DNA from: a virus
Reading direction: 5' to 3' (one strand)
Length of the DNA stretch: 36,955 nucleotides
Virus record (IMG/VR): IMGVR_UViG_3300031707_006564
Coordinates: 1-36,955 of that record
Part shown: positions 1 through 36,955 of the stretch, piece by piece
Position numbering within the stretch: the stretch's first letter is position 1
How the letters are laid out: each line of letters opens with the position of its first letter
Position numbers and translations under genes: made by a program
Notes under the pieces: model-generated
What the model was told of the DNA's origin: nothing
Seen by the model: the letters and a program-made list of their open reading frames with translations, nothing else
Database searches by the model: none

Positions 1-519
1 GGAGATGACTTGGTTGCTGATTATGTTGGGTTCGATACGGTTGACTTTGTTCTAGCGCCAGCCCAGCCACGCAATCTTGCACCGGCTCACGGCGCCACCG
101 GTGTGAGACAGACTCCAACACTACAAGCCTCGATATTCTCCGACCCAGACGTCAACGATACCCATGCGGCCTCTCAGTGGCAGTTGAGAATAGCCTCTGG
201 TGCCTATTTGACTCCGATCTACGATAGTGGCACGGACACCACCCACCTCATAGCCATCACTATCTCATCAGGTGTGTTGAGCCAGTCTACCACCTACGGC
301 TGGCACGTCAGGTATCAGGGGAGATCAGGTCTGTGGTCTGATTGGTCTGGCGAAACCCTCTTTAGGACGGAGGGCAAGGGCGGGATTCCCGCCTGGATCT
401 GGGTTGTTGTCGTTGTAGCAGTCTTGGTCGTGGGAGCTGTTGCCTATGTGGCCGCTACCAGACGTGTTAGGCGTGTGTCGAAGCCTAGGTCGAAGCCTAG
501 GTACCGGATTACGCCATAA
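1..519 (+). CDS. Fn3-like surface protein, 5'-truncated by window edge
   Basis: The frame is open from base 1, so the true start lies upstream of the window. The visible part carries one Fn3-like module (proline-rich AQPRNLAP entry, then TPTLQASIFSDPDVNDT and a TYGWHVRYQG strand), then a hydrophobic helix (roughly residues 125-150) beginning near GIPAWIW and a very basic arginine-rich tail ending in YRITP. This tail is the shape of a membrane anchor or sorting signal. It is about 94% identical by eye to the complete gene at 30555-31160 on the opposite strand, which has a signal peptide, so this copy probably had one too. It is convergent with the phage ssb gene. Function is unknown; it is probably an exported, anchored protein. 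Confidence 0.7.
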   Translation, partial: GDDLVADYVGFDTVDFVLAPAQPRNLAPAHGATGVRQTPTLQASIFSDPDVNDTHAASQWQLRIASGAYLTPIYDSGTDTTHLIAITISSGVLSQSTTYGWHVRYQGRSGLWSDWSGETLFRTEGKGGIPAWIWVVVVVAVLVVGAVAYVAATRRVRRVSKPRSKPRYRITP

Positions 520-524
520 CTCGG
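1..524 (+). repeat. Long inverted repeat, left copy
   Basis: Bases 1-524 match the reverse complement of 30550-31070 with a few substitutions and a small indel in the arginine-rich codons near the 3' end. Similarity stops right after the stop codon, at CCATAACTCGG. The two copies face each other across about 30 kb that includes the whole phage early and late region. Confidence 0.85.
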
Positions 525-561
525 AGCCTCCTTCTTCTTCCATGGGGTCGCAGGAATCACT

Positions 562-948
562 CTAGAACGGCAGATCCTCGGTCTCAACCGCCGCTGGTGC
601 TTCCTCTGACTTGTCCTGTCCCTGGCCATTCCGATCCAGGAAGAGCACCTTGTTGCCTACGACCTCTGTTCGGTACTTCTTCTGCCCGTCCTGGCCTTCC
701 CATGAGCGAGTCCTCAGCCTTCCCTCGACGTACACTCTCTTGCCTTTGGTCACATACTGGTTGCAGAGTTCGGCCTGCTTGTTCCAGACGACGATATTGA
801 ACCACTCGGTCTCGGTCTGCTTCTGGCCATCCTTCGTGAATGTGTGATTGGTGGCCACCGAGAAGGTAGTTACTGGCTTGCCATCAGGGGTGAACTTCAT
901 CTCGGGGTCTTTCCCCACGTTTCCGATTGCGATTAGCATGTTGTACAT
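562..948 (-). CDS. ssb: Single-stranded DNA-binding protein
   Basis: This 128-aa protein has the bacterial SSB form: an N-terminal OB fold (MLIAIGNVGKDPEMKFTPDG, TFSVATNH, EWFNIVVWNKQAE, GKRVYVEGRLRTRSW), then a short glycine/glutamine-rich linker and an acidic tip ending DLPF, the usual docking site for partner proteins. It should coat single-stranded DNA during phage replication and recombination. It is the last gene of the minus-strand early operon. Its AGGAGG ribosome binding site overlaps the sbcC stop codon, so the two are likely cotranslated. It is shorter than many chromosomal SSBs because the linker is short, which is common for phage versions. Confidence 0.95.
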   Translation of the reverse strand: MYNMLIAIGNVGKDPEMKFTPDGKPVTTFSVATNHTFTKDGQKQTETEWFNIVVWNKQAELCNQYVTKGKRVYVEGRLRTRSWEGQDGQKKYRTEVVGNKVLFLDRNGQGQDKSEEAPAAVETEDLPF

Positions 949-962
949 CTGTGTCTCTCCTC

Positions 963-3107
963 CTAGTTCAGTACGGCAACCTTGGAACCGGTGCCGTCTT
1001 TCGTTACTCGAATCTGTGTGCCAAACTCTTCCTTGAGTTCGTCCAGGTGGGTGATGACCAGGACAAGGTTGAACTTGTCCTCGACTGAATGCAAGGCTTC
1101 GATCACTTTGGTGAGGCCGTTCTGATCCTGGGTGCCAAACCCCTCGTCAATGAACAGGCATGAGGTTGGGGCTCCGGCGCGTCTGGCTACCATCTTGGAC
1201 AGAGCCAGACGGAGAGCCAGATTCACCTTGAAGGCCTCGCCACCAGAGTACATCTCATAGGCTCTCGTGCCAAGCTCGTCTGAGATCAGGATGTCCAGGG
1301 TCTCGGTGGTAGTCCCTGATCGGTTGTCCCTCTGCGTCAACAGGGCCAGTGACATCCGGCCTTCGGTCATTTCCGAGAGGAACTTGTTGGCCTCGGCCTC
1401 TAGCTCGGGCACTGCTGCCTTGATGATCTCCGAGGGGATGCCGGCCTTGTTGAAGGCTCCGGCCAAGAACTTGTAGACATCGGCCTGCCGCTGCAGCTCC
1501 TGCAACCTGGCCTCGATGTCCTGGGCCTGTTCTTGGCACTTCCGGGCAAAGTCCACCTGGGCGGTCATGTCGGCCACGGCTTTCTGTGCCACGCCATTCT
1601 CACTCCTGGCATTCGAAAGGTCGGTCCTGGCAATCTTCCACTTCCGGTCGATTTCTTCAGCGCCACTCAAGGCTGTGGTCAGTTCCTCATATCGTAGGTT
1701 TGACGCTCTGACGGCTTCCCCGGCGTCTTTCACTGCTACCTCAGCCTCTTTGAGATAGCCGGACTCTTTCTCCAGGTTGGCCTCTGCCTGATCCAGTGCG
1801 TTCTTGGCCTGCCTGTACGGTGTAAGGCGCTTGACGTCGGCTTGTACCTTGTCCCAATCCTTCAGTTCTTCCCCAAGACTCGCTGCCTTGACGTCTAGTT
1901 GCGCTAGTTCCTGACGCTCAGCCAGCGCAAACCCTTGCTTCTCCAGTTGAAGTGCTATCCCGCCACGTGCTGCCCGGGCCTTACTCAGCTTGTCCGCTAT
2001 CTCAGCTTGCTTCTCAGGATTCATGGTCTGGCCACAGGTCGGGCAGTGGTTGGGTTTCGACGACGACAGCTGTAGCACTATGGCATCCGCCTTCGACAGA
2101 TCGCTCTTCAACTTCCCTTCTGCTTGGGAGATGGTGAGCGCCAGCTTCCCGCGCTTCTCGTTGACCTGTCCGGCCTCCCTGGCCTTGATAGAGAGTCCAT
2201 CCCTGGAAGCCTCAGCCTTCTTCAAGTCCTCGTATCCTTTGAGAGTGGCAACCTTGTTCTCGATGACTTTGGCATACTGAGTCACGAGGGCTGTGTGTGT
2301 TCCCTTCTGCCTCTCAGCATTCTGAAGGTTGTCTGCCAACTTCTGGCCATCGCGTCTGAGTCTGGTCAGTTCCTCTCTCTTGGGCTGCAACTGCGCGGCC
2401 TGGGCTTCGAGGTCGGTGACAATGGCCTCGTGCTTCAGGATCGCCTTGGCGATGGGGTCTAGTCTGGCCTGTGCATCCTGCAGTAGTAAGATGCATCCTT
2501 CCAGCCTGATGGCCTCTGCTATGAGTTGGCCACTCTTGGCGTTCTCTTCCAGCAATGAGTCCTCGATGTCTCTGAGCACATCCTTGGCCTTCACTTCGAG
2601 GGCGTCGTACTGATCGAGCGCCAAGATGTTGATGAGCACTCGCTTCCGGTCTGCCGGATCCGCGATGGTGAATTCATCCGAGTGGCCTTGTCTCAGGAAT
2701 ACCGAGTTGCAGAAGGTCTGGTAGTCCATCTTGATAAGGTCGATGATCGCTGCCTGGGTCTCTTTGATGGTGGCTCCGGTGATGTCCTGCTGGTCGTCGA
2801 ACAGAGTCAAGGTGCTCTGGCCAGAGGCTTTTCCCTTGCCTCGCTTCTTGGTTCGGACCACTTTGAAGCGACGGCCGTTGACTTCGAAGTCCAGCTTCAC
2901 GGTGCATTGCTGCGCTCCGGCTCGGATTCTGTCCTCGTCTGAGTCTCCCCTGGCCTTCCCCCACAGAGCCCAAGTAATCGCGTCCAGGATCGAAGACTTG
3001 CCGGCACCATTCTCTCCGGTCAGGGCTGCGACATGGACGTTGCCAAAGTCGACCTTCTCCTTGGCGAATGGCATCCAGTTCTCCAGTTCCAATGTCAGTG
3101 GTCTCAT
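963..3107 (-). CDS. sbcC: SbcC/Rad50-like recombination ATPase
   Basis: This 714-aa SMC-type ATPase partners the SbcD-like nuclease encoded upstream in the same operon. Together they should trim or open DNA ends for recombination, as T4 gp46/gp47 do. Visible parts are Walker A GENGAGKS (residues 31-38), a long coiled coil, a zinc-hook CPTC at about residues 355-358, a return coiled coil, an ABC signature YSGGEAFKVNLALRLALSK near residue 620 and a Walker B CLFIDEGFGTQD near residue 650. It is shorter than E. coli SbcC (about 1050 aa), as phage versions usually are. The start follows an AGGAG site directly after the preceding gene's stop. Two small genes separate it from sbcD. Confidence 0.95.
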   Translation of the reverse strand: MRPLTLELENWMPFAKEKVDFGNVHVAALTGENGAGKSSILDAITWALWGKARGDSDEDRIRAGAQQCTVKLDFEVNGRRFKVVRTKKRGKGKASGQSTLTLFDDQQDITGATIKETQAAIIDLIKMDYQTFCNSVFLRQGHSDEFTIADPADRKRVLINILALDQYDALEVKAKDVLRDIEDSLLEENAKSGQLIAEAIRLEGCILLLQDAQARLDPIAKAILKHEAIVTDLEAQAAQLQPKREELTRLRRDGQKLADNLQNAERQKGTHTALVTQYAKVIENKVATLKGYEDLKKAEASRDGLSIKAREAGQVNEKRGKLALTISQAEGKLKSDLSKADAIVLQLSSSKPNHCPTCGQTMNPEKQAEIADKLSKARAARGGIALQLEKQGFALAERQELAQLDVKAASLGEELKDWDKVQADVKRLTPYRQAKNALDQAEANLEKESGYLKEAEVAVKDAGEAVRASNLRYEELTTALSGAEEIDRKWKIARTDLSNARSENGVAQKAVADMTAQVDFARKCQEQAQDIEARLQELQRQADVYKFLAGAFNKAGIPSEIIKAAVPELEAEANKFLSEMTEGRMSLALLTQRDNRSGTTTETLDILISDELGTRAYEMYSGGEAFKVNLALRLALSKMVARRAGAPTSCLFIDEGFGTQDQNGLTKVIEALHSVEDKFNLVLVITHLDELKEEFGTQIRVTKDGTGSKVAVLN

Positions 3108-3287
3108 TCAGTTCACTCCTACCTCTCTGCACTGGTGTAGGATTGACTCGGCCAGCAACCGCTTAGACTGCGCAGGGATCAAACCTATGTTGGCTCCCTT
3201 GTGGGCGGTGAAGATGTGCAACCAGCAAAAGAATCCCTCAGCGAATGCCTGATGACAGTGGCTGCAGGCGAATGTCTGGCCTATCAT
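3108..3287 (-). CDS. Small C2H2 zinc-finger-like protein
   Basis: The 59-aa product starts at the ATG at 3287, which has an AGGAG site and overlaps the upstream gene's stop as ATGA; a longer frame to 3317 lacks these signs. It contains FACSHCHQAF followed by HIFTAH, a C-x2-C-x12-H-x4-H spacing matching a classical C2H2 zinc finger. The rest is short and helical. Lying between sbcD and sbcC it could be a DNA-binding accessory of the nuclease complex, but that is a guess from position. I know of no named family for it. Confidence 0.7.
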   Translation of the reverse strand: MIGQTFACSHCHQAFAEGFFCWLHIFTAHKGANIGLIPAQSKRLLAESILHQCREVGVN

Positions 3288-3547
3288 TCGGGGTCTCCTG
3301 GCTGGTAGTCCTGGCACACCTTACAGCATCCGGCTGTGAATCCTCTGAGCACGGCGACGAGGTTGAGTCCCCCATCACGGCTATTGTTGGTCAGCGCCTT
3401 CCCCTTCCGGCACGTCACTCTCAGGTCTGCCGTGACGAGAGCCTGCTGGCAGTCATAGGTAATGCTCCTGGCCTGTCGGCGCTGCTCCCTCAGCGCATCC
3501 AACTCGGTGGCTACTGGCTCCGCGAATACCACTGCTATATCTGTCAT
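3284..3547 (-). CDS. Hypothetical early protein, cysteine-rich C-terminus
   Basis: This is an 87-aa protein of unrecognised family. The N-terminal half (TELDALREQRRQARSITYDCQQ) is probably a helix. The C-terminal half holds four cysteines, including GCCKVCQDY, possibly a metal site. It begins three bases after the sbcD stop behind an AGGGAG site and ends in an ATGA overlap with the zinc-finger gene, so it is translated as part of the early operon. Its place between the two nuclease subunits is the only functional hint. Confidence 0.65.
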   Translation of the reverse strand: MTDIAVVFAEPVATELDALREQRRQARSITYDCQQALVTADLRVTCRKGKALTNNSRDGGLNLVAVLRGFTAGCCKVCQDYQPGDPE

Positions 3548-3550
3548 CTC

Positions 3551-4750
3551 TCATTCTCCCTTCATCAATACTGCTGCCGCTTCGAGTACGGCCTTGTCGA
3601 AACCAGGGGTCAGTGTCTTGTCCTGGCAATACTTCTCCAGGGCCTGCATGGGGGACATTCCGGCCAGTGCTGCCACGTCTCTGACTGGCACATTGTCCTG
3701 GAGCACTCGCTTGTTGATCTGCACCCAAGCTGCACCTTTCAAAGCCTCGTGGATGGCGTTGTTGTCGATCTGTGAGGCCAGATGCTTGGGCACGGTGATA
3801 TTGACTCGGACGATCTCGCCTTTCGGTGAGTTGGGAGTGCTCCAGGCTGCGTTCTCCGGTGTGGTGAACAGTCCGTCGATCTCGACGTTGACTGTCTGGA
3901 ATCTGCGAGTGGTTATCAGGGGCACGTCCTTGAACGTGGTGCATCCCTTCTCGATCTGCCATATCAAGACATGCTTCTGGTCTCCCTCGTCTGAGAAGTC
4001 CAGGGCTTGAGGGCTCCCGCAGTAGGCGACAACAGGATACTGGTCGTCGAACACTTGGCCATTGTGGATGTGTCCGAGCATTACCGCGTCGAATTCCGGT
4101 CTGGCAAGCTCCATGACTGGAATGATGGGGTCTTTGCCTAGCATCATTCCGGCTTCACTTCCCGGCCTCGCATTGGCCACGGTGAGATGACCAACGAGGA
4201 TGGCTGGTGGTCTGATGGGTGTGTCCACCAGCATCATGCTTCCTGCCTCGTTGGCAAGCTGCCTGGCTATGGTCTGGTATGCGGTGGCCAGACTGTCTGC
4301 ATCTTGTAGATCGGCTGGTCTGATCCATGGCAATGGGGCCACAACGATGTGCCCTGATCGTGTTTGGATGCGTGAAAGCTCTGGCTTCCCTCCCAGGATC
4401 GTGACGTTCTTGGCCTCCAGCACGTCGAACACGTCAAGGGTGCTGGCTTTGGTCGGGTTCCCTGGCAGATCGTGGTTCCCCGGCACAATGACAACAGGTA
4501 TCCCTCGGTCTCGGCTGATCTCTGCGATGAACTCGGCCACTATGCTCTGATACGTCTGGCTCGGGTCTCGCATCTTGTACAGGTCGCCTGCTATCACTAC
4601 GAGGTCAACGGCTTCCTCGACGGCTATCTCTGTAATCTCGTCCAGGGTATCCCTGAAGGCCATGAGACACGAGGAAAGGCCTTGATCTGTGGGGCGGGAG
4701 TAGTTCTCCCACCCCACATGAAGGTCAGCGGTGTGAAGTACCTTTATCAT
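3551..4750 (-). CDS. sbcD: SbcD/Mre11-like exonuclease subunit
   Basis: The 399-aa calcineurin-type phosphoesterase is the nuclease partner of the SbcC-like ATPase. All metal-binding motifs are visible: D9 and H11 in TADLHVG, G55-D56 in VIAGDLY, G91-N-H-D94 in GNHDLPGN, GH in VGHLTV and GHIH in LGHIHNGQ. The start at 4750 (MIKVLHTAD) is chosen because the phosphoesterase fold begins there and an AAAGGACGGAG site precedes it; the frame stays open to 4987, but that extension is low-complexity and overlaps the next gene. Expected activity is Mn-dependent nuclease and end processing in the host cytoplasm. Confidence 0.95.
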   Translation of the reverse strand: MIKVLHTADLHVGWENYSRPTDQGLSSCLMAFRDTLDEITEIAVEEAVDLVVIAGDLYKMRDPSQTYQSIVAEFIAEISRDRGIPVVIVPGNHDLPGNPTKASTLDVFDVLEAKNVTILGGKPELSRIQTRSGHIVVAPLPWIRPADLQDADSLATAYQTIARQLANEAGSMMLVDTPIRPPAILVGHLTVANARPGSEAGMMLGKDPIIPVMELARPEFDAVMLGHIHNGQVFDDQYPVVAYCGSPQALDFSDEGDQKHVLIWQIEKGCTTFKDVPLITTRRFQTVNVEIDGLFTTPENAAWSTPNSPKGEIVRVNITVPKHLASQIDNNAIHEALKGAAWVQINKRVLQDNVPVRDVAALAGMSPMQALEKYCQDKTLTPGFDKAVLEAAAVLMKGE

Positions 4751-4793
4751 CTCCGTCCTTTCTCTTTCGGTTGACTGGCTTCTCTGTTCTGGT

Positions 4794-5234
4794 CTACTCG
4801 TATCTGTAGGCTTGATAGCGGTGTCCCTCTTCGTCCTTCTCGAAGTCTCCTTCCTCGGCTGCTTTGCCGTTGTCGTAGTCTCTGAATACAACGCTGACAT
4901 GATCCGGTCTGGCCACGAGGTCGGCCACTCCCCCATCGATCCGGATGATGACCTCTTGCTTGGGTGGCTCTGGCGCTGGCTGTCCATTGGTGTCCGGTAG
5001 CTCGATGACGGCCTTCTTCAACTGGTTTGCGGTGTGCCATGTCTCCAGGATCGCGTCGGCTATCAAGTCGGCTTGCTCGGGCAAGAATTCCAGCTTGACT
5101 ATGCACTTCGTCTTCTTCCCTTCCCTGGCTGCATCCCTGAAGTTCATGGCAAGGTGCCACATGTCGGGTATCGCGATGGTGCTCGGGTCCACCTTCTCGG
5201 GTTCGCCTGTCCTGGTGATGGTGATGCTCTTCAT
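4794..5234 (-). CDS. Hypothetical early protein
   Basis: This 146-aa protein has no family I can name. The middle section (KKTKCIVKLEFLPEQADLIADAILETWHTANQLKKAV) looks alpha/beta. The end, after a proline-rich linker, has EVIIRIDGGVADLV followed by HVSVVFRDYDN and an acidic tail; short beta-strand tails of this kind occur in other phage and plasmid proteins. The start at 5234 has an AAGGAG site and overlaps the preceding gene's stop as ATGA. It is cotranscribed with sbcD, separated by 43 bases. Confidence 0.75.
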   Translation of the reverse strand: MKSITITRTGEPEKVDPSTIAIPDMWHLAMNFRDAAREGKKTKCIVKLEFLPEQADLIADAILETWHTANQLKKAVIELPDTNGQPAPEPPKQEVIIRIDGGVADLVARPDHVSVVFRDYDNGKAAEEGDFEKDEEGHRYQAYRYE

Positions 5235-5620
5235 TTCTGATCGTCTCCTTCCGGCTGCTTCTCAGCCTGTTCTCTCTCCCTGGCGTTCATGGTCGCTGTC
5301 ATGTGGGCCTTCATGCCTCGGGCCTTCAGGCTCTTGGCGATTATCTGGTCTCGGTGTCGATAGATGGCCTGGGTCACTGCATCGGGTAGCCTGACGATGT
5401 GACTGCCCATGTCCTTGTCTATCCACTCAAGCTCTATCTGCCAGTCCTCGTCATGCCGTCTGGTTGTCAGGATGTACTTGATATGGCCTCGGAGGATTCC
5501 CCCTTCCACCATGGGAAGAGGGGCGATGATGATAGTCGGGCCACAACATAGCTCCCCTGGCATGAGTAGTTTCCTCGGGGTGCGCTTGGTCACTTTCTTC
5601 TGGCGTCTGGCTGTCTTCAT
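5231..5620 (-). CDS. Hypothetical basic early protein
   Basis: The product is 129 aa when started at 5620, where an AAAGGAG site and an ATGA overlap with the upstream gene support the ATG; the frame continues to 5671 without such signs. The N-terminus is strongly basic (MKTARRQKKVTKRTPRK), the middle has GPTIIIAPLP and a strand-rich segment, and the C-terminus is charged and helical. It could bind nucleic acid, but no family is recognised. Confidence 0.65.
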   Translation of the reverse strand: MKTARRQKKVTKRTPRKLLMPGELCCGPTIIIAPLPMVEGGILRGHIKYILTTRRHDEDWQIELEWIDKDMGSHIVRLPDAVTQAIYRHRDQIIAKSLKARGMKAHMTATMNAREREQAEKQPEGDDQK

Positions 5621-5784
5621 TCTCTCGCTGCTCCTTTCCATTTCTTCTCGTCGTCTTCTGTCTTCTGCCATGTCCAGAGGTCGGCTTGTTCCTCAAACTC
5701 GGCCCGCTCCGTTAGCCTTCCTGGGACGCTAGTGATTCGCCCATCGTCGGTGAAGGTAGCCTGCCTCACGAGCTTGGGCTTCAT
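5617..5784 (-). CDS. Small hypothetical early protein
   Basis: This 55-aa product starts MKPKLVRQATFTDD and ends in a charged tail with tryptophans and lysines. The start at 5784 overlaps the upstream stop as ATGA, and its own stop overlaps the next start as ATGA, which is the main reason to call it a gene. The first 20 residues look like two beta strands (RQATFTDDGRITSVPGR). Function unknown. Confidence 0.6.
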   Translation of the reverse strand: MKPKLVRQATFTDDGRITSVPGRLTERAEFEEQADLWTWQKTEDDEKKWKGAARE

Positions 5785-5987
5785 TGGCTGGCCTCTGCCT
5801 TGGCTGCTCTCGCCTTCTCGAAGGCGATGGTCGAAGGTAGCCAATACTGTTGCCTGATTGCCTTGGGGGTGTCTGGATGCCATCCCCATTTGATGCTCCA
5901 TCCTGGCTCCAGGGCCACGAGCCACAGATACCAGTCGCGTGTCTCGTCTAGTGTCCAGATTGGCTTGCCATTGATCCAAGTCGCCAT
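5781..5987 (-). CDS. Small tryptophan-rich hypothetical protein
   Basis: A 68-aa protein with seven tryptophans, for example IWTLDETRDWYLWLVA and WSIKWGWHPDTP, ending in an alanine/lysine helix. An AGGAGG site stands before the ATG, four bases after the upstream stop, and the stop overlaps the next start. No family is recognised; the size and place resemble the small accessory genes typical of phage early regions. Confidence 0.65.
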   Translation of the reverse strand: MATWINGKPIWTLDETRDWYLWLVALEPGWSIKWGWHPDTPKAIRQQYWLPSTIAFEKARAAKAEASQ

Positions 5988-5991
5988 TGTT

Positions 5992-6165
5992 CTATCTCCC
6001 TCCTGCCCTCTCTGCTATTTCCATCTTGCTTCGTAAGTGTGAGGTCAGGCAGTCCACATGCACCCTGACGGTGCGTCGCCTGTTCCTCTTGTCCGTGAAC
6101 GTGTATTTGGTGTTCCGGCCAAGCATTGAGGCTCTCAGATCGTAGCCACATAACCAGCACGTCAT
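5992..6165 (-). CDS. Small zinc-binding-type protein
   Basis: This 57-aa product starts at 6165 in an ATGA overlap with the upstream gene. It begins MTCWLCGYDLRAS and later has HVDCL, giving C-x2-C and H-x2-C pairs about 35 residues apart, which could form a single zinc site. The middle is basic (DKRNRRRTVR). It may bind nucleic acid; this is inferred from the motif only. The frame extends to 6327 but that part has no start signals and overlaps the neighbour. Confidence 0.6.
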   Translation of the reverse strand: MTCWLCGYDLRASMLGRNTKYTFTDKRNRRRTVRVHVDCLTSHLRSKMEIAERAGGR

Positions 6166-6353
6166 TGCTTGGCCTCGCTCATCTTTGCAGCTCTCAGACA
6201 TCGCTCTCTGATTCCGGCCAGTCGCTGTTCTTCGGGTACTGCAAGTGTTGCGACGCCGCCATAGGCTTGAACGATCAGACAGTGCTCCCTGGCTATCTTC
6301 ATGATCTGATCCCATGCCTTCCCGCACGCTTCATCATTCAGACACTCGATCAT
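6162..6353 (-). CDS. Small hypothetical early protein
   Basis: A 63-aa, mostly helical protein containing ACGKAWDQIMKIAREHCL and VATLAVPEEQRLAGIRERCLRAA. It starts in an ATGA overlap with radC, preceded by an AGGGGGA site, and ends in an ATGA overlap with the next gene, so it is coupled on both sides. No family recognised. Confidence 0.65.
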   Translation of the reverse strand: MIECLNDEACGKAWDQIMKIAREHCLIVQAYGGVATLAVPEEQRLAGIRERCLRAAKMSEAKQ

Positions 6354-6772
6354 CTGACTGTCCCCCTGTCCTTCAGGCTCACGGACATCTGGCTGCCATT
6401 CCCGACAATAACGTGATCGAGCACCTTGATCCCGATGATCTCTCCGGCATTGGTGATCCGGTTGGTTAGCTCTCGGTCGTCGGGGGATGGCTCGGGGTCT
6501 CCCGAGGGGTGGTTATGGGCGAGGATGATGCTAGAAACGCCCTTGAGGATCGCCAGTCTGAATGTCTCCCGAGGATGGCAGATGCAACTATCCAGGATGC
6601 CTAGTGCCACGAGGTCAACATACTTGATGGTGTTTCGGGTGTTGAGTCCGATAACCCACCAGTGCTCTTTCTCTCGGTCGGTCTTGCTCTCGGCCTTGAG
6701 TAGCGCTCTGATGATCTCGGCCACGTCTTCGGGGCGGGTGACCTGGGTTCGCTCTTTGACTCTCTGTAACAT
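6350..6772 (-). CDS. radC: RadC-like JAB/MPN domain protein
   Basis: The 140-aa protein is the MPN+ domain of the RadC family without the usual N-terminal helix-hairpin-helix part. The JAMM metal site is complete: H86-x-H88-x7-S96-x2-D99 within HNHPSGDPEPSPDD, and the C-terminal strand LDHVIVGNG is conserved in the family. RadC proteins are frequent on phages and integrative elements; a role in recombination or in countering host defence is suspected but unproved. It is the second gene of the early operon, behind ardC, with an AAGGAG site at the start. Confidence 0.9.
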   Translation of the reverse strand: MLQRVKERTQVTRPEDVAEIIRALLKAESKTDREKEHWWVIGLNTRNTIKYVDLVALGILDSCICHPRETFRLAILKGVSSIILAHNHPSGDPEPSPDDRELTNRITNAGEIIGIKVLDHVIVGNGSQMSVSLKDRGTVR

Positions 6773-6818
6773 CTCGTCGTCTCTCCTTTCAATCTTTCGC
6801 GTCGTTCGGCTCTCGTTG

Positions 6819-6844
6819 GAGTGGTGGCGCTGTGTCCACCACTC
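6819..6844 (-). other. Perfect hairpin between ardC and radC
   Basis: GAGTGGTGG and CCACCACTC form a 9-bp perfect stem with an 8-base loop in the only sizeable gap (87 bases) of the early operon. No T-run follows on the minus strand, so it is not a standard terminator. It may be an mRNA processing or stability element that sets the ardC to radC ratio. Confidence 0.5.
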
Positions 6845-6859
6845 GGGCGAGGGTCAAAC

Positions 6860-7849
6860 CTAGAACAAGCTCGGCTGAAGGGTGACAATCTCGGGCGCTG
6901 GTATCTCTACGGGCACGCTCTCGACGGTTGGCGCTGCTGTCGGTGCCTGGGCGGTGTGTTCCTGGGCTGTTGGCGCTTTGGCGGTCTGGGCCTGGGTGCC
7001 GCGGATGTGATCCACGGCCTTCTGTGCCTGGGCTGCTGCTGTCACGATCAGGCGCTTGTCATCCTGCAATCTCTTGAGCCAGCTTCTGATATACGCGGCG
7101 CTGTTCTCCAGTACGGTTGGCAGTATCCCGACTTCGTTTGACAGGAAACTCGCGCCCATCTCGGCCACCAGCTCTTCTTTGCTGTAGGTCTCACTCCCGA
7201 ACGCTGCCACTTCGTCTGTGTCAAAGCGGCCAAGCCTGCTCTTGTGTCCGGTGCTGTGCGTCAACTCGTGGAACAGGGTGCTGTAGTATTCCTCCGGCTT
7301 CTCGAAGCTCGTGCGGTGTGGCATGTTCACGGAGTCCATCGACGGCCTGTAATACGCTCTCGGCTCTCCGTGGGTGATCCTGGGCTTGTCCGCGTATCCC
7401 GCAACGATCTTCTCGGCCTCTTCCAGCACGTTGAAGGTCTTCTTCTCGGTCGCTGGTATGTGCTTGTCCAGTCCCTCGCATTGCTCCACGTTGAAGACGT
7501 TGTAGTATCTCAGCATGGGCACGCTGCGCATCTTCGGCGCTGTCTCGCTGTCCTCGTTCTCTGCCTTTGCCGGGCCATCAAAGAACTTCCAGAACACCAC
7601 CAGCGTGGACTTCTCCCCGGCCTTCACATTCCCGCCTAGCGCCTTGCATTGCTTGAAGCTCAACCAGTACGGGCTTTCGTATCCTCTGCCTGCCAGTAGC
7701 CAGACGTTGATGCCTCTGTATGCCTTCTTGCTCACGAGGTTCTTGGGCATTCCCTCGGCGCTGTTCCAGGGCTTGTGCCACGGGATTTCCCCACGCTCTA
7801 GCTGCTCGATGATCTGCGCTGTGACGATCTCATAGACTTTGCTGCTCAT
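6860..7849 (-). CDS. ardC: ArdC-like anti-restriction protein
   Basis: This 329-aa protein has the two ArdC parts: an N-terminal single-stranded-DNA-binding domain (EIVTAQIIEQLERGEIPWHKPW, then AYRGINVWLL) and a zincin-type metalloprotease domain with HELTHSTGHKSRLG at about residue 192, HExxH being the metal site. The C-terminus is a low-complexity alanine/threonine/proline tail. ArdC proteins protect incoming DNA against host restriction; they are common on plasmids and phages. It is the first gene of the minus-strand early operon, next to the promoter at 7912-7939, as expected for a protein needed at once after entry. Some relatives are parts of larger polyvalent proteins; this one stands alone. 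Confidence 0.9.
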   Translation of the reverse strand: MSSKVYEIVTAQIIEQLERGEIPWHKPWNSAEGMPKNLVSKKAYRGINVWLLAGRGYESPYWLSFKQCKALGGNVKAGEKSTLVVFWKFFDGPAKAENEDSETAPKMRSVPMLRYYNVFNVEQCEGLDKHIPATEKKTFNVLEEAEKIVAGYADKPRITHGEPRAYYRPSMDSVNMPHRTSFEKPEEYYSTLFHELTHSTGHKSRLGRFDTDEVAAFGSETYSKEELVAEMGASFLSNEVGILPTVLENSAAYIRSWLKRLQDDKRLIVTAAAQAQKAVDHIRGTQAQTAKAPTAQEHTAQAPTAAPTVESVPVEIPAPEIVTLQPSLF

Positions 7850-7911
7850 TCTCTCTTTCGCTCCTCTCGTCGCATTCTGTCGCTGCCGTGTCGCTAATCG
7901 GCAATTTCAAC

Positions 7912-7939
7912 ACTATCACGAGATGTTGCCACCTGTCAA
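7912..7939 (-). promoter_or_regulatory. Putative sigma70 promoter of the early operon
   Basis: Read on the minus strand, TTGACA (7934-7939) is followed after 16 bases by GATAGT (7912-7917), giving a start site near 7905 and a leader of about 55 bases before ardC. A GAGGAG site lies in that leader. Confidence 0.6.
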
Positions 7940-8013
7940 TAGGGTGGAGCTAAACGGGAGTGGAGAAGGGGGATTATAGGGGGTTACGGTGTGGGAATTT
8001 CGCACTCCTTATC

Positions 8014-8077
8014 GAGCACGAATCCCGAACGGCCAAGCACAGACTGAGCACGAATCCCTAGTCACTGAGCACGAATC
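8014..8077 (+). repeat. Three direct copies of GAGCACGAATC
   Basis: Exact 11-base copies begin at 8014, 8046 and 8067, spaced 32 and 21 bases, close to three and two helical turns. They sit about 75-140 bases upstream of the early promoter and could be protein-binding sites. Confidence 0.7.
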
Positions 8078-8146
8078 GATCCGGCGCCATGAGAAACCCC
8101 TCTCCGTAGGTTCTCCCCACGTTCAAACCACGGTCAACCGAAACTC

Positions 8147-8337
8147 GGCACAGGTTTGGCACAGGTCGGCACAGGTGCTGTGTTTTCCCTCGTCAAATCC
8201 GGCACACTTCCGGCACAGGCCGATTATGTCAACTGGCACACCTCTTGTGCCAAGTTGTGCCAGTGCCCCATTTTCCCCCTCATGACTGAGCGTGGCACAA
8301 CCTCTGTGTCAAATCTGGCACTCCACCAAATGGCACA
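8147..8337 (+). repeat. Array of TGGCACA/CGGCACA boxes (iteron- or operator-like)
   Basis: GGCACA cores start at about 8147, 8158, 8168, 8201, 8212, 8235, 8294 and 8332, with a GGCACT variant at 8317 and inverted TGTGCCA copies at 8246 and 8256. Neighbours are mostly 10-12 bases apart, so the sites face the same side of the helix. TGGCACA-5 bases-TGTGCCA at 8234-8252 is a perfect palindrome. Confidence 0.8.
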
Positions 8338-8339
8338 GG

Positions 8340-8370
8340 ACACACCCCCATATATCAATATGGGGTGTGT
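8340..8370 (+). other. Long hairpin next to the repeat array
   Basis: ACACACCCCCATAT (8340-8353) pairs with ATATGGGGTGTGT (8358-8370) across an ATCA loop, a 13-bp stem with one bulged C. There is no T-run. Its place at the end of the array suggests a cruciform or origin element rather than a terminator. Confidence 0.6.
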
Positions 8371-8424
8371 ACCTTGCTTGGCCAGTGTCCCATAGTGTCT
8401 CCAGGGATTGTGGACAGTCCGTAG

Positions 8425-8441
8425 TATAATGGAGACAGATG
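8425..8441 (+). promoter_or_regulatory. Putative late-side promoter with phage-specific -10 context
   Basis: TATAAT at 8425-8430 is followed by GGAGACAGATGGA. The same block, TATAATGTAGACAGATGGA, occurs at 19578, differing at one base of 19. TGTCTCC (8396-8402) and GGAGACA (8431-8437) form an inverted repeat around the box. No good -35 is visible. The ATG at 8439 sits nine bases after the -10, so a transcript would be nearly leaderless; that frame gives only 13 residues to 8480 and may not be used. Confidence 0.5.
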
Positions 8442-8552
8442 GACACACTGGGTGGTGGTCGACGTTCCTGGAGATTGTAGGCTCGTCTGAGTCGATGAGC
8501 GTTCCTGGTCGATTTTCAAGAAGACGCTTGATCTAAGGGCGGTTTTGGGCAG

Positions 8553-9128
8553 ATGACCCTTCAGAATCGCAAAGCGACACGGTATCAAGAGCTATCCAAG
8601 GCACGCGCTGAGGTTGCAAGGCTCTTTCCCTTGGCCATGGACGTGATCGAGGGCGTTCTGAAGTATCCCAAGACCCCTCGTAACCTCAGATTCGAGGCTG
8701 CGAAGCTGATTTATTACCAGCACCTGGGCAAGCCTCCGGCCATGATCGAGATAGACCTGGAAGGCGAACTGGTGGGTCTGTCCCAGGCTGACAGGATGGC
8801 CAGAGCCACTGCTGAGGCTCGTAAAGCCTTCCAGGATGCGTTGGCCAAGGCTGGTGACCTGTCTGTCCTAGACGATTTCAGAGAACCAGAGCCTGTTCCC
8901 TCACACCCTGGACTGAAGGATCAGACATCCCTCAGTCCAGAGGCTTGTCAAAGAGACGTTCCCTTAGAGAGTACGTCTTCAGTAGTAGACGCTACTTTAG
9001 AAGAGGACGCGCAGGCACACACGCCCTTCTCAGAGAACGGAGATGCGCAGGCGCGCGCGCAAGGGGGTAGGGGGCCTTGCGAGGGGGAGGGGGTCTCGAT
9101 AGGTGGTCTTAATGCTGACCGCGAGTGA
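8553..9128 (+). CDS. Putative terminase small subunit
   Basis: This 191-aa protein opens the late operon, upstream of the large terminase with one small gene between. The first 110 residues are helical and basic, with MDVIEGVLKYPKTPRNLRFEAAKLIYYQHLGKPP resembling the DNA-binding helical part of small terminases and HTH-like packaging proteins. The last 75 residues are low-complexity and encoded by GC-rich DNA with a G-quadruplex-type motif. The call rests mainly on position and helical character. The ATG has only a weak ribosome binding site (AAGGGCGG, far upstream). Confidence 0.5.
   Translation: MTLQNRKATRYQELSKARAEVARLFPLAMDVIEGVLKYPKTPRNLRFEAAKLIYYQHLGKPPAMIEIDLEGELVGLSQADRMARATAEARKAFQDALAKAGDLSVLDDFREPEPVPSHPGLKDQTSLSPEACQRDVPLESTSSVVDATLEEDAQAHTPFSENGDAQARAQGGRGPCEGEGVSIGGLNADRE
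9063..9093 (+). other. G-quadruplex motif
   Basis: Four runs of exactly five G (9063-9067, 9070-9074, 9083-9087, 9089-9093) are separated by loops of 2, 8 and 1 bases. Just upstream is a GCGCGCGCGC alternating tract (about 9049-9059). Both lie in the 3' end of the small terminase candidate gene. Confidence 0.75.
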
Positions 9129-9217
9129 AAGAAATCCCCCAGAAAAATCCGAGTTCCCTCGTCAACATGAGGGATAGAGTGGTGTTTGAACTAGGGATAA
9201 CCAGGAAAGGAGGATCA

Positions 9218-9388
9218 ATGAAGATAGGGAAGGTGGATCCACTGAAGCTGTTCTATGCGGTGACCTTGGTGATGCCGATCGTGTACCAAGCGGTGGTGCA
9301 TCTGTACGGCTTCGTGGTGGACACAGCAAAAGAGGTGAAGGGAAAGTTCCTCGAAGCGATCGGTGAGCGGAGAGCGATAGGCGATTAG
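9218..9388 (+). CDS. Small single-pass membrane protein
   Basis: The 56-aa product starts at 9218 behind a perfect AAAGGAGG site; the longer frame from 9125 has no such signal. One hydrophobic segment (LKLFYAVTLVMPIVYQAVVHLYGFVV) is followed by a charged helix. It sits between the terminase subunits. It may be holin-like or a membrane factor; the sequence alone does not decide. Confidence 0.65.
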   Translation: MKIGKVDPLKLFYAVTLVMPIVYQAVVHLYGFVVDTAKEVKGKFLEAIGERRAIGD

Positions 9389-9407
9389 CGGTGCCGCACT
9401 GAGAACG

Positions 9408-9443
9408 CAGAGCCTGGGGGATAGCGATGTCCTCCAGGCTCTG
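9408..9443 (+). other. Hairpin before the large terminase gene
   Basis: CAGAGCCTGG and CCAGGCTCTG make a 10-bp perfect stem (9408-9417 and 9434-9443) enclosing 16 bases. No T-run follows. It may be a regulatory RNA structure for the GTG-started terminase gene, 18 bases downstream. Confidence 0.5.
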
Positions 9444-9461
9444 TTCAATGAAGGGTGAGAA

Positions 9462-11045
9462 GTGACAACCGAAAGAGTCGAGAGACCTGAAGAGACAACC
9501 GAAGAAGAATATCAGGCGATAGAGTGGGCCAAGATCGGGGCCAACTTCCTCTATTTCCTGATGACTTATGTCAAGGTCATGGAGCCTCCTCCTGGCCGCG
9601 GGGTGATCTCCTTCGAGCTTTGGGGCCATTTGATCCATGTCATTGGCCTGCTCTTCAAGCATCCGAAGATAGTCATACTGAAGTCCCGGCAGGTGGGGTT
9701 GACGTGGTTGCTGGCCGCTTACGCCTTGTGGACGGCGATGACGAAACCGGGTGCCCGGGTGTTGATCCTTTCGAAGTCCAAGCTGGATGCCCAAGAGGTC
9801 ATTGAACGGGTCAAGTTCATTTACAGCCAACTGCCGAAGTGGATGCAGGTTACTATCACGACTGAGAACAAGGGCGAGTTGGAATTCAAGTCGATGATGT
9901 CGAAGATCAAGGCTTTCGCGTCGACGGAAGACGCCGGCCGATCTGAGACCGGCACTCTGGTTATCTGTGACGAGCATGACTTCCATCCTCATGCTGAGGC
10001 CAACTATGCGGCCTTGAAGCCGACGATTGACGCGGTGTATGCCGATGGAAGTCAGCCACAGATCATCTGCGTGTCGACCTCGAACAAGCTGGAGATCCTC
10101 ACTCAGTTCAAGACTCTCTACCGTGAGGCGAAGGCCGGCGCAAACAGTTTCAAGAACGTCTTCATTCCGTGGTGGTCGCGGCCTGGGCGGGACCGCAAGT
10201 GGTTCCTGCAACAGTGCAAGGACTTTGCCAAGACTCCCTGGCAGCGTGAGGGTGAGTATCCCGAGAATGAAGAGGAAGCTCTTTCGCCGCCGAGGGCCAT
10301 CGCTGCCTTCAACCAGGATTCTCTCAAGAACATGCTGGCCGATGTCCGAAAACCTCTACCTCGGATCGAAGGCGAGATGTACAGTCCTCTCATCAATCTC
10401 TACAAGAAATATGTTCCTGGCCGGACGTACACCGGTGGTATTGACACTGGGCATGGAGTTGGGCAAGACGAGAGTGTCTGCGCGGTCATGGACCTGCAGA
10501 CGATGGAAGTGGTGGCCGACATTCAGTCGTCCAGTGTCAATCCGAGGGACTTTGCGCGGATCTCGGTGCAACTGCTCAAGATGTATGAGACCGCCTGGGG
10601 TGGTGAACCGCTGGTGGGCGTGGAGAACAACGACTGGGGCCATGAGGTCATTCAGTACATGATGGACGAAGGCTACGGGAACTTCTTCTACATGGACTGG
10701 TTCAAGATTGGCAAGAGAGATGAGGAACGGAAGAAAGAGATCGGCTGGCACACGGCGCCGGGTGGGACCGACAGCGGCCGGTGGGTTCTCTGGGGTGATC
10801 TCGTTGACGCAGTTCCTGGCTTGATCGTCTACAACGAGAAGGGGCTGCAACAGTTCTTTGACATCATCCGGAATCCGGACAAGAACGGCAAGATCGAGGC
10901 TATCAAGGGATGCCACGACGACTACCCGATGGCTGTGGGTCTGGCGTGGCACATGCGGAAATACACCTACTTCGGACCGGCGCTCAATGACAAGGCCAGC
11001 CATTCCAAGAGCTACATGGTGTCCACTGGAAGAATCGGGAACTAG
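9462..11045 (+). CDS. terL: Terminase large subunit
   Basis: This 527-aa protein is the packaging motor and nuclease. The ATPase half has a Walker A-type SRQVGLTW (residues 75-82), a Walker B GTLVICDEHDF near residue 165 and a coupling region. The nuclease half has the RNase H-like acidic residues in GGIDTGHG (near 325), VGVENND (near 386) and CHDDYPMAVG (near 485). The start is GTG at 9462. It cuts concatemers or the pac/cos site and drives DNA into the prohead with the portal encoded next. Length is normal for the family. Confidence 0.95.
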   Translation: MTTERVERPEETTEEEYQAIEWAKIGANFLYFLMTYVKVMEPPPGRGVISFELWGHLIHVIGLLFKHPKIVILKSRQVGLTWLLAAYALWTAMTKPGARVLILSKSKLDAQEVIERVKFIYSQLPKWMQVTITTENKGELEFKSMMSKIKAFASTEDAGRSETGTLVICDEHDFHPHAEANYAALKPTIDAVYADGSQPQIICVSTSNKLEILTQFKTLYREAKAGANSFKNVFIPWWSRPGRDRKWFLQQCKDFAKTPWQREGEYPENEEEALSPPRAIAAFNQDSLKNMLADVRKPLPRIEGEMYSPLINLYKKYVPGRTYTGGIDTGHGVGQDESVCAVMDLQTMEVVADIQSSSVNPRDFARISVQLLKMYETAWGGEPLVGVENNDWGHEVIQYMMDEGYGNFFYMDWFKIGKRDEERKKEIGWHTAPGGTDSGRWVLWGDLVDAVPGLIVYNEKGLQQFFDIIRNPDKNGKIEAIKGCHDDYPMAVGLAWHMRKYTYFGPALNDKASHSKSYMVSTGRIGN

Positions 11046-11059
11046 GAAGGAGGGTCAAG

Positions 11060-12757
11060 GTGGCAACTGCAACAGAGGCAAAGATCACACCTGAAGATGC
11101 CTTGGCCAAGTACGAGATCAGCAAGAGGTACTATGCGGAGAGGGACCGGCGCATAGACACGGCCTGGGAATACTACTCGGGCCAGTACAAGATCAACGTG
11201 CCAGATGGTTTCGAGGCGTACATCGATCCCAAGATCAAGGGGATCATCGATGTGGACACCGGCCACATCATCACATCGAATCCGGTGGTCACGGTCCCGC
11301 CTTCCAAGAACACCAAAGAGGCAGAGAGGGCGGCTGACGTCAGGGAGAAGTTCCTGCAGGTGGCACTCACCAGACTGAGACGGAGCCTGACGCATGATCC
11401 GCTGAAGCGCGCTGCCAGTCATGGCTTCAAGTATGGTGTCTACTGTTTCAAGGGGCCACTCTATGACCCGAGTCTACTGAATCAGAGCAAGAAGTCCACC
11501 AATTCAGGCAATGCCAGTCAGTTCCGCTTTCCTATTATTGTGCAGGCCATCAATCCGAAGCGGATACTGCCAGAGCCTGGGGCGCTTCATCCGCGGTGGG
11601 TGTTCGAGCACTACAAGCGCAAGGTCTTCACGGTCAAGCGGAACTGGATCGATTTCAGGACTGACAAGAAGGATGACGAGGATGTCGACTGGGTTGAATA
11701 CTGGGATGAGTTCGTCCGGTTCTACTTTGCTGACGGCCAGTGCGTCTACAAGGTGCCGAACCTGTACGGCTTCATTCCCTACGAGATCGGCTTTGCCGGT
11801 ATGGGCGACGAGTCAGCCGATGGTCTGCCCGAGTGGGAGTCCATGGGCATCATCCATCCGGTGATTCCGACACTGAGAGCTCGGGCGCGGTCCCTCACGG
11901 CCCTCGATGCCTTGCTTCAGTGGGTGGCCTTTCCGGTGATTGCGTCTGACAAGCCGGTGGCCGGCCTGAACATTCGATTCATCCCTGGCCAGATCAACCA
12001 TCTTCCACCTGAGTTGAACATCAGGCCGTGGTACACGCCGACCATTCACCCTGACATGTACAAGTTCCTGTCGATGCTGGACGCCGACCTGGAGACGATG
12101 ACTCATGCCAGATCGGTTGAAGGGCAGCGGGACATCGGTGTGAACTCGGGGTACATGCAGAGCATGATGGTGGCTCAGGCCAGACTCCGGTATGAGGAAC
12201 TGATGAGCAATCTGGAGCACTCCATCGCCAACATCCTGGGGAAGATGCTCATGCTCATCGAGAACGTGATAGAGGAACCTCTGACCGTCTACGGCACGTT
12301 CGGCAAGGGTGACAGGAATGTGGCCTCCATTCAGCCGAAGGACATCAGCGGTCAATACTACTGCGAGGTCAAGCTCTCGGCTGTCGACACTGAGCTTCAG
12401 GACCGCAAGGCCATGCTCGGCTCGAAGCTCTACAAAGAGGGGCTCATCCGGCGACGCACAGCCATCGAGGACTACGTGGGCCGACCGAACGCAACTGAGG
12501 AAGAAGAGGGGATTCTGGTTGACAAACTGCTGGAACATCCGGCTGTGGCGATGGCGCAAGCTCAAGAGGTCGCCAAGGAAATGGGGTACACGGACATCAT
12601 CAACAATCTGACAAAGGGTACTCCGGGCGGTGGTTCGGGGGCCAACAATCAGCCGGTACAACCCGGTGGGTTGCCCTCGGTCAATGAGTTGCAGGCAGAA
12701 CTGGCCGGAACGAACAAACAACTGGAGGGAGAATATGGAGATCTCCAAGGTGCTTAA
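11060..12757 (+). CDS. Portal protein
   Basis: The 565-aa protein follows terL by 14 bases with a GGAAGGAGG site before a GTG start. It begins with a helical segment (KYEISKRYYAERDRRIDTAWEYYSGQY), contains the TGHIITSNPVVTVPP region and a long alpha-helical crown-type middle, and ends in a flexible glycine/glutamine tail. This is the usual layout of head-tail connector portals, which form the dodecameric ring for DNA entry. Direct position between terL and head genes supports the call. The last 23 bases overlap the next gene. Confidence 0.85.
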   Translation: MATATEAKITPEDALAKYEISKRYYAERDRRIDTAWEYYSGQYKINVPDGFEAYIDPKIKGIIDVDTGHIITSNPVVTVPPSKNTKEAERAADVREKFLQVALTRLRRSLTHDPLKRAASHGFKYGVYCFKGPLYDPSLLNQSKKSTNSGNASQFRFPIIVQAINPKRILPEPGALHPRWVFEHYKRKVFTVKRNWIDFRTDKKDDEDVDWVEYWDEFVRFYFADGQCVYKVPNLYGFIPYEIGFAGMGDESADGLPEWESMGIIHPVIPTLRARARSLTALDALLQWVAFPVIASDKPVAGLNIRFIPGQINHLPPELNIRPWYTPTIHPDMYKFLSMLDADLETMTHARSVEGQRDIGVNSGYMQSMMVAQARLRYEELMSNLEHSIANILGKMLMLIENVIEEPLTVYGTFGKGDRNVASIQPKDISGQYYCEVKLSAVDTELQDRKAMLGSKLYKEGLIRRRTAIEDYVGRPNATEEEEGILVDKLLEHPAVAMAQAQEVAKEMGYTDIINNLTKGTPGGGSGANNQPVQPGGLPSVNELQAELAGTNKQLEGEYGDLQGA

Positions 12758-12887
12758 ACAGGTTCAAGACAGAGCACAGGTGGTCGTAGACAGAGCGACT
12801 GAGGAATTGAAGTCCGACAATCCGAAGGCGCAGTACGGCAAGAGGCAAGACCGTCTACTGAAGAGGATAGGGAGACAAGATGGGTAG
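12735..12887 (+). CDS. Small coiled-coil protein between portal and giant gene
   Basis: A 50-aa product starting MEISKVLKQVQDRAQVVVD, overlapping the portal end by 23 bases and the giant gene start by 8 bases, with a GAGGGA site. It is almost entirely helical and ends in a basic stretch (GKRQDRLLKRIGRQDG). The nested overlaps argue for translation coupled to both neighbours. It could be a connector-associated or head-assembly peptide; no family is recognised. Confidence 0.65.
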   Translation: MEISKVLKQVQDRAQVVVDRATEELKSDNPKAQYGKRQDRLLKRIGRQDG

Positions 12888-15800
12888 TCCACTGTCAACT
12901 GATACCACCACCATTATCAAGAAACCGAAGACGTTCACTCTGCCATTTTCCGAGTTGGATACAGAACTGGTTGTCTCTCCATCCCCCACACCGGCTGCGA
13001 GTACACCGGAGCCCACACCGGCTGCTGGTACTCCCGAGGCTTCCTGGCTGACGGAGTGGCGACAGGGCCAGACAGCCGAGACCGATACCATGAAGGCCGG
13101 TTATGAGGCTGATCTGACCAAGGAAGTGACTCCCTGGGAAGACTTGGCCAAGAGTAGCAGGTGGCTCTCTTCAGAAGAGTACCAGAATGTTGTTGCGGCC
13201 AAGAGCTATGACATAGCTCGGAAGCAGGAGATAGCCGACTGGTACAAGGAACAGACGACAGCACTGGAGACTCAGGGAGATGAACTCAAGGGTGTCCAGC
13301 AGCTACAAGAGAATGTTGATCTTCAGTCCACAGTCCTCACCATCAACTTGAATGACCTCAATACCGAGTTGCAGAAACCGACATCGCTGGATGCGGTGCA
13401 GGCCAAGGCCAGTGATTTTGTGACTCAGGTAGAGAAACAGAGGGCCAGTCTGACTGCATATCGGGACTGGCTTAGGGCTCAGGGGACGACGGCAGAGGCT
13501 GAGATTGCCCAGGCCAAGACTCAGGGACTTCCCGAGGACCAATGGGTCAGCACTGATGACCGGATCCGTGATCTGGACAAGTTGATCCAGTGGGCCGCTG
13601 ATGTCCAGGTGCAAGCATCAGCGAAGTCGTCCGGACCTACCTGGAGACCATGGACTTCGCAGTTCTGGAGAGAGCGCGCTCTCGGCTTCATGGTCAATAC
13701 GGCACTGCCAAAGCTGGAATGGGTAGACACCACTTGGTCTATCTTCGCGGCACAGTCACTCCAACGCATTAACGATAGCTTGCCTGGGGACTATGGTCTC
13801 TTCCTTGGCAAAGGAGAGCAACTCTTTGGAGCCACTGGCGAACTCATGGAGATGGAGAACGGTAAATTCGTTCTCAAACCTTGGGAAGCAGAGGCGCACG
13901 AGATATGGAAGGCGACGGCTGATCCGGCTGCTCAAAGCACACTGGCCATACTCAATCCAGCTTGGTTCATTCCTCTTGATAGGGTGGGGCAAGGAACGTT
14001 GAAAGGGCTGGAAGCAGCGACGCGAGGGGGAAAGGTAGGGGGAGAGTATGGGGGCAGTCTGCTTGCGCGACTCGCCTTGAGGGGAAAAGAGCTTGACACT
14101 CTGGCGACTGAGGCTGGACTGGAACTCCGTGGCTTCAAGAATGTGGTACAGATCACTGGCCGGACTCCGGGGCTTATCGAACACTACCTGCCACAGATCG
14201 TCAAGGCTACTCAGATCGGGGTCAGGACAGTCTATCTGCCGGTCGAGGCAGTCTCCCGCATCACACTACAAGCCATTCACATAGCCGGTGCGCTTGGCAA
14301 GGGGTTGGTGGCATTCGGCTGGAAGCTGGCTACTCTGCCATTCAAGGTAGCCGGTTGGGTCTTCTCTCGCGCTGTCTGGCGTCCGGCGATATCGCAGTTG
14401 GGCAAGCTGGCGATCCCTGAGTCCATGAGAACTCTGGCCACAAACTCCGGCTTCGAGGTGTCCTTCCTGCCCAAAGGGGAAAAGGTGGGCAAGGGTATGC
14501 TCTACCGTGTCAAGGAAAAGGTGTCGGGACTGGATGTGCTCGTGAAGGATGAGGATGAGTTTATCAGTCTGGTCAATACCGGCGAATTGATGCCAGTGGC
14601 GAGGGAACGGTTCTTTGTTGAACAGACAGGGCAAGTCCTCAGTCATAAACAATATCTTGAGACTCCGGTAGCGGGGAACATCTGGGCTGAGAGATCATTC
14701 CGGCTGGCGACGAAACCGGATGGCATGAGCACCGATATCTGGAAGAAGGGATTTCAAGCCTTCCGTGTGGACTCCATGAAGAAGATGGTCGAGCCGGTCC
14801 AGATGATGGACCAGTTCCCGACCATTGAGAAGTTCATTCAGACGGCTCCTGCAGAGACACCCCTTCGCCGGGTACTGGCCACGTTGGTCAACAAGGAATG
14901 GGCACAAGGACACATGCGCGGGGTTCCCGGTCTTCGCCGGCTTATCATGTCACTTGATCCGGTGGCCAGTGATATCGCTCGGGCTGCTCAGGGATGGCGC
15001 AACATGCAAGAGGCGCTGGAGATGTGGAAGACTGGGCAACTGGCGGCAGCAAGGCGCTGTGAGAGATTCGAGGTCCAGGTTCTGAAGCGGGACATCGGCA
15101 AGGGTGAGACCATCACAGATCTGGTGGTCAAGAACGTCCAGGCGCGAGACAACAAGTCCATCGCGTACATTGGCGATGCTCTGGAGCATCCCGAGAGATT
15201 CGTGATGAGCGATGAGTTGCGGGTGGCTCGTGATATCTACTGCCAGATCATTGATGAGGCGAGAGCCGGCCTTCAGAAGTACGGGGTAGACGTGAAGGAG
15301 CTTATCTTCGAGGGTGAAGGTCACTACTTCCCGCGGTACGTCCTGGGAAAGAACGGCAATCTCATCAATGCCAGCGGGCCGCGTCCTGGCGGGGGATTCA
15401 TGACGAAGGCGACCTTTGAGAAGACGCGAGTCTTTGACGAAATGTCCGAGGGTATCCAGAAAGGATACATCTATGAGGGAGACCCTCTCATAGTGCTGGA
15501 TGCACACCTGAGTGCGTCTATCAAGCGCATGGCCGACCAGGAGTTCTACCGCATGATGAAACCGTATGGCATGACTGAGGTAGAGATTGTGGAACGCTTG
15601 GCGCCAGGGTTGAGGGCGATGGCCGACGCCGGCAAGGTGAAACTCCGGGCGATGACCAAGATCGACGAAATGGTCAAGCTCATATCAGTGGTAGAGCCTC
15701 ATAGTGCATTCAAAGGTTCGACCATGAGGTTCATCCGCAAGTATGCTCCTGACGTGTGGTCCGAACTCAGGTCGGTCCGGACGCAGGCCACGGCTGAAGA

Positions 15801-18800
15801 AAAGGCGCTGAGGTCTACCCTGGAACGATACGGCACCACCTTCAAGGAAATGAAGTGGCGGCTGGAGAGTCTACAGAGTGCCAAGGTCGCTGCCGAAGGG
15901 CAAGCCGTTGCTGCAACTGAAGAGACTCGTCAGGCTATCGAGGAACTGACCAGGGTACTCAACGAGCTTGCCGAGAAACCGCTGGCTCAATTCCCCACGG
16001 AAGAGAAGCTACGAGACATCCTGGCGCTACTGCCAGATGAACTCAAGAGTGAGTGGAACTCATCTGTGAAGATGCTGTACGACGATGCCTCGACTGTCGC
16101 AGCGGGGTATGAGGCCGAACTTGAAACGGCTATCGAGTCCCTCAAGGATGATCCTATCTACAGTCGGACGGTGAAGTACGGCCGGACGACTGTCAAGAGG
16201 GTCAAGGATGGCAAGAATGTCATTGAAGCTGGCGCCACACGCAATGTCAATCTCCCGGGCCTCCTGTTGAAGCGATCCGGCAAGGATGCGGGGATGATCC
16301 CTGAGACCATCACCATTGAGCAATATCGTTCTCTCTATGGTAAGGAGCCAAACCAGTCTATTCTCAAGCAAGTGGGCAAAGAGAAGCGCGTCATGTCCGA
16401 GTACGCCTTTGACGAGATAGCCGAGGAATTCGGCATCTCGTCTGACGAGTTCGTCCGGCGCATCAATGACTATCCTCGACTTCAGGGGGACATCTGGGGA
16501 TTGACCAGAGATTCGCAGATGGCCAACGAAGCGGCTGAACGCCTGGCGGTGGTCTATCGAGTCTTCAAGGAAGATGAGGCTGAGGTCGCGGCTGCAATCA
16601 AGGCCGTAGAGACTGGCGACTATGCCAAGCCGTTTGCGGAAGTAGCCAAGCCCAAGCCGGAAGTGCCAGAGGTCAAACTGCCTACCCAAGAGCCAGGAAT
16701 GCCAGAGGCCGGCGTCCAGTCCGACATCTTCGGCAGCACGAAGGTAGTCAGGCCGGAAGGCAAGGGCGAGGTCGTCCAGGGCAACATGGAAGACTTGGCG
16801 AAGTACCAAGAGGCGATGAAGGGGAAACCAGTCGAACCCACTGCAACCGCAGTAGAGACTACTGCAAAGGTAACTCCCGAACCTGCTGCCACTCCCAAAA
16901 CTGGTACGACCGAACCCAAACCAGAGGCCACCTTCACTCCGAGGCCAGAGGCGCCAGAGGTCAAGCCGTCAAAGGACTGGTGGGATAAGGTCCGGCTGAT
17001 GGCTGAGAACAGACTGAAGGACGCGAGAATAAGACAGGCTCGGATGGAAGCTGATCTAGCTGCTGTCAGGGCCAGGGCCAAGCATCCCGATCCGTTCGGT
17101 AGTGGTCAGCTATTCCAGGGCGAGAAGGGCATGATGGTCAGAGGCACCTACGCCTTCCAGGGCACATGGTTCCCTGAGACGGTGGCCACTGCCATTGAGA
17201 AGCAACTGGGTGATGTTGGCCTCAAGTGGGTGCGGGGGATATCGGATGTTAGTGGTGTGGCCAGAATGTTGATGACTGGTTTGGACTTCGGCGGTGGCAT
17301 GATCCAGGGACTTCCGGTGCTGCTCATGCGTCCAGACGTATGGTTCGATGCACAGAAAGAAGCATTCAAGAGCTTAGGCAATCCCAAGATGGCCTATGAG
17401 TATCTCAATTCTCCGGCAAGCCGTGAGGTAATCAGAGAGACCATCGTGGCCGGAAAACCCCTGGTCGTCAACATGAGTGAATTCACCGAGACGATGGGTG
17501 GGGGTGGTCTGATGGGGAAGCTGGTCTCTCAACCGGGACTGAAGCAAACAGCACGTCCGGTATTCGAGCGTGCGGCATTGTCCTTTGATACCTTCGGGAC
17601 GGTGGCCAGAATCGAGATGTACAAGGGACTGAGGCCACTGGCCAAGACTCCCCAGGACTTGCTTGACTTGATCGACTTCGTGAACAAGATGACTGGTGTT
17701 CGATCCGGAGTGGTGGCGGGTGCCACGCAGAGACAGATCGAGGGATCACTACTTCTCTTCGCTCCACGGTACTTCCGAGCCACCGTCTCCCTCATGTTCG
17801 ATGTCTTCCGAGGGGGACTCAAGGGGCAACTGGCTAGGCGCATGATGGGTTCCATGCTGGCCGGTGGGTCGCTCTTCTATTACGGTGCTTGCAAGGCACT
17901 CGGTCAAGAGCCGAACTTTGATCCGCGGTCGAGCAAGTTCCTGACCGTCGAGATAGGCGGGAGTCACATCGGTTTCGGTTCTATCTGGGTATCGATGGCA
18001 AGAATGTTCGCCGGGGTGGTAGCAACTGCATCTGACAAGCCAGGGGATCTGCTGAAGATGAGCCGCGTTGATAATCCGTTGGCCAAGTTCATAGCAGGCC
18101 GTCTGGCCCCGCTGACTGGATCAGCCATGGACATCATCCTGGGCAAGACCTACATCGGAGAGAACCTGGAGTCCAAGGATGGCTTCCTGGGGAAGAATTG
18201 GGCTGCTATCGGGAAAGAGGTCATAGCTCGAAACCTCTTGCCATTCTGGTTGGATGCTCAACTGAACTCGAATCCACGTCCCGGCCTGTCTTCGGTTCCG
18301 GCTGAGATGATGGGTCTCCGGTCTTGGGCACTGCAACCGTGGGAGAAGCGCAACAAGCTCAGGGACTTCTACGCCATGCAAGAGTTCGGCGTCACATGGG
18401 AACAACTGCGACAGGAAAAGCCCTCGAAGAACGCGAAAGCGGCCATGGCTTCGACTTGGGGTGTGGATGCTCAGAAGTACCTGGAAGGGAGTCACAGTGA
18501 CCTTGCCTCAGTCAGTACAGAGGCAAGGCAAGCCGTCCTGAAGAGAGGCATGGCTTTCGATGCACTCTACGAGGAATGGTCCGGCCAGTTCGTGACTGAG
18601 AATGAGCGTGTGGCCACTCTCCTGCAGAGAGCCTCCGATGAGTTCAAGTACAACATCTCCCTGAGAGACCGGCTGAATGCTGGCGATACTACGCTGACTG
18701 CTGACGAACAGAACAAGGCGCAGACTGCCGGCCAGATATTCCGTGATACTGTTGGCCAAGTCAGAGACAACCATCGGTACTGGCGCGAGGCCATACAGGG

Positions 18801-19566
18801 CGACACGAAGTACAAGGAAGTCTATGACCAGCTTGATAAGTGGAAGGAAGAGGGCGCCGACTCCCTGGAGAAGCAGGGGATCACTGAGTACGTGGGTGAC
18901 AGAGCCTATCAAGCCTACATCTCCCTGATGTATGAGGGCACTGGTCTTGAGGATCAGTTCGGCAAGTTCGACTATGACGAGTATGACCGTCGCAAGACCG
19001 AGTGGCTCTCGACTTGGGGGACGGACATGTGGGACTACTGCCAGAAGCGTCTATCTGCTGGCAAGGAAGAACCAGCCATTGTGTCTGAACTCCGGAAGGC
19101 TCGACAGACACTCAAGCCGTACTGGGAGATGCAGGACAAGATCACTCAGAAGCTCCAGGGGAAGTATCCGCAATCTGACGAAGAGAAGCAGGTCATGATG
19201 CGAAACGAGTTGACGAACAGGATCAACAAGATCAGCACAGGGATGGGCGATCTCTACGCCAAGGATCCCGAGATGCTTGGCTCCATCTGGCGCACCACTG
19301 GCGGGAAGATGTGGAAGGGGATCATCGCCAAGATTCGAGCACAGGTGGGCAGTGACATCATGGTACTCGATACGGCTGTCCAGAAGGCCAGAGACCAGAT
19401 GCGGCATGACAACCCCGATATCGACTTCTACCTGAGACTGTTCTATGACCGGAAGGCTCTTGATGAGACTGAGGCCACGAGTTTCCTGAACATGGCGAAT
19501 CCGTACAGTCAATCCACAGGGCCACAGCCGTCTTACGTGCCACTGGCTTTGTCGGCGGCAATGTAG
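12880..19566 (+). CDS. Giant 2228-aa virion-type (polyvalent-like) protein
   Basis: The largest gene of the window lies between portal and scaffold, where a minor head or internal virion protein is expected. The N-terminus is proline-rich (residues 20-60) with helical segments after it. Residues about 470-520 contain amphipathic or hydrophobic helices (ALGKGLVAFGWKLATLPFKV). The middle is long and charged, and residues 1250-1370 are a proline/glutamate-rich linker. Around residues 1610-1700 a helical region (QRQIEGSLLLFAPRYFRA, GSMLAGGSLFYYGACKALG) resembles the LPD38-type domain of large polyvalent phage proteins. The rest is helical. Such proteins are packaged and ejected with DNA. I see no clear enzymatic motif. 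It is not an ordinary tape measure by position or composition, though that remains an alternative. Confidence 0.75.
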   Translation: MGSPLSTDTTTIIKKPKTFTLPFSELDTELVVSPSPTPAASTPEPTPAAGTPEASWLTEWRQGQTAETDTMKAGYEADLTKEVTPWEDLAKSSRWLSSEEYQNVVAAKSYDIARKQEIADWYKEQTTALETQGDELKGVQQLQENVDLQSTVLTINLNDLNTELQKPTSLDAVQAKASDFVTQVEKQRASLTAYRDWLRAQGTTAEAEIAQAKTQGLPEDQWVSTDDRIRDLDKLIQWAADVQVQASAKSSGPTWRPWTSQFWRERALGFMVNTALPKLEWVDTTWSIFAAQSLQRINDSLPGDYGLFLGKGEQLFGATGELMEMENGKFVLKPWEAEAHEIWKATADPAAQSTLAILNPAWFIPLDRVGQGTLKGLEAATRGGKVGGEYGGSLLARLALRGKELDTLATEAGLELRGFKNVVQITGRTPGLIEHYLPQIVKATQIGVRTVYLPVEAVSRITLQAIHIAGALGKGLVAFGWKLATLPFKVAGWVFSRAVWRPAISQLGKLAIPESMRTLATNSGFEVSFLPKGEKVGKGMLYRVKEKVSGLDVLVKDEDEFISLVNTGELMPVARERFFVEQTGQVLSHKQYLETPVAGNIWAERSFRLATKPDGMSTDIWKKGFQAFRVDSMKKMVEPVQMMDQFPTIEKFIQTAPAETPLRRVLATLVNKEWAQGHMRGVPGLRRLIMSLDPVASDIARAAQGWRNMQEALEMWKTGQLAAARRCERFEVQVLKRDIGKGETITDLVVKNVQARDNKSIAYIGDALEHPERFVMSDELRVARDIYCQIIDEARAGLQKYGVDVKELIFEGEGHYFPRYVLGKNGNLINASGPRPGGGFMTKATFEKTRVFDEMSEGIQKGYIYEGDPLIVLDAHLSASIKRMADQEFYRMMKPYGMTEVEIVERLAPGLRAMADAGKVKLRAMTKIDEMVKLISVVEPHSAFKGSTMRFIRKYAPDVWSELRSVRTQATAEEKALRSTLERYGTTFKEMKWRLESLQSAKVAAEGQAVAATEETRQAIEELTRVLNELAEKPLAQFPTEEKLRDILALLPDELKSEWNSSVKMLYDDASTVAAGYEAELETAIESLKDDPIYSRTVKYGRTTVKRVKDGKNVIEAGATRNVNLPGLLLKRSGKDAGMIPETITIEQYRSLYGKEPNQSILKQVGKEKRVMSEYAFDEIAEEFGISSDEFVRRINDYPRLQGDIWGLTRDSQMANEAAERLAVVYRVFKEDEAEVAAAIKAVETGDYAKPFAEVAKPKPEVPEVKLPTQEPGMPEAGVQSDIFGSTKVVRPEGKGEVVQGNMEDLAKYQEAMKGKPVEPTATAVETTAKVTPEPAATPKTGTTEPKPEATFTPRPEAPEVKPSKDWWDKVRLMAENRLKDARIRQARMEADLAAVRARAKHPDPFGSGQLFQGEKGMMVRGTYAFQGTWFPETVATAIEKQLGDVGLKWVRGISDVSGVARMLMTGLDFGGGMIQGLPVLLMRPDVWFDAQKEAFKSLGNPKMAYEYLNSPASREVIRETIVAGKPLVVNMSEFTETMGGGGLMGKLVSQPGLKQTARPVFERAALSFDTFGTVARIEMYKGLRPLAKTPQDLLDLIDFVNKMTGVRSGVVAGATQRQIEGSLLLFAPRYFRATVSLMFDVFRGGLKGQLARRMMGSMLAGGSLFYYGACKALGQEPNFDPRSSKFLTVEIGGSHIGFGSIWVSMARMFAGVVATASDKPGDLLKMSRVDNPLAKFIAGRLAPLTGSAMDIILGKTYIGENLESKDGFLGKNWAAIGKEVIARNLLPFWLDAQLNSNPRPGLSSVPAEMMGLRSWALQPWEKRNKLRDFYAMQEFGVTWEQLRQEKPSKNAKAAMASTWGVDAQKYLEGSHSDLASVSTEARQAVLKRGMAFDALYEEWSGQFVTENERVATLLQRASDEFKYNISLRDRLNAGDTTLTADEQNKAQTAGQIFRDTVGQVRDNHRYWREAIQGDTKYKEVYDQLDKWKEEGADSLEKQGITEYVGDRAYQAYISLMYEGTGLEDQFGKFDYDEYDRRKTEWLSTWGTDMWDYCQKRLSAGKEEPAIVSELRKARQTLKPYWEMQDKITQKLQGKYPQSDEEKQVMMRNELTNRINKISTGMGDLYAKDPEMLGSIWRTTGGKMWKGIIAKIRAQVGSDIMVLDTAVQKARDQMRHDNPDIDFYLRLFYDRKALDETEATSFLNMANPYSQSTGPQPSYVPLALSAAM

Positions 19567-19590
19567 ACATGGCGTGTTATAATGTAGACA
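19560..19590 (+). promoter_or_regulatory. Internal extended -10 promoter for the 43-aa gene
   Basis: TGTTATAAT (19575-19583) is an extended -10 element. AATGTAGACA occurs twice (19560-19569 and 19581-19590), 21 bases apart, two helical turns, flanking it. The predicted start site is at or just before the ATG at 19592, so the mRNA would be leaderless. The block TATAATGTAGACAGATGGA nearly repeats that at 8425. Confidence 0.6.
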
Positions 19591-19591
19591 G

Positions 19592-19723
19592 ATGGAAGCA
19601 CTCACCGAGAAAGAGACAAAGGTGATCCAGAAACTGAGGACTGTTGAGTGGGGGAAACTCATAGTCGAGGTACAGAAGAATGAACCTGTGAGAGTGGTGA
19701 CTGAGACCAGCGAGAAACTCTAA
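19592..19723 (+). CDS. 43-aa YezD/DUF2292-like protein
   Basis: This short frame (MEALTEKETKVIQKLRTVEW at the start, VRVVTETSEKL at the end) has the strand-helix pattern of small YezD/DUF2292 proteins, with a helix, a WGKLIVEVQ strand and a final strand ending EK. The function of that family is unknown. No ribosome binding site precedes it. It has its own promoter (19575-19583) and a terminator (19771-19807), making it a self-contained unit inside the structural operon, the classical form of a moron. Family assignment is tentative; that it is a gene is fairly likely. Confidence 0.6.
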   Translation: MEALTEKETKVIQKLRTVEWGKLIVEVQKNEPVRVVTETSEKL

Positions 19724-19770
19724 GCACAGCGAACCTTAACAACCGCATATTGGGCTGACTGAACGACAGA

Positions 19771-19807
19771 GGCATTTTGGCCGTAAGGCCGGGGTGCCTT
19801 TTTTTTA
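19771..19807 (+). terminator. Rho-independent terminator with wobble stem
   Basis: GGCATTTTGGCC pairs with GGCCGGGGTGCC (12 bp, four central G-U wobbles) around a GTAA loop of GNRA type, followed by a run of T (TTTTTTTT). It ends the 43-aa gene unit and lies 30 bases before the scaffold gene, so late transcription must read through it or restart. Confidence 0.9.
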
Positions 19808-19837
19808 TTCAGGAATTGAAGGAGGAAACCCCAAATC

Positions 19838-20587
19838 ATGGACCCAGAAAAACCATCGGAAGAAGCCCAGAAGACTGACCAACCAGCTTCACAGACTCCT
19901 AGCCAGAGTACACCTCCGGCAGAGCCAGCGAAGCCAGCGGGGGGGTCTACACCTGCGGCAGTTCCCGAAGGCGGCAAGCAGCCGGACCTTGAGAACAAGC
20001 TCAAGACCTTCGAGGGAATACTGAAGGCCACACAGAAGGAGAGCGAGGGTTACAAGAGGACGATCACAACGCTCACCGAGAAGCTAGAGGCCAACGAGAA
20101 GGACCTCGGAGAAGCACTCGAAGCACTGTCCAAGAACGCAACTTCGGAACCTCCCCAAGAGGAAGAACCCAAACCTGGAGAAAGGCCGAATGCACTGGCG
20201 GGAATCCTGGACAGGCGCAGACAGAGAGAAGCTGAGACCAAAGCCAAGGCGACAACGGGGAACGCATCAGCGACAGTGCGCTTCGTGGCTCTCGTCGAGG
20301 GAGCCGGACTGGACTTGAATGATCCGCGGCTGGCAGAGGCCAAGGCTGCCGCTACTCCTGAAGAGGGGATAGAGGTAGCCAAGAAGATCCTCAAGGACAT
20401 CCGAGAGACCGAGCGCAAGGGCAACGATGACCGCTTCAACCAGTTGTCGGGACAGGTCAAGGAACTCAAGGAAGGGATGTTGAGGGTGGATACCTCCGGC
20501 CCAAGCGGTGGGGTGGTCCCGCAAGGGACACCATACGACCTGGCGGTTGCTGCGTATTCGAGCAGCAACAAGGCGAAACGAAACTGA
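19838..20587 (+). CDS. Scaffold protein
   Basis: The 249-aa protein directly precedes the major capsid gene. It is acidic and low-complexity at the N-terminus (proline/serine/glutamine), then has a coiled coil (residues about 50-100, ENKLKTFEGILKATQKESEG), a second helical stretch and a small C-terminal segment ending in a basic tail. Those are the usual features of phage scaffolds that organise capsid assembly and leave the prohead. No protease gene is seen nearby. A strong AAGGAGG site precedes the start. Confidence 0.8.
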   Translation: MDPEKPSEEAQKTDQPASQTPSQSTPPAEPAKPAGGSTPAAVPEGGKQPDLENKLKTFEGILKATQKESEGYKRTITTLTEKLEANEKDLGEALEALSKNATSEPPQEEEPKPGERPNALAGILDRRRQREAETKAKATTGNASATVRFVALVEGAGLDLNDPRLAEAKAAATPEEGIEVAKKILKDIRETERKGNDDRFNQLSGQVKELKEGMLRVDTSGPSGGVVPQGTPYDLAVAAYSSSNKAKRN

Positions 20588-20602
20588 AAGGAGAAGTAAC
20601 AG

Positions 20603-21568
20603 ATGGCCGGTACATACACACTGGCTGATCTTAGCAAACTGGAGAAGGACACTCTGCGGAAGTCCGTCATCGACGGTCTACTGATGGAGTGCGACCTGAT
20701 GCAACTCGTGCCTTGGGAGACTCTTAACCAGTTGAGTACCACCATCGTCCGATATTCGGAGATCCCGAGCATTGGCTTCCGAAAGATCAACGAGGGGTAC
20801 GCTGAGGGCTCCGGCAAGACCGAGCAACTGACTGAGCAGATCAGCGCGATGGGTCGGAACATAGACACCGACAAGCTCATCGTGGCCACCAAGAACACCA
20901 TAGCCGAAGCGCGCGCTCTGCGGCAGGCACAGGTGCTCAAGGGCGTGGCCTACACGTTCAACGACAAGTTCATCAATGGTAGCCGGGTGACTACTCCCAC
21001 GGAGTTTGATGGCCTTCTCTACCGGCTCGACCAGGGGCCGGCAGCGCAGAAGATCACTGCCTCGTCTGCCTCGGGTGGACTCGCTGTCATGGCCGATACA
21101 GCGGGGATGAACACCTTCCTGGACAAGCTGGACGAACTGATCTACGCCATCGATGGCCACAGGCCGGATGCCCTGCTGATGAACAAGACTGCCCTACTCA
21201 AGACGCGCTCGGTTCTCCGCAGACTGGGTTTGCTGTCCCAGACCAAGGACATGTTTGGCCGGACCATTGACATGTACGGCACAGTCCCGTTGTACGACAT
21301 CGGGGTCAAGGCCGACCAGAGCACGCTCATCATCACCAATGGCGAGACCGGCTCCGGTGGTGGCACCGCGCAGTGCACGTCGATCTACGCGGTCAAGTTC
21401 GGGATAGGCGAGCAGTTCTGGGGCATTCAGACCTACCCGATCGATGTCAATGACAAGGGCCAACTGGAAGATGGGGTTACGTACAGAACGGTGGTCGATT
21501 GGCCTCTGGGCTTCGCCAACGCCGGCCGAAGGTCGATAGCCAGACTGTACAGCCTCTACTTCGCATAG
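20603..21568 (+). CDS. Major capsid protein
   Basis: The 321-aa protein follows the scaffold gene and has an HK97-type order: an N-terminal helical arm, then TTIVRYSEIPSIGFRKINEG and EQLTEQISAMGRNIDTDKLI, which match the region of the E-loop and spine helix, and P-domain-like GHRPDALLMNKTALLKTRSV. The C-terminus has VKFGIGEQFWGIQTYPIDV, typical of capsid A-domain strands. An AAAGGAG site sets the start. It should form the icosahedral shell. Expression is expected to be the highest of the late genes. Confidence 0.85.
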   Translation: MAGTYTLADLSKLEKDTLRKSVIDGLLMECDLMQLVPWETLNQLSTTIVRYSEIPSIGFRKINEGYAEGSGKTEQLTEQISAMGRNIDTDKLIVATKNTIAEARALRQAQVLKGVAYTFNDKFINGSRVTTPTEFDGLLYRLDQGPAAQKITASSASGGLAVMADTAGMNTFLDKLDELIYAIDGHRPDALLMNKTALLKTRSVLRRLGLLSQTKDMFGRTIDMYGTVPLYDIGVKADQSTLIITNGETGSGGGTAQCTSIYAVKFGIGEQFWGIQTYPIDVNDKGQLEDGVTYRTVVDWPLGFANAGRRSIARLYSLYFA

Positions 21569-21603
21569 ACCAACTGACTGAAGGATTAGGGAGGTAACAA
21601 GAC

Positions 21604-22020
21604 ATGCTTGACGCTCTACAGGCAATGAGAGAAGGGGGTTCGGGTCCCGCCATAACCGCGACTGAGGCAGGCTCCACCAGCCTCACCAGGGATGCCACAA
21701 CCGGCAAGGTGGTTGTGGACATCTCCAAACTGGGCCAGTGTGGGCGATCCATCATAGTCACCAATGGTGTTGATGGCGGCACGTCCACGGACAAGACCAT
21801 CACCATCACCATCGAAGAGTCCGATGCTCTGGGCAGCGGTTGGGCAACGCTGCTCACATTCCCGGCCATTGTACACGGTGCATCGGCCAACAAGATGGTC
21901 CGGCGCTGTGCTTCCCAGAAGAAGTACCTGCGCTCTGTCTGCACGGTGGCCGGCGCCAACGGCACCATCAGCGTGGATGCACAGATCCACGTTGGCACAT
22001 CCGAGATGGAAGAGTCCTAG
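21604..22020 (+). CDS. Capsid decoration-like or head-stabilising protein
   Basis: This 138-aa protein lies right after the capsid gene behind a GGGAGGT site. It is strand-rich and threonine/glycine-rich (TSLTRDATTGKVVVDISKLG, KTITITIEESDALGSGW, GTISVDAQIHVG). This is the usual character of capsid cement or decoration proteins. A strong terminator follows within 60 bases, so it is probably the end of the scaffold-capsid transcript. The product assignment is from position and composition; a head-tail completion protein is an alternative. Confidence 0.6.
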   Translation: MLDALQAMREGGSGPAITATEAGSTSLTRDATTGKVVVDISKLGQCGRSIIVTNGVDGGTSTDKTITITIEESDALGSGWATLLTFPAIVHGASANKMVRRCASQKKYLRSVCTVAGANGTISVDAQIHVGTSEMEES

Positions 22021-22044
22021 TTTCTCGGTGACATGGTGAGTGCT

Positions 22045-22080
22045 ACGGGGCCGGAGCGACTTGTTCCGGCCCCGTATTTT
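22045..22080 (+). terminator. Strong rho-independent terminator after the head genes
   Basis: ACGGGGCCGGA pairs with TCCGGCCCCGT around a 9-base loop, followed by ATTTT. It lies 25 bases past the decoration gene and before the tail genes. Confidence 0.85.
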
Positions 22081-22092
22081 GAATGAGGGGCA

Positions 22093-22254
22093 ATGGACAT
22101 ACCAGAGTGCATCATGCGATTGGTCAGGGAACGTCTCTCTTCCCATTTAACTCATGGTCTCCTCGGGATCACAGAGACGGTCACTGTACGAAAGTTCGCC
22201 TCGGAAGAGGACTACAAGGCCGACAGGCCAATCAAAGAACAGGAGGACAGATGA
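22093..22254 (+). CDS. Small hypothetical structural-region protein
   Basis: A 53-aa product starts MDIPECIMRLVRERLSS at the ATG at 22093, 13 bases after the terminator, behind GAGGGG, and ends in an ATGA overlap with the next gene. Its first half is helical and basic, its second half (TVTVRKFASEEDYKADRPIK) strand plus charged tail. It may be a connector or tail-completion peptide; no family is recognised. Confidence 0.6.
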   Translation: MDIPECIMRLVRERLSSHLTHGLLGITETVTVRKFASEEDYKADRPIKEQEDR

Positions 22255-22775
22255 AGGGATACCTGCGTTGCAAGACCAAGTTCCAGATTCGCAGATTCAA
22301 GGATGGCACGGCTTTTGAGGCCGGAACTCCTACCCCGGTCATAGATGGGACCGGCAAGCGATTGAGGGCAGTCTCGACCTTCAGGGCCAATCTCGGCCTG
22401 CGTGAAGGCATCGAGGAAGCCTGGAAGCTCATCATCGGCGGGACGGCCACGGCCTTCAACACCTCGAATGCCCAGACTGGTGTAGGTGAGTCCAGCACTG
22501 CAGCCGCGGATACCGACACTGACCTGCTCGGTTCAACCAAGACCTACAAGGCCATGGATACCAGCTACCCGCAGATCAAGGGCACCGGTGCTGATGCGAA
22601 GGTGATGGTGTTCAAGAGCACCTATGGTTCCTCGGATGCCAACAATGCCTGGAATGAGTTCATCGTTCGGAATGGTGCGACTGGGTTGAAGGACCTCATC
22701 CGCAAGGTGAGTGCTCAAGGCACAAAGGTTTCCGGCCAGACCTGGGAGTTGACCATCGAGATCACGATAGCGTAA
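22251..22775 (+). CDS. Minor structural protein (recurrent phage family)
   Basis: This 174-aa protein starts at 22251, chosen for AGGAGG and the ATGA overlap with the gene before it; the longer frame from 22083 is spurious. The pattern FNTSNAQTGVGES, YKAMDTSYPQ, TYGSSDANNAWNEFIV and GQTWELTIEITIA recurs in many phage structural proteins of unknown role, often beside tail-fibre or head genes. Such proteins are strand-rich. It is probably part of the tail or a fibre connector. Function is not known in detail. Confidence 0.7.
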   Translation: MKGYLRCKTKFQIRRFKDGTAFEAGTPTPVIDGTGKRLRAVSTFRANLGLREGIEEAWKLIIGGTATAFNTSNAQTGVGESSTAAADTDTDLLGSTKTYKAMDTSYPQIKGTGADAKVMVFKSTYGSSDANNAWNEFIVRNGATGLKDLIRKVSAQGTKVSGQTWELTIEITIA

Positions 22776-22784
22776 CGGGGCGAA

Positions 22785-24830
22785 ATGAAGCAGGTCATTC
22801 CGGGTGGCAACAATGATGCTCTGAGCAACTCAGCCACCGAGTACAACAGCCTGATGGGTGGTGGGGCTTGGGACTCCACTCAAATCCGGTCCTATCAGGT
22901 CATCCCAACTGGCGGCACCCTGCGTAAGCTGCGGATCAAGCTGAGTGCTGCTCCTACCACTAACCCTTACGTCCTCACCATCATGAAGAACGGGTCAGCT
23001 ACCACGTTGACCTGCACGGTAGCTGTTGGGAGTACCACTGCTGAGGACAGTACGCATGAAGTCACCTTTGCAGCGGGAGACTATGTAACCATCAGGTCGT
23101 CCTACAGTTCTGCTCCTGGCAACACGCCATCTGCCCAATGGTCAACTGAGTGGGAAGGCAGCACTGCGGGAGAGTACATCATCCTGGGCAATGGTTATCG
23201 CAGCACAGCCACATCCTACTACTGTGGCATCTACAATTCCTCCAAGATTGCGATCTATACCGCAGAGTACCAGTCCACCCGCAACCTCATGTATCCTGCC
23301 GGGACCTACAAAAAGTTCTACGGCTATCTCAGTATTCAGCCATCCAGCGGGTTAGTGCTTACGCTCCGGAAGGACGGCGTTGACACCACCCAGACCTTCA
23401 CCATATCCGGCACCAGCCAGACTGGCAACGACACTACCCATATGACATCAGGCAGCGGTATAGACGGCTGGAGCATCAGCTTCGTAGAGAGCGGTAATGT
23501 GGCCGCCTGCTACATGGGATGGGGTCTGGTCTTCTGCCCTACCACAGATGGGGATATCCCGTTTAGCGGCAACTTCCCGGGGCCGAGTGCTGACAATCAA
23601 TACCACTATCTGCTTGGCACCAAACCAACGGATAGCTGGTTGACGGTGGATGCGCCACGCCTGATAACTTCTGCGATGACTCTGAAGGCAATGGACGTTG
23701 ACCTCAACGCCAAATGTGGTGCGGGAGCCAGTGTTATCTTCACGGTCTACAAGAACGGCTCTGCCACAGCCATGACCGTAAGTTGCCCTGATAACTACGG
23801 CGGTGAGTATACAGGGGATGTCTCAGTCGAGGCTGGCGATGTCCTGTCTCTCAGGTACGACGAGACTGGTACTCCTACTACTCGCCCCAGTGTATGTATC
23901 GGCATCCTGGCACGGATGGTGGCAAACACCGCAAAGTCAGTCACAGATTCCCTGGCCGTCTCTGAGGGCCTGAGTATCAAGGCAAGGATGTCACTTGCCG
24001 ATTCCCTGGCCGTCTCTGAGGCCTTGGCAGTCCGTGTCAAAGCAGCGATAGCTGACAGTCTGGCTATCTCTGAGAGTCCGGGAATCCACGTCCACGCTCT
24101 CGTCGCCGATTCTCTGGCTATCTCTGAGAGCCTGGGGATCAAGGTGAAGGCGCTCATCACGGATACCATTGCTCTCTCCGAGGCACTGAGTATCCATGTT
24201 CACGCTCTCGTCGCCGATACGCTGAATATCTCCGAGATGGTCACGAGGCTCAACGGCAATATCCAGAAGCTGGTAACTGACGCTCTCTCTATCGCCGAAA
24301 GCATCTCTGTCAGTGCTCACTTGAAAGTCTCGGATTCCCTGACTCTGGCTGAAGTCCTGGGGATCAAGGCATGGCTGGCCATGGCTGACTCACTCTCTCT
24401 CAGTGACGCCCTGGCCCTCAAGGCGTGGCTTCGTATCACAGATATGCTCTCGGTGAATGAGAGCCTGAACGCCAAGGCGTTGGTCAAAGTTCAGGACTCG
24501 ATGACTCTGGCTGAGGTCCTGGGAGTCAAGGCATGGCTCAGTATCACAGACTCGCTCTCTGTGACTGATGCCGTGGCTCTCAAGGTGACGGTCAAGGTCC
24601 TGGATTCTCTCACCATAAGCGAGGCGCTGGCGCTACTGCAAAAGATCAAGGTAACAGACTCGCTGGCTATCAGTGAAGTCATAGATGTAGATGAGGTCAT
24701 ATTGATGATCCTCAACATGATCCTGGGGGCCGATCTCGACCTATCGATGAGCACTCGCTCAGACCTCGAGCTCTCTATGGGGCTGAGGTCCGACCTCGAA
24801 CTGGCCATAGCCTTTGAAGGGGGTGCCTAG
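22785..24830 (+). CDS. Tail fibre/adhesin-like protein with 18-residue repeats
   Basis: The 681-aa protein has two parts. Residues 1-380 are strand-rich with repeated jelly-roll-like modules (GGTLRKLRIKLSAAP, LTIMKNGSATTLTCTVA, then LTLRKDGVDTTQTF and FTVYKNGSATAMTVS, a module seen three times). Residues about 385-650 are about fourteen 18-residue repeats of the type ADSLAISESLGIKVKALV, varying in the last third. The end is a short acidic segment. This fits an adhesin with a fibrous stalk, likely exposed on the particle. A GGGGCGAA sequence precedes the ATG. Receptor and partner are unknown. Confidence 0.75.
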   Translation: MKQVIPGGNNDALSNSATEYNSLMGGGAWDSTQIRSYQVIPTGGTLRKLRIKLSAAPTTNPYVLTIMKNGSATTLTCTVAVGSTTAEDSTHEVTFAAGDYVTIRSSYSSAPGNTPSAQWSTEWEGSTAGEYIILGNGYRSTATSYYCGIYNSSKIAIYTAEYQSTRNLMYPAGTYKKFYGYLSIQPSSGLVLTLRKDGVDTTQTFTISGTSQTGNDTTHMTSGSGIDGWSISFVESGNVAACYMGWGLVFCPTTDGDIPFSGNFPGPSADNQYHYLLGTKPTDSWLTVDAPRLITSAMTLKAMDVDLNAKCGAGASVIFTVYKNGSATAMTVSCPDNYGGEYTGDVSVEAGDVLSLRYDETGTPTTRPSVCIGILARMVANTAKSVTDSLAVSEGLSIKARMSLADSLAVSEALAVRVKAAIADSLAISESPGIHVHALVADSLAISESLGIKVKALITDTIALSEALSIHVHALVADTLNISEMVTRLNGNIQKLVTDALSIAESISVSAHLKVSDSLTLAEVLGIKAWLAMADSLSLSDALALKAWLRITDMLSVNESLNAKALVKVQDSMTLAEVLGVKAWLSITDSLSVTDAVALKVTVKVLDSLTISEALALLQKIKVTDSLAISEVIDVDEVILMILNMILGADLDLSMSTRSDLELSMGLRSDLELAIAFEGGA

Positions 24831-25133
24831 ATGACCACACTGATGACCTCTTTTGTGATTGGGACAACCATCATCACTGAGTTGACGGTCAAAGACAAGG
24901 ACGGGAATGCCTACGATTCGTCTACCGTGACGTACACCGTCAAGGATCCTGCCGGCGCAACCGTGGTCAACAATGCAGCCATGACCAAAGACGGAGTGGG
25001 CGCCTACCATGGGGACTACACGCCGACCGTCAAAGTGTCCACGGATGAGGTGGACAAGTACGCGATCTGGGCCAAATGCACCAACGGGTCAAGGGTGACG
25101 GTAGCTCACTGCACAGCTTCAGTGACAACGTAG
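24831..25133 (+). CDS. Ig-like fold structural protein
   Basis: The 100-aa protein starts on the base after the preceding stop codon. It is strand-rich (TTIITELTVKDKDG, VTYTVKDPAGATVV, AYHGDYTPTVKVS, YAIWAKCTNGSRVTV), typical of an Ig-like domain. Such small domains occur as fibre or capsid-associated proteins in phages. The tight coupling suggests it is made with the fibre protein. Confidence 0.6.
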   Translation: MTTLMTSFVIGTTIITELTVKDKDGNAYDSSTVTYTVKDPAGATVVNNAAMTKDGVGAYHGDYTPTVKVSTDEVDKYAIWAKCTNGSRVTVAHCTASVTT

Positions 25134-25142
25134 GGGGCGAAA

Positions 25143-26429
25143 ATGAATGTCGAGAGTTTTGAGCACGATGTTAAGAGTTTCCTGGCCGATGATGTCAACG
25201 CTTCCATCGGTCTGACACCCGGGGACTATGGGGTTTCCCTTGAAACCGCGATCAGGGAGTTCTCCGGAGCTTGCCCCAACAAGCAGAAGACCAAGCTGGC
25301 TACCGTGGCTGACAGCATGGACATCAGCCTCAGCACACTCACCGATCTGGTGGTGGTCGAGGGTGTCGAGTACCCGGCAGGCAAGTGGCCGAGGAGCCTC
25401 GTGCCCTTTGAGACCTACGGCGCTACCCTCACCATGCTTCTGAGGTCCGCACCATCGGCCATCGAAGATGCGTATGTATTCTGGGGCGGGAAGCACACTG
25501 CTGCCACGGTGCCAGTCGAACACACGGCACTGGTCACGTCCGGTGCGCTTGGCTACGCGCTGCAGATCCTCGCCATGAGGAAGCGCAATGAGGCTCTAAC
25601 CAAGATGGGAACAGCCTCGGCTGAGATCGCCAAGATGATTGCTGGCGGGGCCACGAACCTTGCCGCCGCGGTGACTGCTATCTCTACCGCCAAGACAGAG
25701 ATCGCCAAGATGATAACCGGTGGCGTCGGTGAACTCTCGGACGCTGACACGGCGCTGGACTCAGCGAAGACCGAGATCGCCAAGATGGTCACAGGCGGGA
25801 CATATACCCACACCGATGTGAAGACGGCCATAGATAAGATGGCCACATTCCTGGAATCGGATGCCAACAAGAGCGTGCTCGTTCTTCTGGACAAGATGAA
25901 TGATCTCATCTACCACGCGACCAACTTGCCCAATGCCTCGAAGTACCTCACGGACAATGACGATTATCTGAACGCGGTGACAGATGGCCAGAATGTGGCC
26001 TCTAAGGGTGCTGAGTATGCTCATGCCACTCTGAGGATGGCCGACACATGGCATGGCAAGGCTAACGGTGTCCTGAGTGTGGTCAATGGCTACGGCAATC
26101 AGGCCATCCACGAGTTGAACGTCCTCGGGAACTACGCCCGGGAAGCCACACAGTACATGAACGAAGCCACCGGCCGTCTCCAGGTCAAGGGGATGTACAG
26201 CAAGGAAGCCTCGATGTATTTCAGCGAGGCGACGGCGCATCTCAACGCATTGACGACCTACGCGCGGGAGGCCAGAGCCTACATGGAGGTTGCCAACGCC
26301 TACACAGGAATTGCCGACAGATACCAGAAGCAGGCTGACCAGAAGATAGCCACGTTCCTGGTCGAACTCCAGCGAGTCAAGGCCAATACTCCCTCGCTCC
26401 CGAGGCCGATCTATCACTTCGCTTGGTAG
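25143..26429 (+). CDS. Virion structural protein, helical repeat type
   Basis: The 428-aa protein has a globular N-terminus (residues 1-150) and a long helical C-terminal two thirds with repeated units: EIAKMIAGG, EIAKMITGG, EIAKMVTGG about 30-35 residues apart, then a series of REATQYMNEA, KEASMYFSEA, REARAYMEVA units near the end. This suggests a coiled-coil or helical-bundle fibre or connector. The end is a proline-rich tail. It sits between fibre-type genes and the large spike gene and may be a tail tube or nozzle component of a short tail. No enzymatic motif is seen. A GGGGGCGAA sequence precedes the ATG. Confidence 0.6.
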   Translation: MNVESFEHDVKSFLADDVNASIGLTPGDYGVSLETAIREFSGACPNKQKTKLATVADSMDISLSTLTDLVVVEGVEYPAGKWPRSLVPFETYGATLTMLLRSAPSAIEDAYVFWGGKHTAATVPVEHTALVTSGALGYALQILAMRKRNEALTKMGTASAEIAKMIAGGATNLAAAVTAISTAKTEIAKMITGGVGELSDADTALDSAKTEIAKMVTGGTYTHTDVKTAIDKMATFLESDANKSVLVLLDKMNDLIYHATNLPNASKYLTDNDDYLNAVTDGQNVASKGAEYAHATLRMADTWHGKANGVLSVVNGYGNQAIHELNVLGNYAREATQYMNEATGRLQVKGMYSKEASMYFSEATAHLNALTTYAREARAYMEVANAYTGIADRYQKQADQKIATFLVELQRVKANTPSLPRPIYHFAW

Positions 26430-26435
26430 GGGAAG

Positions 26436-28856
26436 ATGAGAAGTCTCAGCGCAACACTTCTGGCAGCACAGAAGGCAGCGAAACGCACGCCTTATGTGGT
26501 GGTCGAATACTACTCTGGCGGCGGCTGGCAGTCGTTGACAGCAGCAATGCTGGCAGCGACTCATATCCAGGAAGACTACCACTCTGGCCTGAACGTGCTC
26601 ATCAACAACCGCAGCAATGCCTACAAGGATCTGTCAATTCGGGGTTGTCAGATTCGCATTGGGCACGGCTTCTATACCACTCTCCCCGGAAACGAGTATT
26701 CCTATGGTCCGAGTCTCTGGGTGACCGAGTGTGGTCCGGACACTCGATCAGGCCAGAACGTGGTGGTCATCAAGGCTCTGGGTATCTGGGACCGGCTGGC
26801 GAACTCCAAGCCGGCTACTGAGGTGAAGTACAACGAGACCAGCAATGACTACACCATCAGGGGGATTATCAGCGACATCTTGTATCGGGCAACGGGACAG
26901 TATATTGGCACCGATATCAGCATAGACAGCATCATCAACACTCGCTATGTGAAGTTCACACTCTCCCTGGACAGGAGCTACGCGGAGCAAATCATCGAAC
27001 TACTTTCGAATACAGAGTGTGAGCTCCGTCCAGACGGGACGCAACTCCGCCTGATCCGTCCCCAAGACGCCGACTCTTCTGTCTACACCTACGACTCGAA
27101 CCACGTCATTTCAGCCAACACCCGGCGCATTGCCCTCTTCAAGCCGAACAAGGTCACGGTGAAGAGTATCCAGGCTGATGGCACTGAGGTATCTGGCAGC
27201 TACACGGACTCAGAGACCGGCAGTCTGATGCTCTACGAGGATTTCAAGTACACGTCGAGCTATTGGGGGATCACCTCCGTGGCTCTGTGCGAAGCCCTGG
27301 CTCAAGACTTCGTTGAGAGAATGAAGCGACGTGGCAACAAGGGCGTGGCTCTCACAAAGGTCAACTGCGGCCAGGAACTGTGGGATGTCGTGACGCTGGT
27401 CGACAAGTGGACCGGCCAGAATTTCACAGCCAGGGTAGGCCGTATCGAGGTCAATTACAGCAAGTTCAATGACCAGGGCTACATGATGCGCCTGGGCTTC
27501 GGGGCCTGGACGGAGAGCAACGGGGCGACGGACGGCGGCGAAGCGCCTGCTGCCTCTGAGTTCATCCCTGAGCTTTCCGGCCGGTCGATCTCGCCCTACA
27601 GTATCGAGCCATGGCTGCTGCGGAAGTCCATGCAGCCCTACGACTGCACAGTGCAGCCGGACAAGACGAACGGCTCCTACACCTGGGAGACTGTCTACTG
27701 GCTGGCCGGGGATATCTTCTTCAAGGATGGGACCAAGCTATCAATCAGTGCTGGATCGCTCAACCTGACGTCTGCCGGCTACGGTGACAATCCAGTGCTG
27801 CTCTACTTCAAAGAGGGGAACAGTACCCTGCAGCACACGAGCAATTGGCAGACTGCCATGGGGTGGGGATGTGGGGTGTTGGCAGTAATTCAACGGGCCG
27901 AGACCACCAGTGTCAAGGCTTCCTGGGATGCTCCCAATGGGAAGACAGGGGTTCTCAACACGAGACTCCTGTTGGCCGACATGATTCTGTCCGCACACAT
28001 CAAGGCGGGAGAGCTCGTCATAGGCGGCAAGGTCACCGGCACCCTGTCAAACCTGAGTAGCAAGGCGTACTCCGAGTTGACTGGTCAACCGGCCTCCCTC
28101 AATACCATCAATGCCACAGAGTATGCTGCCCTCGCCAATGCCTACACCTGGGGCGGGTACGCCTACACTGGCTTGAATAGCCAGGGTGAAGTCAAGAAGG
28201 CCATCATAGGAGCGAATCTCCCGACAGGCGCCTATCCCACTGGAGCAGGACTGTATGTCTACGGGGATTACCTGGGCTATCACAATGGCAACGGTGCTTT
28301 GTCCGGGTGGAAGGTCTTCATTCACAGTGGCGGCAGCTTCTACTTCGAGGGCAATTCCTCGAACTACATCTCGTGGAATGGCTCCATCCTGGAGATCAAG
28401 GGCAGGGTGATCATCAATGAGTCCAGCAGCCAGATTGCCTCCGGCTACACCCTGACTGTCAACGGGACGCTCAGTGCGGGTGGGGGGAACGCCTTAATGG
28501 ACAGCACCGGACTCACAATCAAGGGCCAGTACCTCAAATTTCTCCACACTGATGGTGCGCTGAAGGGGTACGTCAAGGGAATGTCTGATGGTCTCTATCT
28601 GTATGGTTACGACAAGATAGTGCTGAGCACCACCACTATTAGCGTCTGGGCAGACATCGTAATGGCCAACGCATCCTTCAAAATCGACCTACTCTCATAC
28701 GGAGCCAGGTTCTACCCCAGGTGCATATACGACACCACATTCCCCGATGCCTCTGTGGCATTAGGAGAATTGGTGGTGTTTTGCGATGATGGGGGGACCT
28801 TCTACCTCGGCTACAGAAACCCATACACCGACAACTGCAAGTGGATTCAGTTCTAG
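26436..28856 (+). CDS. Tail-tip/host-specificity spike protein
   Basis: The 806-aa protein has an N-terminal part (residues 1-370) that looks like a baseplate hub or tail-tip domain (SIRGCQIRIGHGFYTT, ELLSNTECELRPDGTQLRLI, then WDVVTLVDKWTGQNFTARV), a linker, a strand-rich middle and a C-terminal segment rich in glycine, serine and tyrosine with repeats such as GSFYFEGNSSNYISWNGS, consistent with a trimeric beta-spike. This layout matches host-recognition proteins at the end of tail operons. It is likely the receptor-binding component. A GGGGAAG sequence precedes the ATG. Confidence 0.7.
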   Translation: MRSLSATLLAAQKAAKRTPYVVVEYYSGGGWQSLTAAMLAATHIQEDYHSGLNVLINNRSNAYKDLSIRGCQIRIGHGFYTTLPGNEYSYGPSLWVTECGPDTRSGQNVVVIKALGIWDRLANSKPATEVKYNETSNDYTIRGIISDILYRATGQYIGTDISIDSIINTRYVKFTLSLDRSYAEQIIELLSNTECELRPDGTQLRLIRPQDADSSVYTYDSNHVISANTRRIALFKPNKVTVKSIQADGTEVSGSYTDSETGSLMLYEDFKYTSSYWGITSVALCEALAQDFVERMKRRGNKGVALTKVNCGQELWDVVTLVDKWTGQNFTARVGRIEVNYSKFNDQGYMMRLGFGAWTESNGATDGGEAPAASEFIPELSGRSISPYSIEPWLLRKSMQPYDCTVQPDKTNGSYTWETVYWLAGDIFFKDGTKLSISAGSLNLTSAGYGDNPVLLYFKEGNSTLQHTSNWQTAMGWGCGVLAVIQRAETTSVKASWDAPNGKTGVLNTRLLLADMILSAHIKAGELVIGGKVTGTLSNLSSKAYSELTGQPASLNTINATEYAALANAYTWGGYAYTGLNSQGEVKKAIIGANLPTGAYPTGAGLYVYGDYLGYHNGNGALSGWKVFIHSGGSFYFEGNSSNYISWNGSILEIKGRVIINESSSQIASGYTLTVNGTLSAGGGNALMDSTGLTIKGQYLKFLHTDGALKGYVKGMSDGLYLYGYDKIVLSTTTISVWADIVMANASFKIDLLSYGARFYPRCIYDTTFPDASVALGELVVFCDDGGTFYLGYRNPYTDNCKWIQF

Positions 28857-28864
28857 GAGGAATC

Positions 28865-29065
28865 ATGATCGTACTCACTATCACCATTGACGACTCTCAA
28901 CCAGCGAAGGATGTTCAATTCAGCGTAATGAACACGCGGAAGGATGGGCCTCAACCGAATTTGGTTGACCTGGCCCAGTACACGCACATTGTCGAGGGCA
29001 GACTGCTAGGCGCGTTGTCGATGGTGCCACTGGGTCCCGAGAAGCCCGAAGAGCAGGGGCCTTAG
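28865..29065 (+). CDS. Small hypothetical protein after the spike gene
   Basis: The 66-aa product starts at 28865 after a perfect AGGAGG site; the ORF extends further upstream but overlaps the spike gene. It has an N-terminal strand (MIVLTITIDDS), then a loop and a hydrophobic middle (LLGALSMVPLG). It may be a spike chaperone or tail component; no family is recognised. The next gene begins on the base after its stop codon. Confidence 0.65.
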   Translation: MIVLTITIDDSQPAKDVQFSVMNTRKDGPQPNLVDLAQYTHIVEGRLLGALSMVPLGPEKPEEQGP

Positions 29066-29317
29066 ATGGAAGAGGTCAAAGTCTGGGGTGAGATCGGCGC
29101 AATCGGGGCCATCATCATCTTCGCGTCCTGGATGCTGAAGTCAATCCTCGACCGGCTGAAGGTATCAGACGCGACCAACGACAAGATGACCGTCATGCTG
29201 GAGAACCATCTGACTCACATCAAGGACCACATGGCGGCAAGCAACGAGGCCATGAAGGATATCCTAGAGAGTCAGAAGGCGATATGTCAGGAACTGAAGA
29301 ATCTGAAGAAGGGCTAA
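29066..29317 (+). CDS. Holin-like membrane protein
   Basis: The 83-aa protein has one transmembrane segment (IGAIGAIIIFASWMLKSIL, residues about 9-27) and a long coiled-coil tail ending in lysines. This shape (short N-terminus, one helix, charged coil) fits class III-type phage holins or hemolysin-XhlA-like proteins, which usually accompany an endolysin gene. It is the last complete gene of the late operon. No endolysin is found next to it. The call is from topology and position only. Confidence 0.6.
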   Translation: MEEVKVWGEIGAIGAIIIFASWMLKSILDRLKVSDATNDKMTVMLENHLTHIKDHMAASNEAMKDILESQKAICQELKNLKKG

Positions 29318-29319
29318 AC

Positions 29320-29355
29320 GTGAACAATCGCCAGGAGTGGCTGCACCCCGTTTGA
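29320..29355 (+). other. Eleven-codon frame after holin-like gene, possible gene remnant
   Basis: GTG at 29320, two bases past the holin-like stop and behind GAAGG, opens NNRQEWLHPV and then stops. Late operons often place the endolysin here. It could be the surviving start of a truncated lysis gene, marking the right edge of the phage segment, or just chance. Confidence 0.25.
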
Positions 29356-29462
29356 CGTCTTCTGTTCGGTCACTATCATCCCCCCTCTCTGAATAGGCAT
29401 GCTAAAATCACTTGCGATATCATATCACCCCGACCTCAGCGTCACAGTCAAAGCGGTCGCTG

Positions 29463-29735
29463 CTACTTCTTCTGTCCCTGAGTGGGATTGACTGCTGCTC
29501 CGCATTTCGAGCAGAAGCTGGCTCGTTCCTGTAATGGATGGCCGCAACTGCTACAGAACCCCAGTGTTGCTCCTGGCATCACCTGTTGACTTCCCCTACT
29601 CTTACGAACGACAAACATGATGACTGCCACAAGCGCTGCGATGAATACGATGACCAGCACCGCACCAATTATCAGAACCTCAAGTACACCCAACGACGAC
29701 CCTGGGTCAATGTAGGCCGGAGATATACCCACCAT
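29463..29735 (-). CDS. Zinc-ribbon membrane protein
   Basis: The 90-aa protein has one transmembrane helix (VLEVLIIGAVLVIVFIAALV, residues about 17-44), then a basic stop-transfer segment and a zinc ribbon FCSSCGHPL followed by FCSKCGAAV (C-x2-C, 9 residues later C-x2-C). The ribbon is probably cytoplasmic. Small proteins of this design are widespread in bacteria, with unknown role. It starts at 29735 behind GAGGTGA, downstream of a TTGACA promoter (29767-29795) that shares sequence with the promoter of the 1427-aa protein. Confidence 0.75.
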   Translation of the reverse strand: MVGISPAYIDPGSSLGVLEVLIIGAVLVIVFIAALVAVIMFVVRKSRGSQQVMPGATLGFCSSCGHPLQERASFCSKCGAAVNPTQGQKK

Positions 29736-29766
29736 GAACTCACCTCAGACTGAAATCTCGCCTCAG

Positions 29767-29795
29767 ACAGTAGCAGTGAGAGTGGAGGATGTCAA
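29767..29795 (-). promoter_or_regulatory. Promoter of the zinc-ribbon gene with shared upstream box
   Basis: TTGACA (29790-29795) and TACTGT (29767-29772) are 17 bases apart on the minus strand. Bases 29790-29816 match 35747-35773, ahead of the 1427-aa gene, at 24 of 27 positions. Confidence 0.6.
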
Positions 29796-29817
29796 CCTCA
29801 GCTTGGATACAGAGAGG

Positions 29818-29835
29818 GTGGACATCTCTGCCCAC
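29818..29835 (-). repeat. 18-base repeat, copy 1
   Basis: On the minus strand GTGGGCAGAGATGTCCAC; identical to 30532-30549. It stands just upstream of the zinc-ribbon promoter and just after the end of the exosortase-like gene. Confidence 0.8.
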
Positions 29836-29841
29836 GCTCCG

Positions 29842-30474
29842 CTACGCCCCAGATTTTGCCACTCTGACCGTCCGCGGCTTCAGAGTCCACACCCATCCGG
29901 CCCAGAGAAGCAACACAAACACCATGTTGAAAAGGTAGAAGTAGTTGTGAACATTGACGCCAGTCCGCCACTCTATGTAGATACTGATGAAAATCCTGAA
30001 CAGGTTGAATACAACAAGGCCAACCAGACCCATGCCGAGGCCGATAAGGCGCTGTCTGGGGGTAGCTCTGGGTTCGGCCAGAGCCAAAGCCATGCAGGCC
30101 CAGAAAAGCAAGCCTCCAAGGCAGGCCACATCGATCTGAAAAATGAGCAAAGGCTCCTGAACCGTTATCGTTGAGCCAGACACGAGATTGTGCACGCTGG
30201 CCGACTCCAAAGCATCGCCTACTACTACCGCAGTCAGATGCTGGAGCGCCCTGTGCACAGAGGGAGCTAGCCATAGGATGATGGCCTCCAGGGACAAGAA
30301 GAGCAGGAAGGCAATGGCATAGCGGACAATGTAGCGCAGAAAGGGGCGCTTAATACTACGACCCGCGATAATGTAGCCTATCGTGCCAAAGCCGGCGATG
30401 ATGCCGAAGATGACCACCAGCGCCACAGCTAGACCTATAGCCCAATCGGAGGTTGCGCTGGTAGTGGTATTCAA
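29842..30474 (-). CDS. Exosortase/archaeosortase-like transpeptidase
   Basis: The 210-aa integral membrane protein has about six to seven helices. It carries the catalytic pattern of the exosortase/archaeosortase superfamily in order: a cysteine in IDVACLGGLLFWA, an arginine in VFNLFRIFISI and a histidine in VHNYFYLFNMVF. These enzymes cut tripartite C-terminal signals of exported proteins and are thought to attach the protein to lipid. The start is TTG at 30474, after AGAGGGA; the frame begins MNTTTSATSDW. Downstream and upstream lie genes for proteins with suitable C-termini. Substituted residues near the cysteine (LGG rather than the usual SGI/TGI) mean it could be a divergent subfamily. 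Confidence 0.7.
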   Translation of the reverse strand: MNTTTSATSDWAIGLAVALVVIFGIIAGFGTIGYIIAGRSIKRPFLRYIVRYAIAFLLFLSLEAIILWLAPSVHRALQHLTAVVVGDALESASVHNLVSGSTITVQEPLLIFQIDVACLGGLLFWACMALALAEPRATPRQRLIGLGMGLVGLVVFNLFRIFISIYIEWRTGVNVHNYFYLFNMVFVLLLWAGWVWTLKPRTVRVAKSGA

Positions 30475-30531
30475 TGTTGGCTGTCCCTCTGCAACGTTAA
30501 TACATCAACAACGAAGACGGATGCAAGAAGA

Positions 30532-30549
30532 GTGGACATCTCTGCCCAC
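30532..30549 (-). repeat. 18-base repeat, copy 2
   Basis: Identical to 29818-29835. It lies between the Fn3-like gene and the exosortase-like gene, 58 bases upstream of the TTG start of the latter. Downstream the sequence CTCTTCTTGCATCC resembles CCTCTCTGTATCC of the other copy, mostly by transitions. Confidence 0.8.
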
Positions 30550-31070
30550 CCGAGTTATGGCGTAATCCGGTACCGAGGCTTCGAGACACGCCTAACACGC
30601 CTAACACGCCTGTTAGCGGCCACATAGGCAACAACTCCCACAACCAAGACTGCTACAACGACAACAACCCAGATCCAGGCGGGAATCCCGCCCTTGCCCT
30701 CCGTCCTAAAGAGGGTTTCGCCAGACCAATCAGACCACAGACCTGAGCTCCCCTGATACCTGACGTGCCAGCCGTAGGTGGTAGACTGGCTCAACACACC
30801 TGATGGGATAGTGATGGCTATGAGGTGGGTGGTGTCCGTGCCACTATCGTAGATCGGACTCAAATAGGCACCAGAGGCTATTCTCAACTGCCACTGGGAG
30901 GCCGCATGGGTATCGTTGACGTCTGGGTCGGAGAATATCGAGGCTTGTAGTGTTGGAGTCTGGCTCACACCGGTGGCGCCGTGAGCCGGTGCAAGATTAC
31001 GTGGCTGGGCTGGCGCCATAGCAGAGTCAACCGTATCGAACCCAACATAATCAGCAACCAAGTCATCTCC
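30550..31070 (-). repeat. Long inverted repeat, right copy
   Basis: Reverse complement of the left copy at 1-524. The match continues to the window edge, so its true length is unknown. It contains most of the Fn3-like gene. Confidence 0.85.
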
Positions 31071-31160
31071 AGTGGTGTGACATGGGTAAAAGAGGCTAGG
31101 AAGAAGAGCAGTGACAATGGCCGGGATCAGCAACAGGCAGAGTATTCGAGTGCCACGCAC
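30555..31160 (-). CDS. Fn3-like exported protein with C-terminal anchor
   Basis: The 201-aa protein has a signal peptide (MRGTRILCLLLIPAIVTALL), one Fn3-like module similar to those of the 1427-aa protein (TPTLQASIFSDPDVNDT), then a hydrophobic helix from GIPAWIW to YVAA and an arginine-rich tail. The tail has the tripartite form expected of exosortase/archaeosortase substrates. The gene starts at GTG 31160 after AGAGGAT, 41 bases downstream of the 1427-aa gene, so the two may be cotranscribed. A near copy lies at 1-519. Confidence 0.75.
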   Translation of the reverse strand: MRGTRILCLLLIPAIVTALLPSLFYPCHTTGDDLVADYVGFDTVDSAMAPAQPRNLAPAHGATGVSQTPTLQASIFSDPDVNDTHAASQWQLRIASGAYLSPIYDSGTDTTHLIAITIPSGVLSQSTTYGWHVRYQGSSGLWSDWSGETLFRTEGKGGIPAWIWVVVVVAVLVVGVVAYVAANRRVRRVRRVSKPRYRITP

Positions 31161-31174
31161 TCTACATCCTCTCT

Positions 31175-31206
31175 GAGCGGCCTTGCCCTGACCTGTGCCT
31201 GCTACG
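31175..31206 (-). repeat. 32-base intergenic repeat, copy 1
   Basis: It matches 35651-35682 with 6 differences in 32; the minus-strand core is TCAGGGCAAG. It begins at the stop codon of the 1427-aa gene and precedes the Fn3-like gene. Confidence 0.7.
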
Positions 31207-34200
31207 AATGTGCCAGTCTCCTGCGGACAAAGTAGGCCATTATGCCTGCTCCAAGAGCTGCCCCGATGCCTACATAGATACTGGGGAAGGCTGGGGCTGA
31301 ACTAGCTCCTCCGCCACCAGGGCCATATGGGCCAGGCCAGCCAGGGCCACCCTGGTCATTTATGGCACCATTGATTGTGAAGTCATCATCGCCCGTTGCA
31401 CCGTCTTGCAGAGTGATGGTGATGATGTTGTCCCCGTCATTGTCACCAAAATCTATCCTGTACCAGCCCACAGTTGGGTTCCATTTCCAGTACTGCGCTG
31501 TGGTCGGCACGGCATAAGGAAGCGTTATGTACAGCGTCACCAACCCACCTGGCTCCAAGCCGGTTATGTCAAACTCAAAGAGGCCGTGTGGGAACAGAAG
31601 GCTCGGCTTCCCGTCAGTAGGCAGCGCGCCATCGTCTATCGCCGTGAGATTCCTCACCGGGCCTCCGTCCATGGCGAATGTGGCCACCCCAGTACCGGTC
31701 GCTGTAGTGACTTGACTGACTGATGGTTGCAGGGATGGTCCTGAGACAATGACCTGGTCAGTGTAGCCATCCCCATTGGTGTCTATCGTTACGCTTGCAC
31801 CTGCGTCGCCATTAGAAAAGGCGGTCGAGTCAAAGGTGTACTCATGAGTGGCACTGGTTGAAGTGAACATGTTGGCAGCATCGAAGGTCGTCACTTGGTC
31901 GCCTTGAACTAAGCTTGTGGTCAGTCCATATGCGCCGTCACTCAGGCCAACCACAACGGACCGATAGATGCCGGATGGTTCGAGTACTATGATTTTCCCA
32001 GTTTCCGGGTCACATGACGAATCTGGGATCTCGTACTTGAGTTCGCCATCGACCACGCCAGTGACTCTGCCTTCTGAGTCATATAGAGCAACTTCAACCG
32101 GACTGTGTGGTATGACCACCATTACCCCTCCGACAAACACGTAGGCGCGCAGCACCGTAGGGTCCCAGAACTCCGGTCGATTCCATGGAGCCTCGACTTT
32201 CATTGTGGACTCGTAGGTAAGATAGCAGTCTTCTTCATCCAGGTCCTCTGGATGGACGGATAGCCTACCCAAGACAGGTTGAAACTCCATGCTTGACAGA
32301 TATTCTTTGTCCGCCGACCCGAATATCCTCCATTTGTCAGATTCGCTGCCAACCATGCCATGACTCCCAAGTTCCACATAAGCTTGCAGCTCGTCAATGC
32401 TCGAGACGTTGTACCCGTAGAACCTTTGGTGGTAGCTCACGACGTAGTAGAATGGCTGCCCGAAGCTATCCACCCACACCCAAGCTGCCTCAAAGTCATG
32501 CTCGTGATCCAAGAGGCCAAAATCATTGTAGGCATAGTAGTACCAATACTCGTAAACAGTGAACCCAAGGGACTCATATGGCCTGATGTGATAGTAGCAG
32601 ACAGATTTCGAGCCCAGCAGGCCGTCGGCTCCACAATTCTCATGATTGTTCCATACGTAGTCATCTCCTACGTACTGGTCATCTCCATGGACATCCGTAG
32701 GGAAGAACCTCTCACTTGTGTCGTAGTGCAACTTCGGCGCGTACGCGGTGACTTCTGGGGGGACAGTGTAGTCAAAGTGACGTGTGATTGAGCCTCCGGG
32801 CGCCAGTGCTAGACTACTAGAGCCGGGCGCAACCAACTCAGGGATGTTCTCCCACGTGATCGTGTAATCGCCCGGGGTCATGTAGTCATAGTGCCAGGGT
32901 GTACTCATCTCAACATATGTCGGGCCGTCGAGAGTGAATAATGCGCCAGGCGGGTCGCTTGTCACGCTCATGGAGCCGTAGGCGGGTGGAACTGCGGCTG
33001 TAGTGAACGAGGTCTCGTTAGAATAGCTGGACCACGCTCCGTGATTGTCCTGATACTTCACATGCCAGTAGTAGGTTATGCCAGGGTTCAGCGTTCCTGA
33101 AGGAACAGCTAGTGTGGGCAATCCCGTGATGCTTGAGAAACCATACACAGGGGCTGAGTAGTCTCCTGAAGTCATCGTTATCTCCCACTGGGAGACTGCC
33201 ATCGTGTCTCCGGCATCCGGGTCTGAGAATGTGGAGGACTGCAAAGTGGGTGTCAGGCCGATACCAGGAGCGCCGTTTGACGGTGAGACATTAGAGGGCT
33301 GGGCAGGCGGTTGGTTGGGTGCCGTAATGGTGGTAAACGACGTCTCGTTAGAATAGCTGGACCAAGCCCCGTGGTTGTCCTGATACTTCACATGCCAGTA
33401 GTAGGTTATGCCAGGGTCTAGCGTTCCTGATGGGACAGTGAGCGCAGGAAGTCCTGTGATACTGGAGAAACCGAATACAGGGGATGAATAGTCTCCTGAA
33501 GTTGCCGTTATCTCCCACTGGGAGACTGCCATGGTGTCTCCGGCATCTGGGTCAGAAAAAGCTGATGCTTGCAGGGTAGGAGTCAGGCTGACGCCTGAGC
33601 CAGTTGGCGAGGCGTTGGTGGGCTTGGCAGGGGGCGAGTTGGGTGGAGTAGCTCCTTCCAGGTAGTGGAGGATCCTACCACCATACCCTACAGTGAACAC
33701 ATCATACGTAGAACTGCCCCAAATGCTGCATAGTCCTTGCGCAACTTGGCTTATTCGACTCCAAGTAGTGCCATTGTAGTGATAAATGCCATCCCAACAG
33801 GCGTACACATCCGAAGAAGAAGTTCCCCAGACACCCTGAAACGTCTTCCCCATGGTCTCCCCCGGGAAATTGGTCATCGGGCTCCAAGTTGCACCGTCAT
33901 AGTGGTAGACACCATAGTATGTTGATGATCCAACAGCAAATACGTCGGTAGGTGAGCTACCCCAAACACCGGAGAGTGAGGCGGAGATGGAGGAGATCAT
34001 ATACGTCCACGAATTGCCATCATAGTGAAAGATGGTGCCGTTCTGACCAACGACGAAAACGTCAGACGAGGAAGAGCCCCAAACACCGGAGAGCCCAGGT
34101 ATACCAGTCCTCTGCACGCTCCAAGCAGTGCCGTTATAGTGAAGGATGGCACCGAGATTTTGTTGAGTGGCTATGTCCCATTGGGATGCTACGGCAAAGA

Positions 34201-35485
34201 CGTCTGAGGATGAACTGCCCCAGACATCACGAAGGCGATAAGTCGTGGGGCTGGTCATGGCGCTCCAAGCGCTGCCATTGAAGTGACGGATAACGCCATG
34301 ATCCCCAACTGCGAAAACATCCGAGGAGGAACTACCCCATACACCATACAACTCGTATGGTGCACTGGTTATCCTGCTCCAGGTGCTGCCATCATAATGG
34401 AGGACTGGGCCAGTGGAGGTTTGCCAGTCGTAACCCACAGCATAGACGTTGGAGGAGGAACTACCCCAGACATCCGTCACGTCGAATAGATAGCCACTAC
34501 TCATTTGGCTCCAGGTACTGCCATTGTAGCGGAGAATCATGCCGTCGTAGCCTACCGCAAAGACATCAGTAGCAGAACTGCCGCAGACATCAAACCAGAC
34601 CCCCAATACGCCCGTGCCTGTGTTCATTGAGATCCAAGAACTACCGTCATAGTGAAGCATGGTATGATCGCCCGCAATGAAGACGTCTGACGATGAACTG
34701 CCCCAGACACCATAGAGAACATTCCCCTGATTCCTCGAGGTCCACGAAGTGCCGTTGTAGTGAAGGATGGTGCCACCGTCTCCCACCGCATACACGTCGT
34801 TCGTGGAACTACCCCAAACCCCCCAGAGTTGCCTCGTGCAGCCGGTACTCACTTGGCTCCAAGTGCTACCGTTGTAGCGCAGGACCAGAGAAAGATTGGC
34901 TTCGTAGTCATAGCCCACAGCATAGACGTTGGATGAGGAACTACCCCAGACATCGTATAGGGCGATGCCTCCCGTAATGCCGCTGTTCATGGTGCTCCAT
35001 GTGCCTCCACTATAGTGGAGGATGATTCCGTCATATCCCACAGCATAGACGTCATTCGAAGAGACTCCCCAGACGCCTGAAAGACTGGTGTCTATTGAGC
35101 CAGTGTCCATTCGGTTCCATGTGCTACCATCGTAGCGGATGACCAGACCCAGCTCGTACCCTACAGCGAAGATGTTTGAGGATGAGTCTCCCCAGATATC
35201 GCTAAGACCGTATTGGGTGCCGCTGTTCATAGGACTCCAGCTACTGCCGTCGTAGTGCAGGATAACACCAGTATCCCCTACAGCGAAGACATCCGAAGGT
35301 GAACTTGCCCAGGTGGAATAAAGGTCATTCCCTTGTGGGAGGGGATTCTGCCATCCCCAGCCGTCAGGGCTGATGACTATGGAGTCTGCGGCCACAGCCT
35401 TCGGCTGATGAACTAGCGGAAGGATTGAGGCGATCATGGCCACTATGAGGATTAGAGTCGCAACTCCCGTCTTTACTCGTGACAC
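31202..35485 (-). CDS. 1427-aa multidomain cell-surface protein
   Basis: GTG start at 35485 behind GGAGGT. Domains in order: signal peptide (residues 1-33, ending KAVA); about 13 propeller-like repeats of roughly 44 residues (VWGSSSSDVFAVGDHG, LHYDGSSWS) to about residue 605; two nearly identical Fn3-like modules (about 612-722 and 723-832); a PEGA-like domain (833-909, SVTSDPPGALFTLDG); a VPS62-like region (910-1130, PKLHYDTSERFFP, HDFEAAWVWVDSFG, YVELGSHGM); and a choice-of-anchor U-like domain (about 1265-1375, FPHGLFEFDITGLEPG, GDNDGDNIITITLQDG). It ends in a glycine-rich linker, a hydrophobic helix and RRRLAHS. It is exported and probably anchored by the exosortase-like enzyme. Binding partner is unknown; an adhesin or receptor mask is possible. 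Confidence 0.85.
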   Translation of the reverse strand: MSRVKTGVATLILIVAMIASILPLVHQPKAVAADSIVISPDGWGWQNPLPQGNDLYSTWASSPSDVFAVGDTGVILHYDGSSWSPMNSGTQYGLSDIWGDSSSNIFAVGYELGLVIRYDGSTWNRMDTGSIDTSLSGVWGVSSNDVYAVGYDGIILHYSGGTWSTMNSGITGGIALYDVWGSSSSNVYAVGYDYEANLSLVLRYNGSTWSQVSTGCTRQLWGVWGSSTNDVYAVGDGGTILHYNGTSWTSRNQGNVLYGVWGSSSSDVFIAGDHTMLHYDGSSWISMNTGTGVLGVWFDVCGSSATDVFAVGYDGMILRYNGSTWSQMSSGYLFDVTDVWGSSSSNVYAVGYDWQTSTGPVLHYDGSTWSRITSAPYELYGVWGSSSSDVFAVGDHGVIRHFNGSAWSAMTSPTTYRLRDVWGSSSSDVFAVASQWDIATQQNLGAILHYNGTAWSVQRTGIPGLSGVWGSSSSDVFVVGQNGTIFHYDGNSWTYMISSISASLSGVWGSSPTDVFAVGSSTYYGVYHYDGATWSPMTNFPGETMGKTFQGVWGTSSSDVYACWDGIYHYNGTTWSRISQVAQGLCSIWGSSTYDVFTVGYGGRILHYLEGATPPNSPPAKPTNASPTGSGVSLTPTLQASAFSDPDAGDTMAVSQWEITATSGDYSSPVFGFSSITGLPALTVPSGTLDPGITYYWHVKYQDNHGAWSSYSNETSFTTITAPNQPPAQPSNVSPSNGAPGIGLTPTLQSSTFSDPDAGDTMAVSQWEITMTSGDYSAPVYGFSSITGLPTLAVPSGTLNPGITYYWHVKYQDNHGAWSSYSNETSFTTAAVPPAYGSMSVTSDPPGALFTLDGPTYVEMSTPWHYDYMTPGDYTITWENIPELVAPGSSSLALAPGGSITRHFDYTVPPEVTAYAPKLHYDTSERFFPTDVHGDDQYVGDDYVWNNHENCGADGLLGSKSVCYYHIRPYESLGFTVYEYWYYYAYNDFGLLDHEHDFEAAWVWVDSFGQPFYYVVSYHQRFYGYNVSSIDELQAYVELGSHGMVGSESDKWRIFGSADKEYLSSMEFQPVLGRLSVHPEDLDEEDCYLTYESTMKVEAPWNRPEFWDPTVLRAYVFVGGVMVVIPHSPVEVALYDSEGRVTGVVDGELKYEIPDSSCDPETGKIIVLEPSGIYRSVVVGLSDGAYGLTTSLVQGDQVTTFDAANMFTSTSATHEYTFDSTAFSNGDAGASVTIDTNGDGYTDQVIVSGPSLQPSVSQVTTATGTGVATFAMDGGPVRNLTAIDDGALPTDGKPSLLFPHGLFEFDITGLEPGGLVTLYITLPYAVPTTAQYWKWNPTVGWYRIDFGDNDGDNIITITLQDGATGDDDFTINGAINDQGGPGWPGPYGPGGGGASSAPAFPSIYVGIGAALGAGIMAYFVRRRLAHS
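33000..33660 (-). repeat. Tandem duplication of Fn3-like coding units
   Basis: Two copies offset by 330 bases (110 codons) are highly alike in DNA; for example CGTTAGAATAGCTGGACCA occurs at 33016 and 33346. The identity is higher than between the protein modules of other genes here, which suggests a recent duplication or gene conversion. Confidence 0.85.
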
Positions 35486-35650
35486 GGCGACACCTCCTTC
35501 ACAGGCATGGTATATCCTGTGGCTGTGTGATCGTCAGAACACCGGCAAAACAAGATAGGCTTGAAATGAAGACAGCTACGCCGATGCTGGGAGAACCTGA
35601 GTATCCCATGGGACGCGCAGGCCAGGCTACTCACGTTGCACCCCCCTTAC

Positions 35651-35682
35651 GAGCAGACTTGCCCTGATCCGTGGCTGCTATG
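35651..35682 (-). repeat. 32-base intergenic repeat, copy 2
   Basis: It is in the leader of the 1427-aa gene, about 165-195 bases before the start codon. Copy 1 lies at 31175-31206, just ahead of the Fn3-like gene. Confidence 0.7.
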
Positions 35683-35721
35683 TGGACATGTATGCGGAAT
35701 TCGATTGGGATAACTGCCTGG

Positions 35722-35752
35722 ATAGTAGCACACAGCCACTATTGGTTGTCAA
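35722..35752 (-). promoter_or_regulatory. Promoter of the 1427-aa surface gene with shared box
   Basis: TTGACA (35747-35752) and TACTAT (35722-35727) are 19 bases apart, rather wide. The adjoining 27 bases (35747-35773) match 29790-29816 at 24 positions. Confidence 0.55.
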
Positions 35753-35788
35753 CCTGAGCGTCGATACAGAGAGACCATGAACAGAAAG

Positions 35789-35819
35789 GGAAGAAGGCTC
35801 CGACTTGGAGCCTTCTTCC
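35789..35819 (-). terminator. Hairpin terminator of the integrase gene
   Basis: GGAAGAAGGCTCC and GGAGCCTTCTTCC form a perfect 13-bp stem with a 5-base loop, 63 bases past the integrase stop. Reading from the integrase, CTTTCTGTT follows, an imperfect T-run. It could stop transcripts from either side. Confidence 0.75.
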
Positions 35820-35881
35820 TGTTGGAGTGACTTTCAACCTAGTCCGTCAGCCCAGGCCAGAGACAAGTGGTGGACAGTAGG

Positions 35882-36955
35882 CTACTGCCACTTGATGTTG
35901 CCACCGAGGGCGTCGTCGCTGGACATTCGCCGGACGTACTGTTCAAGCACCGCCACCGAATCCCACCCACCGACCAACTGGACGAACTTGATAGGAACGC
36001 CGGCCTTGAGATTGCGCCACGCCCAGGAGCGCCTGAAGATGTGATGAGCGTCTCGGATGTTGAACAGCCGCGTGAGCTTCACCTTGCACACCGGGCACAC
36101 ATACTCTCGGCAAACGAACTCCAAGCCCTCGTACTTCTTGTCACACTGAGGACACTGGTATCCCGAGGCTGCATCCATGAGCCGAGGCACCACCTGTCCT
36201 ATTCCTATGGGCGTTATGGGTCTCTTCTCTTCTGTCAGCCATAGCTCTGGCATCTTGTCTTCCCGCCTCTGGAGATACCGATAGACCGCCTTCTGTGCGT
36301 CCGGTGTGAACGGTATCCGTCTTTCCTTGCTGCCCTTGCCGAACACCCTGATCCTTGAGGTAGTCCAGTCCAGGTCGTCTTTCTTGAGATTGGCCAACTC
36401 TGAGAACCTCGCGCCGGTAGTCCACAGCAGCCACAGCCAAGCCTTGTCTCTCACCCCGGCGAAGGTACTGAGCGCACACATGGAGAGCAGCTTGTGGAAC
36501 TCTTCAGTCGAAAGGAAGTCCTTCTCATACCGCGGGACTTTGGGAACCTTGATATTCCCCAGAGGATTCTTGGTCATGTGGCCCTCAACAACCAGCCAGT
36601 TGAAGAACACCCTGATTGCCCCATAGCTTGACCGGACGTAGTGAGGGGATCGCCGGCCACCACGTCTGGACTCGCCCTCTTTCATGTGGAGCAGCCAGAA
36701 CTCCATGTCCGTCTTGGTGATCTCTGTCGGGTCCTTCCCGATGAACTTCACCATGCCCGAGATGCGGTCGCTGTAGCTCTTGATGCTGGCCGGACTACAG
36801 TTCTCGATGCGCCGGGAGAGCAGGAAGTTGTTGACAAGTGGATGCATGCCATCGCCAGAGGGAGGCCTACTGCCCATGCTCAGGGGGGGGTAATCCCTTA
36901 GTCCACCTGATCTTGGATGTGACAAAATCCCTTGGTCCAGAGCTACTTTTTCCAT
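35882..36955 (-). CDS. Tyrosine recombinase/integrase with inserted zinc ribbon
   Basis: The frame is 357 codons and open to the window edge, so the start could be at 36955, beyond, or at ATG 36877 or 36847; none has a clear ribosome binding site. Residues about 37-140 are the SAM-like core-binding domain (SPASIKSYSDRISG). The catalytic set is complete: R183 (TTGARFSEL), K207 or K210 (GKGSKERR), H305-x2-R308 (HHIFRR), W331 (GGWDSVAV) and Y340 (EQYVRR). Between the K and H boxes sits C268-x2-C271 with C287-x2-C290, a zinc-ribbon-like insert. It should catalyse site-specific integration and excision. No directionality factor or attachment site is evident. Confidence 0.9.
   Translation of the reverse strand: MEKVALDQGILSHPRSGGLRDYPPLSMGSRPPSGDGMHPLVNNFLLSRRIENCSPASIKSYSDRISGMVKFIGKDPTEITKTDMEFWLLHMKEGESRRGGRRSPHYVRSSYGAIRVFFNWLVVEGHMTKNPLGNIKVPKVPRYEKDFLSTEEFHKLLSMCALSTFAGVRDKAWLWLLWTTGARFSELANLKKDDLDWTTSRIRVFGKGSKERRIPFTPDAQKAVYRYLQRREDKMPELWLTEEKRPITPIGIGQVVPRLMDAASGYQCPQCDKKYEGLEFVCREYVCPVCKVKLTRLFNIRDAHHIFRRSWAWRNLKAGVPIKFVQLVGGWDSVAVLEQYVRRMSSDDALGGNIKWQ
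36892..36939 (+). repeat. Two direct copies of AATCCCTTrGTCCA at integrase start
   Basis: 14-base copies at 36892-36905 and 36926-36939 differ at one base and are 34 apart. They might be integrase arm-type sites or an operator. They would lie inside the coding region if the start is at 36955. Confidence 0.55.

Follow-up and report, generated by a model that had tools for sequence, protein, structure and literature searches.

The DNA considered here, called the window throughout, is the whole 36,955-nucleotide stretch of a linear virus contig (IMG/VR record IMGVR_UViG_3300031707_006564). On its plus strand one frame free of stop codons, beginning with ATG, runs from position 12880 to 19566 and encodes a protein of 2228 aa, referred to below as the giant. 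It takes up 18.1% of the window, as a preliminary description made from the letters alone had put it (nearly a fifth), and is preceded by a GGGAG ribosome-binding site, read directly from the sequence at 12870–12874 (plus strand), 5 bases 5′ of the start codon. Judged by sequence comparison, the frame is not a product of chance, because dozens of virus contigs related to it have a homologous giant in this slot; from the single open frame and these syntenic homologues it is annotated here as a putative internal core/ejection protein.

The gene starts 122 bp after a portal-like gene and ends 271 bp before a putative scaffold gene, and all four of its named neighbours are on the plus strand. Upstream are the terminase large subunit (TerL, 9462–11045; phrog_2, 4.6e-33; PF03237) and the portal-like protein of 565 aa (11060–12757), whose label combines its position with an SU10_portal match that stays short of the threshold (E 0.01 in one scan and 7.6e-4, under the cut-off, in another). 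Downstream lie the putative scaffold (19838–20587), named from its position directly before the capsid gene and from matches of coiled-coil type only in Pfam and PHROGs, and the major capsid protein (MCP, 20603–21568; phrog_212 major head protein, 1.3e-57; PF20911, 2.1e-13). The placement between portal and scaffold given in the preliminary description holds as to position, while the labels of both neighbours are weak. The window genes that were scanned gave no clear sign of a tape measure, tail tube or tail chaperone, the best of their weak tail-type matches having an E-value of 0.0038.

A possible 45-aa ORF with a GTG start (12750–12887) spans the gap between the portal-like gene and the giant and overlaps each of them, and at 19760–19810, between the giant and the next gene, a G+C-rich inverted repeat is followed by a T run (noted by eye, unscored), as if a transcription unit ended with the giant. 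Elsewhere in the window, the left arm (565–7849, minus strand) encodes SSB, an SMC/Rad50-like protein and a metallophosphoesterase (an SbcCD-like pair), RadC and ArdC, and 22785–24830 encodes a protein of 681 aa with a degenerate repeat of the DSLAVSEALAV type making up its C-terminal half. A 1427-aa protein (31202–35485, minus strand) with WGSSSSDVFAVG-type repeats, an Ig-like match, a weak PEGA match and a hydrophobic C-terminal end adjoins the integrase (35882–36955) and has the look of a passenger gene product, a surface protein of host type.

Within the giant, the proline-rich linkers of the preliminary description were recovered on the plus strand at aa 21–60 (12940–13059), with at least 7 prolines in 40 residues, and, by proline content, at aa ~1241–1360 (16600–16959). 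The hydrophobic helices it also mentioned were not borne out in the membrane sense, since no segment reached a Kyte–Doolittle score of at least 1.6 (shuffled mean 1.4) and two reached 1.3; on this scale the giant has fewer hydrophobic segments than shuffled sequence.

Direct searches with the giant returned nothing from Pfam or PHROGs, in which no enzyme domain, peptidase family, polymerase domain or MuF domain was recognised, nor from tblastn against phages (50,697 records) and plasmids (72,556 records), nor from peptide scans of viral and genome contigs. By sequence it has no credible similarity to any chain among the solved structures. A scan for relatives of the TerL also returned nothing.

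Relatives in a fixed gene slot

Relatives were reached through the MCP, which gave four related contigs at first; MCP profiles then gave 44 and later 62 loci. No host genome with an MCP profile match was found. In a census of 64 loci (designated by L numbers), which includes one locus, L015, fetched by its giant and not by its MCP, as well as the near duplicates L035/L036, L029/L030 and L067/L068, 32 have a complete ORF of 1302–2584 aa upstream of the MCP and in 8 this ORF is cut by a contig end; 21 have too little upstream sequence and 3 have no large ORF. Where more than 3.3 kb precedes the MCP (43 loci), the slot therefore holds a large ORF in 40 cases, and in the three without a giant the MCP match itself is only 25–31% over less than half its length.

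The giants are homologous in a mosaic fashion. With low-complexity sequence masked, blastp connects 30 of 31 giants at 1e-5; a cut-off of 1e-15 leaves two groups, with L022 and L052 apart from them, and which segments match varies from pair to pair. In an alignment of 27 giants, the others are 12–25% identical to that of the window. Its closest ties are with the L029 giant, which it matches over aa 747–1229 and 1267–2052, viz. a mid segment (aa 747–1229, 15118–16566, plus strand; blastp, 1.35e-15), partly homologous to the L016 giant as well, and a C-terminal half (aa 1426–2052, 17155–19035, plus strand; ~25% identity, 6.7e-42). The matches to L016 span aa 780–966 and 1449–1830. The best conserved core, aa 1454–1768 (17239–18183, plus strand), carries an LLLFAPRYF motif and is common to L016, L018, L024 and L029 in alignment; against the profile of the L018/L024 pair it gave an hhalign probability of 98.4%. 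L018 is in turn linked to the clade of L017, the relative whose fold was modelled, with a probability of 99.9%, over another segment than its window match. The tie between the window giant and the L017 clade is therefore indirect, because it runs through different domains of L018, and profile comparison of the window mid region with the modelled region of that clade gave no signal.

Scans with the L029 and L016 giants returned only those same viruses, and the L017 and L006 giants had no match in the 50,697 phage records. No published description of the family was found in the literature searched, which lay mostly outside subscription journals. This is a fast-changing family, so far found only in uncultivated viruses.

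Exchangeable inserts and a C-terminal box in the family

Several relatives carry recognisable domains. An ART-PolyVal domain is present in the L017 giant at aa ~810–918 (2.4e-12, and 2.5e-10 on a second scan), and the L047 giant has a ParB-like match (2.9e-11). HExxH occurs in 12 of 37 giants, whereas 200 shuffles averaged 0.9 and never exceeded 4, and 11 of the 12 sites fall at aa 943–1224 of their giants. The 8 of these 12 segments that were scanned had no match to Pfam peptidases, and from the motif a zincin is a candidate in these giants. A GNAT domain was suspected in the L006 giant and was unconfirmed when the segment was scanned; GNAT matched in 1 of 23 members scanned (7.8e-4).

The L005 and L014 giants each have an intein-type insert, placed identically within a conserved core motif, with a Pfam intein match (4.8e-5) in one of six members scanned. 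The genes concerned lie at 5267–11659 in L014 and 3–2825 in L005, and the shared site is in a YPFW/TYESQRW motif. Inteins tend to occupy essential conserved sites.

The LPD38 domain (PF18857) was matched in one of 28 records at E 10, in the giant of L022 (8.3e-44). L022 (IMGVR_UViG_3300048878_000193) is a close relative of the window phage, with an MCP 54% identical and the LPD38 giant in the same slot. This giant is cut at one end of the contig and a 1512-aa frame with an ART-PolyVal match (2.1e-10) stands at the other; if the genome is circularly permuted, both may belong to a single gene. The LPD38-like region that the preliminary description had seen in the window giant is plausible by eye in its core; it gave no PF18857 match at E 10, and profile–profile comparison (hhalign), with a probability of ~1% or less, ruled the homology out. 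Nor did Pfam, PHROG and motif scans find ART-PolyVal, a ParB-like domain, HExxH or an intein in the window giant.

A box close to the C-terminus, R..YR..NP..DA.L.FWG, is common to giants from groups that cannot otherwise be aligned. The corresponding regular expression, which was written with the sequences in view, the window's included, and is to that extent not independent for the window, matches 19 of 39 giants (two near-duplicate viruses among them) against 0.05 in shuffled sets. The box lies 44–70 residues from the end of the giant, with the exception of L022 (202 residues). Several control ORFs that also matched represent the 3′ part of a giant truncated by the contig end, as judged from their position (starting at base 1–3 of the locus, before the MCP). 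Profiles trained without the L022 copy found it at 5.6e-7, 3.3e-7 and 4.3e-5, and at 0.17 when clade A alone was used. The window copy, ARDQMRHDNPDIDFYL (aa 2171–2192, 19390–19455, plus strand), is the weakest of the family-wide motif; it aligns with the L029 copy, but profiles built from other copies miss it (E 0.86 and E 19). The box may be a packaging or docking tag.

Predicted fold and known counterparts

The model of the window core, built from five sequences, had a pLDDT of 37 and was used for no structure search. For the L017 giant, the C-terminal 900 aa, modelled from 10 sequences, gave a pLDDT of 67.8 and a pTM of 0.37. When this model was compared with predicted viral structures using Foldseek, rank 1 was Internal virion protein D (E 5.5e-3, probability 0.96), and internal virion/core proteins took ranks 1, 4, 5 and 13 of the 180 viral matches, compared with ranks 12, 14 and 15 for tape measures; none of the 180 had an E-value below 1e-3, and TM-scores were low. 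The preliminary description had set its reading against a clear structural match to a tape measure, which was not seen with the model of this relative. Against solved structures, Foldseek returned no E-value below 1e-3 and no phage core protein among 46 matches.

VIA-align, run with the same model against 448 solved chains, placed phage core or ejectosome proteins in the top three positions, i.e. 8vb2_A of the PhiM1 ejectosome (Z 8.4, rmsd 4.5, 199 residues), 9jyy_I of the T7 core (Z 7.3, rmsd 6.0, 200 residues) and 9vvp_W of the E1004 core (Z 6.4, rmsd 5.4, 187 residues), the next chain being unrelated (Z 5.5), with the caveat that for helical proteins a Z below ~13 can arise by chance. All three alignments fall on residues 79–347 of the model (~200 of 900 residues), and that three phage core proteins should meet on the same stretch is telling, tempered by this warning. 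We have moderate confidence that the L017 giant, as modelled, matches T7-type internal core proteins best, and the window giant may share the fold of this relative.

The likeness to the T7 gp16-type proteins (8vb2, 9jyy, 9vvp) lies in their being large and helical and the best match to the C-terminal 900 aa of L017. Unlike them, the giants are encoded next to the portal gene and not before a tail fibre gene, are 1.3–2.6 kaa long with variable inserts, and lack credible sequence similarity to the solved chains.

With tblastn, relatives of the L022 giant among LPD38 proteins were located in 52 phage records. In HTVC034P and ct8d5349 an internal virion protein B-like gene and a second gene stand directly upstream of the LPD38 gene, and a tail fibre gene lies downstream of it. 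In the gene order of T7 this position is the gp16 slot. The LPD38 proteins PTXU04 gp25, JC1 gp69, Bacillus phage Page gp20 and HTVC034P gp44 resemble the giants in size and late-gene setting, but the window giant has no LPD38 match and is not joined to them by profile comparison. JC1 gp69, with LPD38 at residues 4195–4401, was found in purified virions (51 unique peptides; PMC9144972), and PTXU04 gp25, a relative of the L022 giant, is required for plaque formation (PMC11879866). The virion RNA polymerase gp50 of N4 is a giant single chain, described as 'beads on a string', that is carried in the head and ejected (PMC12633501), but it differs from the window giant in its polymerase domain, none being recognised in the latter.

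Proposed function of the giant

The reading we favour, with a probability of roughly 0.6, is that the giant is an internal core/ejection protein of a short-tailed phage which doubles as a carrier of exchangeable effectors. It starts from the gene itself, its fixed slot, the homology of the family and the swapping of domains in relatives, all of which are observed, together with the moderate fold match of one relative to T7-type core proteins, and it would place the protein in the virion, have it ejected into the host and give its phage a short-tailed, podovirus-like morphology. Further points in its favour are the position of the LPD38 genes in HTVC034P and ct8d5349, the presence of JC1 gp69 in virions, the need for PTXU04 gp25 in plaque formation and the lack of clearly recognised tail genes among those scanned in the window. 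Counting against it are the poor model of the window core, the limited extent and significance of the L017 fold match, the profile comparisons that join the window giant neither to the modelled L017 region nor to LPD38, its few hydrophobic segments and its weak C-terminal box. Made next to the portal, the giant would probably sit inside the head, against the portal's inner face, and on infection would travel down the tail into the host. Its helical, conserved parts would act like a T7 gp16-type core protein that aids DNA and protein across the envelope. The variable middle, in the window copy flanked by the proline-rich linkers, would be a slot for lineage-specific effector inserts, such as the ADP-ribosyltransferase, the ParB-like domain and the HExxH sites, which could self-process the chain. 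Effector activity may extend to the window copy, in which no known enzyme domain was found and whose middle may hold an unrecognised domain or none.

The enzyme-type swappable inserts of relatives, the LPD38 domain of the L022 giant and the mosaic, fast-changing sequence of the family would also suit a pure anti-defence cargo of the polyvalent kind, packaged like P1 DarB or JC1 gp69 and without a structural role in ejection. We regard this as unlikely, though the best placed of the alternatives: no effector was recognised in the window copy, the modelled relative is helical with core proteins as its best match, and an essential core is suggested because the giant is nearly always present in its slot (40 of 43) and an intein sits at a conserved core site in two members. 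Phage polyvalent proteins, as defined by Iyer et al. 2017 (PMC5512222), combine at least two domains of disparate activity in a chain, are encoded among late virion genes and are delivered with the DNA. The window giant has the late setting, between the portal-like gene and the MCP gene, but no two such domains; some relatives carry at least one. The polyvalent kinship proposed in the preliminary description consequently stands at the level of the family, through the ART-PolyVal domain of L017, LPD38 of L022, the ParB-like match of L047 and the HExxH motifs, and not for the window protein itself. The further argument drawn there from free-standing ArdC and RadC carries little weight, ArdC being present in 1 of 28 records, many of them fragments, namely in the window alone, and fused RadC being placed only in polyvalent proteins of conjugative elements (PMC5512222).

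It is less probable still that the giant is a head-assembly protein which stays in the head, be it a MuF-like minor head protein, a protease–scaffold fusion or a portal chaperone. Its slot after the portal gene is that of the MuF/SPP1 gp7 minor head proteins, and Rowa and Dogfish, whose MCPs are related, have a maturation protease or a protease–MuF fusion in the giant's position; yet MuF (PF04233) was found in 0 of 28 records at E 1, with control genomes positive, the window giant matched no protease family, and the size and mosaicism of the giants are unusual for such proteins. A tape measure moved upstream in a long-tailed phage is very improbable, for, although tape measures are among the weaker structural matches of L017 and phages with tape measure genes include some with related MCPs, a tape measure gene would be expected after tail tube and chaperone genes, none of which was clearly recognised, the giant lies between the portal and capsid genes, and core proteins outrank tape measures in the L017 model.

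Returning to the core/ejection reading, a bolder version, which we put forward as doubtful, is that in a clade of uncultivated phages one giant, portal-coupled chain has replaced the separate core and ejection proteins and is both a DNA-entry machine and an exchanging weapon rack. It would consist of a gp16-like helical chassis, of which LPD38 would be a divergent version, an effector slot in the middle with self-processing HExxH inserts, and the C-terminal box, which would dock to the portal or scaffold for packaging. If true, the core/ejection reading would link two subjects so far treated separately, polyvalent effectors, known mostly from domain analysis, and the proteins that physically make up the core and ejection apparatus in short-tailed phages. 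With its gene slot constant and its domains swapped naturally many times, the family would make the packaging and injection of proteins of more than 2000 residues testable, and with it the question of which anti-host domains travel in the virion.

Follow-up and report, generated by a model that had tools for sequence, protein, structure and literature searches.

Archaeosortase A of Haloferax is a cysteine enzyme paired with a tripartite tag (PGF-CTERM: motif, helix and basic residues), and it has been proposed to cleave its targets and attach them to lipid via the active-site cysteine (PMC7157517). The rhombosortase/GlyGly-CTERM and sortase/LPXTG systems have the same tag architecture, although their enzymes are unrelated; where there is a single target, its gene lies next to that of the enzyme (PMC3237569). 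The locus described here shares the tripartite tag, the cysteine enzyme and a proposed model of cleavage and lipid attachment with archaeosortase A, but is bacterial and carries another motif. Among named types, exosortase H (XrtH, TIGR04177) and archaeosortase B (ArtB, TIGR04144) score best for the enzyme relatives from two genomes (G008 and G001). They are alike in length class and catalytic pattern, with a tag that begins with a Pro-containing motif, but the relatives score only 40.9 against a cut-off of 86 and 43.1 against a cut-off of 150. The position between late genes and integrase, a promoter-like element of its own and a foreign composition further liken the locus to phage lysogenic-conversion (moron) genes. 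Neither viral_contigs nor the literature searched yielded an exosortase as phage cargo.

The window analysed is the whole of a linear IMG/VR record (IMGVR_UViG_3300031707_006564; 36,955 nt) from a Chloroflexota (Dehalococcoidia) bacterium. In its phage core (positions 562–29317), the minus-strand genes come first and encode SSB, SbcC, SbcD, RadC and an ArdC-like protein; the plus-strand genes that follow encode TerL, a 2228-aa virion-type protein, the major capsid protein, fibre-like proteins and, last, a holin-like protein. Beyond the core, all on the minus strand, lie the genes for a zinc-ribbon protein, an exosortase, a small Ig protein and a large surface protein (hereafter the block), and then a tyrosine integrase. 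All four block open reading frames were confirmed where the first-pass annotation had placed them, as was their position between the last late gene and the integrase. We conclude that the enzyme–tag pair is real and looks host-derived. Our main reading (probability roughly 0.55) is a host-derived anchoring unit of a rare Dehalococcoidia type, most likely carried by the provirus as independently transcribed cargo.

The enzyme gene (29842–30474, minus strand; 210 aa, TTG start) exceeded the superfamily cut-offs in profile searches against exosortase/archaeosortase families (TIGR04178, 31.6 bits, cut-off 23; PF09721, 30.5 bits, cut-off 25.7). Alignment showed that C118, R160 and H176 are kept in all, or all but one, of 11 relatives, bearing out the superfamily's C, R, H catalytic pattern that had been read from the sequence at first pass. 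The enzyme scored far under every type cut-off of the named types (XrtH, ArtB, XrtX, XrtY, ArtF and pacearchaeosortase), and the window copy itself reaches the superfamily signature TIGR04178 only. A confident AF2 model (pLDDT 84.9) predicts a multi-helix membrane protein with six long helices and a small strand element before the cysteine. A fold search against PDB and viral models gave no match, which for PDB is expected given that no solved relative exists. Relatives were sought in 15 genomes of the same order and 393 of the same class: 10 of the 393 Dehalococcoidia genomes encode one (38–62% identity), all chromosomal, and the closest come from two Chloroflexi MAG contigs. The type is rare, as only one genome in a wider Chloroflexota sample (n = 301) carries a relative. 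In a tree of 11 enzymes, branching was mostly unresolved and the window copy fell among chromosomal copies. In one genome (G004), a relative with a longer open reading frame (L040:366–1256) has both the catalytic cysteine and histidine changed to serine and, from its sequence, is a probable non-catalytic paralogue. Another (L046; G156:C70) is reduced to a remnant interrupted by in-frame stops, and its genome still encodes a protein end with the tag. In G008, each of the two exosortase contigs also bears a condensation-domain gene, and these two genes are closely similar (L038:1002–2411 and L042:9221–10651).

The large surface protein (31202–35485, minus strand; 1427 aa), identified as a probable substrate by domain profiles and a tag profile match, has a signal peptide-like N-terminal stretch, 11 propeller-like repeats and Ig_Rha78A domains. 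The choice-of-anchor U-like domain that the first-pass annotation had noticed in one exported protein proved to be a match to choice_anch_U (NF041766, 92.9 bits, residues 1294–1382). The protein ends in the tail AFPSIYVGIGAALGAGIMAYFVRRRLAHS, with a C-terminal tag of the form AFPSIY-helix-RRR. Tag alignment and a genome search delimit this class-A sorting tag (SSAPAFPSIYVGIGAALGAGIMAYFVRRRLAHS; 31205–31303, minus strand), which is the true C-terminus. The comparison with known sorting signals that the first-pass annotation had proposed gave no match for the class-A tag above the cut-off of any NCBIfam sorting-signal (CTERM) model.

Four chromosomal loci (G002:C194, G008:C21, G008:C80 and G076:C206) have, immediately upstream of the exosortase, a gene whose product ends in this tag, with the sequence VPVFPxIYxGxxAAxGAxxxxYxxRRR or one very like it; AFPSIYVGIGAALGAGIMAYFVRRR is the counterpart in the large protein of the window. 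The bodies of the tagged proteins differ (propeller with choice-of-anchor U, InlB-type repeats with Ig, and others without a family), and the tag matches are true C-termini. A profile built from five tags was run on 36 genomes or records. At E<1e-4 it matched 6 of the 10 genomes with an exosortase and none of the 25 without (best negative, 4.5e-4). The profile also catches other-type tails in G008; with these and the seed tags removed, the counts were 4 of 10 positive and 0 of 25 negative (Fisher 0.004), where two of the four non-seed genomes rest on a frame-disrupted gene and a partial open reading frame. By profile, three exosortase-positive genomes (G004, G175 and G179) had no clear tag and one (G009) had a weak tag. 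The link between enzyme and large protein is supported by profile matches, by the neighbouring genes at the four chromosomal loci and by the co-occurrence of tag and enzyme across genomes. Judged by sequence, the large protein is probably the substrate of the window enzyme. The pairing of rhombosortase with GlyGly-CTERM drew on the same kind of evidence (PMC3237569), which is here of much smaller scale. New here are the chromosomal enzyme relatives, the same tag on otherwise different upstream proteins, and the confinement of the tag to exosortase-positive genomes at E<1e-4 among 25 negatives. VPxFPxIY-helix-RRR and its enzyme thus represent an unnamed exosortase–tag pair in uncultured Dehalococcoidia, and offer a testable handle on surface-protein anchoring in these bacteria.

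The small protein (30555–31160, minus strand; 201 aa) has a signal peptide-like start, an Ig-like domain (domain profile), a helix and a basic tail, so that both exported proteins do end in a hydrophobic helix and basic tail, as described at first pass. Its class-B tail (IPAWIW-helix-RRVRR) is of a second type, GLxxWIWIVVG...RRR, which a tail search found to be abundant in G008 and present also in exosortase-free G005, G010 and G011. The small protein was therefore set aside as an exosortase substrate and is probably an ordinary anchor held without the exosortase. Of the substrate links first suggested from tail shape and proximity, the one to the large protein is supported and the one to the small protein is doubtful. 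The WIWIVVG-type tail is common to at least seven surface proteins of G008 (contigs C10, C24, C35, C64, C82 and C85). A second copy of the small gene, absent from the first-pass annotation, lies inverted at the left end of the record, which cuts it (1–519, plus strand). The two copies are 97% identical over 476 nt within an inverted repeat (1–524 and 30550–31070), and of the 11 codons that differ in the stretch compared, 8 change the amino acid; the arrangement could permit a 30-kb inversion or reflect diversifying copies. The remaining block gene (29463–29735, minus strand) encodes a one-helix zinc-ribbon protein of 90 aa (Zn_Ribbon_1, 34.5 bits). On a chromosome contig (G008:C24), relatives of this protein come after a large surface protein with the second tail type, so the association of zinc ribbon and surface protein is chromosomal too.

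Repeat comparison revealed an element (GTGGGCAGAGATGTCCAC...; 29805–29835, minus strand) upstream of the zinc-ribbon gene, followed by a promoter-like pair (TTGACA-17-TACTGT). A second copy precedes the exosortase gene (30519–30549, minus strand), and the large protein gene is preceded by a partial copy that includes a TTGACA box (35740–35775, minus strand). The 31-nt repeats flanking the exosortase were considered as recombination sites, but this third, partial copy led us to prefer shared upstream regulatory elements. A strong terminator-like hairpin of 13 pairs (35789–35819, minus strand) after the integrase gene separates it from the block. Together with the element shared by the large protein, exosortase and zinc-ribbon genes, the hairpin predicts that the block is its own transcription unit. 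Rfam gave no match within the block.

The integrase (35882–36955, minus strand; Phage_integrase, 73.6 bits) has a zinc-ribbon insertion of ~30 aa that is absent from its nearest relative, which is solitary on a chromosome contig (G008:C29) amid sugar-nucleotide genes with no exosortase or tagged protein beside it. The right end of the record coincides exactly with the integrase start codon, ATG. As three other IMG/VR records (L120, L121 and L152) are likewise bounded exactly at an integrase ATG, the right edge most likely represents a computed boundary of the provirus; on its own, it is no proof that the block is part of the phage.

Alternatively, the prophage may end near 29.4 kb and the block be adjoining host chromosome, the record having been extended to a nearby integrase by provirus-calling software; the exosortase pair would then be an ordinary chromosomal system. 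The computed edge would fit this, as would the copy of the same small-gene family at the left edge. Codon usage is host-like and unlike that of the phage core in the small gene, its left-end copy and the large gene (GC3 about 0.58), ambiguous in the enzyme and zinc-ribbon genes, and deviant in some phage core genes too. Chromosomal relatives exist for every block gene, and pattern scans of viral_contigs, which may miss very near records, found no exosortase of this type. The first-pass annotation had asked whether the block occurs with and without phage genes: homologous gene pairs do lie on phage-free chromosome contigs, but not at one conserved locus. By contrast, the integrase has phage-like codon usage (GC3 0.73, log-likelihood +18.3) and no second integrase was found in the phage part of the record. 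Direct repeats of ≥12 nt between 1–1000 and 29301–36955 were also absent, so that nothing points to an attachment site separating the block from the phage. Whereas yggS, proC or sir2 adjoin the enzyme at the chromosomal loci, the block has no housekeeping gene. Its composition, foreign to the phage core, and its own transcription signals are as expected of lysogenic-conversion cargo. The proposal of a phage-borne system is plausible and partly supported, by position, the phage-like integrase and the missing att-like repeat, and is weakened by host-like codon usage, the computed edge and the homologous chromosomal pairs. On this balance, we place the block inside the prophage with somewhat better than even confidence, and regard host flank as a serious but lesser possibility. 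Should phage carriage be true, it would mark the first case, within the collections searched here, of an exosortase borne as phage cargo, and would add a new route by which lysogeny changes a cell surface.

Under the main reading of a provirus-borne anchoring unit, the large protein would be exported by Sec and retained by its C-terminal helix. The exosortase would cleave it near the AFPSIY motif and, by analogy with archaeosortase A, the enzyme cysteine may take the new C-terminus and hand it to an envelope acceptor, be it a lipid or another molecule. As independently transcribed cargo, the unit would alter the surface of the lysogen. Given that haloarchaeal S-layer proteins act as virus receptors (PMC9973310), it is plausible that a surface protein supplied by the phage could change adsorption. 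A bolder version, in which a temperate phage carries a complete host-derived exosortase–substrate anchoring system with inverted surface-gene copies near both ends and installs a new enzyme-anchored surface layer, for example blocking superinfection, is tentative and, in our judgement, doubtful. Alternatively, the exosortase-like protein could be inactive or act on other proteins, with the large protein anchored by an uncleaved helix. Non-catalytic copies exist, as the G004 relative without cysteine and histidine indicates, but the window copy keeps all catalytic residues, and tag and enzyme are adjacent at four other loci and co-occur across genomes, making this improbable.

A further reading, in which the integrase region belongs to an integrative element or island of its own that adjoins the phage or lies within it and itself bears the exosortase unit, would suit the lone integrase relative amid sugar-nucleotide genes on G008:C29 and the shared strand of integrase and block genes, but is very unlikely, as the G008 integrase is not beside an exosortase or tagged protein and as the terminator and codon usage set the window integrase apart from the block.

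Single-sequence scans with the terminase, integrase and exosortase found no close relatives of the phage. A terminase relative (G150:C147) lies on a small element without other phage genes and was set aside as uninformative on the block. The major capsid protein (20603–21568) has relatives of ~30% identity in 165 of the 393 Dehalococcoidia genomes, mostly one per genome, which may represent widespread prophages or possibly a gene-transfer-agent-like element.
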